Shown here: positions 1 through 64,000 of the stretch, one piece after another | Position numbering within the stretch: position 1 is the stretch's first letter | Layout of the letters: the number at the start of each line of letters is the position of its first letter | From: Pyrobaculum sp. 3827-6 | Lineage (GTDB): Archaea; Thermoproteota; Thermoprotei; Thermoproteales; Thermoproteaceae | NCBI RefSeq assembly: GCF_025641885.1 | Contig: NZ_JAOTQN010000005.1 | Span: 62,001-126,000 of the forward strand | DNA: 64,000 bases | Direction of reading: 5' to 3' | Notes under the pieces: generated by a model | The model's input: the letters and a program-made list of their open reading frames with translations, nothing else | Databases searched by the model: none | What the model was told of the DNA's origin: nothing | Made by a program: the position numbers and the translations under genes

Positions 1-625
1 ACTCATCTATCGTATTTCCAAACCCCCTCTTGAGCAGTACGGGCTTACCCGCCCGCCCCAGTTTTTTAAGAAGGGTGAAGTTCTGCATGTTCCGCGCCCC
101 CACCTGGATGGCGTCTGCGTACTTAGCCACCAGGGGGAGGTCCTCAGGGTCCATCAGCTCGGTGGTGATGGGGAGGCCCGTGGCGTCTCTCGCCTTGGCT
201 AAGAGGACGAGGCCTCTCTCTCCGAGCCCCTGGAAGGTATACGGGCTTGTCCTGGGCTTGAAGGCGCCGCCTCTCAACGCGTCGCCGCCGGCCTCCTTCA
301 CCACCTTAGCCGTCGACAAGATCTGCTCCTCTGTCTCCACAGAGCAGGGCCCCGCTATTATGAAGATCTTCCCCTCTCTAATTTCCCTATCCCCAATCTT
401 AACCGGCGTGGGGTCGCGCTTCCACTGTCTAGAGACCAGCTGGTAGTCGGTTTTCAGATCCACCACGGCCTTGACGGGCGTCTTCAGCCCCTCGACTTTG
501 GAGCCGGGCGGCGTGGCCACTATGTAGTTGCCCCAGAGCTCTACATACCACGCCGGGACTCCCCTGGACTCTATCTCCTCCCTCAACGCACGTCCCCTCT
601 CACGCGTGTCGGCGATATAGAGCAT
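1..625 (-). CDS. aroF: 3-deoxy-7-phosphoheptulonate (DAHP) synthase, 3' end missing
   Basis: First enzyme of the shikimate pathway: condenses phosphoenolpyruvate with erythrose 4-phosphate. About 208 codons are visible and the reading frame runs off the left edge. An N-terminal extension of about 85 residues is followed by the barrel start IAGPCSVE and by [11 protein letters not shown], both typical of the KDO8P-synthase-like (type I beta) DAHP synthases of archaea and Bacillus. The ATG at 625 lies about 22 nt below a TATA-like GCTATAAAG (644-652), which itself falls in the 3' end of the TyrRS gene, so this gene probably has its own leaderless transcript. It belongs to the aro cluster with 2497-5661 and 10036-11930. 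Confidence 0.93.
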
Positions 626-651
626 ATGTAGAGAAACCTCGGTCTTTATAG

Positions 652-1599
652 CTATTTCAGCTTTGTGAGTAGCTCCACGAGGGCCGTGGACACCGCCTCT
701 TTTAGGGCCTGGGGCGTCGCGGTCCCATCTCTGTAGTCTTTCTCTAGCGCCTCGGCTGATTCGTACCTCCTCCCGCCGACCTCCAGAGGCCCTCCGTATG
801 GAATCAAGAGGTGGGCCGCTATTTCAAACACCGGGTTGAATCTAGTCTCTTTTGGGGGGCAGTAGGCGGCCCACACCTTTCGCCTTACCTCCTCCTCTGA
901 GTCGGTTATGAATATGGCGCTCTGGGGCTTCGACTTGGACATTTTATACATGGCGTAGACCTCGTCTATCTCTCTGTGGCTACCCTCCATCCTGCCGGTG
1001 CCGGACAGCGACGTGATTATCGGAGTGTGGAGCGCCACGGGCTTCTTGAAGCCCAGCTTCTCCGCCACGTCGCGGGCCAGCATGTGGGCCCTCCGCTGGT
1101 CCATGCCCCCCACCGCCACGTCCACCCCAAGGTAGAATATGTCGGCCACCTGCATAATGGGGTATAGCAACTTGGAGAAGTCTAGCTCCACCTCCTCAGC
1201 CCGCCTCCCCATGACAGGCGTGGCCCTCCTCACCCTGGCCAGAGAGGTCTCCTTTGCGATCTTCACCACCAGCTCCCAGTACCTGGGGTCTTTCGCCACC
1301 TCGTCGCCGTAGACGTATCTAAACCTGCCGATTTTGTCCAGCACGGCCCTGATCTTCTCGCCCTGGGCCCTGAGCTCCTCCACAGACCCCTTGTCGTTTA
1401 TCCACGCGTGCCACGTGGCCACCAGCACCACCACGTCGAAGCCAGCCTCCTTGAGCTCCGCCAGCTTGTAGGCCCAGATAAGCCACCCGATGTGTATAGG
1501 CCACAGCGGCTCGAAGCCTAGATACGCCAAGCCGCCCCTCAGCGCCTTAAACTCCTCGACGGTCACCACCTCCTCTATATTTCTCAGAAGCTTCTCCAT
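652..1599 (-). CDS. tyrS: Tyrosyl-tRNA synthetase
   Basis: Class I aminoacyl-tRNA synthetase charging tRNA-Tyr in the cytoplasm; 315 aa, the normal compact archaeal size. The HIGH-type motif is HIGW at residues 36-39 and the KMSKS loop is at 219-223. The stretch YPIMQVAD (146-153) carries the Tyr, Gln and Asp that contact tyrosine in the Methanocaldococcus enzyme, followed by [12 protein letters not shown], which separates it from TrpRS. The ATG at 1599 follows a TATA-like TTAATAAATAG (1617-1627). It is divergent from the transketolase genes, whose rightward promoter starts about 50 bp away. Confidence 0.92.
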
Positions 1600-1699
1600 A
1601 GAGGAGCCACCTCACCTATTTATTAAGATGTTGCCTAGGTCAAAGGTTAAATATGGCTGTTTTCGTCAGTTACATGTCCCAGGGGTATCTGCTGTCGGG

Positions 1700-2503
1700 G
1701 TGGAGAGGAGGGCCTCGGAGCTTGAGCCTCTGATCTGCAAGGCTAGGAGGTATGTCGTGTTGATGGCCGGCTACGACCCCGGCATACACCTCGGCTCCTC
1801 CCTCTCGGTTATGGAGATAGTGGCGGCGCTGTACGGCACCGGCCGGGTGAAGTTCAACGTGGCCAACGGGGTTCACAACCGTAACTACTTCGTGCTGTCG
1901 AAGGGGCACGCCATACACGCGGTCTACGCCCTGGCCGCCGCCATGGGCTACCTCACCCTCGACGAGCTTAGGGAGACTGGTAGCCTTGGGAGCCGCCTCC
2001 AGAACCACCCAGAGGTGGACACGCCTTTTGTGGACGTGGCGAACTCCGGGTCGCTGGGGCAGGGTATTAGCCTCGCCGTGGGGCTGGCCCTCGGCCTGAA
2101 GATCAGAGGCGAGAAGGGCAGGGTCTATCTAGTGGTGGGCGACGGGGAGCTTGACGAGGGGCAGAGCTGGGAGTCCTTCGCCGTGGCGGCCCACTACGGC
2201 TTGACTAACCTAGTCACCATCGTCGACCTCAACGGAGTGCAGCTAGACGGACACAGCGAGGAGGTTTTGAGGAAGGGGGACCTGGCGGGTAGGTTTAGGT
2301 CGCTGGGCTACGAGGTGTTTGAGGTCGACGGCCACGACGTGGGCCAGATAGTATCTGCTCTAGAGAGAGCTGAAAACGCCGGGAGGCCCGCAGTGGTTAT
2401 TGCAAAGACGGTGAGGGGGAGGGGGGTGGCGGAGATAGAGGACACCGCCAAGCAGAGGCTTTCGAGAGACGACGCCCTTAGATACGCGGGGAATATATGC
2501 TAG
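1700..2503 (+). CDS. Transketolase, N-terminal (TPP-binding) subunit
   Basis: First half of a split archaeal transketolase, which here probably makes erythrose 4-phosphate for DAHP synthase. With the GTG start at 1700 the protein is 267 aa. The thiamine-diphosphate motif begins GDGE at about 147-150 and ends near a conserved Asn in VDLNG. The open frame extends back to 1490, but a TATA-like TTAAATAT at 1647-1654 lies inside that extension, so the GTG at 1700 fits better; it also starts the protein where homologues start. The stop overlaps the ATG of the C-terminal subunit by 7 nt, implying coupled translation. Confidence 0.88.
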   Translation: MERRASELEPLICKARRYVVLMAGYDPGIHLGSSLSVMEIVAALYGTGRVKFNVANGVHNRNYFVLSKGHAIHAVYALAAAMGYLTLDELRETGSLGSRLQNHPEVDTPFVDVANSGSLGQGISLAVGLALGLKIRGEKGRVYLVVGDGELDEGQSWESFAVAAHYGLTNLVTIVDLNGVQLDGHSEEVLRKGDLAGRFRSLGYEVFEVDGHDVGQIVSALERAENAGRPAVVIAKTVRGRGVAEIEDTAKQRLSRDDALRYAGNIC

Positions 2504-3441
2504 ACATAGAGTCTCTAACCCCCAGGGAGGCGCTGGGGCGGGCTCTGGCGGATCTAGGCGACTTGAGGCAAGACGTCGTCGTCCTCGCCGCAGACACCGG
2601 TGAGACCACCCGCGCCAAGTTCTTCGCCGAGAGGCACCCCGGGAGGTTTTTCAACGTGGGCATCGCGGAGCAGTCGCTGGTGGGCATCGCCGCGGGGCTC
2701 GCCATAGCAGGGTTTATGCCCTACGCCCTGACCTTCGCCGCCTTTATGACAAGGGCGTGGGAGCAGGCGAGGAACTCCGTCGATAGGCTCGCCCTGCCGG
2801 TGCGCCTAGTGGGGACGCACGCAGGCTTCGCAGATGCGTACGACGGCCCCTCCCACCAGGCGCTGGAGGACATAGCCCTATTCCGGGTCCTGCCGAACTT
2901 CACGGTGATCGCCCCGGCCGATTCCTGCGAGGTGTACAAGGCCGTCACGGCCTCGGCGGCTTTGAAGGGCCCTGTCTACATAAGGGTGGGGAGGGATTTC
3001 CACATACCCACCACCTGCGGGCTGTACGACAGGTTTGAGGTGGGGCGGGCCTACACAGTCGCGGATGGGGGCGACGTGGCTATATTCACCACGGGTGCTG
3101 TGTTGCCCTTCGCCGTGGAGGCGGCCCAGCTGTTGAGAGACAGGGGGGTTTCCGCCGCCGTCGTGCACTTCCCCACAGTGAAGCCGCTGGACTACTCAGC
3201 CGTAGAGAAATACGCCGCTTCTGCCGGCGCTGTGTTGACCGTGGAGGAGCACATGGTCTACGGAGGCTTCGGCTCCGCAGTCGCCGAGTATCTATCGCAG
3301 ACTAGGCCTACTAAGATGGCTATAATGGGGCTTAAGTCCTACGGGAGGACAGCCAAGAGCCCCCAGGAGCTGTACCAGTACTTCGGCCTCACGCCTGAGA
3401 ACATAGCGGCGAGGGCTGAGGAGCTGGTTAAGCTGAGATGA
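2497..3441 (+). CDS. Transketolase, C-terminal subunit
   Basis: Second half of the split transketolase: pyrimidine-binding domain followed by the transketolase C-terminal domain, 314 aa. Visible landmarks are the start [20 protein letters not shown], the [15 protein letters not shown] helix that carries the catalytic Glu, the [19 protein letters not shown] loop, and the C-terminal domain beginning near [13 protein letters not shown]. It overlaps the upstream subunit by 7 nt and the downstream aroB by 4 nt, so 1700-5661 reads as one operon. Confidence 0.9.
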
Positions 3442-4460
3442 GGAGGTTTTACTACAGACACAGCAGGGGGGTCACCGAGGTGGTGGTGGGGAGGGGGGTC
3501 AACTATAGCGATTACGTGGAAAGGCCGGTGGTTGTAATTGAGGAGGGGCTTAGAAACCCCCTCCCCGGCGCGCCCGCCCTGGTGCTGAGAGGCGGGGAGT
3601 CTGTAAAAAGCCTCGATGTGTTGACTCAAGTATACCAGTTCCTCCACGACGCAGAGGCAGATAGGAGCACCACCCTCGTGGCAGTGGGCGGGGGGGCCCT
3701 GCTCGACTTGGCCACCTTCGCCGCGGGGACGTATATGAGGGGCATACCCCTAGTCCAGGTACCCACTACGCTACTGGCCATGGTGGACGCCGCGCTGGGA
3801 GGCAAAGGCGCGGTGGACTGGGGCCCGGTGAAGAACCTCGTGGGGGTGTTTCACCAACCCGCCGCGGTTCTCGGCGACTTGGAGTGGATCGGCTCACTGC
3901 CGCAGAGGATCTACATATCCGCCTTTGCCGAGGTCGTCAAGTACGGAGTGGCGCTGGACGGCGACTTCTACGAGTGGCTCAGGCGCAACGTCGACCCCCT
4001 CCTCGGGAGATCTGAAGCCGAGCTTGAGGAGGCGGTTTTCCGCTCCCTTAGGCTGAAGGCGGCTGTTGTGGAGGCTGACGAGTTCGAGGAGAGGGGGATT
4101 AGGCAGGTGCTGAACGTCGGCCACACGGTGGGCCACGCGCTGGAGCGCGTCCTCGGCTTGCTACACGGCGAGGCCGTGTCGCTTGGCATCGTCGCAGAGC
4201 TCCGCCTGTGGGCGAAGCTCGGGTACCTAGCAGAGAGGTACGCCGAGGAGGTGAGGGCCCTCCTCGCCGCGTTCGGACTCCCCACGGAGGTTAAGGCAGG
4301 CAGAGAGCAGGTCGAGGCGGCTAAGCGCCTCGTTAGGTACGACAAGAAGAGGAGGGGGGACTACATATACGTCCCGGTGGTGGTTAGGCCCGGCAGGTGG
4401 TTTCTAGAGAGGCTGAGGCCTGGGGAGGTGGCCGAGGCTGTGGAGTATGTACTGTCTTGA
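3438..4460 (+). CDS. aroB: 3-Dehydroquinate synthase
   Basis: Second shikimate-pathway step, NAD- and Zn-dependent conversion of DAHP to 3-dehydroquinate; 340 aa. Evidence: the NAD-binding [19 protein letters not shown], the [20 protein letters not shown] loop with the active-site Asp and Lys, and three metal ligands in AEVVKYG (Glu), [11 protein letters not shown] (His) and [10 protein letters not shown] (His). The ATG overlaps the transketolase stop as ATGA, and the 3' end overlaps aroA by 14 nt. Confidence 0.94.
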
Positions 4461-5661
4461 GGCTGGGCGTCTAGAGGGGAGGTTCGCGATGCCCCCTTCG
4501 AAGCCGATGGCGCAGAGGCTTCTCCTCGCCTCGGCGCTGGCAGAGGGGGAGACCGTCGTGAGGGGCGTCGAGTGGAGCGACGACGCTGTGGCTATGCTCA
4601 GGGCCATACAGCCCGTCTCAGTCCTTAGGGTGAGGGGGAGCGACGTCGTTATCTCTCGGCGTGAGCCTGACTTCTATAGAGCCTTCAGCGTGGGCGAGAG
4701 CGGCTTCACGCTTAGAACAGCCGTCGCCGTCTACGCCGGCGTGCCCGGCTTAACCGCGGTGTACTTCGGAGGCACCCTCAGGGGGAGGCCGATAGACGAC
4801 TTAATAGCCGTGTTGAAGAGGCTGACGGAAGTGGTTAAGTTGCCGGGTGCCGTGGTTATACGGGGCAGAAGGCTGGGGAGGTTTGGAGTTGAGGTGAGGG
4901 CCGACGTCTCTTCTCAGTACATATCCGGCTTGATGTTCCTAGCCGCGGCTGGGGAGGGCGGCGTAATTACGCCCGTCGGCGAGAGGAAGTCGTGGAGTTT
5001 TGTAGAAGCCACGGCAGATGTGTTGAGGCTCTTTGGGGCCAAGGTGGAGCTCGGCGACGTCGTTGCAGTAGACGGCGGGCTGAGGAGCCCCGGGGAGGTG
5101 GACGTGCCGGGGGACTTCAGCCTAGCCTCCTACCTGGCGGTGGCGGCGGTGGCCACCGGGGGAGAGGTGGAGCTGACGGGCCACCTAACTAAGCTCGACG
5201 CTACGCTTGTAGATATCTTCAGAGCCATGGGGGCAGACGTCAGTTATGATGGACATGCGGTCAAGGCTAGGGGGGCCTTTACAAAAGGCGTTGAGGTGGA
5301 TCTAGGCGGGAACCCTGACTTGGTGATGCCGGTGGCGCTAGCCGCCGCTGTTGTAGAAGACGTGTCGATTATAAGAGGCGTAGAGCATCTACGCTTCAAG
5401 GAGAGCGATAGGATAGCCACGGTCGCCGACGTCTTGGAGAGGCTCGGCGTAGACGTCCAGTATAGAGATGGGGCTCTGCATATCCGCGGCCCCCCCAGGC
5501 GGAGAGGCGTTGAGTTCAAATCACATGGGGATCACCGAATTGGGATAATGGCGCTGGCCGCGTCTAGAATCGTGGGGGGCTGCGTAGATGACATAGGGCC
5601 CGTCGCCAAGTCCTGGCCCTCGGCCGTGTTGTACTTCGCCGCGGGGGAAATCAATAAATAG
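4447..5661 (+). CDS. aroA: 5-Enolpyruvylshikimate-3-phosphate synthase
   Basis: Joins shikimate 3-phosphate and phosphoenolpyruvate; 404 aa, slightly shorter than bacterial enzymes, as in other archaea. Seen in order: PPSKPMAQR (substrate-binding Lys), GESGFTLRT (variant of the GxSGTTxR loop), [12 protein letters not shown], the catalytic Asp loop [21 protein letters not shown] and the C-terminal [15 protein letters not shown]. The ATG at 4447 lies inside the end of aroB, so translation is probably coupled. No shikimate kinase gene, needed to make its substrate, is found in the window. Confidence 0.94.
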
Positions 5662-5680
5662 CCGGCATGTGGGGAGAGGC

Positions 5681-6625
5681 ATGAGAATTGTCGTCACAGG
5701 CGGGGCGGGCTTCATCGGGAGCCACCTAGTGGACCGCTTGGTGGAGATGGGGCATGACGTAGCGGTGGTGGATAACTTGTCAAGCGGGAGGAGGGAGTTT
5801 GTAAACAAGGCCGCTGAACTGCACGTAAGAGATTTAAAAGACGCAGACTGGGGCGTCGGCATCCGCGGAGAGGTGGTCTTCCACTTCGCGGCTAATCCAG
5901 AGGTTAGACTATCCACAACCGAGCCCGTGGTTCACTTCAATGAGAACGTACTCGCCACTTTTAACGTGCTTGAGTGGGCGAGGCAGACGGGCGTGAGGAC
6001 AGTGGTATTCGCCTCGTCGTCCACTGTGTACGGCGACGCCGAGGTTATACCGACGCCGGAGGAGGCGCCTTATAAGCCGATTTCCGTCTACGGCGCCGCC
6101 AAGGCGGCTGGGGAGGTTATGTGCGCCACGTACGCCAGGCTCTACGGAATTAAATGCCTGGCGGTTAGATACGCCAACATAATCGGCCCAAGGCTGAGGC
6201 ACGGCGTCATATACGACTTCATTATGAAGCTTAGAAAAAACCCCAACGTGCTGGAGGTGCTGGGCGACGGCACCCAGAGAAAGAGCTACCTCTACATAAC
6301 AGACGCCGTGGACGCCACTATCCAAGCCTGGCAAAAACTAGAAGAGGAGAAGGAGCCATACATGGCGCTCAACGTGGGGAATCTAGACGCCGTTAGAGTT
6401 CTCGACATCGCCCAGATAGTGTCGGAGGTCCTCGGCCTGAGGCCCGAGATTAGGCTAGTGCCGGCGACTGCAGACGGGAGGGGGTGGCCCGGCGATGTTA
6501 AATACATGACGCTGTCAATATCAAAGCTGATGAAGCTGACAGGCTGGAGGCCGGCCATGACCAGCGCTGAGGCCGTTAGGAAAACAGCCGAGGACTTGGC
6601 GAGGGAGCTATGGCAGACACTGTAA
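5681..6625 (+). CDS. galE: UDP-glucose/galactose 4-epimerase (extended SDR)
   Basis: NAD-dependent nucleotide-sugar epimerase supplying galactose units for glycans. From the ATG at 5681 (preceded by GGGGAG) the protein is 314 aa. The Rossmann glycine motif GGAGFIGS is at 7-14; the catalytic triad is Ser near 113, Tyr137 and Lys141 in SVYGAAKAAGE. It resembles from memory the crystallised Pyrobaculum calidifontis GalE, the main clue to genus. It starts 19 bp after aroA and may be co-transcribed with the aro genes. Confidence 0.92.
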   Translation: MRIVVTGGAGFIGSHLVDRLVEMGHDVAVVDNLSSGRREFVNKAAELHVRDLKDADWGVGIRGEVVFHFAANPEVRLSTTEPVVHFNENVLATFNVLEWARQTGVRTVVFASSSTVYGDAEVIPTPEEAPYKPISVYGAAKAAGEVMCATYARLYGIKCLAVRYANIIGPRLRHGVIYDFIMKLRKNPNVLEVLGDGTQRKSYLYITDAVDATIQAWQKLEEEKEPYMALNVGNLDAVRVLDIAQIVSEVLGLRPEIRLVPATADGRGWPGDVKYMTLSISKLMKLTGWRPAMTSAEAVRKTAEDLARELWQTL

Positions 6626-6699
6626 TATCAGCCGCACTCCTCGCGGCGGTGATAATCTACACCTGGCTCAGACACCGCAGGTCTAGCTGCCGATCTTGA
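6610..6699 (+). CDS. Possible 29-aa single-span membrane peptide
   Basis: An ATG at 6610, inside the end of galE in another frame, opens a 29-codon frame. It encodes a short polar start, a hydrophobic span (VISAALLAAVIIYTWL) and a basic tail RHRRSSCRS. The layout fits a type II/III membrane peptide translationally coupled to galE. It overlaps the 3' end of the convergent dehydrogenase gene by 17 bp. No homologue is recognised and it may be fortuitous. Confidence 0.22.
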   Translation: MADTVISAALLAAVIIYTWLRHRRSSCRS

Positions 6700-7678
6700 C
6701 AACTCTCCTGCCGATGTGAGACGCCTTGGGGGTCTCCTCCAGCAACCTCGGCAGTTCGGCAAAGCTGTGAGTTGTGTATACGGGCTTCACGGCGCCCGTC
6801 GCCAGTAGCCGAAGAGCCTCCTGCAGATCTGCCCTCCCTCCCTGCAGTACGGGGAGGAGCTCCACCTCCTTTAGGATTAGCAGGCCAAGCGCGATGGGAG
6901 TCGGCTGGGGGTCCACGTTGCCTATAAGCGCTATCCTGCCGCCCCAGTTCACGGCGCGTATAGTCTGCTCCAGCGTAGGCCCCCCGACGGACTCAACAGC
7001 GCCGTCCGCGCCCCCCAGTTTCTTAACCTCGTCAGCAAAAGATTTCCCAGTAATCACGTGGTCTGCGTATTTAGCCACGTATTCAGCCTTCTGGGGGCTT
7101 GTAACCGCCACGACCCTCGCGCCGTATGCCCTGGCGATCTGCACCGCGTGTATCCCCACGCCGCCGCCCGCCCCCGTGACTAATACCTGGCGACCAGGGG
7201 AGACGCCTATCTTCCTCACGCCCCTAACCACGGTGGACAAGACACAAGCGGCGTAGGAAGCCGCCTCGAGAGGCACGCCGGGCGGGATCTTCACAAGCGA
7301 TTTCCTATCCGCAGAGATGTACTCGGCAAAGGCCCCCGGGAGGTCCTCGCCATACACCTTCCTGCTTCTACAGAGGTACTCCCTCCCCGTTCTGCAGAAT
7401 TCACACTCGCCGCAGAATTCATATATCATCCCAGCCACCGCGTCCCCCGGCTTAAACTCGTCGACCCCCTCCCCCACCTCCTCCACCACCCCAGCAAATT
7501 CATGACCGGGGACCACGGGTAGCTTCACCCTTTGAAAGCCCTGCCACGCGAGGTAGTCCCTGTAGCAAACCCCAGCCGCGGCGACTCTAACCAAAACCCT
7601 CCCCGGCCCCGGCTTGGGCTTCTCCAACTCCACGAGGCTGGGGAGCTCTTTAAAATTCTTCAGTAGATACCCCCTCAT
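6683..7678 (-). CDS. Zinc-containing MDR alcohol dehydrogenase, acryloyl-CoA-reductase-like
   Basis: Medium-chain dehydrogenase/reductase of 331 aa. The GroES-like domain has a catalytic-site start GVCYRDYLAW and GHEFAGVVEEVGEGV; a structural-zinc lobe has four cysteines in the span CGECEFCRTGREYLC. The nucleotide-binding domain has GAGGGVGIHAVQIARAYG. The pattern (CYRD, short structural-Zn loop, IGNVDP near the end) is most like the Sulfolobales acryloyl-CoA reductase subgroup, but substrate cannot be read from sequence and a quinone reductase or other alcohol dehydrogenase is possible. The start ATG at 7678 agrees with family length. Confidence 0.8.
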   Translation of the reverse strand: MRGYLLKNFKELPSLVELEKPKPGPGRVLVRVAAAGVCYRDYLAWQGFQRVKLPVVPGHEFAGVVEEVGEGVDEFKPGDAVAGMIYEFCGECEFCRTGREYLCRSRKVYGEDLPGAFAEYISADRKSLVKIPPGVPLEAASYAACVLSTVVRGVRKIGVSPGRQVLVTGAGGGVGIHAVQIARAYGARVVAVTSPQKAEYVAKYADHVITGKSFADEVKKLGGADGAVESVGGPTLEQTIRAVNWGGRIALIGNVDPQPTPIALGLLILKEVELLPVLQGGRADLQEALRLLATGAVKPVYTTHSFAELPRLLEETPKASHIGRRVVKIGS

Positions 7679-7705
7679 TACTGAGGTGCCCCTCCGGGTT
7701 TTTAT

Positions 7706-8821
7706 TTATTCCTCCGCCTCGACGGCCCTTACGCCGATGCCGAAGAGTCTTCTAAACACCCTGTCGATTAGACGTATATAGGCGCCCCTCTGTCCAATAA
7801 ATGCGCCGAATTCGCTCCTCCTTACCTGCACCTGTAGCTCAGGCCCGGCGAAGTCCACATCTGTTATATGTTTAGATATCCAGCCCACGGGGTGTATAGC
7901 CCTAATCCACTGTTTAAAGTCCAGAGACATCTCCAGAAGCCTAAGCCTCGCCCCCACCTCACCCTCAATCGTCTTTATACGCTCGCCACCCCGGCCCACG
8001 ACCCTCCCCAGCTGCCCCTCCTTTACGATGATAATGGCGTCGGGGACGTTCTCCCCCTTAATGCCGAGGGAGTCCTTGTCAGCTCTAAACTCCACCGCGG
8101 TTATTATGTCGGCGTCCGGGGCGAATATCCTCGCGGTTTCGTATATATACCTCTCCGTCTCCGAGAGGTGGCGCTTCCTCATCCTCAGCTCAAGCGCCAG
8201 CTTTATCCCCCGCCTCGCCCCGGGCCTCACGATGTCCTTAACCCCCAGATCCACCACCTCGGCCTTCTCCTCGCCGAGAAGCGCCTCGCGGAGGAGGGTT
8301 GCGCCGTCCTTCTCCGCGTCTGTGGGCTTTTGGAAAATGGGGTCGCCGGCGACGATCATCCTACTCCCCCTCCCCAGCCTTATCAAAATCTCAGCCGCGC
8401 TCTCAGGCCTCACGTTCTGTGCGTCGTCTAGAAAAATCACGCTGTCGTCGAAAGTGCGGCCCCTGAGATAGGAGACGTCGGTCACGATCACCTTCTCCTC
8501 CTTAAGCAAGCCCTCGATGTAGCTCCTCTCGGCGTAGGGCCCCAGTATGTCTTCGAGATAGGCCGCGGCGATGCGGTAGTACATCTCGCCAAGCTTCTCC
8601 GGCGTCAGCACCTCGCCAGTCGCCACATCTACAATAGGCCTCGCGATGATGAGGCGCTTAGCCCTCCCGCCCTCCACCGCCCATATGCCGTAGGCGATGC
8701 TGATAAGCGACTTCCCAGTCCCCGTCGGGCCGAAGAGGCCGACCAGCTCGTTGTTAGGATCCTTCAAGACGTTCACAGCCCTCTCCTGCCCCACCGTCAT
8801 CGGCTTAATCTTGTCAAACAT
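7706..8821 (-). CDS. PhoH-like P-loop ATPase with C-terminal KH RNA-binding domains
   Basis: 371 aa from the ATG at 8821 (the frame is open upstream, but the protein family begins with MFDKIKPMT). The PhoH-type NTPase domain has Walker A GPTGTGKS at 31-38 and Walker B VIFLDDAQN near residue 125. Two KH-type segments follow: one with the GxxG loop GRVVGRGGERIKTI and one near the end with AFIGQRGAYIRLIDR. Such PhoH-KH proteins are conserved in archaea and are presumed to be RNA-dependent ATPases acting in RNA processing or decay; the exact role is unknown. It is divergent from a Nudix gene with only 49 bp between start codons. Confidence 0.85.
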   Translation of the reverse strand: MFDKIKPMTVGQERAVNVLKDPNNELVGLFGPTGTGKSLISIAYGIWAVEGGRAKRLIIARPIVDVATGEVLTPEKLGEMYYRIAAAYLEDILGPYAERSYIEGLLKEEKVIVTDVSYLRGRTFDDSVIFLDDAQNVRPESAAEILIRLGRGSRMIVAGDPIFQKPTDAEKDGATLLREALLGEEKAEVVDLGVKDIVRPGARRGIKLALELRMRKRHLSETERYIYETARIFAPDADIITAVEFRADKDSLGIKGENVPDAIIIVKEGQLGRVVGRGGERIKTIEGEVGARLRLLEMSLDFKQWIRAIHPVGWISKHITDVDFAGPELQVQVRRSEFGAFIGQRGAYIRLIDRVFRRLFGIGVRAVEAEE

Positions 8822-8870
8822 AAGACGCCAGTATAAAAAGAGCTTAAAAACATTGAAATAACCAACGTCG

Positions 8871-9281
8871 ATGGATAGGCCTGCCGTCGCCGTCGCCGCG
8901 GTGGCGGTGAAAAACGGCGAGGTTGTACTAGTCAAGAGGAAGTACCCGCCGAATCCGGGCAAGTGGAGCCTGCCGGGGGGCCGCGTGGAGCTAGGCGAGA
9001 GGCTTGAAGAGGCGGTGCTGAGGGAGTTGAGAGAGGAGACGGGCCTGGCGGGGAGGGTCGTCAGATTCCTCCAGCCCGTCGAGTATATAGAGAGGGAGGG
9101 CCCCCGGGTGAGTTACCACTTCGTAATCCTCGTCTACCTAGTGGAGTTGGAGGGCGACGCCAGCCCCACGGCCAGCGACGACGCGGAGGACGTCGCTGTG
9201 GTGCCGGTTGGGAAGGCTCTTGAGATGGACTTGACAAAAACCACCAGGGATGTTTTGGAGAGGCTACTGTCTGAGTTTTGA
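8871..9281 (+). CDS. Nudix (MutT-type) hydrolase
   Basis: 136-aa nucleoside-diphosphate-X hydrolase. The Nudix box follows G-x5-E-x7-REL-x-EETGL, between residues of about 35 and 57, with all metal-binding Glu present. The N-terminal strand AVAAVAVKNGEVVLVKRK and the SLPGGRVELGE entry are typical of ADP-ribose or nucleotide-clean-up members; substrate is not predictable. ATG at 8871 is about 25 nt below an AT-rich GCTTAAAAAC, and the 3' end overlaps the convergent proC by 18 bp. Confidence 0.88.
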   Translation: MDRPAVAVAAVAVKNGEVVLVKRKYPPNPGKWSLPGGRVELGERLEEAVLRELREETGLAGRVVRFLQPVEYIEREGPRVSYHFVILVYLVELEGDASPTASDDAEDVAVVPVGKALEMDLTKTTRDVLERLLSEF

Positions 9282-9980
9282 AATTCTGAGATAGGCCTCC
9301 TCCACAGCCCTGCCGACTAGCTGCCCTACGGGGGCCATCTCCACAAGCGCCTTTATAGTGGTGCCCCCCGGCGTGGCCACGTACTGCGCCAGCTTCTCCA
9401 GAGAGAATCTATCGTCGAGGGAGGGCATGCTCGCCATTAGGGAGAGGACCACCTCCCTAGCCAAGTCCCAGGGTATCCCTATGTTTACCCCCGCCTTGAT
9501 GAGGGCCGCCGCGAGCTCTGCAACAATTGCGGGGCCGGAGCCGAGCAATACCGTCAACGGGTCTATAAGCCTCTCGTCGACCCAGAAGGTGGGGGCGATG
9601 TAAGACAGCAGTTTGTTAACCTCCTCGTCGTAGGCGCCGGCTACGGCTATGGCTGTCAGCCCCACGTTTGTCATCGCCCTGTAGGGCCTCGACGTGAGTC
9701 TCCTCAGCCACTCCAGGTTGGCTCCTGCGACGAAAGATATGAGAGGCTTATCCACGTAGAAGGTAAGCTCCGGCAGGTTGGCCGGCTTGACGGCGACCAT
9801 AATCACGTCGCTGTTCTCAACGACTAGTCTGTTGTCGGTATACACCTCAAGCCCCAGAGAGGCGAGGCGTTGCCTAGACCTCTCCGTCTTTACAGAGGCG
9901 AGGACCCTCACGCTGTTGCCGTGTAGCCTAAGCGCGATCTGCGAGCCCAACTTACCAGCCCCGATAACCCCAACCGTCAG
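9264..9980 (-). CDS. proC: Pyrroline-5-carboxylate reductase
   Basis: Last step of proline synthesis, NAD(P)H-dependent. The Rossmann motif GVIGAGKLGSQIA is present only if translation starts upstream of the TTG at 9950. The only start-like codon that restores it is a CTG at 9978-9980; the frame is closed by TAA at 10014-10016. The CTG is about 35 nt from the centre of the palindromic TATA box 10011-10020. The C-terminal dimerisation half has LTVLLGSGPAIVAELAAALIKAG and ATPGGTTIKALVEM, characteristic of ProC. The first codon is thus unusual (CTG, or an ATA further up) and uncertain; the assignment itself is solid. Confidence 0.83.
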   Translation of the reverse strand: MTVGVIGAGKLGSQIALRLHGNSVRVLASVKTERSRQRLASLGLEVYTDNRLVVENSDVIMVAVKPANLPELTFYVDKPLISFVAGANLEWLRRLTSRPYRAMTNVGLTAIAVAGAYDEEVNKLLSYIAPTFWVDERLIDPLTVLLGSGPAIVAELAAALIKAGVNIGIPWDLAREVVLSLMASMPSLDDRFSLEKLAQYVATPGGTTIKALVEMAPVGQLVGRAVEEAYLRISKLRQ

Positions 9981-10010
9981 CTGGGGGACGCATGTGACGA
10001 GAAAAACACT

Positions 10011-10020
10011 TATTTAAATA
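10011..10020. promoter_or_regulatory. Perfectly palindromic TATA box shared by proC and aroE
   Basis: TATTTAAATA is its own reverse complement. Rightward it lies about 20-25 nt before the aroE ATG at 10036; leftward it lies about 30-35 nt before the presumed proC start. In Pyrobaculum, TATA boxes commonly sit about 26 nt upstream of leaderless starts. One TBP site therefore seems to serve both directions, with orientation left to flanking BRE sequences. Confidence 0.6.
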
Positions 10021-10035
10021 GTTAAACATGGAGCT

Positions 10036-10824
10036 ATGTACTTCGCCGTCATCGGCGCCCACGTCCGAGGGAAGTCTGCCAGCCCAGCCATGCACACGGC
10101 GTCGTTCAAAGCGCTGGGCATCAACGCGGTGTACATAGCCATAGACGTGCCGAGGCAGGAGCTGGGCTGCTTCGCCCAGCTAGCCCGCCTAAACTTCAGA
10201 GGCTTCAACGTAACGATCCCCCACAAGGAGGAGGTGGTGAAGTTCCTCGACGCTGTGTCAGCCGAGGCCCGGGCCGTCGGCGCCGTCAACACAGTCCTCG
10301 TGGAGAGAAACCTCCTGGTAGGCTACAACACAGACGCCCACGCTGTGTACCACCTAGCCGGCGGCTATATGAAAGGCGCCGACGTCTATATAATCGGCGC
10401 GGGGGGCGCCGCCAGGGCGGCGCTCTTCGCCGCCGTGAAGGCAGAGGCCAGGAGGATATACGTCACAAACCGCACTGCCGAGAGGGCCGCGGCCCTCGCC
10501 GAGGAGTTCCGCCAGAAGTTCGGACGCTCCGTTGAGGCCGTGCCCTGGGGAGGCGGCGTGAAGGCCGACGTCGTGGTAAACGCCACCCCCATACACGACG
10601 CGGTCCTCGCCGACCTCGGCGGCGCCTCGCTCTACGTAGACTTCGTCTACATACCGACTCCAAGGACTAGGATGGTGGAGGAGGCCCAGAGGCTCGGGGT
10701 GAGGGTGGTGGACGGCGTCGACCTCCTAGTGGAGCAGGGAGCACAAGCCGAGAAGATCTGGCTCGGGGTGGAGCCAGACAGAGAGGTGATGAAGAAGGCG
10801 GTGGAGGAGTTTCTGGGGATATGA
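10036..10824 (+). CDS. aroE: Shikimate dehydrogenase
   Basis: NADPH-dependent reduction of 3-dehydroshikimate; 262 aa. The substrate domain has [13 protein letters not shown] (Ser/Ser that bind shikimate in the family), [10 protein letters not shown] with the catalytic Lys, and VGAVNTV; the nucleotide domain has [13 protein letters not shown]. The ATG at 10036 fits a leaderless start below the palindromic TATA. It overlaps aroC by 4 nt (ATGA). 3-Dehydroquinase, which makes its substrate, is not found in this window. Confidence 0.94.
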
Positions 10825-11930
10825 ACACCTTCGGGAGGGAGTTCAGGATTACCACATTCGGCGAGTCCCACGGCAGGGCCGTAGGCGTGGTTATCGACGG
10901 AGTCCCCGCCGGCCTCCCCCTCTCCGAGGAGGACATAAGGAGGGAGCTGGACAGGAGGATGTTCTGCCACATCCACTGGCTAAACCCCAGATGCGAGCCC
11001 GAGGAGTTTGAAATACTCTCAGGCGTAAAAGACGGCCACACCCAGGGCACCCCCATCGCCATTGTGATCTGGAACCGGAGGGCGATATCTAGCTACTACG
11101 ACGAGCTCTGGCTGAAGCCCAGGCCGGGGCACGCGGACCTCGCCTACTACCTCAAATACGGGAAGTTCTACGACCACAGAGGCGGGGGGAGGGCGTCGGG
11201 GCGCACCACCGCCGCGGTGGTGGCCGCCGGCGCCGTGGCGAAGAAGTTGCTAGCCCAGCTGGGGGTGGAGGTGGCGGGGCACATAATCGAGCTGGGGGGC
11301 GTCGAGGCGAGGGGGAGCTACACCTTCGACGACGTCAAGAAGAGCTGGGGAAAGCCCCTCCCGGTGGTAGACGACGAGGCCCTAGCCGCCATGCTCGAGC
11401 TACTGAGGAGAGCCGCGGCGGAGGGGGACAGCGTGGGGGGCGGCGTGGAGGTCTGGGCAGTCGGCGTGCCGCCGGGGCTCGGGGAGCCCCACTTCGGCAA
11501 AATAAAGGCGGAGCTCGCCATGGCCGCCTTCTCCATACCCGCGGTCGTGGCGCTGGACTGGGGCGCCGGCAGGCCGCTGGCCAAGATGAGGGGAAGCGAG
11601 GCCAACGACCCCATAATAGTTAAGGAGGGAAGACTCGCGCTAGAGAGTAATAAAGTAGGTGGCGTTCTCGGCGGCGTAACAGTCGGCGAGCCTATATACT
11701 TTAGAGTTTGGTTTAAGCCAACTCCGTCAGTGCGAAAACCTCAGAAGACTGTAGACTTGGCCAAGATGGAGCCGACGATTTTTGAATTTAAGGGGAGATA
11801 CGACGTCTCGGTGGTGCCAAAGGCCTTAGTAGCTCTTGAAGCAATGACCGCTATTACGCTGGCCGACCACGCGCTTAGGGCAGGCCTCGTGAGGAGAGAC
11901 AAGCCGCTTAGAGATCCCATTGCGAGGTAA
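10821..11930 (+). CDS. aroC: Chorismate synthase
   Basis: FMN-dependent final step of the common aromatic pathway; 369 aa, full length. Diagnostic segments: [16 protein letters not shown] at the N terminus, [14 protein letters not shown], the FMN-binding [15 protein letters not shown], and the C-terminal [17 protein letters not shown] with [12 protein letters not shown]. The start is coupled to the end of aroE. Base composition becomes more AT-rich in the last 300 bp, just before the accessory region. Confidence 0.95.
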
Positions 11931-11986
11931 AACCCAAGTACTCTAGAGTTGGGAGCAATTAGGGACGTTGGCCTAGGATCTGCCCC

Positions 11987-12463
11987 TTATGTTCTTCTGT
12001 TTCTTAATCTCTTTATTTCATCTAATGACTCTACTATATCAAAAGATCTCTTACTAACAATATTAACTAATTGATCCCTATTTTCCAACATTACTCTATC
12101 TGATGTTATAAAATATCTACACTCGCTGTCCGACATGGCAGACGCAAGTATGAAAACATCACTTGGCCCCATCCATTGAAGCCATCCCCTCAGGCTATCT
12201 ACATACTGACAGAAATCGTCAAAATTCTCCCTCTTTATAATATATAGCTCTATATCGCCGCTTTCTATATAGGAAATCACATCATCTAGCACTACTCGCT
12301 TCTCCCTTCTTCTTGATGCTAGGGCGCTAAGCTCCGCCAAGACGTAAGGAGAAATACGTATTTTAAATCTCCCACTTTTCATCAAATGGCTCGAAATCAA
12401 TCTATTGAGTATATCTCCTTCAACTATCGTGCTTGTATCCAGGTGTATGTACTGAAGCGCCAC
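11987..12463 (-). CDS. PIN-domain ribonuclease, probable toxin of a Panacea-PIN pair
   Basis: 158 aa, starting at GTG 12463 one nucleotide after the stop of the upstream gene. PIN-type acidic residues are visible: Asp in YIHLDTSTIVEGD, Glu in VLAELSALA, Asp in GPSDVFILASAM and Asp in FITSD. The gene is markedly richer in A and T than its neighbours, suggesting recent acquisition. The adjacent co-directional partner looks like a Panacea-type antitoxin rather than a usual VapB. Toxicity and RNA target are inferred from the family. Confidence 0.7.
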   Translation of the reverse strand: MALQYIHLDTSTIVEGDILNRLISSHLMKSGRFKIRISPYVLAELSALASRRREKRVVLDDVISYIESGDIELYIIKRENFDDFCQYVDSLRGWLQWMGPSDVFILASAMSDSECRYFITSDRVMLENRDQLVNIVSKRSFDIVESLDEIKRLRNRRT

Positions 12464-12464
12464 A

Positions 12465-12935
12465 CTACCCTAGCCCCAGATCTTTGAGAACTTGAAGCGC
12501 GGCGACTATATCCTCATCGTCAACCCAGGGTTTTATCCTGCGGGTAAGGCCCTTCGCCTCTTCGAGATTTCCCTTAACGGCGGCTAGCTCAGCCAACGTG
12601 GCGGCCACCTCCAGCGTGCGGAGATCGATCTCGCCGAGGTACTCAAGCAATCCGTCGAGCTTCTGGCATTCGGCACACTCCTCTGCGACGCGGCTGATGT
12701 ACTCGTCGCCCTTCCTGGCGAGCCACATGTAGTCGTCTGCCAGCTGCGTGGAGTAGGGCCCGTGGAGGTACAAGTCAAAGACGTAGCCCCTCATAAGCCC
12801 AAGCCTCTGGAGGAAATAGACGGCCTTCTGCACTAAAACCCTGGTTTCAAACCCCCTATCGCCCGGATCCAATAGGTCCTGCGCCCTAATTCCCAATCGG
12901 TAGATGACGTAGGCCACGTTTTTTACCTCATCCAC
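12465..12935 (-). CDS. Panacea (SocA/DUF4065)-like protein, candidate antitoxin
   Basis: 156 aa from a GTG at 12935. Residues about 34-75 match the Panacea pattern: VQKAVYFLQRLGL followed by FDLYLHGPYSTQLADDYMWL (compare L-x-Kl-x-Yf-x-Q and yGPys in that family). The rest is helical and contains one Cys-x2-Cys near the middle. It is followed after one base by a PIN-domain gene, an arrangement typical of toxin-antitoxin operons. Panacea domains are known to pair with many unrelated toxins; the pairing here is inferred from context. Confidence 0.5.
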   Translation of the reverse strand: MDEVKNVAYVIYRLGIRAQDLLDPGDRGFETRVLVQKAVYFLQRLGLMRGYVFDLYLHGPYSTQLADDYMWLARKGDEYISRVAEECAECQKLDGLLEYLGEIDLRTLEVAATLAELAAVKGNLEEAKGLTRRIKPWVDDEDIVAALQVLKDLGLG

Positions 12936-12984
12936 GGTGGTATAAGAGATAACAGGTATATATTCCTTATAGAGTCGACTGAAA

Positions 12985-13206
12985 ACCTCCGCCCTTCAAG
13001 GCGGGGAGGGGGTCAGCTAATAGTCCGAGCTCTACGGAACACCCGCTACCCTCGTCAAGACGTTCAGCACCGCCTCGTAGAGTATGTGTCCCATTAGCAG
13101 AGGACTGGCGAGACCACAAGGGCTGGCGAAGGGAGGCCCCACTACGCCGTTTCACCCACCACACGGAAGACTCGCCACCAAATCTCTCACCGCTTGCTAC
13201 TGGCAT
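12985..13206 (-). other. Hairpin and possible relic of an IS605-type transposon end
   Basis: Positions 12987-13010 form a strong hairpin (CCTCCGCCCTT / AAGGCGGGGAGG) of the kind found at the right end of archaeal IS200/IS605 elements. The minus strand is open from 13206 to 12967 and passes through the hairpin, as tnpB 3' ends sometimes do, but no RuvC motif or zinc finger can be recognised. It could equally be a transcription terminator. No other gene is visible between 12936 and 13254. Confidence 0.22.
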
Positions 13207-13254
13207 CCAGCCTTACATATAAAGAGTTTTTAAATACCGGCCTTGATCAGTGGC

Positions 13255-13476
13255 GTGGAGGAGTTGGCTAAGTATTTTGAGGATCTAGACGAGGCGAGGC
13301 GCATTAGGCGGGAGAGGGCGGACTGGAGTTTTATACAGAACCTCCCTCCTAGGCAGAGGGCGGCGCTGCAGTACTACATAGAAACCGGGGATCTCTACGT
13401 CGCGTCGCGCATCGCCGGCATGTCTATGGAGGAGTTCAACGATTTGAGGAGAAGGGCCAAGATCCCAAGCACGTGA
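13255..13476 (+). CDS. Small helical protein, unknown function
   Basis: 73 aa from the GTG at 13255, about 26-29 nt below TTTTTAAATA (13223-13232); the frame is also open to a TTG at 13243. It is rich in Arg and Glu, with a helix-turn-helix-like pattern: PPRQRAALQYYIETGDLYVA then SRIAGMSMEEFNDLRRRAKIP. This is reminiscent of the small UPF0175-like or Pyrobaculum-specific regulators but no family is claimed. A mutated second copy follows immediately downstream, so the family duplicates in tandem. Confidence 0.6.
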   Translation: MEELAKYFEDLDEARRIRRERADWSFIQNLPPRQRAALQYYIETGDLYVASRIAGMSMEEFNDLRRRAKIPST

Positions 13477-13660
13477 CTCAGGCGGTGGCGGACACCTGCT
13501 TTCTCCTAGACTGGGTTAACTTCAGCAGACGCGACCTGAGGGCGACGTTGTAGTACTACGTAGAGATCGGAAATATGAGAAGGGCCGCCAAGCTAGCCGG
13601 GCTCCCCCCTAGAGGATTTTAGAGAACTCATGAGGAGGGCAAAATTCCCCCCCCCCCCCT
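13473..13660 (+). pseudogene. Decayed tandem copy of the preceding small gene
   Basis: Translation from GTG 13473 (overlapping the TGA of the first copy) matches it along its length: TLxYYVEIGNMRRAAKLAGL corresponds to ALQYYIETGDLYVASRIAGM. The codon aligned with the Gln is TAG at 13551, a likely CAG to TAG change. Near 13608-13612 the frame shifts by +1, after which EDFRELMRRAKFP resumes the homology to EEFNDLRRRAKIP. An 12-nt C run at 13648-13659 closes the copy. One nonsense and one frameshift make it non-functional unless recoded. Confidence 0.72.
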
Positions 13661-13687
13661 CGCCGCGTAGCGCGCGGCCGGCGGGCT

Positions 13688-14824
13688 CTACATAAACTCG
13701 TCAAGCCTCCTCGACCGCTTAATGAGGGCGAGGGGGTCCCTCCCCACCAGCGCCACGTACCTCCCATACTCCTCGTCGAGGGGCTTGAGCCTGACACGAC
13801 GCAGAGTTTCCCTAATCTGCCAATTCCCCACAGACACATAGTAGCCCTCCCCAATCCACCTAACAATAGAGACAGTCCCCCTCCTACCCAAGGCGGCCAG
13901 CGTCTCCAGCACAGCCACCCTCGCCGCCTCGAAGCCCCCGTCCACGGTGCTCCTCCGGCCGCGGGGATCCTCCACCACCTCGATCTCGGCAACCCTCCCC
14001 CCGTAGACCCAGCGCTCCAGGTAGAAAAACCGCAGAGGCCCCGGCACCACGGCGACTAGGTAGCGGTTGTCGAGATACTCGCCGTAGCCGTACAGCGCCC
14101 CGTCCACCTCAGGCATATCCCTCACCCTACCCGCCAGGTAGTCCCCCACAGCAACGTCCACCGCCGTTATCCCCCAGCGCGTCGGCACCAGCCTACGCCT
14201 GTGCCCCGCCCCCAGCAACCCCAGCGAAAACGCCCTCTGGATAATGTAGAGGTCGACCCCCCGGCGGTACAGCTCAACCACAGCCTCCCCCGCCGCGACG
14301 TCGTCAGACGTCAGCCTGTCGAGAGGCCTCGGGACGGCTGGGTTCCCGCCGATGCGCACCCTCTCCAGAGGCGCCCTCGGGCCCATGGGCCTCTCCCTAA
14401 GGTCAAACCGAACCCCCGGCGCCGGGTCCCTCGCAAGCCTCATCTCCACATCCACCGGCCTCTCAGACACCGCGAGGAGGGGAAGCTCCCCCAGCTCCCA
14501 CGGCCCCACCGACGTCTTGTACCCAAACGCCATGTAGCTCCTAAGCCTAATAATCTCCTCAAGGCCGCGCCCCCAGAGAAGCCGGGGGTCGTCATACGCC
14601 CTAGCCTCCTCCCCCCAGACCTCCGGCGGCTCCCCAATGTAAACCCTCACCCTAGGCCAACCCGCCTCCCCCACGACGGCGCTGGGAGGAGTGGCGCCGA
14701 ACACCTCGCGGCCCCTAATCCTAAACATAGAAGACTTAACCGCCCTAACCCTCTCCAAAATAGGGCACCGGGGAAGTCCACACAGCATCCTCCGCCCACC
14801 ACACTTAGCACAGATGGAATACAT
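13688..14824 (-). CDS. nreA: Nre-family archaeal DNA repair protein NreA
   Basis: 378 aa from the ATG at 14824. The N-terminal zinc-finger-like motif is CAKCGG followed by LCG-x-PRCPI, the hallmark of Nre proteins, then the two conserved domains (formerly DUF650/DUF651): GREVFGATPPSAVVG, YIGEPP and later GPLRFFYLERWVYGG. The family takes part in DNA-damage response in archaea and often ends in a PCNA-interacting peptide; here the tail RRLDEFM is a weak version of that. It is flanked on both sides by decayed genes. Confidence 0.82.
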   Translation of the reverse strand: MYSICAKCGGRRMLCGLPRCPILERVRAVKSSMFRIRGREVFGATPPSAVVGEAGWPRVRVYIGEPPEVWGEEARAYDDPRLLWGRGLEEIIRLRSYMAFGYKTSVGPWELGELPLLAVSERPVDVEMRLARDPAPGVRFDLRERPMGPRAPLERVRIGGNPAVPRPLDRLTSDDVAAGEAVVELYRRGVDLYIIQRAFSLGLLGAGHRRRLVPTRWGITAVDVAVGDYLAGRVRDMPEVDGALYGYGEYLDNRYLVAVVPGPLRFFYLERWVYGGRVAEIEVVEDPRGRRSTVDGGFEAARVAVLETLAALGRRGTVSIVRWIGEGYYVSVGNWQIRETLRRVRLKPLDEEYGRYVALVGRDPLALIKRSRRLDEFM

Positions 14825-14976
14825 CCCGCAAAAAACCGCCAACGTCAATAAAAACCTCACGCTCAACAACCCCCTGTCCAGGTGATCGGCCCGCGCCGGG
14901 CGGACAACTACGTCTTAACACGTCTCCCGCCACAGTCCAGCTACGTAGTCTACGTCTTGTCATTATGCGTGGCTTG

Positions 14977-16130
14977 CTACCCTCTTTTCCTTGCCTGTTC
15001 ATACAGAGCTTTTAGATAGTCCTCCTCCGTGCCCCTCGCCTCTGGGTAGCTCTGCGACGCGGCGGCCAGGGCTAGCAACGTGAGCCACTGGGCCCTCCGC
15101 GGGGCTTGGCCCAGCCACTCGGCGTAGGGCCCCCTCACGACTCCACTCGCATATAGAGCCCGCGCCTCGCGGTAGGCTTCGTACAAGCCGTACCCACGGG
15201 CCCTCCAGAGCGCTCACGTAATCCAAAACCTGTACTCCTCGTTGCGCGGCCCCTCGGCCGGTATCAGCTTATAAGGCACGCCGTCGTACAGAAGCTTGTG
15301 GCAGAGGGGCTCCCCGCTACAGCTCCCCGAGGCCACCAAGTCAGGCCGCCGAGGCGGGGCGTGCCTCATGGCGGACCGCAGGGCGGTCTGGAAATTAGCG
15401 ACGGCCCTGTCCAGGGAGCCCCCTAGCCCTCTTGACCAAAAGCCTAGGCACGTCCAGGGGGATCAGCCAGTTGCCTATCCTCTTGGCGACGCCCAGGGCC
15501 TCTAGCTTGTGTCCAGCTCCCGGCTCGGCAAGCGTGTCCACCAAGTCGGCGTAGGCCTGGGCGTCGTTGCCCCTTATATAGCCGCCGCGGAGCTCGGCGC
15601 ACTCCAGGCTCATCAGGCGGCTCAGCCTCGCCACAGCCTCCAGAGGGGCCCCCTCTCCCTTACGAAGGCGATAGCCGCCTCTAGATACAGCTCGGAGTAG
15701 TCGTTCAACACACTATACTCATTCCACAAGACGCCCCCCATCATCCTCGCGGCGTACTCAGCCGCCTCCGGATACCCCTCCCTCTGTATAGAACCCTCTT
15801 GGTGATAGACACGGAGACGCCCCCCACTTCTAGACGCGTCCCCACCAGCCGCCGCAGATATTCAAGATGTTCGTTAAGACCCCCCGGGCCGCAGACCTGG
15901 GACAGCCGCCTAACGAGGTCTTGAAACAGCGCCCTGCCCTCCTCAGTCAGCCTCACAGCGGCGGGGCGGCCCTCTCTACGAAATAAGTCGGGGGAGAAGG
16001 CGACGTATTTCCTAAGATATGACTCGCTCCTCCCCGTGAAGAAGCTCAACTCTCTATAAGTGGCGTAGCCCTTGTACCCCTCTAAATAGCCAACCACAAG
16101 CACTAGAGAGAGGGCGAAGTCGCTTGTCAT
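14977..16130 (-). pseudogene. Winged-helix protein gene broken by several frameshifts
   Basis: Read from the ATG at 16130, the first ~100 residues are a wHTH domain (YATYRELSFFTGRSESYLRK). Homology-like coding then continues through at least four frame changes: near 15785 (into EGYPEAAEYAARMMGG), near 15655 in a G/C run (into PLEAVARLSRLMSLECAELR), near 15420 (into SLDRAVANFQTALRSAM), and near 15220 (into YEAYREARALYASGVVRGPY), ending KALYEQARKRG at 14977. Joined, it would be about 380 aa. The ATG overlaps the stop of the upstream 298-aa gene as ATGA, so they were an operon. Function beyond DNA binding is unknown. Confidence 0.62.
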
Positions 16131-17023
16131 TCCATAGACAGCCTCGCAGCGTTGAAAACCGCCGCGTGTTCCCGACTCACGTGGGTAGTGGAGAACTCCA
16201 CAACGGCGTAAGGCGTCTTGAGCACAACCGCCAACTTGCCGTGTTGTCTATGCCTAACCTCAAACGAGTCAAAAACCACCAGAGGACCCCTGACAGACGC
16301 CGCCGCGGCCCCCTTCCCCCGCCTGAGGACAAGCCGCCAATACGTGACAAACCTCCCCACAACCACGTGGTCGCCGACAACAACCCTCGCGGGGCCGGCG
16401 CCGTCCAGCGACTCTAGAACAGAGTTGTACAGCGCCTTGACGCCAGGCCTCACGCCGACATGCAAGACGAGCCCCTCCCTCGAGTTTCTAGCCGCGATCT
16501 CCAAACACCCAGCCGCGGCCCTGGCCGACCCCACGACGCCGAAGTCGTCCGGCTCCTCCATAAAAACCTCAACCCCGCCGCACTGCGCCCCCGTGGCCTC
16601 GGCAACCCCAGCCAGATAGGCCACCGCGCCGCGGAGCAACCTCCCCACCCTATCACCCGTGGAGGCGGTGATGCGCAAACCGGGCAACAGTATATTCCGA
16701 AATCGAGTAAAGGCGACGCTGTAGCCCCGCCGCGTCAGCCACCTCGCCAACGCAGAGGCGGCGAATCTAGCCACATGCCTCCCCCAGGCCCCTTCGAGGC
16801 GCCGCGCCACGTCGAGAGCTAAAGACTCCTCAGTGCTGTGTAGACCAACAGACGCCACTAAATCCCCCTGTACCCTGTACCTCCCCCACTCGGCTAAGTA
16901 ACACACGCCGGAGAGGCAGTGCCGCTGAAACCCCATAGCTCTCAAAACCTCCTCCTCCCCACTCCCGTAGAGGCGCCCCACCACGTTGACAAAAAGCCTC
17001 CTGTCGTCATTCACCCCCACCAC
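16127..17023 (-). CDS. Unknown 298-aa protein, partner of the broken winged-helix gene
   Basis: GTG start at 17023, about 24 nt below ATCTTATCTT (17042-17051). No family is recognised. The protein is Arg/Val-rich, without signal peptide or membrane span; a Cys pair occurs near residue 35 (HCLSGVCYLAEWGRYRV), and a central segment reads VGRLLRGAVAYLAGVAEATG. Its stop overlaps the start of the next gene, now a pseudogene. A 75-bp symmetric dyad (17116-17190) lies 93 bp upstream of its start, so it may share control with the secreted protein at 17418-18575, which has the same element 80 bp upstream. Confidence 0.55.
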   Translation of the reverse strand: MVGVNDDRRLFVNVVGRLYGSGEEEVLRAMGFQRHCLSGVCYLAEWGRYRVQGDLVASVGLHSTEESLALDVARRLEGAWGRHVARFAASALARWLTRRGYSVAFTRFRNILLPGLRITASTGDRVGRLLRGAVAYLAGVAEATGAQCGGVEVFMEEPDDFGVVGSARAAAGCLEIAARNSREGLVLHVGVRPGVKALYNSVLESLDGAGPARVVVGDHVVVGRFVTYWRLVLRRGKGAAAASVRGPLVVFDSFEVRHRQHGKLAVVLKTPYAVVEFSTTHVSREHAAVFNAARLSME

Positions 17024-17115
17024 TCCCCTCGCCGCGCTGAAGATAAGATACCCACCAGCCCTCCTCGGCGGGTCAAGCCCCTCCCGAATAACATCGGCTT
17101 TCCACTACCCCATCT

Positions 17116-17190
17116 ACATTTTTCCTGACTTGACGCCGTACATATTTCCTGAATCAGGAAAAACGTCTGACATTAATTCAGGAAGAATGT
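17116..17190. repeat. 75-bp four-half-site dyad, copy A
   Basis: Half-site consensus ACATTYTTCCTGA. Layout is 13-11-13-1-13-11-13: two direct half-sites (17116-17128, 17140-17152), a single central base at 17153, then two inverted half-sites (17154-17166, 17178-17190), each pair spaced 24 bp. Located between the start of the 298-aa gene and the end of the secreted-protein gene. Interpreted as an operator or protein-loading site; function unknown. Confidence 0.85.
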
Positions 17191-17287
17191 AAAAGGGAGG
17201 GTCGAAATCCGTCTTGTTAACACACGGAGCTGTAACTGAAATATTTGTTAACGCCGTACGCCGTAGAAACAGCGCTATTTTTCGTCG

Positions 17288-17362
17288 GACGTTTTCCTGA
17301 GTTAAAATCGTACATTTTACCTGATTCAGGAAGAATGTACGACGGAAGATCAGGAAAAATGT
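17288..17362. repeat. 75-bp four-half-site dyad, copy B
   Basis: Same 13-11-13-1-13-11-13 geometry centred on 17325: half-sites at 17288-17300 (weakest match), 17312-17324, 17326-17338 and 17350-17362. The outer flank AAAATGTAGATGGG is the reverse complement of the outer flank of copy A, so A and B face each other across about 100 bp. The box CGTACGCCGTAGAAA (17255-17269) precedes it by 18 bp. Confidence 0.83.
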
Positions 17363-17417
17363 AGATGGGAGAGGAGAAATGAATCTTGCTCAAGTAGAGA
17401 GGTGGGGAAAAAGGGGG

Positions 17418-18575
17418 TTATTTAAGGACCACCCTCGCGTAGGATTGCGCTACCTCAGCCCGCCCGGCCGGCTGGGCCCTCAGCCAGTCCAGCACGTCGC
17501 TTTGTGGGCAACGGGCTACGTAGAGGCCGTCGGGCGGGTTGGGGAGCAGGCGCTGAAGCTCTGTATAGCCGAACGTCACTAGGTAGACCGTGAGGCCGCG
17601 CCGCAGGTCTTGGGCTATCCTCTCGGCTACGGCAACGCCGCCTTCGGCGTCAGCCACTACGTAGACTACATCAGCGTCGGCCGGGTAGTCGTCTGTGCGT
17701 AGATACGTCCCGTTTTTCGCGACGTACACCGCGTAGCAACTCTCAAGCAGATCGGCGAATGCCGGCGGCGCGGGGCCGCTCCTCAGCTCCTCGGCCAGCC
17801 GTCTGTACATAGTTTCGTTGAAGGCGCCGACCCTCACCGCCTTCACCTCCATCACCGATTTAAACGGAGCGCCGAACCTCGCCACTGCGTCCACCTCAAG
17901 TCTGTAGGTGAGGAGGAGGCGGCCAGCCATGCAGACATGTTCTGTAAAGTTGCCCCTCCCCCTAAACGGCGCCATTAGGCCGCTCAGCTCGACGAAGCCC
18001 CTTGTCTCGTTCATCACGCCAGTGTAGTTAAGCCACTGGCAGAGGCCTTTAACGACAGTCGTGGCGTTTCTGGAGCCGCTCGGGAACAAGCCCTGGTAGT
18101 CGTACTGACAGACGCCGCCAGCGCACAGCTTATACACAACGGCGGATTTGTTGTACGCAACTCCGTAGATCTCCACATCGCCTGTGGGGAACCGCAACCG
18201 GCCGTAGGTGTAGTTCCTCTCCCCACTCTCTCCTATGACAAGCCACCCCTCCACCCGCGCCTCGACGCCTCTTGTAAAAACGCGCATTAAGAAGGTGTAG
18301 TTGGCCTCGTAGGACTCTACAGACGCGGGCTGGGCGGCGGTTGCCGCGGGAGTCGAGGTGGTGGACGCGGATGTAGTAGCTGTGGGTGAGGCGGTGGGCG
18401 CGGATGTGCCAGATGTGGCAACAGGCGGAGCAGGCTGGGGCGTTGTTTGGACAGAAGTTGCCGATGTGGGTGCCGCACTAGACGTAACAGTAGGCGGAGC
18501 GCCGCGGGGGAGGATTAACGCCAGAAGCGCAACTACAACCGCTATGGCAACCGCCAGGTATATCCCCCGCTTCAT
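17418..18575 (-). CDS. Secreted or membrane-anchored mucin-like protein, unknown function
   Basis: 385 aa from the ATG at 18575, about 25 nt below GTTTAAATAG (18592-18602). A basic start MKRG precedes a hydrophobic span (LAVAIAVVVALLALIL), then about 60 residues very rich in Thr, Ser, Ala and Pro form a stalk. An ectodomain follows with several N-x-S/T sequons and six or more Cys (for example LCAGGVCQYDYQG, GLCQWLNYTG, EHVCMAG), suggesting disulfides and glycosylation outside the cell. No enzyme motif is recognised. Dyads B and C flank the gene closely on both sides. Confidence 0.6.
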   Translation of the reverse strand: MKRGIYLAVAIAVVVALLALILPRGAPPTVTSSAAPTSATSVQTTPQPAPPVATSGTSAPTASPTATTSASTTSTPAATAAQPASVESYEANYTFLMRVFTRGVEARVEGWLVIGESGERNYTYGRLRFPTGDVEIYGVAYNKSAVVYKLCAGGVCQYDYQGLFPSGSRNATTVVKGLCQWLNYTGVMNETRGFVELSGLMAPFRGRGNFTEHVCMAGRLLLTYRLEVDAVARFGAPFKSVMEVKAVRVGAFNETMYRRLAEELRSGPAPPAFADLLESCYAVYVAKNGTYLRTDDYPADADVVYVVADAEGGVAVAERIAQDLRRGLTVYLVTFGYTELQRLLPNPPDGLYVARCPQSDVLDWLRAQPAGRAEVAQSYARVVLK

Positions 18576-18652
18576 GGAGAGCGGAGAGGCCAAGTTTAAA
18601 TAGATAAAAGAGGTTGTTGCGTACGGCGTAGAAAATCCTAACCACCAACCCT

Positions 18653-18880
18653 CTACATTCTTCCTGACTTACAATCGGACATTCTTCCTGAATCAGGAAA
18701 TTTGTACGACGTCGAGTCAGGAAAAATGTCTAACGTGTTCTTGTGGCGTCTGGCATAATGTAGAATTGTCAGCACGCCCAAGAAGTTGAAAGAGAAAAAC
18801 GCCGAGACCAGTTCCAAAACTAAAAATATTGGAATTGACAAAGGCGAGATTAGCGCAGTTAGACATACGCCATACGTCAA
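18653..18880 (-). CDS. Possible small two-span membrane protein running into dyad C
   Basis: 75 codons from a TTG at 18880. The first ~45 residues are hydrophobic and could form two membrane spans (TALISPLSIPIFLVLEL and AFFSFNFLGVLTIL), followed by a basic HYARRHKN. The last ~25 codons are the dyad itself read as coding (IFPDSTSYKFPDSGRM). The composition of the first part is AT-rich and membrane-like, but there is no clear promoter. It may be real with a recruited tail, or chance. Confidence 0.28.
   Translation of the reverse strand: MTYGVCLTALISPLSIPIFLVLELVSAFFSFNFLGVLTILHYARRHKNTLDIFPDSTSYKFPDSGRMSDCKSGRM
18655..18729. repeat. 75-bp four-half-site dyad, copy C
   Basis: Centred on 18692 with half-sites at 18655-18667, 18679-18691, 18693-18705 and 18717-18729, and the same 24-bp spacing within each pair. 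It lies 80 bp upstream of the secreted-protein ATG and about 55 bp upstream of its TATA box, where an activator might bind. The box CGTACGGCGTAGAAA (18620-18634) lies 20 bp from it, repeating the arrangement next to copy B. Confidence 0.85.
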
Positions 18881-18967
18881 TCCATAAATTGGGGGGTGTT
18901 TATGCGCCCATGGGCAAGCTGGCGCCCGCCCCGCCTCCCGCGAGGACTCCGGGAGGCGACGCTGTGT

Positions 18968-19290
18968 CTAATATGCGCTTGCAGAAGGGGCGGCGCGGAA
19001 CCCTCCGGGTAGCCCCGTCCCGGAAACAACCAGGACCCTCAGGCCCCCAAGGATGCCCAGAGAGAAGAAAGGGGGCATAAGCCCCTCCTCCCACAGAGAC
19101 TTAAAAACCCTAAAATGCAACTCGTCGGTAAAAAGACTCCTCACACAGACCCAATCCCCCCGGCCGAGACACGCCTCCAAGGCGGCCAGGGGGTCAGTCC
19201 CCCCTAACCACCCCGCCATAGAGATCCGCCCCATCCAAAGACACCATGTCGTACACGTACACCACCTTAACCACCCTCCTTTACTTCAAC
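18968..19290 (-). pseudogene. Possible decayed small gene
   Basis: On the minus strand a coding-like stretch VVYVYDMVSLDGADLYGGVV (from about 19270) shifts frame in the GGGGGG run near 19205 into DPLAALEACLGRGDWVCVRS and FTDELHFRVFKSLWEEGLMP. A TTTTTTAAATA box lies near 19316-19325, at a suitable distance for the first frame. No family is recognised. It shares its promoter region with the rightward 43-aa gene. Confidence 0.3.
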
Positions 19291-19345
19291 ACCTGCATAA
19301 CAACGCCCACACACCTATTTAAAAAACTTTAGACGCCAAAACGGC

Positions 19346-19477
19346 ATGCAAGAGCCAAAAGAACCAGAGCACAAGAACTCCGCAATGTCGCAAATATTTT
19401 ACAAATACACACAGCAGATAGCGCGGACCGGAGCTGCGGACGTCGTGTCAAGATATCTAGCCTTTACAAAGATTTAA
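19346..19477 (+). CDS. 43-aa small protein with a canonical promoter
   Basis: ATG at 19346 opens a 43-codon frame ending TAA at 19477. The TATA box CTATTTAAAAAAC (19314-19326) is centred about 25 nt upstream, the usual spacing for leaderless Pyrobaculum genes. The product has a charged start (MQEPKEPEHKNS) and an amphipathic remainder (SQIFYKYTQQIARTGAADVV). No function is known; the spacing of promoter and start is the main support. It precedes the PaREP2-like gene by about 50 bp. Confidence 0.5.
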   Translation: MQEPKEPEHKNSAMSQIFYKYTQQIARTGAADVVSRYLAFTKI

Positions 19478-19527
19478 AGCGGGTAGATTGCCGCGATACC
19501 GATATATAGGTGGGCGGTCTTACGTCT

Positions 19528-20577
19528 GTGTTCACAGTGGAGTTGGAAAAGGTCGAGCTGGGAGGCAGGGCTCCCAGGGCCGTCCTCCTATTTAGAGACG
19601 AGGGCGGAGCTGAGGCGGCTCGGATAACCCTCTACTGGCACCAGGGCAAGCTCTTCGCCAAGTACAAGGGCTCCCGGGAGGGGGCTGAGCGCCTCGCGTC
19701 GATACTCAGAGCAATGGGAGGCGAGGCCGCGGCGAGGCAGTACGGCGGGAGCTGGTACGTAGTCCTCACCACAAACCAGGTGCTAGCCGTGAGAGACCCG
19801 GCGTGGGCCGGCGCCGTGAGGCAGTTCCTAGACAAGCTCCGCCAGGCGGGGGCCATAGACGAGGCCAGACACAAGTCGCTAGTCGGCAGGCTGGAGGAGG
19901 CCAGCGCCCCCACACTCGCCGGAGTCCGCTTCGCGGTGAGCATCGAGAAGTCGGGCAGACTCTCCGCGGTACACAAGCCCAGAAGCGAGGCGCGGTTCGC
20001 CGAGGCGGTGGAGAGGCTCCGGGGCTACGGCCTAGCAGAGGGCCTCCACTTCACAGCCGGCAGAACCCCCAGCGGCCGGTTCTACATACGCCTCACCAGA
20101 CTAGGCCTCCTGGAGGTGGCCAGGAGGGCAGGCGCGGGAGATCCAGAGGCGGCGCGCTTCATAAAACAGCTGAGGCAAAAAGCCGGGGAGCTAGGCGTAG
20201 CCGACGCAGTGCCGCCCCCAGCCTCGAGAAGGCTACCCCTCGCCGTCAACACGGGGGGCGCCGCCGCCGTCGTCAAGAAGCTCGCCGCGGAAATCGACGC
20301 GGGGCGCCTAAGGATTACCGCGGAGTACGAATCGGCAGGAGCGCCGGGCGCCCTCGCCATAACCTTCAGATGGGAAAAAACCACCGGGGGATACGCCGCC
20401 AGGGCCGAGGTACGCGTCTCAGACCCCACCAAAGCCGCCATACTCAAGGCGCTGGTAGGAGACTACCCAGCCACCCGGGGGAAGGCAAAGCTCACTATGC
20501 GCCACCTAGAGCGCCTAAGAGAATTCGAGGGAATAGCCCAGGTGGTAGACAGCTGGCTAGCCACAAAAAACCAGTAA
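19528..20577 (+). CDS. PaREP2-like Pyrobaculum repeat-family protein
   Basis: 349 aa from the GTG at 19528, about 25 nt below GATATATAGG (19499-19508); the frame is also open to a GTG at 19510. The repeated pattern of a basic strand, KLFAKYKGSREGAERLASIL and GGEAAARQYGGSWYVVL resembles the PaRep2b family described in P. aerophilum, whose members are often degenerate and have no known function. A related strand-helix unit appears again near the C terminus (DAGRLRITAEYESAGAPGAL). No catalytic motif is visible. Assignment is from remembered family style and is tentative. Confidence 0.5.
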   Translation: MFTVELEKVELGGRAPRAVLLFRDEGGAEAARITLYWHQGKLFAKYKGSREGAERLASILRAMGGEAAARQYGGSWYVVLTTNQVLAVRDPAWAGAVRQFLDKLRQAGAIDEARHKSLVGRLEEASAPTLAGVRFAVSIEKSGRLSAVHKPRSEARFAEAVERLRGYGLAEGLHFTAGRTPSGRFYIRLTRLGLLEVARRAGAGDPEAARFIKQLRQKAGELGVADAVPPPASRRLPLAVNTGGAAAVVKKLAAEIDAGRLRITAEYESAGAPGALAITFRWEKTTGGYAARAEVRVSDPTKAAILKALVGDYPATRGKAKLTMRHLERLREFEGIAQVVDSWLATKNQ

Positions 20578-20897
20578 ACACCCCCGCCGCCCCCACCCCA
20601 CACAGCCACCACGCAACCACCTCAAGCAGACAGGACAAAACAGCCCGGTGGCAGACACACGGCAGACGCAGAGGCCCCGGCGGCCGACCCCACAAGCCTC
20701 TGAGGCCGAAGCCACCGACGGGCCACGGTAGTGGAAATAAAGACAGGGACCTCCGCACTAGACGGCCCCCGCCGACACGTCGGGCAGGAGGATAGGCAAC
20801 GCCGCCCCAAACAGAGACAGCCAGCTACGTAGCCAAAGACACCTCCATACGCGCCGGCCGAAAGATTAAGTTTATAACCAGCAACGGATACCCTACA
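20578..20897. other. 320-bp intergenic stretch, C/A-rich
   Basis: No gene, RNA or repeat could be recognised. The last 30 bp contain AAGTTTATAACC (about 20868-20879), the TATA region of the downstream coiled-coil gene. Confidence 0.6.
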
Positions 20898-21590
20898 GTG
20901 GTCAACGTCGATGTTGTAATCAGCTCGCTCATAGCCCAGGCGCCGCTTGTCGCCGCCGCAGTTGTCGTGCTGTACTACACACTCGACAGAAAGATAGAGG
21001 ATGTAAAAAACAAACTCAGTAAGGAAATTGACTCCGTGAGGGGGGAGCTAGGCGGCCGCATCGACAGCCTAAAGGAGCATATCCATGGGCTGGAGACGCG
21101 AGTCGAGAATCTCGAAGGGCGTGTAGATAGAATTGAGAACCGCATCAGCAATCTCGAGAGGCGTATTGACGTGCTTGAGACCCGTGTTGGGGAGGTGGCC
21201 AGGGGCCTTCTGGAGTTTAGAGAGGCTTTCTACAGCTACCAAAACACCCTCATCGACTTCCTCGCGGCTAAGGGAGTGGTGACGGAGCCTGAGGCTGTGC
21301 TTCTACGGGGGGCTTTGAAGACCCTCGCCCCCGCCGCCAGGTCGAGGTACTACACAGAGGAGGTGAGGAAAAGGCTTCTAGACCTCCTCGACAAGGAGAT
21401 CAGAGACTACACCTGGGACGACGTGGCTGAGCTTGAGAAGATTGCAGAAGCCATAGACAAGGAGGCGCGGGAGACGGGAAGAGAAGACCTAATCAAATAC
21501 TACCCCAAACTAATGATGTACATAGCAGTAGTAAGAGGACTGCTGAGGAGGAGGGAAATGGAAAAGAAGGAAAAACAAACAAAGGAATAG
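20898..21590 (+). CDS. Membrane-anchored coiled-coil protein
   Basis: 230 aa from the GTG at 20898, about 24 nt below GTTTATAA. The N terminus has a hydrophobic span (LIAQAPLVAAAVVVLYYTL). Residues about 35-110 form an uninterrupted coiled coil with heptads built of repeated 7- and 11-residue units such as LETRVENLEGRVDRIENRI. A helical C-terminal domain (LLRGALKTLAPAARSRYYTE) and a very basic tail follow. Similar proteins are numerous in Thermoproteales and have no assigned function. The coiled coil implies oligomerisation at the membrane. Confidence 0.65.
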   Translation: MVNVDVVISSLIAQAPLVAAAVVVLYYTLDRKIEDVKNKLSKEIDSVRGELGGRIDSLKEHIHGLETRVENLEGRVDRIENRISNLERRIDVLETRVGEVARGLLEFREAFYSYQNTLIDFLAAKGVVTEPEAVLLRGALKTLAPAARSRYYTEEVRKRLLDLLDKEIRDYTWDDVAELEKIAEAIDKEARETGREDLIKYYPKLMMYIAVVRGLLRRREMEKKEKQTKE

Positions 21591-21753
21591 ACAGCCCCCT
21601 CCCCGCCCACCCCCACGCCGCCTCCGAAATCCCTCGCCGCGGCGTATCCATCTACTCCACCCACAACTGGTAGCCTCCCCACCGCCCACAGACGCGCCCC
21701 AGCCGCCACGTCGGCGAGAAGCGCCGCGTTACGAGTTTTAGATATAGGCGGCG

Positions 21754-22093
21754 TCACGGCGTTGTTACCCTCAGCCGCAGTCCGAGGGCACCTGCGGCCT
21801 CCGCTATTACGTCGAAATCCCTATCTCTCGCCGCCAGCTCCTTGCCGCGGTTTATCACCACAGCCGCCACCAGCAGGTCAGAAAACGTCTGCGGCCTGCC
21901 CAGGCCGATCAGCGCCAGCTGTAGTCTATGCGCCACTATGTAGTCCTCATAGATGGGGGAAAATCACGCCCCCCGAGAAGTGCTTATAATAAATGATCCT
22001 GGGGTATTCTACTAGTGTGACGGCCGTTATATCCTCCACAACAGGTCTCCGCGCCCTTACTCTCTCAATTACGGCACTTGTGTCCAATATCAC
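21754..22093 (-). pseudogene. vapC: vapC PIN-domain toxin with a frameshift
   Basis: GTG at 22093 starts VILDTSAVIERVRARRPV (first PIN Asp); the frame reaches a premature TGA near 21953 just after GGVIFPHL. One base must be skipped in the CCCCC run near 21961 to continue IYEDYIVAHRLQLALIGL, TFSDLLVAAVVI (Asp) and LAARDRDFDVIAE (Asp) to the stop at 21754. All catalytic acids are otherwise in place, so either the gene was inactivated recently or the run length is misread. The GTG overlaps the vapB stop. Confidence 0.7.
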
Positions 22094-22300
22094 AGCGGTA
22101 GCCTCTCCCTCTCCCGCGCCTCAAGGGCCTCCACGTCGACCGCCTCCAGATCCTCGACCAAGCCCTCAGGCCCTATGCCGAGCCTCTTCCTGAGCTCCTG
22201 CACCGGGACCCCCCAGCCTCTTAACAACCTCCTCCACAACTCTTCTAAACTCCTCCTCGTCAATCCAAGGCGGGATGCTCACAGCCGCCGTTTTGCCCAC
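22090..22300 (-). pseudogene. vapB: vapB antitoxin with a frameshift
   Basis: From GTG 22300 the product is VGKTAAVSIPPWIDEEEF then RRVVEEVVKRLG, a typical short basic strand followed by helices. A run of six C (22209-22214; G on the coding strand) throws it out of frame; dropping one base gives VPVQELRKRLGIGPEGLVED and ends at 22090 on the vapC start. Both members of the pair are therefore broken in homopolymers. Confidence 0.62.
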
Positions 22301-23049
22301 GGCCAAACCCCACCCAGCTAATTTAAAAGTTTCTCTCTCCATTGGGAGGGCGGCGGGGCCTAGAAGTCCGGCACGCTGTCCAACGCCGACGCGGCTTCTC
22401 AATACGCCGGGAAGTTACGGAGAGGTCTCCAGACATAGGGAGAGCTCCGTGTGACTACTAAACGACGGCCCAGAGGCTCCCCACATACACCCAAGTGCCG
22501 CCGGGTGTACCTGCGCCATCACACAGCCGTGGACCCGGGCAACCTTGCTGTCGGCGAGCACCGGCTCGGCTACAGACAACAAGCCCCTCTGGCGATCTTC
22601 GAATAAGAGCCCCCTTCTCCGTTTAGGTATATCATAGGCTTCTGCTCTCAGGCAGAGACGTGGATGTAGTCGCGGTCCGTAGGAGCGTGGGATAGGCAGA
22701 CGACCCTCGGCGCAGATCGCCGCGGAAAAAAATAGCGCAGAGGCTAGGTACGAGGCACCGCCCCACACCCTCCAAGTCTGTGCAACCGCCAGCCGCACAG
22801 CCGAGCACTCCCGCGAAAAGACCCCCCGCCGAGACCGTCGCACAGTCATGGAGGCACAGCGCCGGCTTGATCAGACAGGGCACCTCCCTGTTGACGATGC
22901 ACCACGTTGACGCCCGCCCCACGGCGTGTGGCGTGATACCGAGGCCGAAGTATTGAAAGATAGTCTAGGTAGGGGCAGACGCGCCACGCGGCGCCTGTCG
23001 AAAACGGCGGAGGTGGGAAAGGTTTAAAACTCTCTCCACAGTTACAGAC
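22301..23049. other. 750-bp stretch without a recognisable gene
   Basis: Several open frames exist on the minus strand (for example 22415-22849 and 22632-22922), but none has convincing composition, start signals or motifs. The last 40 bp contain GTTTAAAAC (23021-23029), the promoter of the PaREP1-like gene. It may hold older, heavily decayed genes. Confidence 0.5.
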
Positions 23050-23532
23050 GTGCTCTCTCTCACAAAGCCCTGGGTGGATTTAGAAAAGTACCAGCGAGAT
23101 CGCCTAAAGGAGGCTACGTACGAGGCAGAACTCGCGGAGGAGTTTCTAAAAAACGGCCTCCTTCGAAACGCCGCCGGCAAGGCGTTTCAAGCAGTCAAGG
23201 CCTACCTGGCGGCCGTAGCCGCGGCGCAGAGAGATAAGGTAGTAGCCGCCTTCCCAGGCAGGCGCAGGCTCGGACCCAACAAAATCGTGGAGAGGGGAGA
23301 GTGGATAATTGCCACAATGCCCACGTCTAGAATGCGGGAAGTGGCGGCTCTAGTCGGCGACAGAGAGCTACGGCTAATAGTCGAGCTCGCCCTGAACCTA
23401 CACGAGTTCCAATACAACGGCCTAGACAGAGACGCCGAGGCGTCCAGATACGCCAGCGAGGATATGGTAAAAAGAGACGTAGAGGAGGTAGTGTCCTATA
23501 TCAAAAGAGCGGCGTCCAGCCCACAGTCTTAA
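23050..23532 (+). CDS. PaREP1-family protein
   Basis: 160 aa from the GTG at 23050, about 25 nt below GTTTAAAAC. The pattern WVDLEKYQRDRLKEATYEAE, LAEEFLKNGLLRNAAGKAFQ and AVKAYLAAVAA is characteristic of the PaREP1/PaREP8 family of Thermoproteales: HEPN-like all-helical proteins often found near toxin-antitoxin and nucleotidyltransferase genes. It lacks an obvious R-x4-6-H RNase motif in the C-terminal helix, so RNase activity is not claimed. It converges on the toxin-like array. Confidence 0.7.
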   Translation: MLSLTKPWVDLEKYQRDRLKEATYEAELAEEFLKNGLLRNAAGKAFQAVKAYLAAVAAAQRDKVVAAFPGRRRLGPNKIVERGEWIIATMPTSRMREVAALVGDRELRLIVELALNLHEFQYNGLDRDAEASRYASEDMVKRDVEEVVSYIKRAASSPQS

Positions 23533-23709
23533 CACGGAGCCTCTAAAGGCCCCCCCGGCCCACTCCAACACCCTATCAGCGAGCTCCTCAACTAACCTAC
23601 TTACTCTTTCAACACCTCTGCTTCGCCCCCACGTAGCCCAGCCCTCGTAGAAGTTTACATACACGGCATTCCAAGCGTCGTGCACCCAACCGCCCAGCCC
23701 CGCCGGCAT
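23422..23709 (-). CDS. Possible small protein downstream of the toxin array
   Basis: An open frame from ATG 23709 gives an amphipathic, Trp-rich start (GGWVHDAWNAVYVNFYEGWA) and a helix VSRLVEELADRVLEWAGG. Its second half is antisense to the PaREP1-like gene, so at best only the first ~58 residues are independent. No homologue or promoter is recognised. Confidence 0.25.
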   Translation of the reverse strand: MPAGLGGWVHDAWNAVYVNFYEGWATWGRSRGVERVSRLVEELADRVLEWAGGAFRGSVLRLWAGRRSFDIGHYLLYVSFYHILAGVSGRLGVSV

Positions 23710-23749
23710 TTAGACGCCCGACGGCAGGCACCGCCGCCCCCAAATCCTC

Positions 23750-24373
23750 TCACCAGCCCGGCGCAGATCCCCCTACAGAGTACTTACCTACGACGGAATC
23801 TGCCGCCTCCTTCACAGCGCCGTAGCGACTCCGGCTATGGCTGTCAATATACACGCCGTAGATCCTCTCGGCCACGTTAACATCCATAAGTTTTCCAAGA
23901 GTGGTGTCAAATATAAAAAACGCCGCCCGGCCTCTATCGGCGAGGACAACCACGAACTTAACAGGCACATCCCTAGGATCGCCGACTTTCAGAACCGCCA
24001 AAGACGGCCTCGCCGAGAAGGCTGAGCTAACCCTCCCACCCTCAACACCGCCGCCGTTAAACGCAGATACTAAAGCCGCCACGTAGCCGGGATCCTCTTT
24101 AAGAAGTCTAGCCAAGGCGCCGGCGCGCTCCGCCAACTCGCCCAGCTTCAAATCAGCGGGACCCCCCACGCCCTCCATGTTCTTAACCTCGCCGATAACC
24201 AGCATGTCCGGCACCACACCCAAAAAATCAAGCCGAGGTGCTTGAGGATCGAGCCGTATAAGCACAGAAGAACCCCAGTCGCTACCAACCCCCTTTACGA
24301 AGTCGCGTTCTGGATTAGGTATCGTCACCTCGGCGCCGATACGCGCCGGACTAACGCCCACCAGCTCAGGCAT
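23750..24373 (-). CDS. Orphan class A C-terminal cassette with nuclease-like D...ExK signature
   Basis: 207 aa, starting at ATG 24373. It is homologous to the last ~230 residues of the giant protein 29161-32130. Asp49 (RLDFLG) and Glu62-x-Lys64 (IGEVKNMEG) form a D-x12-E-x-K pattern, as in PD-(D/E)XK nucleases, followed by a helix ELAERAGALARLL and by NGGGVEGGRVSSAF and VKFVVVLAD, both conserved in all class A copies. Upstream of the ATG the matching frame is closed by TAA after FSVAI, so this is a detached domain without secretion signals. Last gene of the array; nuclease activity is inferred. Confidence 0.6.
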   Translation of the reverse strand: MPELVGVSPARIGAEVTIPNPERDFVKGVGSDWGSSVLIRLDPQAPRLDFLGVVPDMLVIGEVKNMEGVGGPADLKLGELAERAGALARLLKEDPGYVAALVSAFNGGGVEGGRVSSAFSARPSLAVLKVGDPRDVPVKFVVVLADRGRAAFFIFDTTLGKLMDVNVAERIYGVYIDSHSRSRYGAVKEAADSVVGKYSVGGSAPGW

Positions 24374-24496
24374 AATAGCTACAGAGAATTAGCCGCTGTC
24401 AGGACGCGTGAAGGTATAACCTCCCCCCAGCTCGCCGCCACGCGGTACCACACTTTCGGCCCGCGTCCCCCACCTAGAGGCGGACCAGCCCTTGGC

Positions 24497-25435
24497 CTAG
24501 CCCCCGGCGCCGATCCCCCGCGCCCCTCCGTAGACCTCGCCGCAGTCCACCTCTCTCAATCTGGCGAAGCCGCGAAACACCGGACTCGCCACCAGTCTAT
24601 ACTCCCACTTGTACAAAACCAGAGGCCACTTTAGGAGATACGCCGGATCTACCGGAGGCACGTATAGATACGGACATTCGCCTCTGTACCTCAGCTCAAA
24701 CAGCCCAACCCTCTTCACAAACTCCACAGCCCTCCTAAACCTCTCCCTAACCCACCTGACGGGGACCACAGGTATATGCGGGGCATACGGCGGCCCCCTC
24801 ACGTCGTAAACCGAGCCGCGGTAGGGCTCTTTTACAACAACACGGCCGCCGTCCCTAACGGCGAGGTATAGGCCGTCTTCCCAAATCAAAACCCACTCCC
24901 CCGTGTCGAGAGTGCCCAGCACGAGGTCCCACGCAATGTACTTATCCCCGCCCCGGCCCACAAGCCTCAAATAATCCCCCTCGGGCTCGACGATGCGGAA
25001 CTCCTCACCCACCAGGCCGCCAGAGCCGGGGTGCTTCTCTGCGGGGAGTATGGAGACTCTAAACCAGTCCCATCTCTTGTAAAAAGAGGGATTCGCCCGG
25101 TAGAAGAAGGCCAGCTTGACCGTGGGCGGGGCCTCGACAAATGACCTGCTTATCCCGGACACCGTGGGCCATAGTAGGAGGGGCCGCCCGTCCTCCGCCC
25201 ACGCCACGAATCTGCCCCAGCCCTCCCCAGTCCTTATAGGCACGGCGGGGGCGTCGGGGACCAAATAGCCCCTTATGTAGCCTATATGCGCCCTCCCCAC
25301 GTACAGCGGCCAGCTGTCGCGGAGCCTGGGCCGGAAATCCCAAGAGCCGTGCACGGAGGCCAGCACCCTGCACCTCCTCGGGCAATCACCCCCGCTGGGA
25401 CAACAGACGTCTACATATCTATAAGCGACAATCAT
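24497..25435 (-). CDS. Immunity-like paralogue, group 3
   Basis: 312 aa, no signal peptide or membrane span. A variable N-terminal part with CCPSGGDC and CRVLA leads to the module shared by all seven paralogues: GEEFRIVE, GDYLRLVGRGGDKYIAWDLV, LGTLDTGEWVLIWEDGLYLA and a PYRGSVYDVRGPP end (about residues 145-230). A C-terminal part contains LLKWPLV, also seen in its relatives. The start overlaps the preceding class A half-cassette as ATGA. Proposed cognate immunity protein for class A products; direct function unknown. Confidence 0.6.
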   Translation of the reverse strand: MIVAYRYVDVCCPSGGDCPRRCRVLASVHGSWDFRPRLRDSWPLYVGRAHIGYIRGYLVPDAPAVPIRTGEGWGRFVAWAEDGRPLLLWPTVSGISRSFVEAPPTVKLAFFYRANPSFYKRWDWFRVSILPAEKHPGSGGLVGEEFRIVEPEGDYLRLVGRGGDKYIAWDLVLGTLDTGEWVLIWEDGLYLAVRDGGRVVVKEPYRGSVYDVRGPPYAPHIPVVPVRWVRERFRRAVEFVKRVGLFELRYRGECPYLYVPPVDPAYLLKWPLVLYKWEYRLVASPVFRGFARLREVDCGEVYGGARGIGAGG

Positions 25436-25836
25436 TTCAAAAACTGCACCACAGGCGCGTATTTAGAATACTTATCAATCAGGTTGCCAACCATATCTGA
25501 AATACTCGAATAAAAATCTGCAATAGAAGACGGATCTCGTTGCGACAGCTGTCTGTAAGCCCGCCACGTCTCGTCGGCTACCCTCCTTAAATAGGCCGTG
25601 TCCAGCAGGCCCTCCGGCTTCGCGTCGTATACAAAGACAGCCGCCCTATCCACGTCAGCTAACACCACCACAAATTTAACCCTTTTTATTCTGTCAAACG
25701 GGGCGAGGTTAGGATCTGCGGCAAAGGCGCTACTCACCCGCCCACCCCCCGCCATCCGGCCGCCGTTAAAAGTAGAGACCAAGGCCACAAGAGCCCAGCA
25801 GTGTGGTTGCCAAAAAACTATTAACTTTGACAACAA
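25432..25836 (-). CDS. Truncated class A cassette (second half only)
   Basis: 134 aa from a TTG at 25836 that lies inside the end of the upstream paralogue. It matches the class A domain only from STFNGGRMAGGGRVSSAF onward, with RVKFVVVLADVDRAAVFVYD and the FLK end; the D...ExK half is missing. It is probably a remnant left by recombination, or a non-nuclease form. It overlaps the next immunity-like gene as ATGA, so the array spacing is kept although the domain is cut. Confidence 0.5.
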   Translation of the reverse strand: MLSKLIVFWQPHCWALVALVSTFNGGRMAGGGRVSSAFAADPNLAPFDRIKRVKFVVVLADVDRAAVFVYDAKPEGLLDTAYLRRVADETWRAYRQLSQRDPSSIADFYSSISDMVGNLIDKYSKYAPVVQFLK

Positions 25837-26861
25837 ATCCCAATATACAGAAGAAAGCCGTCGGTCACACCCACATCCCCCAGCCTAACAATCTCCACCA
25901 CAGCGCTCTCCGGCCTCACCAACGGCCACTTCAGCAGAGTGGTGTCCTCCACTACATTCGCCCCGTACTCCCTGGCATGTTTAAACGTGCGTGTGGGGAC
26001 CACCGGGTACGTGTACGCCTTTGGAGGACCTCTCACATCTACAAGAGAGCCGCCATACGGCTCTCTAACGACGACGCGGCCGCCCTCTCTAACAGCAGTG
26101 TAGAGGCCGTCCTCCCCCATCAAAACCCACTCCCCCGTGTCGAGAGTGCCGAGGACGAAATCCCACGCAATGTACTCATCCCCACCCCTACCCACTAGGC
26201 GTAGGTAGTCCGCGTCCAGCTCCACAATACGAAACTCCTCGCCCGTTAACCTGCCGGAACCCGGGAAACGGGGATCAGCGCCGTGGTAGACGGTGTTGAT
26301 AGGGGGTTTGCAAACTTCGCCGATGTCTTGTATAGTGTAATTTTTCCTCTTGTATTCATTAGCGCATTCCCCTTTATATCTTATGGAGAGCATAGCCGCG
26401 GTGATGTAGCTAATACCCTCATCAAGGGACAGCAGTACCGGTGGAGAGCCGCCTGAGTCCGGCACGAGAGCCACCCCACCCCCCGGCAGAAGGGCGTAGA
26501 CGCCGAGATATCTGCCGCCACTGACGTAGTCCCCGCCGATGAAGCGCGTCCAGCGAAACTCGCCGCCGCTTAGATAAGGGGCGGGAGGCGCCGGGTAGTC
26601 AGCCACAGGCGGAGGCCCGGACTCTGCGTAGATTAGATAAAGGCCGTCCTGCGCGGGTAGCACCACGTAGTGCCCTCCGCCGCCTTCTGTAAACAGCGCA
26701 AGCCCCCACGTTGAGACCCTTCTAAACATCTCCCTCCCCCCAGCCGGTGTGCGGACAAATCTAAAGCCGACCCTCCTCACGCCAGCCGTCAGCCCCAGCC
26801 CTCCCTCGAAAGAGAGAGCCTCCCCGCACCCGTCGCCGCAGACAATAACCTCGGGAATCAC
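25821..26861 (-). CDS. Immunity-like paralogue, group 3
   Basis: 346 aa, cytosolic. Begins MIPEVIVCGDGCGEALSF; the shared module is at about 205-290 (GEEFRIVELDADYLRLVGRG, AWDFVLGTLDTGEWVLMGED, GLYTAVREGGR). It is closest to 24497-25435, also with KWPLV near the end. The ATG overlaps the stop of the upstream half-cassette as ATGA. Together these two genes form a group that is interleaved with the truncated class A cassettes. Confidence 0.6.
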   Translation of the reverse strand: MIPEVIVCGDGCGEALSFEGGLGLTAGVRRVGFRFVRTPAGGREMFRRVSTWGLALFTEGGGGHYVVLPAQDGLYLIYAESGPPPVADYPAPPAPYLSGGEFRWTRFIGGDYVSGGRYLGVYALLPGGGVALVPDSGGSPPVLLSLDEGISYITAAMLSIRYKGECANEYKRKNYTIQDIGEVCKPPINTVYHGADPRFPGSGRLTGEEFRIVELDADYLRLVGRGGDEYIAWDFVLGTLDTGEWVLMGEDGLYTAVREGGRVVVREPYGGSLVDVRGPPKAYTYPVVPTRTFKHAREYGANVVEDTTLLKWPLVRPESAVVEIVRLGDVGVTDGFLLYIGICCQS

Positions 26862-27337
26862 CGCAGAAACTGGGGAGTACCCACAAATTCCGTAGCCACA
26901 CGATTAACAACCTCCGGTATTGGCTTGCCCCCCGCGAGCTCCACCTGGTAGAAGTTGTCATAAGCGTCGCCAGCCACACGCTTTAAGAAATCCGGCGTCA
27001 GCGAACCCAGCTCAGTCTCCACCGCGTAGACAACCCCCCTACCCAGCCTCATATCCACAAGCACCAGAGAAAACACAACCGGCGTCTTCTCGCCGCGCCA
27101 GTTCAGCTTTGCAATACGCGGCTCATATACAAAAGTACTAGTGGCCCCGGAGGCTCCCACCCCGCTGAACCTAGCCCCGTTGAACGCCGCTATGTAATAC
27201 GACAAAATTTCACCAGCAGATAGCCCACCTCTAGCAAGTTTCCCAACAGAGACAAGGGCGCCCACTTTCCTATACACCTCATCCATATCGTTTATAAGCC
27301 GCTCCCAGGCGCCCTCCCTCAACACCGCCGGACGCAT
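26858..27337 (-). CDS. Truncated and divergent class A cassette
   Basis: 159 aa, ATG at 27337 directly after the TAG of the upstream gene. The match to class A domains starts at YYIAAFNGARFSG and continues through PVVFSLVLVDMRLGRGVVYA, TPDFLKRVAGDAYDNFYQ and the terminal QFLR. The first ~45 residues are unrelated and the D...ExK half is absent. Most divergent copy. Could be an inactive remnant or a regulator of its relatives. Confidence 0.5.
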   Translation of the reverse strand: MRPAVLREGAWERLINDMDEVYRKVGALVSVGKLARGGLSAGEILSYYIAAFNGARFSGVGASGATSTFVYEPRIAKLNWRGEKTPVVFSLVLVDMRLGRGVVYAVETELGSLTPDFLKRVAGDAYDNFYQVELAGGKPIPEVVNRVATEFVGTPQFLR

Positions 27338-28174
27338 CTAGCCGCGCCCCCGGCGCGCCTCCGCGCACAGATCCCGCAACCTCGACGCCGCGGCCGACAC
27401 GTCAACCCGCTCAACCGGCCACATGGTAACCCCCCGGAAAACCTCGCTATCGTCGAGACAAACCCCCTTGTAGCTGACAGAACCACCACCGCCACATATC
27501 GGAAAACCCGGCGTCGAAGCCGCCGCAAAACCCAAATACGGCGGCCCTTCTACTTTCCTTACGTCGTCTTGATAGGGGCTTACCACCTCCACATAGCCAA
27601 ACCTCTCCCCGTCCTCCCGTCTGTGGAAAACCCCCACATACAAGCCGTCTCTACCCATAAGCACCCACCCCCCATCCACCACACCCAAGACAAAATTCAA
27701 AACAAAATCCACACCCCAAGGAGTCTCCATAAGAAGATACTCCCCCACCCTCCTATACACCACAAACCTCTCACCCAAAAGAGAACCTCTCCCGGGTATA
27801 CTCAACCCCTCAAAAATGGACTGGGCCGACGCCCCATATTTTCTAGACAGCGGACGGAGGTAGAAGGCCAAATACCTGGCATTTGTCCACAACTTACTAA
27901 AGACCTCGCCCAGCCTGCGTTCACCAAGCGGAGGCTTCAACGTGTGGATAAAACTCGGAGATCCGCCGAGGATCTCCCGAGCTGTATAAGCCGAGGTTAG
28001 AGTAAGCCTCACGACGTGACACGTCGACGTCAGAGCCAGAACAGGAACAGCTCTGCAACCCCTCCACAGATTGCACTCGGCTACCCCACCTACCCCGACA
28101 ACCTCTAGATAATATGGAACCGTGTGGTCCTCCTCAACGACAGGCGGGGCTAGTAGGTACACGCCGGCCAACAT
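27338..28174 (-). CDS. Immunity-like paralogue, group 2
   Basis: 278 aa, cytosolic. The module reads GERFVVYRRVGEYLLMETPW, FVLNFVLGVVDGGWVLMGRD, GLYVGVFHRREDGERFGYVE and PYQDDVRKVEGPP. Its DNA contains a 209-bp stretch (27543-27751) identical to the neighbouring gene, as printed. N-terminal and C-terminal parts are not alike in the two genes; the C-terminal part has WPVERVDV where others have KWPLV. It overlaps the preceding paralogue by about 25 bp. Confidence 0.6.
   Translation of the reverse strand: MLAGVYLLAPPVVEEDHTVPYYLEVVGVGGVAECNLWRGCRAVPVLALTSTCHVVRLTLTSAYTAREILGGSPSFIHTLKPPLGERRLGEVFSKLWTNARYLAFYLRPLSRKYGASAQSIFEGLSIPGRGSLLGERFVVYRRVGEYLLMETPWGVDFVLNFVLGVVDGGWVLMGRDGLYVGVFHRREDGERFGYVEVVSPYQDDVRKVEGPPYLGFAAASTPGFPICGGGGSVSYKGVCLDDSEVFRGVTMWPVERVDVSAAASRLRDLCAEARRGRG
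27543..27751. repeat. 209-bp direct repeat, copy 1
   Basis: Identical by eye, over its full length, to 28307-28515. It encodes the module of the group 2 paralogue 27338-28174. Perfect identity between otherwise diverged genes points to recent duplication or gene conversion. Confidence 0.85.
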
Positions 28175-29151
28175 AGCGTCTGCAAATCCCCCTGCCTAGC
28201 TTCAAAATAATTATCCGAGTCCTCATATATCTGAACCTCCCCGGGCTTGCACCCAGTCGCCCGGGCCACCTCCTGCGTGCAGAAGACGTGCGGAATCAAG
28301 TCGGTAGGCCCTTCTACTTTCCTTACGTCGTCTTGATAGGGGCTTACCACCTCCACATAGCCAAACCTCTCCCCGTCCTCCCGTCTGTGGAAAACCCCCA
28401 CATACAAGCCGTCTCTACCCATAAGCACCCACCCCCCATCCACCACACCCAAGACAAAATTCAAAACAAAATCCACACCCCAAGGAGTCTCCATAAGAAG
28501 ATACTCCCCCACCCTTCTGTAGACTGTGAACTTCTCGCCTATGTGGGCGCCGCCGCCAGGCGCCTTGAACTCCAGCAGTATGTGGCCCCCCGCGACGCCG
28601 TAGAGCGCCCCCACGGCGCCGGCGTAGAGCACCGGGTACCCCGAGACGCCGCGGATAACAGACTCAGCCCCGCCGGGACGCACCGCGGCGCCGCCCCACA
28701 GAAGCCTAGCAGGCCTCCACCCAGCCGCCGCCGAAGGCGGCCAGAGATGGCGCCGCCACCGAGGAGCCGCCGCGTCCACCTCCACCAGCAGAGAGCCGGG
28801 TCTGAAGACACCCCCCTCAAAGACGTAGGTCGGCGCCAGGACCCTCCCCCTCCCGCCACACACCACGTACACCAGGGGGCAGGGAGATATGTCGATAGGA
28901 ACCAGGTAGAGCGAAGCCCCGGCGGAGCCCACCTGCGCATACCCCCTGCAACTAGGCGCCGAGAAGTAGACGCGGACCTCCTCCAAGAGGCAGGAGGCGT
29001 CGCGCTCCACCGTGGCCAAAAGCCCAACGGAGCTGTCCAAAACCCAGCCGCCGGCCCAGCGGCGGGCGAGGCTCTCCATGAAGAAGACGTCTACCCGAGC
29101 CTCCTCCAACACGTCGAAAAGCGGCGAGGCAACGGGGACGGCCACGCCCAC
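28150..29151 (-). CDS. Immunity-like paralogue, group 2
   Basis: 333 aa, following the class A giant gene after 9 bp, the expected position of cognate immunity. No secretion signal; N-terminal part is unrelated to its neighbour (VLEEARVDVFFMESLARRWA). The shared module (GEKFTVYRRVGEYLLMETPW and on) lies at about 215-290 and includes the 209-bp perfect repeat. The C-terminal tail has several Cys (FCTQEVARATGCKPGEV, LQTLCWPACTY). Confidence 0.6.
   Translation of the reverse strand: MGVAVPVASPLFDVLEEARVDVFFMESLARRWAGGWVLDSSVGLLATVERDASCLLEEVRVYFSAPSCRGYAQVGSAGASLYLVPIDISPCPLVYVVCGGRGRVLAPTYVFEGGVFRPGSLLVEVDAAAPRWRRHLWPPSAAAGWRPARLLWGGAAVRPGGAESVIRGVSGYPVLYAGAVGALYGVAGGHILLEFKAPGGGAHIGEKFTVYRRVGEYLLMETPWGVDFVLNFVLGVVDGGWVLMGRDGLYVGVFHRREDGERFGYVEVVSPYQDDVRKVEGPTDLIPHVFCTQEVARATGCKPGEVQIYEDSDNYFEARQGDLQTLCWPACTY
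28307..28515. repeat. 209-bp direct repeat, copy 2
   Basis: Second copy of the repeat at 27543-27751, lying 764 bp from it in the same orientation, inside 28150-29151. Divergence begins abruptly on both sides. Confidence 0.85.
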
Positions 29152-29160
29152 AGTAGGCGG

Positions 29161-32130
29161 CTATTTTAAAAACTCTACGTACCACGTGTACGCCCTGTAG
29201 CGGTCGGCCACCCTCCCCACAGCCTCCCCTATGCCGTACAGGCGCTCCCGCGCCTCGGCCTCCCTAAACCCGTAGTAAACCTCCTCGGCCACCCTCTTCA
29301 AAAAGCTGACATCCCGAAGCTGGTCCAGCGACACGTCGTATGTAAAAACCACTGCTCTCTTTGCGTCCGCCGCCACCACGACGAACTTCACCCCGCCGGG
29401 GGCGAAGATCTTCTTCAGGTCGGGGAAAATCAAAACCTGGCTAGCCATAAACGAGCTGGAGACCCTCCCCCCGCCCGGCAACCTCCCCCCGTTGTATACA
29501 GAAACCAACGCGCTTAGCAACGCGGCGTTATCCCTAAGGAGGTCAGCCAGCACCGCAGCCCTATCCGCCACCTTGCTGAGCTCCAAATCCGCAGGTCCGC
29601 CCAGGCCCTCCATATTCTTAACCTCCCCAATCAACAACCTGCCGTCGTCCAGAACCCCCAAGATGTCAAGCCGGTAGCCCGTGGGGCTTAGAGGTATGAA
29701 GGCAGTCTTCCTCCCAAAGGCGGTTTCGCTAATAGCCACGTCCCACACCCACCTCCCATCGCGGTAAACCGCCGGCAGAGTAACCTCGGCACCCACCACG
29801 GCGGGGTTTACGCCGGCAATCTCCGGCATCAAAGCCGCAGAGAGGTACTTGTAGAAAGTCTCCGGCTTGCCCTCCAGCGCATATAGAGAAGAGCCGTATG
29901 AGAGGACGTACACCTCGCGGTTCCGGTACACCCCCCTATACACGTCGCCACTAAACCCACGCGCAATAGCCAAGGCGGTAAACATGTCGTTATAGCCAAT
30001 AACAACAGGTCGGCCGCTCTTTACATCCACAACCTCACTCACCAGATAACCCGCGGTACCCACACTATATTTCGAAATCCTTATCTCAAACCCACCACCC
30101 CCGCCAACCACCACCGAAGACACCCGCGTAAGGCCGGTCACTTCGAAACGCCTCCCCAAATCCCTCGCCCTCATAACCGCCACGTCTCCAGACTCCCTCA
30201 CCCCCACAATATGCTTCCCAAACATAACCGCGTCAACACCACCCTTAACACGGCGCAGAAGCTCACTATCTCTAAACACCGGCACGGGAGGCTCGTAGTT
30301 GAAGGCGGCCATTGCGGTGAGCTGTCTGTTGCCTAGCCAGTCTTTGTTTTTGGCGAGATCGCTGAGGTCTACGAAAGCCGACGCGATGCCCAGCCACCTA
30401 GCCGCCTCCACCTCCTGGGCGTAGGTAGAGAAGGCTTGGAGAGCCCCGTCAACGAAACACTCGGCGTACGCGCCGTACCGCCCCGCCTCCGAGTAGAGCT
30501 CCCCCGCGAATTGAGAAGCCGCGTCGAAGGGCTCCCCCAGAAACAGCATGACGGCGCCGCCCCCGGCAAGAGTCGCGGCGATGGGCTTAACCCTAGCCGC
30601 AACAGGCCCCCCGGCCAAAAGCGCCGCGTCTGCGATAGTACCCCAGCTGACCCTGCCCGACGACGCCTCTAGATACGTGTCCCAGCCCAGGAGGACTCCA
30701 TGGGCCAGGAGATCCGCAAGCGACAGCACCTTAGCCACCAGCCACGCCTTCCTAGCCAGCTCCGCCGCCTTAGCCGCCGCCGCGCCGGCGGAGGCCCCCA
30801 GCTTAACCCCCACCAGCGAGCCGCCGGTAGCCACCAGAAGCGCCCCGCCAGCCGCCGCGTCCAGCTCAGTAGCCACCCCAGCCAGCCCCAGCCTCTCCGC
30901 CGCCCACCGCCTCCCAGCCCCACGCGCCAACAGACACTGATCCCCAGTCACAAACCCCCAAAACTGCTCCACAGCACCCCAGAAGTAGTTGAGAACCGAG
31001 CCGTTCTGCGTCGCCAACCTGCCCCCTACGTAGAACGTATAGCTACCCCACGAAACCGACTCATTCACAACACGCAACTTATACGAAACGACGTAGAAAC
31101 CCCCCTCCCTCGCCAAGCCGTAGACATAGAAACTACGCATCGACCCCGCAGGCACAACCACGTCGAAAGACCCCGCCTCCGCCCCCCTAGGCCTCCCCAC
31201 CCCCGTCTTGTTAGACACGTGAAGCTCCAGCCTCCACGCCACAGACACGTTGCTGGGATTCACCAGGAAAAGCCGCCCCTGGCCCCCAAGCTGGACGTCG
31301 AAAACAAGCGGCACCACGTAGGTCAAGTCGGGCTGGAGGCGGAAGACGGCCGTGCCGTACCTCCTCTCAACGGCAGTAACGTTGTAGCCAAAAGGCCGCG
31401 TGAGAAGCGACGCCTCAGACGCGTTGAGGCCGAAAACCGCGGCGAAGGCGAGAGCCTCCTGGAGGGCAGGAGGGCCGCACGCCCCCTCCACAATATCTTG
31501 AGAGACAGAGACGCCGGGGCGGGAGGGCCAGTTAAAGGCGTATGTAATGCGCTGGCCCAAGAGCACCCCGCCCCGCCACAAGGCGCAAGCCACGCGCTGA
31601 GGCGACACGTCAGCCAGCTTAAGCGACCCGTCCGCCGCGGCGACCCTCACCGTCTGCTGAGCCCACGCGTCGACAAGCACTATGTAGTAGACCCCGGGGG
31701 ACAGCACACCCGACACGCGGCACGTCTGGCCGCCCCCCGTCGAGCACTCCATGACAGAGAGCCCCGCGTCCGACACCACGTACGCCATCGTACGCGGAAG
31801 CTGATACGACCACCACCCCGAAATCTCCAGAGAAGTGCGCCTCCCCAGCTCCACCGCCACCACGTAGAACCCCATAGCCGAGGGGTCACCCGACGTGTCA
31901 AAGACGATGGAGGTGGAGTTAATCGAGAGGAAGCGCCCCTCGGCGTTGGGATAGGGGCAGGACCCGACATCACAGTGAATAAACTCACCCCAGAAGACGC
32001 TATACCCAAACACAGAAACCCCAACAACCAGAACAACCAGAACAAGCCACCAAACCCCATACCCAACGAAAAAAGTATCAAACATCACGTAGACAACATA
32101 CAACACCGCGGCGGGATACGCTAGGCACAA
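29161..32130 (-). CDS. Giant membrane-anchored protein with class A nuclease-like C terminus (toxin candidate)
   Basis: 989 aa from a TTG at 32130, about 24 nt below GTTTATC (32151-32157); an ATG at 32085 is an alternative. Order of parts: hydrophobic N-terminal anchor (to about residue 50), a beta-rich ectodomain with several N-x-S/T sequons to about 400, a Gly/Ala-rich hydrophobic helical region (for example LDAAAGGALLVATGGSLVGV) to about 620, a linker, and the class A domain (about 760-989) with Asp822 and Glu836-x-Lys838 in IGEVKNMEG. This layout (anchor, display region, hydrophobic passage region, C-terminal toxin) is that of polymorphic toxins. Activity is inference. Confidence 0.62.
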   Translation of the reverse strand: MCLAYPAAVLYVVYVMFDTFFVGYGVWWLVLVVLVVGVSVFGYSVFWGEFIHCDVGSCPYPNAEGRFLSINSTSIVFDTSGDPSAMGFYVVAVELGRRTSLEISGWWSYQLPRTMAYVVSDAGLSVMECSTGGGQTCRVSGVLSPGVYYIVLVDAWAQQTVRVAAADGSLKLADVSPQRVACALWRGGVLLGQRITYAFNWPSRPGVSVSQDIVEGACGPPALQEALAFAAVFGLNASEASLLTRPFGYNVTAVERRYGTAVFRLQPDLTYVVPLVFDVQLGGQGRLFLVNPSNVSVAWRLELHVSNKTGVGRPRGAEAGSFDVVVPAGSMRSFYVYGLAREGGFYVVSYKLRVVNESVSWGSYTFYVGGRLATQNGSVLNYFWGAVEQFWGFVTGDQCLLARGAGRRWAAERLGLAGVATELDAAAGGALLVATGGSLVGVKLGASAGAAAAKAAELARKAWLVAKVLSLADLLAHGVLLGWDTYLEASSGRVSWGTIADAALLAGGPVAARVKPIAATLAGGGAVMLFLGEPFDAASQFAGELYSEAGRYGAYAECFVDGALQAFSTYAQEVEAARWLGIASAFVDLSDLAKNKDWLGNRQLTAMAAFNYEPPVPVFRDSELLRRVKGGVDAVMFGKHIVGVRESGDVAVMRARDLGRRFEVTGLTRVSSVVVGGGGGFEIRISKYSVGTAGYLVSEVVDVKSGRPVVIGYNDMFTALAIARGFSGDVYRGVYRNREVYVLSYGSSLYALEGKPETFYKYLSAALMPEIAGVNPAVVGAEVTLPAVYRDGRWVWDVAISETAFGRKTAFIPLSPTGYRLDILGVLDDGRLLIGEVKNMEGLGGPADLELSKVADRAAVLADLLRDNAALLSALVSVYNGGRLPGGGRVSSSFMASQVLIFPDLKKIFAPGGVKFVVVAADAKRAVVFTYDVSLDQLRDVSFLKRVAEEVYYGFREAEARERLYGIGEAVGRVADRYRAYTWYVEFLK

Positions 32131-32178
32131 AGAGGGAGAGAGGCTACGGAGATAAACACCCCACGCCGCCGCTTTTCC

Positions 32179-33327
32179 CTAACCCCAACATTTGTAACAC
32201 GTCTCCGTAGTCAACAACCCCAGCGGATCTCTATCCGCGGCCGCCAAGACGTGGGGACACGGATCCGCCAGAGGCCAGTCAAGCAAGACGCGGCTAGGCA
32301 CATCCACCTCAACCAGCTCCGGGACGACAAACGACCCCCCACAAGACCAGCCACCGGGGAGAAACCTACCCACGTCAAAAACCCCAGATCCCCTCAAAAC
32401 ATCCCCCACATACCCCAACAACGCCCTCACTACCCCTCTGCCCTCCTCACCACATGCGACAAGCCTGGGAGCGCCGCAGGGAGACTGCACATCGTCAACA
32501 TCGCCTCTATAGGGGCCGGCCACCCTAACATAGCCAACCTCGCCGAACGTCTCCAAAGGCCTCTCCACAGTAGCCGTAAAAACAGCCTCGTAAAGCCCGT
32601 CGTCCCCGACGAGGACCCACCTGCCGTCGTCTAGTGTGCCGAGGACGCGGTGCCAAGCCAGCCAAGAGCCGACGCGAAGGTAGCCATCCCTGCGCCTAAC
32701 CACGGGAAGCTCCGCCCCTAAAAGAGCGCCCCGTCCCGGCGCCGCGACAGGGGGGCCGACTGGGGAGTGGTACACGGCGGCCTTAGCTAGGGAGAATTTA
32801 CACGAGCTGTGGATATTGGGATCAAACCCACACTCCTTGCAGTACGTCGAGATGCCCCCCTCGGCGAGTATAAAAACCGCGTCACATACGTCTCTCGGGT
32901 AGTTCAGCCCAACGAGTTCAAAAACATCAGAACAGCCAGCGACATACACCCACCACCTAGACCCCGCCAGGGGCGCCGTGCATAGAGGCTTAAAAAACCC
33001 CCCATAAGGCCCTTCAAGCCTCATGACAACTCTATCCAGCAGATAGACAGGCGACGCCGAGAAGAGGCGGCACCTCCCGCCGTAGTCAACACCAGCCGGC
33101 CACCTACCCCCCCAAAGTTGCGCCGGCTCCCCCCACGCCAAGCCGTGCCTCTCCCAAAAAGATCTGTCGACATCCGCACATACATAAGCCACGAACCCGC
33201 CCCCCGCCCTGCCCACCACCGCCGCCGCCGAGCCCTCAACCAAGCCGACGCCGCACACCCCCACGTAGCTCCTCAACCCAAACCTCCCCACCCCCAGCCA
33301 GCGCCTCCACAAAAGACCCAAATCCAC
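32179..33327 (-). CDS. Immunity-like paralogue, group 1
   Basis: 382 aa, cytosolic, Cys- and Trp-rich. It follows the short class B gene after 3 bp. The module is GAELPVVRRRDGYLRVGSWL, AWHRVLGTLDDGRWVLVGDD and GLYEAVFTATVERPLETFGE, then DVQSPCGAPRLVACGEE and LLDWPLADPCPH near the end, finishing CYKCWG. It is nearly identical in the module to 33868-34800 and 34797-35900. Group 1 is found only next to class B products. Confidence 0.6.
   Translation of the reverse strand: MDLGLLWRRWLGVGRFGLRSYVGVCGVGLVEGSAAAVVGRAGGGFVAYVCADVDRSFWERHGLAWGEPAQLWGGRWPAGVDYGGRCRLFSASPVYLLDRVVMRLEGPYGGFFKPLCTAPLAGSRWWVYVAGCSDVFELVGLNYPRDVCDAVFILAEGGISTYCKECGFDPNIHSSCKFSLAKAAVYHSPVGPPVAAPGRGALLGAELPVVRRRDGYLRVGSWLAWHRVLGTLDDGRWVLVGDDGLYEAVFTATVERPLETFGEVGYVRVAGPYRGDVDDVQSPCGAPRLVACGEEGRGVVRALLGYVGDVLRGSGVFDVGRFLPGGWSCGGSFVVPELVEVDVPSRVLLDWPLADPCPHVLAAADRDPLGLLTTETCYKCWG
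32456..32715. repeat. 260-bp near-identical module repeat, copy 1 of 3
   Basis: Aligns with 34142-34401 and 34993-35252 from GCGACAAGCC to GGGAGCTCCGC with few differences; within it, CCGTAAAAACAGCCTCGTAA and CCAAGCCAGCCAAGAGCCGA are the same in all three. It encodes the shared group 1 module while flanking coding sequence has diverged. Confidence 0.75.
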
Positions 33328-33330
33328 AGA

Positions 33331-33798
33331 CTAGCTAAAACAGCTCTTTAAAATATCGTAACTTATACCCACTCCATCTAGCAAAACAGCCCTCACCCTG
33401 TAACTAGGCCCACTCCCTTGGTAGTCGGCTAAAAGCAAAGCCGCTCTGTTCCTCCCCCCAAGAGCCTCAGCCCACTCCACGAGGCCGCTCCTCGCCTGGG
33501 GATATGCGAGGACGGAGTCGTCGACGGGGGCCGCTTCCCAAGGCGTTGCCCCCACAGTAACCCCACGCAAGACGTCAACTCTAAAGGCGGCCAGGGCTAT
33601 GCCGTAGTCAGTAAATCTGTCACCCGCAAACACACCTGCAGAAATTAAGTTACCGATTGTGTTAGTTGCTTTCTCAACTAACTTACGGATGAGCTTTGGT
33701 TGATCCACATCGCCCTGCACAACCCCGCCAACCACAGCGAAAAAAGCAATACTTATCATAGCAACGCACAACGTCGCCGCGGTAAACACGAGACACAA
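33331..33798 (-). CDS. Short class B product: N-terminal anchor joined to a class B C-terminal domain
   Basis: 155 aa from a TTG at 33798. The first ~35 residues (MCLVFTAATLCVAMISIAFF, VVGGVVQG) align with the N-terminal anchor of the giant 29161-32130 protein, whereas the last ~100 (FRVDVLRGVTVGATPWEA, DDSVLAYPQARSGLVEWAEA, ISYDILKSC) align with the C terminus of the class B giant 35918-38798. The whole ectodomain and helical region are missing, as if deleted internally. It is followed by its own group 1 paralogue. Confidence 0.55.
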   Translation of the reverse strand: MCLVFTAATLCVAMISIAFFAVVGGVVQGDVDQPKLIRKLVEKATNTIGNLISAGVFAGDRFTDYGIALAAFRVDVLRGVTVGATPWEAAPVDDSVLAYPQARSGLVEWAEALGGRNRAALLLADYQGSGPSYRVRAVLLDGVGISYDILKSCFS

Positions 33799-33867
33799 AA
33801 CAGGAGAGGGAGCCCTCCAAAGAGAGGCCCCACGCCGCTTCCGGCGGCGCCGGGCGGCGTGTCTGGC

Positions 33868-34800
33868 CTAGTCCCAGCAGGTGTGGCAGGTGGCGTCTGT
33901 CAAGAGGCCCAGCGGGTCTTGGCTCATTGCCAGCAAGACCGGGGGGCACGGATCCGCCAGAGGCCAGTCTAAAACCACCCAGTTGGGGATATCCAGCTCA
34001 GCCAGCTCCGGAATTACAAAAGGACGCGAACAACTCCACGAAGAAGGGACAAAGAGATCAGGCACAACCCCCCACCCAGCCAGCACGCCCCTCACATACT
34101 CCAACAACGCCCTGGCCACCTTCACGCCCTCCTCACCACATGCGACAAGCCTAGGGGCGCCGCAGGGAGACTGCACCAAATCCACGTCGCCCACATACGG
34201 CCCCACAACCCTAACATAGCCAACCTCGCCGAACGTCTCCAAAGGCCTCTCCACAGTAGCCGTAAAAACAGCCTCGTAAAGCCCGTCGTCTCCAATCAAC
34301 ACCCACCTGCCGTCGTCTAGTGTGCCGAGGACGCGGTGCCAAGCCAGCCAAGAGCCGACGCGAAGGTAGCCATCCCTACGCCTAACCACTGGGAGCTCCG
34401 CGCCGGTGAGAGAGCCGGCGCTAGCGGGGTAGCTTTTAAATGCCCCCGGCTCTTTAATTGCAATCTTCTCTACTACATAGTGCTCAGAAATGGCAATTTT
34501 CGACAGCCCTATGTAGGTAGCGCCCAGTTGCCCATCGTATACAAACATGCCGTATCTCACCCACCACCTACTATAGCCAGTGCTGACGGGAAACGAAGGC
34601 ACATACGCCGGCTTAAATCCATCTAGAACCCCATCCCACTCCTCATACTCGGTATACTTATTCCCCGTCTTTATATACAACCACTTGTGTTTTTTCAGCC
34701 TCTTATAAATCTCCGGATCCAGATACTTATAACACTCAAGACAACACTTATAGACAAGCTCGCCGCGAGGCATCTTCCCCACTGTGTATCTATCGCTCAT
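33868..34800 (-). CDS. Immunity-like paralogue, group 1
   Basis: 310 aa from the ATG at 34800, which overlaps the upstream stop as ATGA; the frame is open further up but there overlaps the upstream gene. It starts MSDRYTVGKMPRGELVYKCC with a CCLEC cluster; the shared module covers about 155-245, then DVDLVQSPCGAPRLVACGEE, VLDWPLADPCPP and a CHTCWD end. It is the second paralogue behind the class B giant, suggesting an immunity duplicate. Confidence 0.6.
   Translation of the reverse strand: MSDRYTVGKMPRGELVYKCCLECYKYLDPEIYKRLKKHKWLYIKTGNKYTEYEEWDGVLDGFKPAYVPSFPVSTGYSRWWVRYGMFVYDGQLGATYIGLSKIAISEHYVVEKIAIKEPGAFKSYPASAGSLTGAELPVVRRRDGYLRVGSWLAWHRVLGTLDDGRWVLIGDDGLYEAVFTATVERPLETFGEVGYVRVVGPYVGDVDLVQSPCGAPRLVACGEEGVKVARALLEYVRGVLAGWGVVPDLFVPSSWSCSRPFVIPELAELDIPNWVVLDWPLADPCPPVLLAMSQDPLGLLTDATCHTCWD
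34142..34401. repeat. 260-bp near-identical module repeat, copy 2 of 3
   Basis: See the copy at 32456-32715; lies within 33868-34800. Confidence 0.75.
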
Positions 34801-35900
34801 AGTCTCCAGTCTAGTAGGCTGTAGTCTCCTAGCTTTAAGAGGGGGGCGCAGGTGTCCGCCAGCGGCCAGTCGAGAGCCTCGCGGCCTAGGGAGAAGACCC
34901 GGCCCTCGCCGAGGAGAACATGAGGGACACCCCCCTCCGCCTCGCACCTATGCCCAGCCGCCGCCAGCGCATCCCTCGTATCTTCAACACAAGCCACAAG
35001 CCTAGGCGCCCCACACGGCGACTGCACATCATCAACATCGCCTCTATAAGGCCCCACAACCCTAACATAGCCAACCTCGCCGAATGCCTCCAGCGGGTCC
35101 TTCACCGTAGCCGTAAAAACAGCCTCGTAAAGCCCGTCGTCTCCAATCAACACCCACCTGCCGTCGTCTAGTGTGCCGAGGACGCGGTGCCAAGCCAGCC
35201 AAGAGCCGACGCGGAGGTAGCCATCCCTACGCCTAACCACTGGGAGCTCCGCGCCGGTGAGAGAGCCAGCGCCAGGCGCAGAAACCGGCTGACCCACAGG
35301 AGACCAAAACAGCCACCTACCCCCAAAAACAAACTTACATAAACTGTAAGTAGTTGTGTAGAAATTGTCTTTATATTTGAAAAGCGTGGCGACGCCGTGC
35401 TCTTTTAACACAACCGTCATAGCCTCGCCCTCGGGGTAGTTTAGCTTCATCACAATCGTCCAAATCGCATCGTCAGACTGGTTGTGGACCCACCACCGGA
35501 TGCCCGCCAGCGGCGGTATACAAATACGTTGAAACGCCCCCTCGTACCGCTCAACATGTTGAAAAAGAAGAGAGCCGCCACCTGTAAGCACACGCCCACC
35601 TACAAGCACAGGTTTAGCCAAGACGAGGCCTTTCACTTCGTAGCGCGGCAATTCGACAAACCCGCCGTTGCTCGCAACTCTACAACTACCCACAACCCTC
35701 CCCCTGTCGACTAATCCGTCGAGATTCTCCAACTCCCCGCCACACGCCTCCCCCCACAGAGCGAAGACGAACCCCCGGGGCGTCCTGCCCACAAGAGTAG
35801 CATTGACGGCTACATAATCGTTACGTTCGTAAATACACGGGCCGACGTACTCCCCAACTCTCGCCACGGTGCCAAGCCAGTGTTTAAACAAAACCTCCAT
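34797..35900 (-). CDS. Immunity-like paralogue, group 1
   Basis: 367 aa from the ATG at 35900 (MEVLFKHWLGTVARV); the frame is also open to 35939, overlapping the class B giant. Cytosolic. The middle segment LAGIRWWVHNQSDDAIWTIV resembles the same region of 32179-33327, so these two are alike beyond the module. Module at about 220-310; LDWPLADTCAPLL near the end. It directly follows the class B giant and is its best candidate immunity gene. Confidence 0.62.
   Translation of the reverse strand: MEVLFKHWLGTVARVGEYVGPCIYERNDYVAVNATLVGRTPRGFVFALWGEACGGELENLDGLVDRGRVVGSCRVASNGGFVELPRYEVKGLVLAKPVLVGGRVLTGGGSLLFQHVERYEGAFQRICIPPLAGIRWWVHNQSDDAIWTIVMKLNYPEGEAMTVVLKEHGVATLFKYKDNFYTTTYSLCKFVFGGRWLFWSPVGQPVSAPGAGSLTGAELPVVRRRDGYLRVGSWLAWHRVLGTLDDGRWVLIGDDGLYEAVFTATVKDPLEAFGEVGYVRVVGPYRGDVDDVQSPCGAPRLVACVEDTRDALAAAGHRCEAEGGVPHVLLGEGRVFSLGREALDWPLADTCAPLLKLGDYSLLDWRL
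34993..35252. repeat. 260-bp near-identical module repeat, copy 3 of 3
   Basis: See the copy at 32456-32715; lies within 34797-35900. Confidence 0.75.
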
Positions 35901-35917
35901 ATAGAAATACCCCCCTC

Positions 35918-38798
35918 TTAAGTATAACAACTGCCCCACGCCTTGTAAACCGCCTCTTCTACAATTTTAAAATCGCCAGCCGCTCTTTCAAAAACTAAAA
36001 GCCTGACGGTATACCTACCATCGCCTCCGCTGTAAACCCCAAAGACGAGCCTCGCCGGGGGGCTCCGGTCCAGCAAACCCGCCCACTCCGTCAGCGCAGT
36101 TTTAATCTGCGGATAAGCTAAGACTTTATCCGAAACCTCCCCACTTGCCATAGCCCCAACAGTAGCCCCCGCAACCGCGTCTGTCCTAAAACCCAACAGA
36201 GCAACCCCCCTATTGGTTAGACAAAGCCCATCTCTACAAGCCGATAAAACACCCTCATTTAATAATACACCCACTGTGGGATTCGTATCACTACTCCCCC
36301 AGAAAAACTTCTGCACCACCTCGCTAAGTTCTTTCCCAACTTCTAGTAAGTAGACGCCGTCTTTAGACAGCGCAACGCCGTCAGGAGAGATTAGACGCGT
36401 ACCCTTGAGATGAATAAACTTAGGCCCCACGCCGTATATCGGCCTCCCAGGCTCTAAATAACCAGCTAAGCCAGACATAATTAGCGGCTTGTCCATAGAC
36501 TCCCTACCCCGGGGGTCAATATCCACCTCATATGCGTATTGTACAAACGACGCAACGCCTAGATGCTCTAGAGCCGAAAACACCCCCAGCGACGCCAATC
36601 TCTGTTGCCACTCTCTCCACGCCCCCTCGCTTAAAAACGACTTAAGATCGTCTATTAACCCCTGGGCATAACTAATAGAAACCTCTGCACACACATACCT
36701 ACTTCTAAACCCCTTGACGGACACCTCCCCCCTGCCCACCCTCGCCACTTTAAACGTCGCAAGACCCTCATCTACCAACTTATTAAAAAGCCCGTAGTTA
36801 CTCCAACGGTAAAAACTCCTGTCACTCGTAAAACCAAACATAAAACCGCCGCCTACCTCCCCCTCCCCACTAGGCGCATAAGCCAAATAGTACCTCCCCC
36901 CTCCGCCCACACGCGCCTCTATAGACCTAGCAATAACTTGATATGCACCTCCCCTCTCCTTAAACTCCGCCACCACCTCAGCAACTATCTTACCCTCCTT
37001 CTCCACGAAAACCCCCATTCTTGACAGCTGTACTACAGCCGCGACGTTGCTCCCCTCCCCCAATTCGCTCGCTAGTCTTTCAACAGCCACATTCCACACA
37101 TCTTCTTTAACGCCAACAGGCCCCCAAGCCCTGGCGGCGACATACGTAGCATGAATGGCATAATCAAACCTCTTAGCCCTACCCGCAACGCCGACGAACG
37201 ACCTGCCGAATTTCTCCAGGGCGTCTTTCGACACCTTGGCGTATAGGTTGGAGACCAGGTCGACGACGGCGGACACTCTCTGCACCCAGGAGACGTAAAC
37301 CGCTGCGTAGTACCTGCCGGCGTTGCGGCACGACTGCTCCGTCAAAACCCCGGCGTGGAACCGCTCCACCTCAGACAACTCAACCCCAAAAGCGGAGAAC
37401 ACCTCCCCAGCCTCCTGAGGCGCAAGAAGCTGCCGTATATCCTCCGCGATGAAGACGTCGGGCAGGAGGTAGCCCGCCGCAGACCCCGCAGCCCTAGCCC
37501 ACCTGCTGGCAGACAAGGCAGTTACGGCAGACCTAACGGCGGAGATCAAGTCGCCGATCTCCCCAAGCCCCCTGGCCCCCCTCGCCAGCCACTTCCCAAA
37601 AAAGCCCACAATCCTCCCCACCGGCACGACGGTGAGAGCCACGTCCCCCAGCAGAGAGTAGTCGTAGGGATCCGCCGCCTTGTCAAAAGCATCCCAAAAA
37701 GCCCTCTGACACCAATCCACGGCGTCCACAAGCCTCTTCGCCTCAGGCGGGAGAAAAACCGCGTGAAGCGGCCGCAACAAAACAGACCGGTTCCCAGCCA
37801 CGAGGCGGGGCTTGTCAAAAGAAACGGAGAAGTTGCCCAGCGAGTACGCGCCGGCAGGGGCGTAGAGGAAGAGAGACGCCTCAGACACCCCGTCAACTCC
37901 CCGAAACACCGCCGGCGACACCACCACGGCGTCTAGAGCAGGCACCGTGAGGTTAAAACGCAGCACCCCGCTGACCCCGCCCCTGGAAAACTTCAAAACA
38001 GCCAAATAAGTCACGTTGCCACAAGAGGGGTTCCCCACCACGAAAAGCCCCGTCCCGTTAGACTGCACCTCAAAAAACACAGGCACAGACACCACAGAGC
38101 CGTTAGACAAGACAAAACGCACCACCCCATCCCCCCGGTCAACCCTCCGCACAGACAGACCAAACCCCCTCAAAAGGGCATCCGCCTCCCCCGCGTCAAG
38201 CCCCACAGCCGCCGCCCACCCCAACACGGCAAGCGGCGATCGGCACAAAGCACCCCGAGAGTAGAAAACAGCGTAGGAATCCGCCCGCGGATCCCCAAGA
38301 GACCTCAAATCAACCCGCAGAACATCCCCGACAAACTCACCCACCGGCCCACTCCCCATGGAGCCGCCGTAGTGGATAAAGAAGAGAGACCCATTTACAT
38401 AAACCTCGTGGCCAAACCCACCCTGGTGCCACAAAACCTGCACCACCCACCTACCCCCCACGTAGACAACCCTCAAAATCTCATCCTCATACAAAGTACC
38501 CACATTCCTCACAGGAGGAGGCTCGTCAGAGTCACACCACGTACAATCCTCCCAAAACAAAGTCGAGAACAGACCCGTTAATGCGGCTAAACCTCCACTC
38601 GGCACCCACAGAAGCCCTCACCAAAACCTCAGAATACCCCAAATCCCACCAACGCTGAAGATCAAACACCTTCAGATAATACACACCCCTATAGTCACCA
38701 GTGTCGTTACCCACAAAAACAGCCCCATTAGTCTCCACATTACCACCCAACACAAACACCCCAGCCAGAACCCCCAGCACCAGCCACCAAACCCGCAT
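35918..38798 (-). CDS. Giant secreted/anchored protein with class B C terminus (toxin candidate), frameshift near the N terminus
   Basis: Two frames make one gene. ATG 38798 gives a signal-like start (MRVWWLVLGVLAGVFVLGG) and 88 codons to a TGA at 38532; a second frame, open from 38605, carries on with CDSDEPPPVRNVGTLYEDEI for about 870 residues. A single-base change between 38532 and 38605 would join them into about 950 aa. The ectodomain has several sequons, then a helical region (SLLGDVALTVVPVGRIVGFF), long alpha-beta segments, and a class B end (FRTDAVAGATVGAMASGEVS, DKVLAYPQIKTALTEWAGLL) shared with 33331-33798. Its C terminus is unrelated to class A and has no recognised catalytic motif. 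Confidence 0.6.
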
Positions 38799-38816
38799 AC
38801 CCCACGAAAAAACGTA

Positions 38817-38826
38817 TTATTTAAAC
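38817..38826 (-). promoter_or_regulatory. TATA box of the toxin-like array
   Basis: On the minus strand TTTAAATAAT, centred about 23 nt from the ATG at 38798. The surrounding DNA is homologous to the coding start of the other giant gene (32088-32130); here the box creates a TAA in that old frame, so a former coding start has become a promoter. Confidence 0.55.
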
Positions 38827-38876
38827 ATTACGTAGACAACATACAACACCGCGGCGGGATACGCCAGACACAAGAC

Positions 38877-38896
38877 AGGAAAAGGGGAAAACCCCC
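38877..38896 (-). terminator. Possible pyrimidine-rich terminator after 23S
   Basis: Minus strand reads GGGGGTTTTCCCCTTTTCC just beyond the end of 23S, fitting the T-rich tracts at which archaeal transcription ends. It separates the rRNA operon from the array. Confidence 0.3.
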
Positions 38897-39087
38897 AGAC
38901 AGACACCCCACGCCGCCGCCTCGGCCCATTCGCCCGCCGCCCCGCACGCTCGGGCGGTTGGGAGGGGCCGGCTCCCCCCTCGGGAAAACCCTCGGGAGTT
39001 ACACCGCCCCCCCATCAAACCCGTCTTCTACGGGAGCCCTCGTGCCCCGGGGTCGCCCCCAGGGCAACGGCCGCCTCGTCTCGGGGA

Positions 39088-39122
<35 letters not shown>

Positions 39123-39289
39123 CTACGGCGTGGCTGCCCGGCAGTGCCCTGCCGGACAACCGGCACACTAGAGGCCGCGGCGCCCCGTTCCTCTCGTACT
39201 GAGGGCACCTTCCCCTCAGGCGGCCAACGCCCCCGACAGGTAGAGACCGACCTGTCTCGCGACGGTCTGAACCCATCTCACGTTCCCCT

Positions 39290-39859
39290 TTAATGGGCGG
39301 GCCTGGGGGGCGGGCTGGAGGGGGCTAGAGAGAAAAGAGGGGAGAACTTCACAGGGTGGAGAGGCTTCACAAGCCTGGCAAACAACACGGCGTTGCTCCC
39401 CCTAACCACAAGCTTGAAGAACCTCCCTCCGTAGTTCTTAACGCCGTATCTCACCCCCAGCGACGACAGCACCACGCCCGCCGCGTCCACAACCCTCGGA
39501 TCCGAATTCCCCAGCTCCACAACGGGGTAGGGGCGCCTCTTCCTCCTATCGAAGTACAAAGTGCCGTCGCTGTCAAACAACCCCCGCACAAAGGAAACAG
39601 TCGGCGACTGAAGAAGCCGCTCAACAGCTTCGCCGATAAGTTCGTAAAACTCCCTGCTGTTCACCCTAACTCTGTAGTAGCTCCCGTACGACTTCACGTG
39701 GGGATTCAGGCGGCACGCCCTCAGCATATCGGCCAAAACCGCCACGTACTCCACATCTCTGTCGTATATCTCCACAACGTACTCCCTCGCCCTCTTGTTG
39801 TAGTACAACGTCCCATCCCCCTTAACCACACCAGCTAGGTACTCCAAATCGCACTCCAT
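39290..39859 (-). CDS. LAGLIDADG homing endonuclease in 23S intron 2
   Basis: 189 aa from ATG 39859. Two motifs are visible, LAGVVKGDG and VRGLFDSDG, with a short spacing typical of monomeric double-motif enzymes; the acidic residues of both are intact. It should cut the intronless 23S allele and promote homing; it may also help splicing. Confidence 0.85.
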   Translation of the reverse strand: MECDLEYLAGVVKGDGTLYYNKRAREYVVEIYDRDVEYVAVLADMLRACRLNPHVKSYGSYYRVRVNSREFYELIGEAVERLLQSPTVSFVRGLFDSDGTLYFDRRKRRPYPVVELGNSDPRVVDAAGVVLSSLGVRYGVKNYGGRFFKLVVRGSNAVLFARLVKPLHPVKFSPLFSLAPSSPPPRPAH

Positions 39860-39902
39860 AGAGAGAAAGATAAACGGGTATAAAAGCCCCCTCCCGCACC
39901 CG
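39299..39902 (-). other. 23S rRNA intron (near E. coli position 2593)
   Basis: Exon sequence stops at TTCCCCTTTAATGGGCG (plus strand) and resumes at AGCCCCACCCTTGGC; in intronless rRNAs these are joined through GAACAGCC. About 600 bp, boundaries within about 5 bp. Excised as an archaeal bulge-helix-bulge intron by the tRNA-type splicing endonuclease. Confidence 0.8.
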
Positions 39903-40531
39903 CCTAGCCCCACCCTTGGCGGCTGCTGCACCGCCAGGATGGGAAGAGACGACGTCTGGGTACCAAACCGCGGGGTCGATGGGGACTCTCACCCGCGACG
40001 AGCCGGTTATTCCTAGGGTAACTTTTCTGTCATGCCCGGCCCCCACTGGTGGGGGCACGAGCGTTCTCTAGGCCCCGGTTTCCCGCCTGGGCCCCGTGCG
40101 TTCAAGGGCCCAGTCAGCCCGGCTTTTGCCCTTACACTCTACGGCGGATTTCTGACCCGCCTGAGCCGAGCTTTGGGCACCCCCGATATCTTTTCAGGGG
40201 TGTGCCGCCCCAGCCGAACAGCCCGCCTGCCGCTGTCCCCGCCTCGCGGCGGGTAAGCGGAGGGGCGGAGAGTGGGTGGTGTTCCAGGACCGCATCCACG
40301 GAGCCCGGAGACCCCGTTTCACCGCTCCCACCTACGCTCTGCACCCCCCACCCCCCCGCAACGACAGGCTGCTGTGAAGCTCCATAGGGACTTCTCGCCC
40401 CGTCGGGGGTCCCAGGACTGTGCACCTGGAGGTGGGTTCGCCGGGCCCCGGGCCGGGACAGTGGGGACCTCGTTGATCCATTCATGCACGCCGGAACTTA
40501 CCCGGCAAGGCATTTGGCTACCTTAAGAGGG

Positions 40532-41152
40532 TCAGAGCTGGGCCCCCGCCCCCTGCCCGAGGTTGAGAAAGAGGACAGCTCTGGCGTGTTTAAGGGGGTG
40601 GTCTGTCCCAACGATTTCAACAAATTTCCTAACATCGCCACTACTAATCTGCAGAGCGTATGTGCCGTATCTGTCAGATCTAAACACCTCCGTGGTTGAG
40701 ATACCCAACACCGCAAGCATAGCTTTAACCGCCTCTAGAAGAGCCCTATCTTTCTGCGCCATTCTGATGTAAACCCGCCTCTTATCCTGCCTCGCAATTG
40801 TACCCTCCGCGTCGAAAAATCCACGTATAAACTTCACAATCAAATCTCTATCAACAGACGGCGAAGTGCGGACTTTAACCCACCTATCGAGAAGCTGGCT
40901 GTAGAGCTCCTTACTATAAACCTTAATTTTCCAATACGACGACCTATGCCTCACTAAATACGGCTTACCAAATTTAGCAAGCCTCAACCCCACCGCATAC
41001 CTCAGCCACTCAACACACCTCTGGCCATACTCCACGACATACCTCCCCGAGTCAAAATACAGCGTCCCATCACCCAAAGCTCCAGCTAAATACCACAAAG
41101 ACTCCTCCTGCGTCTCTTCGGCAATCCTCCGCTCTAAGATGGAAAAGTCCAC
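40532..41152 (-). CDS. LAGLIDADG homing endonuclease in 23S intron 1
   Basis: 206 aa from a GTG at 41152 (VDFSILERRIAEETQEE); the longer open frame runs into exon. Motifs YLAGALGDG and IRGFFDAEG, in which the second catalytic acid is Glu. The stop at 40532 lies a few bases inside the 3' boundary of the intron. Confidence 0.85.
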   Translation of the reverse strand: MDFSILERRIAEETQEESLWYLAGALGDGTLYFDSGRYVVEYGQRCVEWLRYAVGLRLAKFGKPYLVRHRSSYWKIKVYSKELYSQLLDRWVKVRTSPSVDRDLIVKFIRGFFDAEGTIARQDKRRVYIRMAQKDRALLEAVKAMLAVLGISTTEVFRSDRYGTYALQISSGDVRKFVEIVGTDHPLKHARAVLFLNLGQGAGAQL

Positions 41153-41194
41153 GCCGATACACCACCCCCCATAAATAAAGATGTAGCGGGCAGG
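40540..41194 (-). other. 23S rRNA intron (near E. coli position 1927-1931)
   Basis: Exons read GGCTACCTTAAGAGGGTCAG (plus strand) up to about 40539 and GGCGGAGTTTACCC from about 41195. The termini can pair through CTGCCCG and CGGGCAG, as for the core helix of an archaeal intron. About 655 bp, boundaries approximate. Confidence 0.8.
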
Positions 41195-41389
41195 TAGGCG
41201 GAGTTTACCCCCGGCCTTCAGCGGCGCTTCGCCCGGTTGAACCCGGGGTTCACGTACCGCCAGTGGCCAGGATTCAGCCCCCGTACACACCCTTACGGGC
41301 TAGCGGGGACCTATGTTTTTGTTAAACAGTCAGGTCCCCCTTGTCACTGCGACCTGCGGCCCCGGGGGTGTACCCCAAGACCGCAGGCA

Positions 41390-41422
<33 letters not shown>

Positions 41423-42720
41423 GAGTTCCCTGGCCCGGGGTCACCCGAGCCGCCTTGGGCTTCTCACCCAGGAACACCTGCGTCGGTTCTCGGTACGGGC
41501 GCGGGGGCTCGTTCCCCGCCTCCTTTTCACGGGCCCCAGGAGTCGGGCGGACCGGGGAAACCCCCGGCTATTCCCGCCTTCAGCCGGTTCTCGCCATTAC
41601 GGCACTCCCCGGCCTTCGACGGTTAAGCGGGACGGCGGTCCCGCCCGCCCTATCCCGAGGCGTCGGAGGCGGGGCCTGCGTTGCCGCAGAGCCTACCCCC
41701 GCGGCACGGGAATATTAACCCGTTTCCCCTTCGGCGGGTGCCAGCTAGGCCCCGCCTTAGGACCGGCTTACTCCTGGCCTATTGAAGTTGCCAGGAAAAC
41801 CTGGTCCTTTCCGGCGGAGGGGCTTCTCACCCCTCTTCGCTGCTACTACCGCCGGGATCTTCGTCGGCCGCGGGTCCACCGGACCTCTCGGCCCGGCTTC
41901 TGCCCCACGGCCGCGCCCCCCTACCGCACTCCGGCCAACGGCCGGAGGCCCGGGGTATCGGCGGCGGGCTTAGTCCCTCTGCATCTTCGGGGCCCCCCGC
42001 CTCGGCGGGTCCGCTGTTACGCGTTGCTTAGCCGATGGCTGCTGTTAGGCCCACGGCCCCGCTGTCTTGGGCGGGGGACGCCCTTTGAGATTGACACTAA
42101 GCCCGCACTTGGGGGCCTTAACCCCGGTCTCGGTTGTTCCCGTCTCGGAGCGGAGGCTTACCCCACCGCCCCCGCCTCCCCCCTTCTGCGGCGCCGGCAG
42201 GTTCGGAGTTTGACCGGGGGCCGGAGCCTTTCGGCTCCCGCACCCCCGATCAGTGCTCTACCCCACCGGCCGCCTCCGGGGAGGCCGGGCTGGGACCCGC
42301 TTCGGGGGGAACCAGCTATCACCGGGCTTGATTGGTCTTTTGCCCCTAGCCCCAGGTCATGGGAACGATTTGCACATCAGAACCCCTTCGGGCCTCCACG
42401 GGGCTTTCGCCCCGCTTCGCCCTGCCCAGGGCTAGATCGCCCGGTTTCTGGTCTCACGGCCGTGACTACGGGCCCTTTCAGACCCCGCCCCTCGCGGGTT
42501 TCCCCGCTGCGGGCTGTCGGTTTCCCTACGCCTCCGGGGTTGAACCCCTTAGGCTCGCCACGGCCGTGAACTCCCCGGCCCGTGTTTCTAGACGTAAGGG
42601 CGGACCCTGGACCCCCTCCCTCGTACTCCCCCGTCACCGGGGTTTCCTTCGGGAGGGGGCATCCTTTCAGGCCCGCCCCACTGTAGCCGCCCGGTTTCAG
42701 GCTCTTTTCACCCCCCTTCC

Positions 42721-42754
<34 letters not shown>

Positions 42755-43295
42755 GCGCTATCGGACTCGGGACGTGCTTAGCCTTGCCGGCCAGTGGCCG
42801 GCGTATTCCCCCGGCAAAACTAAGCCGAGGTACTCCGGGACTCCGGGACTCCGCCACGGGCGGTTTCGCCTACGGGGCTCTCACCCTCTACGGCGGGGCT
42901 TTCCAGCCCACTTCGGCTACCGCCCGCCGGCGGTTGCCCGGGCCCACGCACCACATCTCCCCGCGGTTGTCCCGTGGGGATTTGGTTTGGGCTCTCCCCC
43001 TTTCGGTCGCCCCTACTCAGGGGGTCCCTTTTGGCTTCCCTTCCTGCGGGTACTAAGATGTTTCCGTTCCCCGCGTTCCCGCCCCTTACGGGGCGCCGGG
43101 GCTTGTTCAGCCCCGGCGGGAAGCCCCATTCGGGGATCCCGGGTTCTAGGCCTGCCTGCGGCTACCCCGGGCTTATCGCAGCTTGCCACGCCCTTCCTCG
43201 GCGCCCGAGCCGAGCCATCCACCGGGCGGCTTTGCCGTGCGGAGCGGCGGCTTGCGGGGCCGAGGAGAAGCCCTTTGGACTACCCACCCCCGGGT

Positions 43296-43345
<50 letters not shown>

Positions 43346-43437
43346 CCCCCCTTGGGAGCCCCCTGCTCGTCCCCCCACCTCGTCGGCAAGGGGCCTCGCA
43401 GGGGACTCCCTCGGGTGGTGCGACGGGCGGTGTGTGC

Positions 43438-44119
43438 TTCCCCGGCGGGTTGCGGGGCGCGGTTGGGGAGGAGGATTAGGGCTTGAGGGGGTGTCTGGAG
43501 AGGAGTAGCCCCAGCAACATGTTTTTCTCGACGCCTGCGTGTCTTCCTCGAACCGCCTTGGCTCCGGGCAGGAAGCCGATGGACTGGGCGAATTTGTAGA
43601 TCAGGTCTCGTCTTCTTAAATACAGCAACGTCCCTCTTCTACCGGGCTCTTCGCCTAGTACCTGTCTTAATAGGTTTGACACCTGGTTGAGAATTATTGG
43701 GGATGTGGATCTGAATATAACCTCGTCGTTGCGGATGTCGCTTCCCAGCACAACGCCGCCTTCAAGCGTAAAGGCCCATCTTAACACATCGACCGGATAT
43801 CTATCGATGCCTGGAGGCAACTTCTTTAGATTTCCTTCATAGATTTCTTGCCTTATCTTTACCGCGAGTTCGTAACTGTGGATTGATATTCGTTTTCCAT
43901 ATACACGCGGACTTAGGCCAAGTCTTCTGCATAGGTCGAGGTAATACGCCCTTACGGCATTGTCCGCGTTTATAAACGCTATATCGCTCCTCCTTCTACT
44001 CCCTACATAAACGTAGCCTTCTAAGGCGACTCCTACGCCGATTAGGACGTAGTACTTCTCTACATCCATCTAGTGGGCGTGTGCTGGGGCTTTTTAAAAG
44101 CGCCCCACAAACCCCGCCT
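43438..44119 (-). other. 16S rRNA intron (near E. coli position 1391)
   Basis: Exons on the plus strand, GACGGGCGGTGTGTGC to 43437 and AAGGGGCAGGGACG from 44120, join to the highly conserved 1400-region. Termini pair through CGGGGTT/AACCCG and CCCC/GGGG in bulge-helix-bulge style. About 682 bp. Confidence 0.85.
43476..44069 (-). CDS. Divergent LAGLIDADG homing endonuclease in the 16S 1391 intron
   Basis: 197 aa, ATG 44069. The two motifs are weak: IGVGVALEG and RWAFTLEGG, each keeping an acidic residue (Glu). The C-terminal GVEKNMLLGLLL is shared with the endonuclease of the 781 intron (GIEKNTLLDLVV), so these two are sisters and differ from the other three. Confidence 0.75.
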   Translation of the reverse strand: MDVEKYYVLIGVGVALEGYVYVGSRRRSDIAFINADNAVRAYYLDLCRRLGLSPRVYGKRISIHSYELAVKIRQEIYEGNLKKLPPGIDRYPVDVLRWAFTLEGGVVLGSDIRNDEVIFRSTSPIILNQVSNLLRQVLGEEPGRRGTLLYLRRRDLIYKFAQSIGFLPGAKAVRGRHAGVEKNMLLGLLLSRHPLKP

Positions 44120-44306
44120 AAGGGGCAGGGACGTATTCACCGCGCGTTGGTGACACGCGGTTACTAGGGATTCCACGTTCACGAGGGCGAGTTGCAGCCC
44201 TCGATCCCTACTGGGGCGGGGTTTACGGGATTGCCTCCCCCTTTCGGGGTGGGATCCCGCTGTCCCCGCCATTGCAGCTCGCGTGCAGCCCCGGGGTCTC
44301 CCGGCC

Positions 44307-44952
44307 GCGCCCCCCAGGCTGGCTAGGGACGAAGATGACCGAGTCTGTCGTCCCGTATCTGGGCCAGCCTTTCCCTGTGGCTTGGGTTTTTTAGGAGTTG
44401 GGCGATCTCCCAGGCCTTGACCGAGTCGATATGTATTTCGTATCCGTCTTTTTTATCTGCCTTGTTGGCCTCGATGCCCTCCCCCATTAGGACCTCGAAT
44501 ATCCAGTCCCTTAGTTCTCTGCTCTTGGTTTTTAGGCCTATGCGCAGGTAGCGGCGGTTGCCTCGCGCCACCTGCTCGACCCACCCGTCTCCGTCGATGA
44601 AGCCGGCTATGTACATCAGCGCCAAACTCCCTGTAAAGCCCGGCGGCTTGAGCCTGTCGGACTTAGCCCCTTCCGGCACTCCGTTGTTTATCAAGAGGGT
44701 TTTGAAGTGTGGGTCTCTGATCTTGATCTTCCAGACGCCGGCGCCTCTGTCGTAGAAGACCGAGCTTATCTTCACGTCGATCTCGCGCAGTAGCGATACA
44801 ATTATGTCGACGAAGCGGCGGTCTTTCTGCGCCAATGTGACGTAGTGCCTCTCTACGTGTCCATCTGCGGCCACCAGCCCGCAGAGATATGCCTCGACCT
44901 CCTCCCTCCCCACGGCTGGCCCTCTGACCTCGTATATAAGCCTGGGGGGCCA
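44307..44952 (-). other. 16S rRNA intron (near E. coli position 1213)
   Basis: Inserted in helix 34. Exon on the 3' side of rRNA begins near GGGAGACCCCGGGGCTGCAC and on the 5' side ends GCCCCGAAAG. A long terminal pairing GGCCCCCCAGGCT/AGCCTGGGGGGC forms the intron helix, with GCCG/CGGC as candidate central helix. Boundaries uncertain by about 10 bp. Confidence 0.75.
44323..44913 (-). CDS. LAGLIDADG homing endonuclease in the 16S 1213 intron
   Basis: 196 aa from a GTG at 44913. Motifs LCGLVAADG and IAGFIDGDG are both intact. Its ORF nearly fills the intron. Belongs to the double-motif group like the 23S endonucleases. Confidence 0.85.
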   Translation of the reverse strand: MGREEVEAYLCGLVAADGHVERHYVTLAQKDRRFVDIIVSLLREIDVKISSVFYDRGAGVWKIKIRDPHFKTLLINNGVPEGAKSDRLKPPGFTGSLALMYIAGFIDGDGWVEQVARGNRRYLRIGLKTKSRELRDWIFEVLMGEGIEANKADKKDGYEIHIDSVKAWEIAQLLKNPSHRERLAQIRDDRLGHLRP

Positions 44953-44965
44953 CGGCTTTCGGGGC

Positions 44966-44997
44966 CTCAGCGGGGCCCTCCTTTCGGAAAGGCCCCT
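44966..44997 (-). other. Probable 32-nt mini-intron in 16S (near E. coli position 1205)
   Basis: Between GGTCAGTAT and GCCCCGAAA (minus strand), which are contiguous in other archaeal 16S genes, lie 32 extra bases that fold as a hairpin (GGGGCC ... GGCCCC with CCTTTC/GAAAGG inside). This places a second, ORF-less intron only about 12 nt from the 1213 intron. Confidence 0.6.
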
Positions 44998-45095
44998 ATA
45001 CTGACCTGCCGTGGCCCCCTCCTTCCTCCGGCTTACGCCGGCAGTCCCCCTAGTGTGCCCCCCGCCCCGTAGAGCGGGGTAGCAACTAGGGGTGG

Positions 45096-45127
<32 letters not shown>

Positions 45128-45423
45128 CCTCACGGCACGAGCTGACGACGGCCATGCACCTCCTCTCAGCTCGTCCGGCAAGGTCGTTAGCCTGGCCTTC
45201 ATCCTGCTGTCGCCCCGGGTGAGGTTTCCGGCGTTGACTCCAATTAAGCCGCAAGCTTCACCCCTTGTGGTGCCCCCCCGCCAATTCCTTTAAGTTTCAG
45301 CCTTGCGGCCGTACTCCCCAGGCGGCGGGCTTAACGGTTTCCCTTCGCCACCGGCCGGGCCCTAAGCCCGACCGACAGCTAGCCCGCATCGTTTACGGCC
45401 GGGACTACAGGGGTATCTAATCC

Positions 45424-46207
45424 CCTCTGAGCCCGGGCCAGGCCGGCGTGGGGGTGAGAAAGATGATGGGTCACAGAGTTGCGGGGAAAAAGGGGTCGAG
45501 CGCGTGGAGATCTTCGTAGGATTTCACGACGAGGTCGAGTAACGTGTTCTTTTCTATTCCGCCGAACCTTTTCGAGTTCCTCGTTACCTTGACCCCGTCG
45601 AGGAATCTGATCTCTTGTGCGTATTTCACCAAATCCTCCTTGCTACTTATGTATATGTGTTTGTCCCTATCGTCGTGTGGCCTATATCCGAGAGTTCTCC
45701 ACAGCTCCGCTATCTGGCTCCTGATATCTGGGTCTTTGGCGGTGATGAAGACCCTCCTGACTAAGAACCTATACTTGCCCCTCCTTCCGAGCATGACCGA
45801 GATACCTCCGTCGCATGATGCGTAGACCTTTATGAACCACTTGGCCACATCCGCGTGTCGGTACAGCTCCTGCGGCAACTTCACCGCGCAACGCGGCTTG
45901 CACACCACTTCGGGGACCACATCGGCTAGACACTCGACGTAGCCTCTGCCCTTGATCCTCACCACATACGCGCCGTTGCTCCTCTTCACGACGTACCCTT
46001 TATAGCCGAATGCCTCGTGAGCCACGGCTCTGAAGTGCTCCACGAGGGCCTCGTCGGTACTTGTGAAGTAGATCTCCCGCCCCTTATACACACCTCCATC
46101 CGACAGGACAAAAGGAAGCAACTTTATTACTGAGCGCCTATCGCAACCCATAATACACATCTGGCTGTTTGTTAAATCTCTTTCCTCTTTCGAGCCGGCC
46201 TTGAGCC
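45424..46207 (-). other. 16S rRNA intron (near E. coli position 781)
   Basis: On the plus strand the exon ends GGGGTATCTAATCCC at about 45423 and resumes GGTTTGCTCCCCCGG at about 46208; joined they give the conserved 780-800 region. About 784 bp, the longest of the set. Confidence 0.85.
45471..46160 (-). CDS. Divergent LAGLIDADG homing endonuclease in the 16S 781 intron
   Basis: 229 aa from ATG 46160 (MCIMGCDRRSVIKLLPF); ATG 46151 is also possible. The motif positions are LPFVLSDGGVY and IKVYASCDGGI, both keeping Asp. Closest to the 1391-intron enzyme at the C terminus (GIEKNTLLDLVV). Basic, as expected for a DNA-binding protein. Confidence 0.75.
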   Translation of the reverse strand: MCIMGCDRRSVIKLLPFVLSDGGVYKGREIYFTSTDEALVEHFRAVAHEAFGYKGYVVKRSNGAYVVRIKGRGYVECLADVVPEVVCKPRCAVKLPQELYRHADVAKWFIKVYASCDGGISVMLGRRGKYRFLVRRVFITAKDPDIRSQIAELWRTLGYRPHDDRDKHIYISSKEDLVKYAQEIRFLDGVKVTRNSKRFGGIEKNTLLDLVVKSYEDLHALDPFFPATL

Positions 46208-46217
46208 CGGTTTGCTC

Positions 46218-46257
<40 letters not shown>

Positions 46258-46401
46258 CCCGCTTTCGCCACTGGTGGTCCTCCGGGGATTAACGGATTTC
46301 GCCCCTACCCCCGGAGTACCGGCGGCCTCTCCCGCCCCCTAGCCCGGCAGTATCGCCCCCCGCCCCCGGGTTGAGCCCGGGGATTTCAGGAGCGACTTAC
46401 C

Positions 46402-46432
<31 letters not shown>

Positions 46433-47141
46433 ACACCCCGACCACTCGCGGAGCTGGTATTACCGCGGCGGCTGACACCAGACTTGCCCCCCGCTTATTC
46501 GCCCGGCTTTTTAGACCGGGCAAAAGCCGGGCTCTTCGCCCGGCACTCGGGGTAGCCCCGTCGCGGTGGCCCGCATTGCGGAGTATTCGCGCCTGCTGCA
46601 CCCCGTAGGGCCTCGGCCCTTGTCTCAGTGCCGATCTCGGGGCTCGCGGCTCTCACCGCCCCTACCCGTCTTCGGCTTGGCGGGCCTTTAACCCGCCAAC
46701 TACCTGATGGGCCGTGCCCCCATCCTCGGGCGGGCGGCGGCGGATCGGCCGCCGCCCCTTTGGGGGAAGGGGCCTTCCAGCGCCCTTCCCCTATGGGGGA
46801 TTGGCCCCAGTTTCCCGGGGGTGTCCCCCTCCCGAGGGTAGGTTGGGCACGTGTTACTGAGCCGTGCGCCGCTCCCGGGCGCCCCCGGGCGCGCGACTCG
46901 CATGGCTTAGCCCTACCCCGATAGCGGTCGGGTCCGGCAGGATCAACCGGTTTCGGACGGCCGCAAGGCCGCCCGGGGGGTGGGTTTGTCCGGGCTTCTC
47001 CTCGGCGGCGGCGTGGGGTTTTCTCCCCGGCGCCCCGGCCTGGAGTCTCCAGGGGGGGACGTCCGGGGAACATTAGGGTGATTTCGGCCGGGCTTTTGCC
47101 CGGCTTCACTAGAAAGGTGCGCGTCTTTTCTTGAACTTGGC

Positions 47142-47152
47142 TGTTTATAAGT
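47142..47152 (-). promoter_or_regulatory. TATA box of the rRNA operon
   Basis: Minus strand ACTTATAAACA preceded by A-rich GAAAAA, a strong BRE/TATA combination. Predicted transcription start is near 47118, giving a leader of about 165 nt before 16S. It lies back-to-back with the promoter of the winged-helix gene (TTTTTATAG, 47179-47187). Confidence 0.6.
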
Positions 47153-47205
47153 TTTTCTCTCCTCTCTCTCCCCGTGTCTTTTTATAGTGGTGTTTTGTTT
47201 GGGGT

Positions 47206-47628
47206 GTGGAGCCTGTGGAGGTTAGGCGCCGCATCGTGGAGTATCTGAGGGCTACTGGGGGGGCTTCTGTGTACCAGATCGCTAAGGCTTTGGGTATTTC
47301 CTACGGGGCGGCGCAGTGGCATCTCTACGTGCTGGAGCGGGATGGGGTTGTCTTTACGGTTTCGCATGGGCGTAAGAGGGTGGCTGTGCTTAGGGATTCT
47401 CTGGATGCGTATCTCCACTCGCTTAAGATGGCGGATTTCTTTAAGGAGCTGTGGGCTTTTCTGCGGGCTAGGGGGGTGTCTAGCGAGTCGTCTTTTATGG
47501 AGGTGGTGAGGGGGCTGGAGGCGGACTGGCGCGACGTGGCCTCGGCCCTGCTTGCAATTGCCAAGAATTTGTATCACGTGAAGAGGGCCGGGGGGGAGGG
47601 GCGGGGGGGTGGGGCGTCAGGTTTATAA
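47206..47628 (+). CDS. Winged-helix transcriptional regulator
   Basis: 140 aa from the GTG at 47206, about 23 nt below TTTTTATAG. The first ~60 residues form a wHTH of the ArsR/MarR type (VRRRIVEYLRATGGASVYQI, AKALGISYGAAQWHLYVLER); the rest is helical, with a Gly-rich tail. It is divergent from the rRNA promoter and is followed 21 bp later by the ferritin-VIT1 gene, so it may regulate either; ligand unknown. Confidence 0.75.
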   Translation: MEPVEVRRRIVEYLRATGGASVYQIAKALGISYGAAQWHLYVLERDGVVFTVSHGRKRVAVLRDSLDAYLHSLKMADFFKELWAFLRARGVSSESSFMEVVRGLEADWRDVASALLAIAKNLYHVKRAGGEGRGGGASGL

Positions 47629-47649
47629 ACTCCAGTCTGTAGCCACTTC

Positions 47650-48558
47650 GTGGTAGAAGTGGCTTCTAGTCAGAAGTTGGTTGAGGTTGCGCGGGAGGCG
47701 GCGCTGGACGAGTATAGGGAGTATGTGACGTACAGCGTGTTGGCGAGGGTGGAGCGGAGTCCGTCTCGGCGGGTGGTGCTGGAGCGGCTGGCGGCGCAGG
47801 AGCTGGAGCACTTCCGCTTCTGGAACAGGTTCGCCGGCGTCAAGCCGCCGGAGGGGCGGACGCGGCTGTATGCCTACTTCATGGCGTTTCTCCGCCTGTT
47901 GCTGGGGGTTACCTTTGTGGCTAAGTTGATGGAGCGGGGGGAGCGTGAGGCGATCGCCCGCTACAGGTCTGTGGAGGGGCTCCTCTCGGGCGGCGACCTG
48001 GAGGCGCTTCGGCGGATTATCGCCGACGAGGAGGAGCACGAGGGGGCGCTGATTTCTCAGCTTGACGAGGCTATTGTGAAGTACATGGGGGCTCTGGTGC
48101 TGGGTCTGGCGGATGCGATTATCGAAATCACGGGGGCCCACGCGGGGACTCTGGGCACTACGAACAGCACGGTGGTGGCGGGGGTTATCGGCCTCATTGT
48201 GGGGGTTGGGGCGGCTATCTCCATGGCCTCGGCGTCCTACCTTCAGACTAAGCACGAGGTGGGGAAGTCGCCGGCGGTGGCGGCGGTGGTGACTGGGGTT
48301 GGCTACACGGCGGCTGTGGCTCTCCTGTCTCTGCCGTACTTCCTCCTGCACGACGTCTACATGGCCTTCGCGGCTTCCATCGCGGTGGGGACCGCCCTGT
48401 CCTTTGTCTTGACGTTCCAGGCGGCTGTCTACGGGGAGAGGGACTTCAAGTTTGAGTTTGTGCAGACGGTGGGCCTCCTGCTGGGCACCGCCTTTCTGAC
48501 GTACCTCCTGGGGGACTGGCTGGGCCGCCTCTTCGGCATAGAGAGGCTGTTCCACTAG
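47650..48558 (+). CDS. Rubrerythrin-VIT1 fusion, iron/manganese membrane transporter
   Basis: 302 aa from the GTG at 47650, about 25 nt below GTTTATAAAC. The N-terminal ferritin-like four-helix domain (to about 140) has the diiron motifs in EYREYV, QELEHFRFW and DEEEHEGAL. The C-terminal VIT1/CCC1 domain has five predicted spans, beginning ADAIIEITGAHAGTLGTT and including VGVGAAISMASASYLQTK. Such MbfA-like fusions export iron under peroxide or iron stress. The preceding wHTH gene is a candidate regulator. Confidence 0.85.
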   Translation: MVEVASSQKLVEVAREAALDEYREYVTYSVLARVERSPSRRVVLERLAAQELEHFRFWNRFAGVKPPEGRTRLYAYFMAFLRLLLGVTFVAKLMERGEREAIARYRSVEGLLSGGDLEALRRIIADEEEHEGALISQLDEAIVKYMGALVLGLADAIIEITGAHAGTLGTTNSTVVAGVIGLIVGVGAAISMASASYLQTKHEVGKSPAVAAVVTGVGYTAAVALLSLPYFLLHDVYMAFAASIAVGTALSFVLTFQAAVYGERDFKFEFVQTVGLLLGTAFLTYLLGDWLGRLFGIERLFH

Positions 48559-48606
48559 GCGTGTTTTCTCAAACCACTGTTTTTATACCCGGGGCCCCCT
48601 CCCCCC

Positions 48607-50040
48607 GTGTTTTCTGACCTGAGGGAGTTTTTGGAGGCGCTTGAGGGGCGGGGGTGGCTTAGGAGGGTTTCGGAGCCGCTGTCGCCTGAGCTGGAGATTC
48701 CTGAGGTTCTGCGGGGGGTTGTGTACGGGAGGGGGCCCGCGGTGCTGTTTGAGTCTGTGAGGGGGTTTCCGGGGTGGAGGGTTGTGGGGAATCTCTTCGG
48801 CTCTCTTGAGAGGATTAAGCTGGCGCTTGGGGTGGGGGAGCTGGAGGAGGTGGGGAGGAGGCTTCTGGAGCCCCTCTCCGCCCCTCCGCCGCTGACTCTT
48901 GTGGATAAGTTCAGGGCGGCTGTGGGGCTTTTTGAGCTGGGGCGCTACGCGCCTAGGGCGGTGCGGGGGGGCCCTGTTAAGGAGGTGGTGGAGGAGGCGC
49001 CGAACCTCCTCTCCATCCCTGCGTTTAGGAGCTGGCCGGGGGATGCGGGGCGCTACATAACGTACGGCCTTTTGGTGACGAGGGATGTGAGGGGGATATA
49101 TAACGTGGGGGTGTACAGAATTCAGCTTCTGAACGAGAGGGAGGCCGTCGTCCACGCGCAGATACACAAGAGGGCGGCTGAGCTCTTCTCGTCGTCTGGC
49201 GGCTGTGTGGAGGCCGCGGTGGTGATTGGGGGGGACCCGGCGTTTCTCCTCAGCGGGGTGATGCCGACTCCCTACCCCCTGGACGAGTACCTATTCGCGG
49301 GGGTCCTCAGGGGGGCCGGGCTCGAGGTGACCAAGGGCGTGGCCACCGACCTCTACATCCCGGCGAGGGCCGAGGCGGTGGTGGAGGGGTGTGTCGACGT
49401 CGGCGACTTGCGGAGGGAGGGGCCTTTCGGGGACCACTACGGGGTTTACGACCAGGGGGGCCTCTACCCCGTCTTCAAGGCCAAGGCGCTTCTGCGGAGG
49501 GAGGACCCCATCTACTACGGCACGGTGGTGGGGAGGCCGCCTCTTGAGGACGCCTACATGGGGAAGGCGGTTGAGAGGGTCTTCCTACCCGTCCTCCGCT
49601 TCCTACTGCCGGAGGTTGTGGACTTGAACCTGCCTGAGTTTGGCCTATTCCAGGGGGTGGCAATCGTGTCGATTAGGAAGAGGTTTCCGGGGCATGGGAA
49701 GAAGGTGATGTTCGCCTTGTGGGGGCTGGGCCACATGCTGTCTCTTACTAAGATAATTATAGTGGTTGACCACGACGTGAATGTCCACGATTTGAATGAG
49801 GTTTTGTTTGCCGTGGCGCAGAGGGTGGACCCGCAGCGGGATGTGGTGGTGGTGCCGGGGGCCCATGTCGACGTTCTCGACACGGGGTCGCCCATCCCCG
49901 GGTACGGCTCTAAGCTTGGGATAGACGCGACGCGGAAGCTTCCGGAGGAGTACGGGGGGAGGCGGTGGCCTGAGGAGGTGTCTCCCGACCCGGAGACGGC
50001 GGCGCGGGTGAGGGCGGTGGTGGAGAGGATTCTCGGCTAG
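48607..50040 (+). CDS. UbiD-family prenylated-FMN decarboxylase
   Basis: 477 aa from the GTG at 48607, about 20 nt below GTTTTTATACC. Full-length UbiD fold: N-terminal LREFLEALEGRGWLRRVSE, central prFMN-binding stretch (ITYGLLVTRDVRGIYNVGVY and QIHKRAAELF), and the active-site region REGPFGDHYGVYDQGG. In archaea UbiD enzymes act in quinone or aromatic-acid metabolism; Thermoproteales make respiratory quinones, but substrate is not proven. No UbiX partner is seen nearby. Confidence 0.87.
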   Translation: MFSDLREFLEALEGRGWLRRVSEPLSPELEIPEVLRGVVYGRGPAVLFESVRGFPGWRVVGNLFGSLERIKLALGVGELEEVGRRLLEPLSAPPPLTLVDKFRAAVGLFELGRYAPRAVRGGPVKEVVEEAPNLLSIPAFRSWPGDAGRYITYGLLVTRDVRGIYNVGVYRIQLLNEREAVVHAQIHKRAAELFSSSGGCVEAAVVIGGDPAFLLSGVMPTPYPLDEYLFAGVLRGAGLEVTKGVATDLYIPARAEAVVEGCVDVGDLRREGPFGDHYGVYDQGGLYPVFKAKALLRREDPIYYGTVVGRPPLEDAYMGKAVERVFLPVLRFLLPEVVDLNLPEFGLFQGVAIVSIRKRFPGHGKKVMFALWGLGHMLSLTKIIIVVDHDVNVHDLNEVLFAVAQRVDPQRDVVVVPGAHVDVLDTGSPIPGYGSKLGIDATRKLPEEYGGRRWPEEVSPDPETAARVRAVVERILG

Positions 50041-50068
50041 TTTTATATACCCCGGGGGCTGGCCGTGG

Positions 50069-50704
50069 GTGTGGCGGCTTGTTGTGGAGGGGGGCGTCGT
50101 GAGGAGGGTGGAGGAACCTGCCTTGAGCGTTCCGAGGGGGCGGATCGGCGTGAAGGTGAAGGCTTTTCTCCTTGACGACTTTTCTCAGTGGGTTCTGCGG
50201 CGGGGGTGGGGTCCTCTGTCTAGGTGGGCCCTGGGCGTGGTGGTGGCCGGGGGGGAGGTGGGGCGGTATGTGGTGGCCTACGCGGAGAACGCCGCGGCGC
50301 AGTACATAGCCGCGGACCGCTACGTCTACGTCGGCTCGGGCGACCCGTCGGCGCTTGAGGCGGCGGCTGTGGCCTACGTGGTGGAGGCCCTGCGGCGCGT
50401 GCCGAGGTTCGCCAAGGTGGAGGTCCTGGGGGACGACCCGAGGAGGGCGGCGCTGGAGCGGCTGGCGGAGGTGGGGCCTTCTAAGTGGCGCGTGGCGCTC
50501 AGCGGGGCGTCTGTGGGGGGCGGCCGCGTGGTGGCTCTCTCGCGTCTGGTGGAGCTGGTGGGGAACTGCAGGGTGTATTTCGTAGACGTGCCCAGCCGCG
50601 GGGCTTTGGAGAGGGCGGCTTCCCTCGGGCTGAGGCTGGGCCTGCCAGTGAGGAGGCTGGGTGGGGAGGCGCCGGGGGACTGGGCCGTCGTTCTGGTGGA
50701 CTAA
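50069..50704 (+). CDS. Unknown 211-aa protein, possibly a reduced MDR-like fold
   Basis: GTG 50069, below TTTTATATAC (50041-50050). The N-terminal half (RIGVKVKAFLLDDFSQWVLR, VVVAGGEVGRYVVAYAENAA) resembles the GroES-like strand order of medium-chain dehydrogenases but lacks zinc ligands; the second half (VEVLGDDPRRAALERLAEVG) could be a degraded Rossmann unit without a glycine motif. No function assigned. It ends 34 bp before an FAD enzyme and may be its operon partner. Confidence 0.6.
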   Translation: MWRLVVEGGVVRRVEEPALSVPRGRIGVKVKAFLLDDFSQWVLRRGWGPLSRWALGVVVAGGEVGRYVVAYAENAAAQYIAADRYVYVGSGDPSALEAAAVAYVVEALRRVPRFAKVEVLGDDPRRAALERLAEVGPSKWRVALSGASVGGGRVVALSRLVELVGNCRVYFVDVPSRGALERAASLGLRLGLPVRRLGGEAPGDWAVVLVD

Positions 50705-50738
50705 CGTAGCGTATATATCACGCCCCCCTCGCTACCTT

Positions 50739-51698
50739 ATGCGCGTGGTGGTGGTCGGAGGGGGCGTGGCTGGGCTTTACTTTGCTAGTGAGTTTCTGAA
50801 ATTTGCCCCTCATGTCACTCTCGTTGTTGTTGATCCCAAGCCTATTCATGAGTTTGTTATCGGCATCCCTCTGGCCTTCGCCGGGCTTGTGGATTTTGAA
50901 GATTTGGCGTTTCCATTTTCAGATTTGAGGAGGGTAGTGCATGTAAAGGCGGCGGCTGTTTCCGTGGAGGGGGGCTGTGTGAGGACTAACACGGGGCCTG
51001 TGCAGGTTTGTGGAGACTATGTAGTACTCGCGCCGGGGGGTTATAAGGTGGGGAGTGCTGAGTACTGGAGTGTTGAGGGTTCTAGGAGGCTTTTCCAGGC
51101 TGTGGAGGGTAGCAGGGCTGTTAGGTTTATTGTAAATGAGTTTACCCCGGTTGCCGGCTTTGCCGAAATTGCATATGCTATTAAAACTAGGTTTCCTGAG
51201 AAGGATGTGTCTATTCATGTAGTTTTCATACACGACGACTATAAAATGTTCATGTCTATACAGCGTGAGTATATGGTTAAATCGGGTGTGGAGATTAGTG
51301 AGGAGCCTCCTCCTTATAGAGAGGGGGAGTTGAGAGTTTCTGTCCCCGCTATGAGGATACACCCCATCGCCGCGGGGCTTGATGTTGATCCGGTGACTTT
51401 TGAGACTCAGCACGAGCGTGTATATCTCATAGGGGACTCCTCCTTGTTGAAGCTTGGCTTGCCTCCCATTGGGTGGGGGGCTCTGTGGCAGGCCTCGACG
51501 CTGGCGCGGGCATTGGCGCAGGAGGTGTCCACCGGCGTATTTGAGGTGGAGGCTACTGATTGGGTGATCGCTGGCGATAGGGAGAGGTTTTTGAAGTGGC
51601 TTACGTATCGCATGACGACTGGCACGCCGGTGGTGCACCTCAAGGGGCTTTTCGACCTCTGGAGGTCGAGCGTGTTGAGGACGCTGTCGGGGGAGTAG
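50739..51698 (+). CDS. FAD/NAD(P)-dependent oxidoreductase (NDH-2/SQR-like)
   Basis: 319 aa from the ATG at 50739, about 24 nt below GTATATATC. The FAD motif VVVGGGVAGLYFASE is at the N terminus; YVVLAPGGYKVGS is the second glycine-associated strand, and VYLIGDSSLLKLGLPPIGWG is the C-terminal FAD-binding region with the usual Asp. Lacks obvious redox Cys pairs of sulfide:quinone reductase. It might pass electrons to quinone or act as a small ferredoxin/NADH reductase. The stretch 50820-51420 is more AT-rich than its flanks. Confidence 0.75.
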   Translation: MRVVVVGGGVAGLYFASEFLKFAPHVTLVVVDPKPIHEFVIGIPLAFAGLVDFEDLAFPFSDLRRVVHVKAAAVSVEGGCVRTNTGPVQVCGDYVVLAPGGYKVGSAEYWSVEGSRRLFQAVEGSRAVRFIVNEFTPVAGFAEIAYAIKTRFPEKDVSIHVVFIHDDYKMFMSIQREYMVKSGVEISEEPPPYREGELRVSVPAMRIHPIAAGLDVDPVTFETQHERVYLIGDSSLLKLGLPPIGWGALWQASTLARALAQEVSTGVFEVEATDWVIAGDRERFLKWLTYRMTTGTPVVHLKGLFDLWRSSVLRTLSGE

Positions 51699-51726
51699 TT
51701 TTTAAACTGGTTGGTTTGTCTGCGCG

Positions 51727-53175
51727 ATGGCTGAGAGGCAGAGTTCTGAGAGGGTGGAGGAGTGGAGGCGTCTGTTTGCCTCGTTGCGGGGGGCCGGGGT
51801 GGAGCCGTTTCCCCACTCCTACTCGCCTACCCACAGCGTGAAGGCGCTTAACGAGCTTAGGAGGCAGGCTCTTCTGGAGCCGTGGCTGGGGATGGTGGTG
51901 AGGACCGCCGGGAGGGTCACCGACGTGAGGAGGCACCCCAACGTCGTGTTTATAGACCTCTACGAAGACGGCGCCCGCTTCCAAGTGATGGCGGATCCCA
52001 AGTTGCCGATTCTGGAGCACGTCTGGCGGGGGGATTTCATCGGTGTGGAGGGGCCTATTGTGAAGACCCAGCGGGGGGACTACGCGGTTAAGGCGTCGTC
52101 GGTGGTTCTGCTGGCTAAGGCGGCTCAGCCCCTCCCCGAGTGGGGGAAGGTGGATAGAGACTCACCGTTTTACATGAGGTACAGATCGGTGGCGATGGTT
52201 CTCGACCTTCAGCTGAGGTGGAGGGTTGCGGCTAGGGCTAGGCTTATACAGGCTTTTAGGGAGGCTATGTGGAGGCGCGGCTTTTTGGAGATCCCCACGC
52301 CGGTTCTCCAGCCTATATACGGCGGGGCGGCGGCTAGGCCCTTCACCACCAAGATCTGGGCGATTGACGAGGAGTGGTACCTCCGCATTTCCCCGGAGCT
52401 CTACCTGAAGCGCTACGTAATAGCGGGGTTTCCCAAGGTGTTTGAAATAGGCCCCCAGTTCCGCAACGAGGATATCGACGCCCTCCACAACCCGGAGTTC
52501 TGGTCGCTGGAGGCGTACCATGCCTACGCAGACTACAAAGACATTATGTCTCTCACGGAGGAGGTGGTGTACGAGGCTGTGAGCTCGGTGCTGGGGACCG
52601 GGGTGGTTAGGTACAGGGAGTGGAGTATCAACTTCAGCCCGCCGTGGAGGAGGGTCTCGCTTCACGACGCCTTGAGGGAGTTCGCCGGGGTGGACCCCGA
52701 CAGGCTGACAGACGACGAGATTAAGGACAGGCTGAGGGAGCTCCAGGTGCCGCTGAGGGTTTACAACAGGGGGATTGCCCTCGTCAAGCTGTTTGAGAAG
52801 CTTGTGGAGAAGAAGCTCGTGGAGCCCACCTTTGTGGTGGACTACCCGGAGGAGTCGACGCCTCTCTGCAAGCCCCACAGAGAGAAGCCTGGCCTGGTGG
52901 AGAGGTTTGAGGTTTTTGTAGGCGGCCACGAGGTGGCGAACGCCTACACCGAGCTCAACGACCCGGTTAGGCAATACGAGTACTTCGCCAGGGAGGAGCA
53001 ACTCTTCCCCAAGGAGGAGGCGCACCCCCTGGACTGGGACTTCGTGGAGGAGCTTTCCTTCGGCATGCCGCCCACCGGCGGGGTGGGCATAGGCGTGGAT
53101 AGGCTTGCCATGATAATAACAAACGCCGAGTCTATTAAGGACGTCATCCCCTACCCAATTGTGAAGAGGGGATAG
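51727..53175 (+). CDS. lysS: Lysyl-tRNA synthetase, class II
   Basis: 482 aa, ATG 51727. N-terminal OB-fold anticodon-binding domain (GRVTDVRRHPNVVFIDLYED), then class II motif 1 (about 200), motif 2 FEIGPQFRNEDIDALHNPEF and motif 3 GGVGIGVDRLAMI. The EAYHAYADYKD segment supports Lys over Asp/Asn specificity. Many archaea use class I LysRS; Crenarchaeota such as Pyrobaculum use this class II form. The 3' end overlaps the convergent glycosyltransferase by 32 bp. Confidence 0.92.
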   Translation: MAERQSSERVEEWRRLFASLRGAGVEPFPHSYSPTHSVKALNELRRQALLEPWLGMVVRTAGRVTDVRRHPNVVFIDLYEDGARFQVMADPKLPILEHVWRGDFIGVEGPIVKTQRGDYAVKASSVVLLAKAAQPLPEWGKVDRDSPFYMRYRSVAMVLDLQLRWRVAARARLIQAFREAMWRRGFLEIPTPVLQPIYGGAAARPFTTKIWAIDEEWYLRISPELYLKRYVIAGFPKVFEIGPQFRNEDIDALHNPEFWSLEAYHAYADYKDIMSLTEEVVYEAVSSVLGTGVVRYREWSINFSPPWRRVSLHDALREFAGVDPDRLTDDEIKDRLRELQVPLRVYNRGIALVKLFEKLVEKKLVEPTFVVDYPEESTPLCKPHREKPGLVERFEVFVGGHEVANAYTELNDPVRQYEYFAREEQLFPKEEAHPLDWDFVEELSFGMPPTGGVGIGVDRLAMIITNAESIKDVIPYPIVKRG

Positions 53176-54667
53176 CCACCCTGGCCAAGGCGTGCAACAC
53201 GGCCAATATAAGGAACGCGGCGCTGGACGCCAGGACCCAGTTAGAGATGTAGAGGGCGTAGGCCAGCAGGGCCGCCAGAGCCGCGGCGAGGCCCAGCTCG
53301 TATAGGCCGAGGCGGCCAGCCACCGAGGCGAGGCCCTTCGGCGTGACGTGCCACCTGATCCTCCTCTTGAGGAGCCCCATGAGGACGTAGAGGGTTAGGT
53401 ATGGGCTTAGGGCTAGGAGGAGGGCTCCCGAGGTTATCAGCTTGCCCGCCACGGCGGGGAAGCTGTAGCCGTCTCTTGCGGCTAGTCTATAGACGTAGTA
53501 GCTCTGCATCAAGGCGGCTACGCCTAGGGCCAGCTGGAGTATCAGGATGTGGAGGGGTGGGAGGATTATCCCCATGTAGCCCATGGCCACTCCTGCCAGC
53601 ATTATGGAGAATGTGGTTAGTATCATGAGGGGGTGGGTGGCTACGTTTAGAAATACGCTGAGTCTGTGGGCCAGGGGCATTTTCAGCTTGAAGATCTCCG
53701 CGCCGTACACCGCGAGGAGATACGCCGAGTTATAGGTCCACCTGGCGTACTGTTTTTTAAACGCGTCGTAGCCCGCCGGCACCTCTACGTAGACCGGGGG
53801 CCCCGGAGCGTAGGCCACCCGCCCGCCGTGCAGATAGGCCTTCATCGAGATGTCGTAGTCGTCGGCCGTGCAGTTGCAGAACCCGCCCACCTCTCTGAAG
53901 AACTCACGCCTGACGGCTATCCCTGAGCCCAGTGCGAATACGGGGTGGCCGGTGTTGTGGCGGCCTAGTATCGACACGTGGAGGAGGAGGTATTTGTAGA
54001 GGAATAGCTGTAGCTGCGCCACGGGGGTCTTGACGGGGGCGTAGCCGTCCCACCCGAGGAACAGTATCTCCCTCTCCCCCACCGCCCTGGCCCTCTGGCA
54101 CATGTCTGGGGGCGGCACGCTGTCGACGTCGAGAAATACCAACACGTCGCCCTCCGCCATCTCGGCGGCCCAGTTCAGCGCCACCCCCTTGTACCCCTGG
54201 GGGGTGGGCCTTCTCAACACCTTGACGTTGGGCCTGCCCAGGGCCTCCACGGCGCGTTTAACCTCCTCAAACACGTCGGGGGGGTCGTCGGATACGATTA
54301 AAATCTCGGCGTGGGGACACTGGAGGGCGCCGAGCCTCTTCACAGCCTCGGCCACGGTTTCGGGCTTCTCGTTTTTCACCGGTATGATTATGGAGAGGGG
54401 GACCTCAGCCGGGGCGCCCGCGGGGCCCTGGGGGTCCGTCCTGGCGTGTCTGGCGTAGAACACGTAGTGGGCGATGAGGAGTATGGACAGCACCAGCAAC
54501 GCCATATAGAGATAGAGGAGCGTGTGTTGAAGCCACGGAGGTATAACCGGCGCGTTGGGAATCGTCACGGGGCCCTCCCTCGTCTTGTTTAAAACCTGGA
54601 GGGTGTCGTTGATGAGATTCCTGGGTACTGTAACAGTTGGAAAGGTTATATTAACCACAAGCCGCAT
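53144..54667 (-). CDS. Membrane glycosyltransferase, family 2
   Basis: 507 aa. One N-terminal span (HTLLYLYMALLVLSILLIAH) is followed by a cytosolic GT-A domain (about 90-300) with VPLSIIIPVKNEKPETV, the metal-binding FLDVDSVPPP, CTADDYDIS and the acceptor motif KKQYARWT (a Q-x2-RW type). Four or five further spans end the protein. This is the layout of processive or lipid-linked GT2 enzymes of the cellulose-synthase/DPM type, here probably for surface glycans or glycolipids. ATG 54667 is used. Confidence 0.85.
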   Translation of the reverse strand: MRLVVNITFPTVTVPRNLINDTLQVLNKTREGPVTIPNAPVIPPWLQHTLLYLYMALLVLSILLIAHYVFYARHARTDPQGPAGAPAEVPLSIIIPVKNEKPETVAEAVKRLGALQCPHAEILIVSDDPPDVFEEVKRAVEALGRPNVKVLRRPTPQGYKGVALNWAAEMAEGDVLVFLDVDSVPPPDMCQRARAVGEREILFLGWDGYAPVKTPVAQLQLFLYKYLLLHVSILGRHNTGHPVFALGSGIAVRREFFREVGGFCNCTADDYDISMKAYLHGGRVAYAPGPPVYVEVPAGYDAFKKQYARWTYNSAYLLAVYGAEIFKLKMPLAHRLSVFLNVATHPLMILTTFSIMLAGVAMGYMGIILPPLHILILQLALGVAALMQSYYVYRLAARDGYSFPAVAGKLITSGALLLALSPYLTLYVLMGLLKRRIRWHVTPKGLASVAGRLGLYELGLAAALAALLAYALYISNWVLASSAAFLILAVLHALARVAIPSSQLGRG

Positions 54668-54772
54668 TTGGGGAATAATTTAAAGTCTTCACGTGGAGGG
54701 CCTTGGGGACGTGATACTTAGATACTCCACTAATGTGATGCAGAGGTGGTTTTTATAGGCTCCTATAGTAAC

Positions 54773-55513
54773 GTGGTGGCTGTCTACGAAACTCCCAGGG
54801 TTCTGCTGGTGGGGAGCTGGGGATCCGAGGCGCTTGTGTCCGCCTTCACCGACGTCTTGTATAGGGGGGTGGAGTGGCGGGAGGCGGTGGGGGCCCAGAC
54901 GGGGGAGCTGGTGGCCAGGCGCGTCTCCGCCTTCTACAGGCAGGGCCACTGGTCTGTCTTCGAGTTTATGGGGGCGCAGTTCCTCGTGGAGTGCTCAAGG
55001 GCGTGCCACACCCAGTTTATCCGCCACAGGCTGGCTTCCTACTGGAGCGAGTCCCAGCGCTACGTGGACTACGCCAAGAGGGAGATTAGGTTCGTGGTGC
55101 CGAGGGGCTTCCCCGCCGACATTTTGAAGAGGGCCTACGAGGACTACGTAAGGCTGAGGGAGTCCTTCAAGCCGGAGTACGCCAGGATGGCGCTTCCAAA
55201 CGCCGCGGCTACGGCCTTCGCGGTGCAGATGAACGCCAGGGAGCTCCTCCTCAACTTCGTCCCGCTGAGGTGCGCCTACGCCGCCCAGGCGGAGATTAGA
55301 CACGTCTGCTGGCAGATGTTCGCAATGGCGTGGAGGCTCTGGCCCACCTTGGCGAGGCACGTGTGGGAGGATCTGCCCAGCCTCCACAGAGACTTCTGCA
55401 CCAAGGTGCCTAGAGGAGAGGACTGCCGCCTATACGCCATCAAAGACGCCGAGGAGAGACATGGCCCACTGCCAGAGAAGCCCTGGCTCGCCGCGGCTGT
55501 GTATGGCCCCTAG
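54773..55513 (+). CDS. thyX: FAD-dependent thymidylate synthase
   Basis: Makes dTMP from dUMP using FAD and methylene-folate; about 246 aa. The ThyX signature R-H-R-x2-S-x3-S-x-R is RHRLASYWSESQR. Other conserved parts are FYRQGHWSVFEF and ARELLLNFVPLRCAYAAQAE. The open frame starts at a GTG at 54746, but a TATA-like TTTTTATAG covers 54749-54757, so the GTG at 54773, about 22 nt below it, is the better leaderless start. The end overlaps the next gene by 11 bp. Confidence 0.92.
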   Translation: MVAVYETPRVLLVGSWGSEALVSAFTDVLYRGVEWREAVGAQTGELVARRVSAFYRQGHWSVFEFMGAQFLVECSRACHTQFIRHRLASYWSESQRYVDYAKREIRFVVPRGFPADILKRAYEDYVRLRESFKPEYARMALPNAAATAFAVQMNARELLLNFVPLRCAYAAQAEIRHVCWQMFAMAWRLWPTLARHVWEDLPSLHRDFCTKVPRGEDCRLYAIKDAEERHGPLPEKPWLAAAVYGP

Positions 55514-56366
55514 AAGGGTGTTGATAAGAGGCCTCGAGGCGGGGTCGGCGTACCTCGCCTACCTCCTAAGAGAGAGCGGGGTGGAGGTGGATGTGCTGAC
55601 TGCGAACCCCTCCGACCCTCTGCTAGACGTGCCGCCGTTCGAGCCGCTCTTCACTCTCGACTTTCTGAGAGACGTCTTGGCGGTTAGGTTTGTGGAGCAG
55701 GCCTCGGGCAACTACGACGCAGTCGTGGACTCCTGCGACGTTTTTAAAATTGAGGAGGTGAAGGGGGCCCTCTCGGGGGACAAGCCGGTCTACGTCGTGG
55801 GGGACAGCTGGCTCTCCGCCTCGCTTTCCCTCTACAGATCTCTCCCAGTGCCCGACGTAGATATCGACCTGCCCGTGGAGAAAACCGGCGAGTTTTTAGA
55901 GGTGCAGGTAAGGTACAGGCCCTACGTGGGTGGCAACTACTCCCTCTGCGGGGGCTTCCGCGACGCCTGGGGCGGATGTCTCTACACGCCCATGCGGGCC
56001 TTGGAGAGGGTGTTCGCCGCCGCCGACGTCTACGCCTCCCTGATGGGGCTCGAGGCCCCTGGTAGGAGGCTGAGGCTGGAGTACGCCGTGGGGAGGGATA
56101 GGTTCTACGCCGCTGTGGGCTGCAGACCCGAGGGCAAGGTCTCGAAGATAAATATAGGCGATGCCCAGGTGTGGATATACGGCGAGGGGGGCGCGCCGCG
56201 GTACATCTTCTTCCAAGGCAAGCCGGAACACGCGCCCTGGTTCTTCTCCATGTACAACCTTGCCAGAGCTGTCAACTCGGCGTATCTATACGACTTCGCC
56301 CTACGCGGCAGAGGGGGGCTCAACCTCGCCTACGTGGGCCACCTCTTCCGGGAGCTGAGGGGGTAG
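55503..56366 (+). CDS. Unknown 287-aa protein with a possible dinucleotide-binding start
   Basis: ATG 55503, overlapping the end of thyX (GTG 55518 is an alternative). The start VLIRGLEAGSAYLAYLLRES resembles a Rossmann beta-alpha unit with a relaxed glycine motif, followed by VDVLTANP. Later parts contain Cys and aromatic-rich segments (GGNYSLCGGFRDAWGGCLYT). It looks like a remote FAD/NAD-binding protein but has no assigned family. Probably co-transcribed with thyX. Confidence 0.6.
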   Translation: MAPRRVLIRGLEAGSAYLAYLLRESGVEVDVLTANPSDPLLDVPPFEPLFTLDFLRDVLAVRFVEQASGNYDAVVDSCDVFKIEEVKGALSGDKPVYVVGDSWLSASLSLYRSLPVPDVDIDLPVEKTGEFLEVQVRYRPYVGGNYSLCGGFRDAWGGCLYTPMRALERVFAAADVYASLMGLEAPGRRLRLEYAVGRDRFYAAVGCRPEGKVSKINIGDAQVWIYGEGGAPRYIFFQGKPEHAPWFFSMYNLARAVNSAYLYDFALRGRGGLNLAYVGHLFRELRG

Positions 56367-56502
56367 CCACACCAGGTTGGCTACAGCTTCAATGCAGAGA
56401 CTTTAGAGGTGTCCCCAGACACCGTCGGGCTGTCTCACGGCGCCGCGTGTGCGGCCCTCCCAGCCCGTCGCGGCGGTGTAAAACGTGTCTATGTTTAAAA
56501 AC

Positions 56503-57069
56503 TTACTGCCCCGCCTTGAGCTTGGGGAGCAACGTCTTCTTTAGGTACTCGATTGTCTTCTTCTGCCTCTCCCTCAGCCTCCTCGCGACCCTCCTCCTGG
56601 GCGCCTCTCTGCCGCATATGCCGGAGTAGAGCGGATCGCTTCTCACGGCGGGGGCGTTGCAGTCGACTAATATAACCTCGAAATATCTATACATGCCGTC
56701 GTCTGCCACCCAGTAGCTGTTGAGGACTTCTAGGTTGGGGAACTTCCTGGCGGCTCTCTCCTCCGCCACCTGCCGCCATGATTTCCACGCCGCTATGCCG
56801 TAGACGCCCATCCTCTTGGGCCTCCTCCCCGAGTCGGGCCTCCTCCTGTTGAAGGGCCCCCTTATTAACCTCACCCTCACGACCACGACGCCTTGCTTCG
56901 CCTTGTAGCCCAGCTTCCTGGCGCGCTCCAGCCGGAAGGGCCTCTCCACCCTCACGATCGAGGGCGCCCTCCTCCACTCTATCAACACCTTTCTCATCAA
57001 CCGCTCGTGCACCTCCCTCCCCAGTTTCCTGTACCACATGGCCATGTAGCTGTACGCCGACCGGGCCAC
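56503..57069 (-). CDS. rpl15e: Large-subunit ribosomal protein L15e
   Basis: 188 aa, highly basic, from the GTG at 57069, about 24 nt below GCTTATAAAG (57089-57098). Conserved blocks: [56 protein letters not shown] and the C-terminal [17 protein letters not shown]. In most archaea this gene neighbours COG1325, Rpp30 and Pop5, as here, though divergently. Confidence 0.93.
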
Positions 57070-57142
57070 GGCCCAGTGCTAAGCCGTCTTTATAAGCTTT
57101 TCCCGCCGCGACACAGCTATAAACCCCCAGCCGCCCAGCTCC

Positions 57143-57502
57143 GTGCGGTGTAGATACGTCGAGATCAGCGTCATAATACACGCCACGGAGTCGCTGGACA
57201 GGATCCTCGAGGCGCTCCGCAACTTCTTCGGCCCCCTCCCCATAGTGGTTGAGGTTTACGAGGGGCACCACGGCAACCCCATATACCTCGCCACGTCGTA
57301 TGTAGAGGACTGCGACGGCCTCCTCGACAAGCTCTGCGCCGCCTTCAGCGGAGAGGTGCCGGCCTCCCGGGGGGAGGGCGAGGGGCTGTACTACCTAAGG
57401 CTAGACAAGCAGGCCCTGGCGAGGGGCCAGGTCAGGGCTGTGGACCACGACGACGTTGTTAGGCTGAAGATTAGGACAAGAGGCGGCCTCTGCACCGGGT
57501 GA
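57143..57502 (+). CDS. COG1325 RNA-binding protein (exosome-associated)
   Basis: 119 aa from the GTG at 57143, about 24 nt below GCTATAAAC (57115-57123). Pattern: RYVEISVIIHATESLDRILE and GHHGNPIYLATSYVED, as in archaeal DUF54/COG1325 proteins predicted to bind RNA in the exosome or RNase P neighbourhood. It shares a 73-bp divergent promoter region with rpl15e. Confidence 0.75.
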   Translation: MRCRYVEISVIIHATESLDRILEALRNFFGPLPIVVEVYEGHHGNPIYLATSYVEDCDGLLDKLCAAFSGEVPASRGEGEGLYYLRLDKQALARGQVRAVDHDDVVRLKIRTRGGLCTG

Positions 57503-57535
57503 GGCTGTTTTTTAAATAAGCCCCATATGTGTCCC

Positions 57536-58069
57536 GTGTCTGGCGTCGTGGTGAGGAGGGGGTTTGTGGAGTGGGACTTGGCGTCGCCGGGGCCGGCTGT
57601 GGAGAGGGCGCTGTGGGAGGTGGGGGTCAGGGCCGTCTTGCTGAGGGAGGAGGCCGAGACGAGTCTGCTGGCCCCCTTTGTCCGGGGGGTGGATGTAAAG
57701 TGGGCAGAGGCCAGGGGGAGAGATAAGTTCAACGTCTACGTCTACAAGCCTGACGTACAGCTCATCAGGGTAAGCCCACACGCCCCGCTCACCCGCGATC
57801 AGGTCAGGACAGCGGTGAGGTATGGGAAGTATGTGGAGCTCCAGCTCAAACCCCTCCTCTCCAACCTGGCCCTCCTCGCCGAGTGGCTCAAAGTCCTCGA
57901 GCCTGAGGCTGTTGTCTTCTCTACCCCCGTGGAGGGCCTCCGGGATGTCAAGTCTCCGCTGGACGTGGCGGCTCTTCTCGTAGAGGTCAGCGGCGGCGAC
58001 GACTGGGTCTACCCATTTAAAAACTCCCTCGCGGTGCTGACGGAGCTCGTAGCTGGCAGAGATGACTAA
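57536..58069 (+). CDS. rnp3: RNase P protein subunit Rpp30, highly divergent
   Basis: About 177 aa from GTG 57536; the frame is open from ATG 57527, but the TTTTTTAAATA box at 57507-57517 is too close to that ATG. Fold-level features fit a shortened PHP-type TIM barrel ([45 protein letters not shown]-like). Identity is low and the call rests partly on position between COG1325 and Pop5, the usual archaeal order. Pyrobaculum has a minimal RNase P in which Rpp30 and Pop5 are retained. Confidence 0.68.
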
Positions 58070-58385
58070 GTGGCGCTACCTCGTCATTAGGAGTGCGGAC
58101 CCAGCCTCTTGCTACGTGGAGTTGCTCGGGCTGTACCCGCTGGTGGGCTTCGCCTCGTTGATACACCCGCCTAGGCTAGTCGCCATGTACGACGACGTGT
58201 TGGTAATAGGCGTCCCCAGAGACGTGGCGAGGAGGGTCAGAGCCGCCGTCGCCCTGCTGGACGGCTGCTACACGGTTAAGGTGGTGGGCACCTCTAGGCG
58301 GGCGAGGGCCGTGGCGGCGTCTATAAGAAATTTAACCAAGGCCGTTGATCTAGACGTGATGACGAGTACCAAAGCCGATACGTGA
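58062..58385 (+). CDS. rnp2: RNase P protein subunit Pop5, divergent
   Basis: 107 aa, ATG 58062, overlapping Rpp30 by 8 bp. Starts [20 protein letters not shown] as Pop5 proteins do (KWRYxxxR), with a helix [21 protein letters not shown] and a short C-terminal part. Pop5 and Rpp30 together bind the catalytic domain of RNase P RNA. No RNase P RNA gene was found in this window. Confidence 0.72.
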
Positions 58386-58411
58386 CGTGCTCGCGACGGA
58401 CTGATCCACCA

Positions 58412-58660
58412 TCACCTGGGCATGGGCACCTTGACAGACGTGACGTCAGCCGCCTCCAGCGGTCGGCCCGCCCCAGCCCCGAGGGGTCCAGCCCTACGCG
58501 GAGTGAAAAGCCGAAGGGATAGAGCACAGAGTTGACCCCGTAGCCGCCTCTTAGATACACACCGCCGCCGAAAACCATATACCTGCCGTCGACCGGAGGC
58601 GCGGCCACCGCCTCGCCTGTTTTCAAGTCCAAAGCCCATACCGGCCGTAGGCATTGACCA
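58412..58660 (-). pseudogene. Fragment of a PQQ-like beta-propeller gene
   Basis: On the minus strand PVWALDLKTGEAVAAPPVDG, YMVFGGGVYLRGGYGVNSVL and YPFGFSLRVGLDPSG form one or two propeller blades (W-x-LD-x-KTGE is typical of PQQ-binding-like repeats). No start codon, promoter or further blades are present, so this is a remnant. It occupies most of the gap between Pop5 and the RimK-type gene. Confidence 0.45.
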
Positions 58661-58688
58661 AGTGCTTTCTTGGATGTGGCGTGGGGGC

Positions 58689-59588
58689 CTACTTTCTAAT
58701 CTTTTCTATTAGGTAGTCTATGATGTGCTCCGCTGGGTTTATGCCTGTGGCTTGTTTAAAGCCCTGCCAGCTCATTGTGGGGTTTACCTCTAGTATGTAG
58801 TAGCCCTCTTTTGTCTCTGCTACGTCCACGCCTCCGTAGTCTAGTCCAAGCACCTCCACGGCCCTTACGGCGAGTTCTTCAAGCTCCGGCGTGATCTTGG
58901 CGGGCTCGGGCCTCGCGCCCTGGGCTACGTTGCTCTTCCACCCCTCGGCCCTCCTGAACTCTGCGCCGACTGCGCGCCCCCCAACCACGACCACTCTGTA
59001 GTCGCCGCCGCCTTTTTCAAGAAATTTCTGGACGTATATCGGCTTGTTTATATTTACAAGCATGGAGAATATGTGGAAGGCCACGTCTGGGTTGTCCACT
59101 AGAAACACGCCGTAGCCCATGGCGCCGCGTAGCTGCTTGACGACGGCCCTCCCGAACTCCCCCACCGCCCTGTAGCCTATGAACATGTTCTCAGTCACGA
59201 CGGTGGGGGGCACCGGGAGGTTGGCCTTGGCCAGCTTCATCAAGGCTGCCATCTTGTCGCCCGCCGCCACCCACGGCAACACCGGGTTCATTACGTAGAC
59301 GCCGGCCTCCTCAAGCGCCTTAGCCGCCCACACTCTGTAAAGGAACTGTTCAAAATCGCGGAAAATCCCCAGATGTCTAAGGACTGCGCCGGGCGCCTCG
59401 ACGGCGACGGGTTGCCCCCTCCCCACGGCCTGCCGTATTCTCAAGACACCCCTCTCAATTCCCACCTCCAGCATATCTACGTAGATCTTCACGGGGGTGT
59501 GGCCCCGCCTCCTAACAGCCTCCTCCAGATCGGCGACGTCCCCGGGGTTAAACTCCACCTCAAAAGGCCTAACTATACCTATCTGCAT
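58689..59588 (-). CDS. RimK-type ATP-grasp ligase
   Basis: 299 aa from the ATG at 59588, which shares an A with the stop of the upstream gene (TAATG). ATP-grasp features: GDKMAALMKLAKANLPVPPT, VVKQLRGAMGYGVFLVDN (ATP-binding Lys and Gly-rich loop), and the metal-binding end VDVAETKEGYYILEVNPTMS. Closest to archaeal RimK relatives such as MptN or LysX that add glutamate or similar groups to a carrier or cofactor; substrate unknown. Forms an operon with 59588-60184. Confidence 0.78.
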   Translation of the reverse strand: MQIGIVRPFEVEFNPGDVADLEEAVRRRGHTPVKIYVDMLEVGIERGVLRIRQAVGRGQPVAVEAPGAVLRHLGIFRDFEQFLYRVWAAKALEEAGVYVMNPVLPWVAAGDKMAALMKLAKANLPVPPTVVTENMFIGYRAVGEFGRAVVKQLRGAMGYGVFLVDNPDVAFHIFSMLVNINKPIYVQKFLEKGGGDYRVVVVGGRAVGAEFRRAEGWKSNVAQGARPEPAKITPELEELAVRAVEVLGLDYGGVDVAETKEGYYILEVNPTMSWQGFKQATGINPAEHIIDYLIEKIRK

Positions 59589-60184
59589 TAAGGCACGTAG
59601 ACCCCCCAGAGATCTCTGCAGAGCCCCGGGAGGAGGGCTTTGGCCACTGGCTCGGGCTCGGCGACTTTTAACTGCCTCAATGCGTTGACCACGGCGGCTA
59701 CGGGCTGGTCTGTCAAAACCAGCGGCGGGTTGTAAAACATACAGCCGGTGGGGTGTTCGTACAGGGCTATTGGCTCCGGCGCCACCTCTCTGCAGGCGCC
59801 CCCTTCGCATATGTACACCCCGTAGGGCCTCTGGACTATGTACCCCCCGCCCCCCAGGGGGGCAAGGGGGGCCACTGGACATATGCAACCCCCCCTCTGC
59901 GCCTGGTAGAGCCTCAACAGCTCCCTCTCCACCTTCTCATAGCCGTGCACTCTGCCGTATCTAGCCAGGAAGGTGGCCACGGGCCTCTTCACGTGGCCGG
60001 AGATCTCCAGAGCCAGCTTCTTCTTCGCCTCCAGCGGATCGGCGCCGAAGGCGACGGCTAGGCCTATCAAGTCGTAGGGAGAGGCCGCCAGCGCCTCGCC
60101 GATCTCCAGCGCCGTCTTCAAAACCTCCCCCTTATCCACCTGGGGGTTGCAGAGGGAGAATTTCTCAAATGTGCAGAGAGACAC
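59588..60184 (-). CDS. Cys-rich protein of unknown function, partner of the RimK-type ligase
   Basis: 198 aa from a GTG at 60184. At least eight Cys are scattered (LCTFEKFSLCNP, GGCICPVAPL, GVYICEGGACREV, TGCMFYNPP, LLPGLCRDL), which could hold a metal or Fe-S cluster. No family is recognised. It is coupled to the downstream ligase by overlapping stop and start codons, so may act on the same substrate. It lies 32 bp downstream of sufB on the same strand. Confidence 0.6.
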   Translation of the reverse strand: MSLCTFEKFSLCNPQVDKGEVLKTALEIGEALAASPYDLIGLAVAFGADPLEAKKKLALEISGHVKRPVATFLARYGRVHGYEKVERELLRLYQAQRGGCICPVAPLAPLGGGGYIVQRPYGVYICEGGACREVAPEPIALYEHPTGCMFYNPPLVLTDQPVAAVVNALRQLKVAEPEPVAKALLPGLCRDLWGVYVP

Positions 60185-60216
60185 GCAGTGGTTAAACTCT
60201 AGGTATTTAAGTTGTG

Positions 60217-61641
60217 TCAGCCGACTTTAGACAGTCTTCCGAACTCCAGCTCGATGACTCTGCCGAGCACCACTGCGTATTCAAACGGCAGGTCTTTTAG
60301 GATGTCTCCGACGAAGCCCAGCACTATGGCGGCCTTGGCGTCGTCTTCTGTGAACCCCCTGGCTCTTAGATACGCCAGCTTCTCCTCGGATATCGTCGAG
60401 GCGGTGGCTTCGTGGGTAACCACGGCGGTCTCCTCGAATACCTGGTCGTGGGGCACCGTCAGCGTCGCCGACTCTTTGTCTAGGACTAGGGAGTCGCACT
60501 GCACGTGGGACTTGGCGTATTTGGCGCCTCTCTGGACGTGCACCACGCCTCTGTACACCGCCACGCCGCCCTCGGCAGATATGCTTTTGTTCACCACCCT
60601 GCTACTAGTCCGCGGAGCTAGGTGCCACACCTTGGCCCCGTTTTCCTTCCAGTGGGGCCCCTTGGCCGCGGTTATGCCTACGATCTCGGTGGAGGCCCCC
60701 TCCCCCTTGAGCACGGTGGAGGGGAAGGTGTACGTGGTTTTGCTACCGATGGAGCCCTCTACCCAATGCACCTTGGCCCCCGCCTCTGCGATTGCCCTCT
60801 TATTGTTGAAATTCACCACGTTGCGCGACCAATTCTGCACCGTGGTTATCTTCAGCGTGGCGCCTTCGTGGGCGTAGCCCTCCACCATCCCGTTGTGGAA
60901 GGAGTACTTCAACAGACGGGGCGCGGAGCACCCCTCTATCCAGTGGACGTAGGCCCCCCTGTCAGCCACCACTATTGAGTGCTCCATCTGGCTCTCCATC
61001 GACTGGCCTATGAAGAAGAAGGTCTCGAGGGGTTGCTCAATCCTCACGCCGGGGGGCACATATATGAAGACCCCGCCGGACCACAACGCGCCGTGGAGCG
61101 CGGCGAATTTATGCTCAGGCGGAAACACCTTCATGAAGTACCTCTGCACGAGGTCTGGGTACCGCCTCACGGCCTCCTCCATGGGGAGCATAACGACGCC
61201 CCTCTCCTGCAACTTCTTCTTCAAGTTGAAGTAGATAATCTCGCTGTCGAACTGCGCCCCCAGGCCCAGGAGGGCCTTAGCCTCTATTTCCGGCAGACCC
61301 AGCTTCTCGTAGTACTGCCTAATCTCCTTCGGCACCTGGTCCCAGCTCGACGCGGTCTCCACCTGAGGCTTTGCGTAATGCACAAGAGCCTCCAGATCTA
61401 TCTCCTCCACAGCCCTCACCCACCTCGGCGTTGGGAGCTTTTCAAAAAGCTCAAGCATCCTCAGCCTAAGCCTCCTCATCCAGTCCGGCTCCCCCTTGAG
61501 GCGGCTCACCTCCTCCACCATATCCCTAGTAATGCGGCCCTTCAGCTCCACCTGGTACGCAAACTTCTTCTCAAGGCCGAGCGCCTCCTCCACAGACTCC
61601 ACGTGGCTAATCGTGGCGTGGAGAGACTCCATTTCCTGCAT
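60217..61641 (-). CDS. sufB: Fe-S cluster assembly scaffold SufB
   Basis: 474 aa, ATG 61641, a leaderless start about 22 nt below GGCTTATAAC (61659-61668). Conserved SufB core: GVFIYVPPGVRIEQPLETFF, HWIEGCSAPRLLKYSFHNGM, KVHWVEGSIGSKTTYTFPS, then a C-terminal helix-rich end (ARGFTEDDAKAAIVLGFVGD). Works with the ATPase SufC, encoded divergently. No sufD is present, consistent with a SufBC-only archaeal system. Confidence 0.93.
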   Translation of the reverse strand: MQEMESLHATISHVESVEEALGLEKKFAYQVELKGRITRDMVEEVSRLKGEPDWMRRLRLRMLELFEKLPTPRWVRAVEEIDLEALVHYAKPQVETASSWDQVPKEIRQYYEKLGLPEIEAKALLGLGAQFDSEIIYFNLKKKLQERGVVMLPMEEAVRRYPDLVQRYFMKVFPPEHKFAALHGALWSGGVFIYVPPGVRIEQPLETFFFIGQSMESQMEHSIVVADRGAYVHWIEGCSAPRLLKYSFHNGMVEGYAHEGATLKITTVQNWSRNVVNFNNKRAIAEAGAKVHWVEGSIGSKTTYTFPSTVLKGEGASTEIVGITAAKGPHWKENGAKVWHLAPRTSSRVVNKSISAEGGVAVYRGVVHVQRGAKYAKSHVQCDSLVLDKESATLTVPHDQVFEETAVVTHEATASTISEEKLAYLRARGFTEDDAKAAIVLGFVGDILKDLPFEYAVVLGRVIELEFGRLSKVG

Positions 61642-61658
61642 GGAGAAGGCCGCGATTG

Positions 61659-61693
61659 TTAGTTATAAGCCTTTCACAAAACGACTTTATAAC
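61659..61693. promoter_or_regulatory. Divergent sufB/sufC promoter region
   Basis: Two TATA boxes in 35 bp: GGCTTATAAC on the minus strand (61659-61668) for sufB and CTTTATAAC on the plus strand (61685-61693) for sufC. Each is about 22-26 nt from its start codon, so both genes are leaderless and only 71 bp separate the two ATGs, allowing joint control. Confidence 0.6.
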
Positions 61694-61712
61694 TTCTATT
61701 CGACTCTGCCAC

Positions 61713-62486
61713 ATGCATAAACTCGAGGTCAGGAACCTCAGAGTGGCGGTGGGCGGCAGGGAGATCCTCAAGGGAGTGTCGCTGTCAGTCGCCACGGGCG
61801 AGGTGGTGGTGTTGATGGGGCCCAACGGCAGCGGCAAATCGACGCTATTCCAGACAATTGCGGGCAATCCGAGATACGAGGTCCTAGACGGCGACATTCT
61901 ACTAGATGGCGAATCTATAAAAGAGCTACCCCCAGAGGAGCGGTTCGCCCGAGGCATATTCGTGGGGTTCCAGTCCCCCGTGGCCGTGCCCGAGGTTAGA
62001 TTCGCCTTCCTTCTACAAGCCATGATGAACATAAGGGCTGGCAAAAAGCTCACGGATCCCAACCCCCAGGTGCTGGCGCAGGCCCAGAGGCTGGCGGCGG
62101 AGCTGGGGCTTAAGCCGGAGGTCTTCAACAGAGGGGTGGGGGCGGGCTTCAGCGGGGGGGAGTTCAAGAGGGCTGAGGTGTTGCAGGCCCTCCTCATCTC
62201 CCCCAAATTCGCGGTTCTCGACGAGCCGGACAGCGGCCTTGATATAGACGGCATAGCGGCTGTTGGCAGGGCTGTGACTAGGCTGGCCGCCTCGGGGAGC
62301 GGCATCCTACTCTCCACTCACTACGCCAGGGTGTTGAAATTCATAAAGCCGACGAGGGTATATGTAATGGCCGAAGGCCGCGTAGTCCTGGAGGGGGACG
62401 AGAACGTGATTAGGAAGATAGAGGAGGTGGGCTACCAGAGTTATTTCAACGAAATTAGGCAGGAGCTCGGATCAGCTGGCTCCTAA
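61713..62486 (+). CDS. sufC: Fe-S cluster assembly ATPase SufC
   Basis: 257 aa from ATG 61713 (the open frame begins earlier at 61656 but the leaderless ATG fits the promoter). ABC ATPase with Walker A GPNGSGKS, signature FSGGEFKRAEVLQ, Walker B FAVLDEPDSGLDID and the H-loop STHYAR. The PEVRFAFLL segment and overall length match SufC rather than a transporter ATPase. Energises SufB. Confidence 0.93.
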   Translation: MHKLEVRNLRVAVGGREILKGVSLSVATGEVVVLMGPNGSGKSTLFQTIAGNPRYEVLDGDILLDGESIKELPPEERFARGIFVGFQSPVAVPEVRFAFLLQAMMNIRAGKKLTDPNPQVLAQAQRLAAELGLKPEVFNRGVGAGFSGGEFKRAEVLQALLISPKFAVLDEPDSGLDIDGIAAVGRAVTRLAASGSGILLSTHYARVLKFIKPTRVYVMAEGRVVLEGDENVIRKIEEVGYQSYFNEIRQELGSAGS

Positions 62487-62583
62487 GTCGCCACATTTCG
62501 GAAACCCAGCCCTCATCACCACGCCCCCCGGCCTTCTGGGTTTTAAGTGTGAGTCTTTATATATAGATGAATTTAGCTTATTT

Positions 62584-63930
62584 ATGCCTAAATGGCACTG
62601 GCCCATCAACCCTGAGGAGGTGCCTCGAATAGTGGTGGAGCCCCCCGGCCCCAGGGCGCTGGAGGTCGTCAGACGAGACGAGGAGCTGATAATGCAGTCG
62701 TTCACGAGGTGGTACCCCCTCGTCGTCGCGAGGGGCTACGGCCCCGTGGTGGAGGACGTGGACGGCAACCTGTACATAGACCTCAACGCCGGCATCGCCG
62801 TCGCCAACGTGGGGCACTCCCACCCCAAGGTCGTGGAGGCCGTCAAGAGGCAGGCGGAGCTCTTCCTCCACTACTCCCTCACAGACTTCTACTACGAAGT
62901 GGCGGTTAAGCTGGCGGAGAAGCTCGTCTCCATAGCCCCCATATCGGGCAGGAAGAGGGTGTTTTTCACAAACAGCGGCACCGAGTCGGTGGAGGGGGTT
63001 TTGAAAATCGCCAGGGGGTACTTCAAGGGACAGAGGCCGTACGTAATCGCCTTCATGGGGGCCTTCCACGGGAGGACCTACGGCTCTATGAGCCTCTCAG
63101 CCTCCAAGCCGGTGCACCGGCGGTACTTCTCGCCGCTGGTCCCCGGAGTGATACACGTGCCCTATCCACACCCGGTGCACTGCCCCTTCAAGGCCTCCAC
63201 CCCAGAGGAGTGCGGCGAATACGCCCTGGCGTTTCTAGAGGACTGGGTATTTAAGAGACTGGTGGACCCCTCTGAGGTTTCGCTGGTAATCATCGAGCCG
63301 GTGCAGGGCGAGGGGGGCTATGTGGTGCCCCCCAGAAACTTCATAAGGGGGCTTAGGAAACTCACCCAAGAACACGGCATCCTCTTCGCCGTCGACGAGG
63401 TGCAGACGGGGTTCGGCAGGACGGGGAGGTGGTTTGCCGTGGAGCACTTCGGCGTAGAGCCGGACCTAGTGGCGACGGCTAAGGCAATAGCCGCGGGGCT
63501 CCCCCTCGGAGCCATAATTGGGAGGGCTGAGGTTATGTCCCTGCCCCGGGGGTCCCACGCCAACACCTTCGGCGGCAACCCAGTGGCGGCCGCCGCGGCC
63601 CTCGCATCGATAGAGGTTATCGAAGAGGAGGGGCTTATGCAACACGCCGAGGCGCTGGGGGAGGAGTTGAAAAAATTCTTTTTAGAGGAGGTGGGGGGTA
63701 GACACGACGTGAGAGGCCTAGGCTTGATGATAGGCGTCGAGCTCCTAGACGAGAAGAGGAGGCCCGCTAAGTATCTCGACGAGGTTCTCTTAAAGGCGTT
63801 TAAACGTGGCGTGGCTGTCATCGGGGCTGGCCTCTCCACCGTGAGGATAGCGCCGCCGCTAGTTATCCCCCGCGAGATGGCGCTTAGAGCGGCGTATATT
63901 ATAGCCGAAATTCTACGCAGCTATAGATAA
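62584..63930 (+). CDS. Class III PLP-dependent aminotransferase
   Basis: 448 aa, ATG 62584. Fold type I signatures: NSGTESVEGVLKIAR, AFHGRTYGSMSLSASKPVH, IIEPVQGEGGYVVPP, FAVDEVQTGFGRTG and the PLP Lys region ATAKAIAAGLPLGA. The length and N-terminal IVVEPPGPRALEVVRRDEEL resemble archaeal 4-aminobutyrate/omega-amino-acid aminotransferases and the Pyrococcus broad-specificity racemase group; acetylornithine specificity is less likely. Substrate uncertain. An AT-rich CTTTATATATAG (62553-62564) is its probable promoter. Confidence 0.87.
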   Translation: MPKWHWPINPEEVPRIVVEPPGPRALEVVRRDEELIMQSFTRWYPLVVARGYGPVVEDVDGNLYIDLNAGIAVANVGHSHPKVVEAVKRQAELFLHYSLTDFYYEVAVKLAEKLVSIAPISGRKRVFFTNSGTESVEGVLKIARGYFKGQRPYVIAFMGAFHGRTYGSMSLSASKPVHRRYFSPLVPGVIHVPYPHPVHCPFKASTPEECGEYALAFLEDWVFKRLVDPSEVSLVIIEPVQGEGGYVVPPRNFIRGLRKLTQEHGILFAVDEVQTGFGRTGRWFAVEHFGVEPDLVATAKAIAAGLPLGAIIGRAEVMSLPRGSHANTFGGNPVAAAAALASIEVIEEEGLMQHAEALGEELKKFFLEEVGGRHDVRGLGLMIGVELLDEKRRPAKYLDEVLLKAFKRGVAVIGAGLSTVRIAPPLVIPREMALRAAYIIAEILRSYR

Positions 63931-64000
63931 GCCTTTTACAAATTTCTTTTTGACTTCTTCATCGTAGTACCACTCAACAATCTCGTCGTCTGCTATCTCC
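63913..64000 (-). CDS. 3' end of an unidentified leftward gene
   Basis: An open frame enters from the right edge and ends in TAG at 63913, overlapping the aminotransferase end by 18 bp. The visible 28 residues (EIADDEIVEWYYDEEVKKKF and on) are rich in charged residues like other proteins here. Too short to identify, and the run TTTTACAAATTTCTTTTT on the plus strand may instead be a terminator. Confidence 0.4.
   Translation of the reverse strand, partial: EIADDEIVEWYYDEEVKKKFVKGLSIAA

What the first reader, a model, noticed from the sequence alone, without database searches (positions are those of the whole stretch)
23750..38798. A 15-kb polymorphic-toxin-like array in an archaeon
Seen: 13 tightly packed, same-strand genes. 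Two giants (989 aa and ~950 aa) share an anchor/ectodomain/hydrophobic-helical layout but have unrelated C-terminal domains. The same C-terminal domains recur as detached cassettes (23750, 25432, 26858, 33331), and seven cytosolic paralogues alternate with them. Known: this layout (full-length toxin, immunity gene, then orphan tip/immunity pairs) defines contact-dependent and Rhs-type polymorphic toxin loci in bacteria. Inference: this is an archaeal intercellular toxin/immunity system, perhaps displayed on the cell surface.
Basis: partly seen in the sequence, partly recalled or inferred. Interest (0 to 1): 0.93.

Follow-up and report, generated by a model that had tools for sequence, protein, structure and literature searches.

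The report
Archaeal toxin–immunity array beside 23S rRNA
Next to its ribosomal RNA genes this heat-loving archaeon (Pyrobaculum) carries an array that looks like a shuffled toxin-and-antidote arsenal for fighting related cells, a type of system that is well studied in bacteria but almost unstudied in archaea, and its antidote genes share a copied-and-pasted middle segment.

Summary
Thirteen co-directed genes run from 38798 to 23750, starting 140 bp past the 23S rRNA 3' end: two giants (A and B), four detached C-terminal cassettes and seven paralogues. B is broken by a 5-nt deletion near its start; three of the four cassettes start at or after the catalytic motif; the paralogues share only a ~80-aa core.

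Homologous loci occupy the same site in seven other genomes of the family. Close relatives share a giant body but differ in C-terminal parts, with sharp breakpoints, and the downstream gene changes with the tip. Two window orphans are live tips of giants in other genomes, each followed there by the matching paralogue. One Pyrobaculum giant is a B-head/A-body chimera followed by an ankyrin gene. A-type tips carry a D…ExK nuclease motif that matches NucS; B-type tips are less certain.

New here: adjacent immunity-like genes have 96–98% identical cores (dS 0.05–0.14) between unrelated arms, re-homogenised separately in each genome. No toxicity, immunity or delivery was tested, and the structure models were poor. 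Verdict: a new archaeal variant of polymorphic toxin systems.

The parts
38938..43246 (-). 23S rRNA gene; its 3' end is the fixed left edge of the array
   Evidence: Rfam LSU_rRNA_archaea, 2596 bits; the last ~397 bp match 15 of 19 family genomes
38532..38798 (-). Giant B, first frame: ATG start, signal/anchor and start of ectodomain (88 aa)
   Evidence: TATA-like TTTAAATAA ~26 nt upstream of the ATG
35918..38605 (-). Giant B, second frame (895 aa): rest of ectodomain, helical body, variable C-terminal tip; separated from its head by a 5-nt deletion
   Evidence: body 92-98% DNA-identical to G003 down to ~37200, then a different tip
34797..35900 (-). Immunity-like gene I1 of toxin B (ORF listed to 35939; ATG at 35900)
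33868..34800 (-). Immunity-like gene I2 of toxin B (ATG at 34800, 4-bp ATGA overlap with I1)
33331..33798 (-). Orphan B-type tip, displaced; 92.6% identical to the live tip of giant B in genome G003; preceded by a degenerate copy of the giants' promoter/leader
32179..33327 (-). Immunity-like gene belonging to orphan tip 33331; orthologue follows that tip in G003
29161..32130 (-). Giant A (up to 989 aa): N-terminal hydrophobic anchor, sequon-rich ectodomain (to ~aa 390), helical body, divergent C-terminal nuclease region
   Evidence: start codon uncertain
29617..29667 (-). D-x-L-x5-G-x5-E-V-K motif of giant A (PD-(D/E)XK-like active site)
   Evidence: invariant in all six A-type giants; profile match to NucS
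28150..29151 (-). Immunity-like gene I1 of toxin A
27338..28174 (-). Immunity-like gene I2 of toxin A
28306..28539 (-). Gene-converted core of I1-A (96% DNA identity with the I2-A core, unrelated flanks)
27542..27775 (-). Gene-converted core of I2-A
26858..27337 (-). Orphan A-type tip (post-catalytic part); 48% identical to the live tip of giant A in genome G001
25821..26861 (-). Immunity-like gene after orphan 26858; 59% identical to the gene that follows the G001 giant
25432..25836 (-). Orphan A-type tip (post-catalytic part only)
   Evidence: 44% identity to giant A aa 872-989, E 1e-23
24497..25435 (-). Immunity-like gene after orphan 25432 (4-bp overlap)
   Evidence: a broken homologue is the only remnant beside the rRNA genes in G016
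23750..24373 (-). Orphan A-type nuclease cassette with the complete D...EVK motif (24182-24229) and no immunity-like gene downstream
   Evidence: 45% identity to giant A aa 768-978, E 1e-39
23050..23532 (+). PaREP1 gene, right flank of the array, also at this position in G003, G007 and G016
   Evidence: Pfam PaREP1 7e-26

Best explanation
This is an archaeal polymorphic toxin-immunity locus. Each giant is exported by an N-terminal signal/anchor and carries a glycosylated extracellular head, a helical body and an exchangeable C-terminal effector. In type A the effector is a PD-(D/E)XK-type nuclease followed by a fast-evolving ~120-aa end; type B probably has a divergent effector of the same kind. 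The one or two genes after each tip encode cytosolic immunity proteins whose variable arms match that tip. New tip-plus-immunity segments enter by homologous recombination in the giant's body and displace old tips and their immunity genes downstream, leaving orphans that still protect. SHOWN by sequence: common body with different tips, sharp breakpoints, displaced tips that are live tips elsewhere, neighbour genes changing with the tip, sequons enriched only in the head, the nuclease motif in A tips, and gene conversion of the immunity core. INFERRED: toxicity, neutralisation by the neighbour genes, display on the cell surface and delivery into competing Thermoproteaceae cells.
For: Same locus next to 23S rRNA in eight genomes including this one; in the four checked genomes without homologues no such gene lies downstream of the 23S gene. 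G003 and G001 tip/neighbour matches. Breakpoints. Tip-neighbour correlation. B-head/A-body chimera in Pyrobaculum sp. WP30 followed by a 1011-aa ankyrin protein; ankyrin repeats are a listed immunity class in PMC3482391. Fused double-core proteins in G002 (683 aa) and G014 (551 aa), like 'polyimmunity proteins'. D...EVK invariant in all six A giants; A-tip profile vs NucS profile 38.6, above the maximum of 21.1 in 100 shuffles; NucS_C at E 0.0074 on the same motif in the G001 giant; the two top PDB sequence hits, both sub-threshold, are PD-(D/E)XK nucleases on the same motif. Sequon enrichment in the heads. Giant A dN/dS 0.13 against WP30.
Against: No known toxin, immunity or secretion family matched. 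The B-tip nuclease is unsupported beyond motif register. AlphaFold models were poor (mean pLDDT 50 and 46) and Foldseek gave nothing. Of twelve giant copies only four are read without a frameshift or stop (window A, WP30 A and B, G001 A), and the window's own B is broken, so the system is often inactive or decaying. Among the four full-length B giants alone, tip and neighbour similarity do not correlate (r=0.07). No delivery machinery was identified.
Confidence: 0.82

Rival explanations
1. A variable surface-recognition or adhesin locus: the giants are S-layer-like or adhesive glycoproteins whose C-terminal domains vary for recognition or antigenic reasons, and the paralogues are chaperones or ligands, as proposed among the alternatives for VARTIG loci of Thermococcales.
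For: Exported sequon-rich heads; hypervariable C-termini; no family match; VARTIG has a similar layout without identified toxins (PMC8416519).
Against: The varying part of A carries an invariant nuclease-type D...ExK motif; sequons are at chance level in the varying part; displaced tips each keep their own soluble partner gene; one partner is replaced by an ankyrin protein together with its tip.
Confidence: 0.1
2. An intracellular defence or toxin-antitoxin island in which PD-(D/E)XK cassettes act against viruses or mobile DNA inside the same cell.
For: Standalone cassette 23750 has a full nuclease motif and no signal peptide; the genes are packed like an operon.
Against: The full-length proteins have an N-terminal hydrophobic export segment and an ectodomain with sequon enrichment at P<=0.002 in each giant; no PADLOC model matches; no relative in viral contigs.
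Confidence: 0.04
3. A decayed relic: an old polymorphic toxin locus kept only as orphan immunity (and rearranged by repeats), no longer used as a weapon.
For: Eight of twelve giant copies are broken, including window B, and three cassettes are truncated; G016 keeps only a broken immunity-like gene.
Against: Four giants are intact and giant A is under purifying selection between window and WP30 (dN/dS 0.13); the G002 giant B is broken at a G17 run, which could be a reversible switch; recent tip replacement and recent gene conversion show continuing turnover.
Confidence: 0.2

Closest known systems
Bacterial polymorphic toxin systems in general (Zhang et al. 2012, PMC3482391), with Tox-REase toxins, Imm-ank and polyimmunity proteins
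   Same: Large exported protein with constant N-part and exchangeable C-terminal effector, immunity gene right after it, standalone tip cassettes, REase-type D and ExK positions in A, an ankyrin protein as partner in one locus, fused multi-core partners
   Different: No known trafficking, repeat, pretoxin or processing domain; tips and partners match no Tox or Imm family; found only in Thermoproteaceae among 398 phylum genomes; partner genes come in pairs with a gene-converted core
Contact-dependent growth inhibition (CdiA-CT/CdiI) and Rhs loci with orphan modules (Poole et al. 2011, PMC3150448)
   Same: Orphan tip/immunity pairs downstream; body shared between strains with sharp divergence at one point; an orphan of one strain is the live tip of another
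   Different: No CdiB, no filamentous-haemagglutinin or RHS repeats, no VENN-like marker; three of four orphans here lack the catalytic motif, and the orphans have possible start codons
Predicted archaeal polymorphic toxins (Makarova et al. 2019, mBio; not held in the library, known here only through citations in PMC8416519)
   Same: Archaeal, predicted only, nuclease toxins said to be the commonest toxin moieties
   Different: Whether this Pyrobaculum locus was listed there could not be checked
VARTIG modules of Thermococcales (PMC8416519)
   Same: Hypervariable C-terminus by inter-species recombination, large exported first gene, co-directed downstream genes
   Different: VARTIG is built of Ig domains and has no identified toxin; here no Ig domain matched Pfam and the A tip has a nuclease motif
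NucS / EndoMS C-terminal nuclease domain (PF01939)
   Same: Motif D-iLGV-x3-G-x-L-x3-E-x-K aligned by profile comparison
   Different: Only ~19 columns align; the rest of the tip is unrelated and no NucS N-domain is present

Membership tests
Polymorphic toxin system | Constant N-terminal part joined to different C-terminal domains in related strains | tested here: met
   W-B vs G003-B and G001-A vs G002-A breakpoints; WP30 chimera
Polymorphic toxin system | Standalone cassettes homologous to C-terminal tips | tested here: met
   Four in the window, two of them live tips elsewhere; another beside G002 orphan genes
Polymorphic toxin system | Dedicated partner gene next to each tip that changes with the tip | tested here: met
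   except that 23750 has no partner downstream
Polymorphic toxin system | C-terminal domain is a toxin | tested here: inconclusive
   A tips: PD-(D/E)XK motif and NucS profile match; B tips not significant; activity untested
Polymorphic toxin system | Export signal or trafficking domain | tested here: inconclusive
   N-terminal hydrophobic segment and sequon-rich head; no known trafficking domain
Polymorphic toxin system | Partner neutralises the toxin | not testable with these tools
   needs expression and binding experiments
CDI (CdiBAI) | CdiB transporter, FHA repeats, VENN junction | tested here: not met
   No Pfam match in any gene of the array; no VENN at the breakpoints in the printed sequences
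Rhs | RHS/YD repeats enclosing the tip | tested here: not met
   No Pfam match
VARTIG | Ig domains in the large protein | tested here: not met
   No Pfam match in either giant or in relatives
PD-(D/E)XK nuclease superfamily (A tips) | D...ExK active-site motif in a profile-level match | tested here: met
   E 6e-5 for one profile pair, 0 of 100 shuffles as high
PD-(D/E)XK nuclease superfamily (A tips) | Fold of the nuclease core | tested here: inconclusive
   Strand-strand-helix order in the better part of a poor model; Foldseek uninformative

The most novel reading that the evidence does not exclude
A crenarchaeal conflict system that uses conserved DNA as exchange hubs. The near-invariant 23S rRNA end, the giant's body and a gene-converted immunity core let species swap whole toxin/immunity segments. 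Each toxin is held by a pair of immunity proteins that share an identical core, possibly acting as a hetero-oligomer, but have unrelated tip-binding arms. No bacterial polymorphic toxin system known to me has this immunity design.
Probability: 0.35. Interest if true: 0.87.

Novelty: new variant of a known kind. Interest (0 to 1): 0.74.

Why it matters
Antagonism between hyperthermophilic archaea is almost unstudied, and predicted archaeal polymorphic toxins have been described as experimentally uncharacterised (PMC8416519). This locus has a fixed address, cultured relatives with intact and broken versions, natural tip swaps between close strains and defined tip/partner pairs, so the prediction can be tested directly. 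The gene-converted immunity core gives a concrete handle on how immunity repertoires are rebuilt.

Tried and rejected
Domain scans with Pfam, NCBIfam, PADLOC and PHROGs found nothing significant in the array. Viral-contig scans and a plasmid protein search found no relatives. AlphaFold of the A nuclease region (6 sequences, pLDDT 50) and of an immunity protein (12 sequences, pLDDT 46) was too poor, and Foldseek hits (sliding clamps, PUR, spliceosome proteins; rank 4 an intein) were treated as noise. Only window and the search for related loci sequences were used for folding, as that tool requires, which kept the alignments shallow. A first profile test with gap-rich shuffles gave three spurious 99% control matches, so it was redone on ungapped columns. 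I considered the immunity core as an in-frame mobile element: the arms keep faint common motifs (a PGxG before the core and a WP after it), so a common fold with gene conversion is more likely; this is not proven. I considered assembly error for the frame breaks: they occur at different sites in several single-contig genomes, so a shared artefact is unlikely, though single cases were not checked against reads. Makarova et al. 2019 could not be read. PMC4158269 lists arCOG09761 as 'Large secreted protein; pyrobaculum specific expansion', which may be these giants, but I could not map it.
Full report
THE SEQUENCE. The window lies in a Pyrobaculum genome: genus-mate G007 is Pyrobaculum sp. WP30 by its record title and contig length. 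The array runs on the minus strand from 38798 to 23750. It begins 140 bp past the 3' end of the 23S rRNA gene (38938) and ends before a PaREP1 gene on the other strand. In order of transcription: giant B, I1-B, I2-B, orphan B tip (33331), partner 32179, giant A, I1-A, I2-A, orphan A tip (26858), partner 25821, orphan A tip (25432), partner 24497, orphan A nuclease (23750). Many neighbours overlap by a few bases.

Giant B is interrupted by a 5-nt deletion (GACTTTG-----TTTTGGGAGGAT, where G002 reads GATTTTGCCTTGTTTTGGGAGGAT), so in this strain it is probably not made as one exported protein. The start of giant A is uncertain. Three of the four orphan tips begin at or after the catalytic strand. 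The seven paralogues are alike only in a short core.

RELATED LOCI. Giants, tips or partner genes were found in seven other genomes of the family (G001, G002, G003, G006, G007, G014, G016), in each case just downstream of the 23S gene. A wider search of 398 genomes of the phylum found none outside this family (7 with giants, 8 with partners). In four genomes without homologues (G004, G005, G010, G015) the 23S gene is followed by other genes. Only the WP30 name was confirmed by a record title.

TIP EXCHANGE. (a) Window B and G003 B: 92–98% DNA identity down to window ~37200, then ~50%. The G003 tip is the window's orphan 33331 (92.6% aa), and the gene after it is the orthologue of 32179 (83% aa). 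The window thus looks like G003 after a new tip and two new partners were inserted and the old end pushed downstream, or G003 looks like the window after a deletion. (b) G001 A and G002 A: identical amino acids from about aa 120 to aa 360 and 93% to aa 420, then 20–52%. (c) The G001 A tip is the homologue of window orphan 26858 (48%), and its next gene is the homologue of 25821 (59%). (d) WP30 has a third giant with a B-type head (58–61% to B heads) and an A-type body (33–35%), itself frame-broken, followed by a 1011-aa ankyrin-repeat protein instead of the usual partner. (e) Normalised similarity of tips correlates with that of the first downstream gene (A r=0.89, P=0.0008; B r=0.88, P=0.008). 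These values include near-identical strain pairs, and among full-length B giants alone r is 0.07, so the breakpoints carry more weight than the correlation.

ANATOMY OF THE GIANTS. One strong hydrophobic segment at the N-terminus. N-x-S/T sequons: 6–9 in each head against 1–1.7 expected (P<=0.002 in each of five giants), 0–1 in the C-parts, as expected by chance. In the divergent C-part of A the densest cluster of invariant residues is D-x-L-x5-G-x5-E-V-K. A profile of nine A tips aligns there with a profile of archaeal NucS (score 38.6; 100 column shuffles reach 21.1 at most). Pfam NucS_C also falls there in G001 (E 0.0074, below its cut-off), and the two best PDB sequence hits, both with E above 0.3, are PD-(D/E)XK nucleases at the same motif. 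B tips have P-D-G-x-A-L...E-V in the same register, but the match is not significant.

IMMUNITY-LIKE GENES. Each intact or nearly intact toxin that has this partner family has at least two tandem partner genes, or one fused gene with two cores (G002 683 aa, G014 551 aa). Adjacent partners share a 78–80-aa core at 96–98% DNA identity (window A pair, WP30 A pair, WP30 B pair; window B pair 91%) while their N-arms score at background (0.03–0.07). Between window and WP30 the A-type arms are orthologous (0.61–0.82) but the cores differ (82–85% DNA). dS in the core is 0.05–0.14 within a genome and 0.69–0.82 between genomes (A pairs; B pairs 0.09–0.21 within and about 1.0–1.3 between). Stretches of about 200 bp are letter-identical with abrupt ends. 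This is the mark of gene conversion, repeated independently in each lineage. The simplest use is that variable arms recognise the tip while the core is a shared assembly or exchange module; that is inference.

HOW IT MOST LIKELY WORKS. The giant is exported and held at the surface or released; on contact with a related cell its C-terminal part enters and cleaves nucleic acid; cells with the matching partner proteins survive. Recombination in the conserved body and along the conserved rRNA end brings in new tip/partner segments, and displaced ones stay as orphans whose partner genes extend protection. Toxin activity, delivery and protection are inferred, not shown.

INACTIVATION. Of twelve giant copies, four read through (window A, WP30 A, WP30 B, G001 A). 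The G002 B giant breaks at a run of 17 G, and a second run (14 C on the plus strand) lies by an orphan B tip of the same genome. This suggests on/off switching in that species, not in the window, whose array has no run of nine or more.

PLACE AMONG KNOWN SYSTEMS. The layout meets the organisational criteria of polymorphic toxin systems (PMC3482391) and behaves like CDI/Rhs orphan arrays (PMC3150448), but it is not CDI, Rhs or VARTIG by their defining parts. Predicted archaeal polymorphic toxins are known (Makarova et al. 2019, cited in PMC8416519), so the kind is not new. The families, the rRNA address and the converted-core immunity pairs are, as far as I could check, undescribed.

Noticed in passing
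39290-39931 and 40532-41290 (-): Two LAGLIDADG-type homing endonuclease ORFs (paralogues; Pfam match tested for the first only) lie inside the 23S rRNA gene, so they are probably intron-encoded; Rfam also matches the 16S gene in separate pieces, so it probably has introns too.
   Followed up: partly
L058/L068 (WP30), G007 739772-742807: A 1011-aa protein made almost wholly of ankyrin repeats follows a chimeric giant at the place of the immunity genes; an ankyrin fragment also lies near the 23S gene in G012 (L116 405-620).
   Followed up: partly
G002 locus (L061+L062 joined from 1714000), positions 16981 and 8386: Runs of 17 G in the broken giant B and 14 C beside an orphan B tip: possible phase-variation tracts in toxin genes.
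   Followed up: partly
L061, G002 1719922-1722400 (-): A second small array on the other side of the rRNA genes: an orphan B-type C-terminal half with a PDALGL...WLEVSK motif next to two immunity-like genes.
   Followed up: partly
32020-32220, 33680-33880, 38690-38890 (-): The promoter/leader DNA of giant B is copied in front of giant A and, in degenerate form, in front of orphan tip 33331, where it supplies a hydrophobic signal-like N-terminus.
   Followed up: partly
13647: A run of 13 C in the window outside the array; not examined.
   Followed up: no
19510-20577 (+), 20898-21590 (+), 23050-23532 (+): PaRep2b, a coiled-coil protein and PaREP1, Pyrobaculum repeat-type families, flank the array; a PaRep2b-like gene also lies inside the WP30 array.
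   Followed up: no
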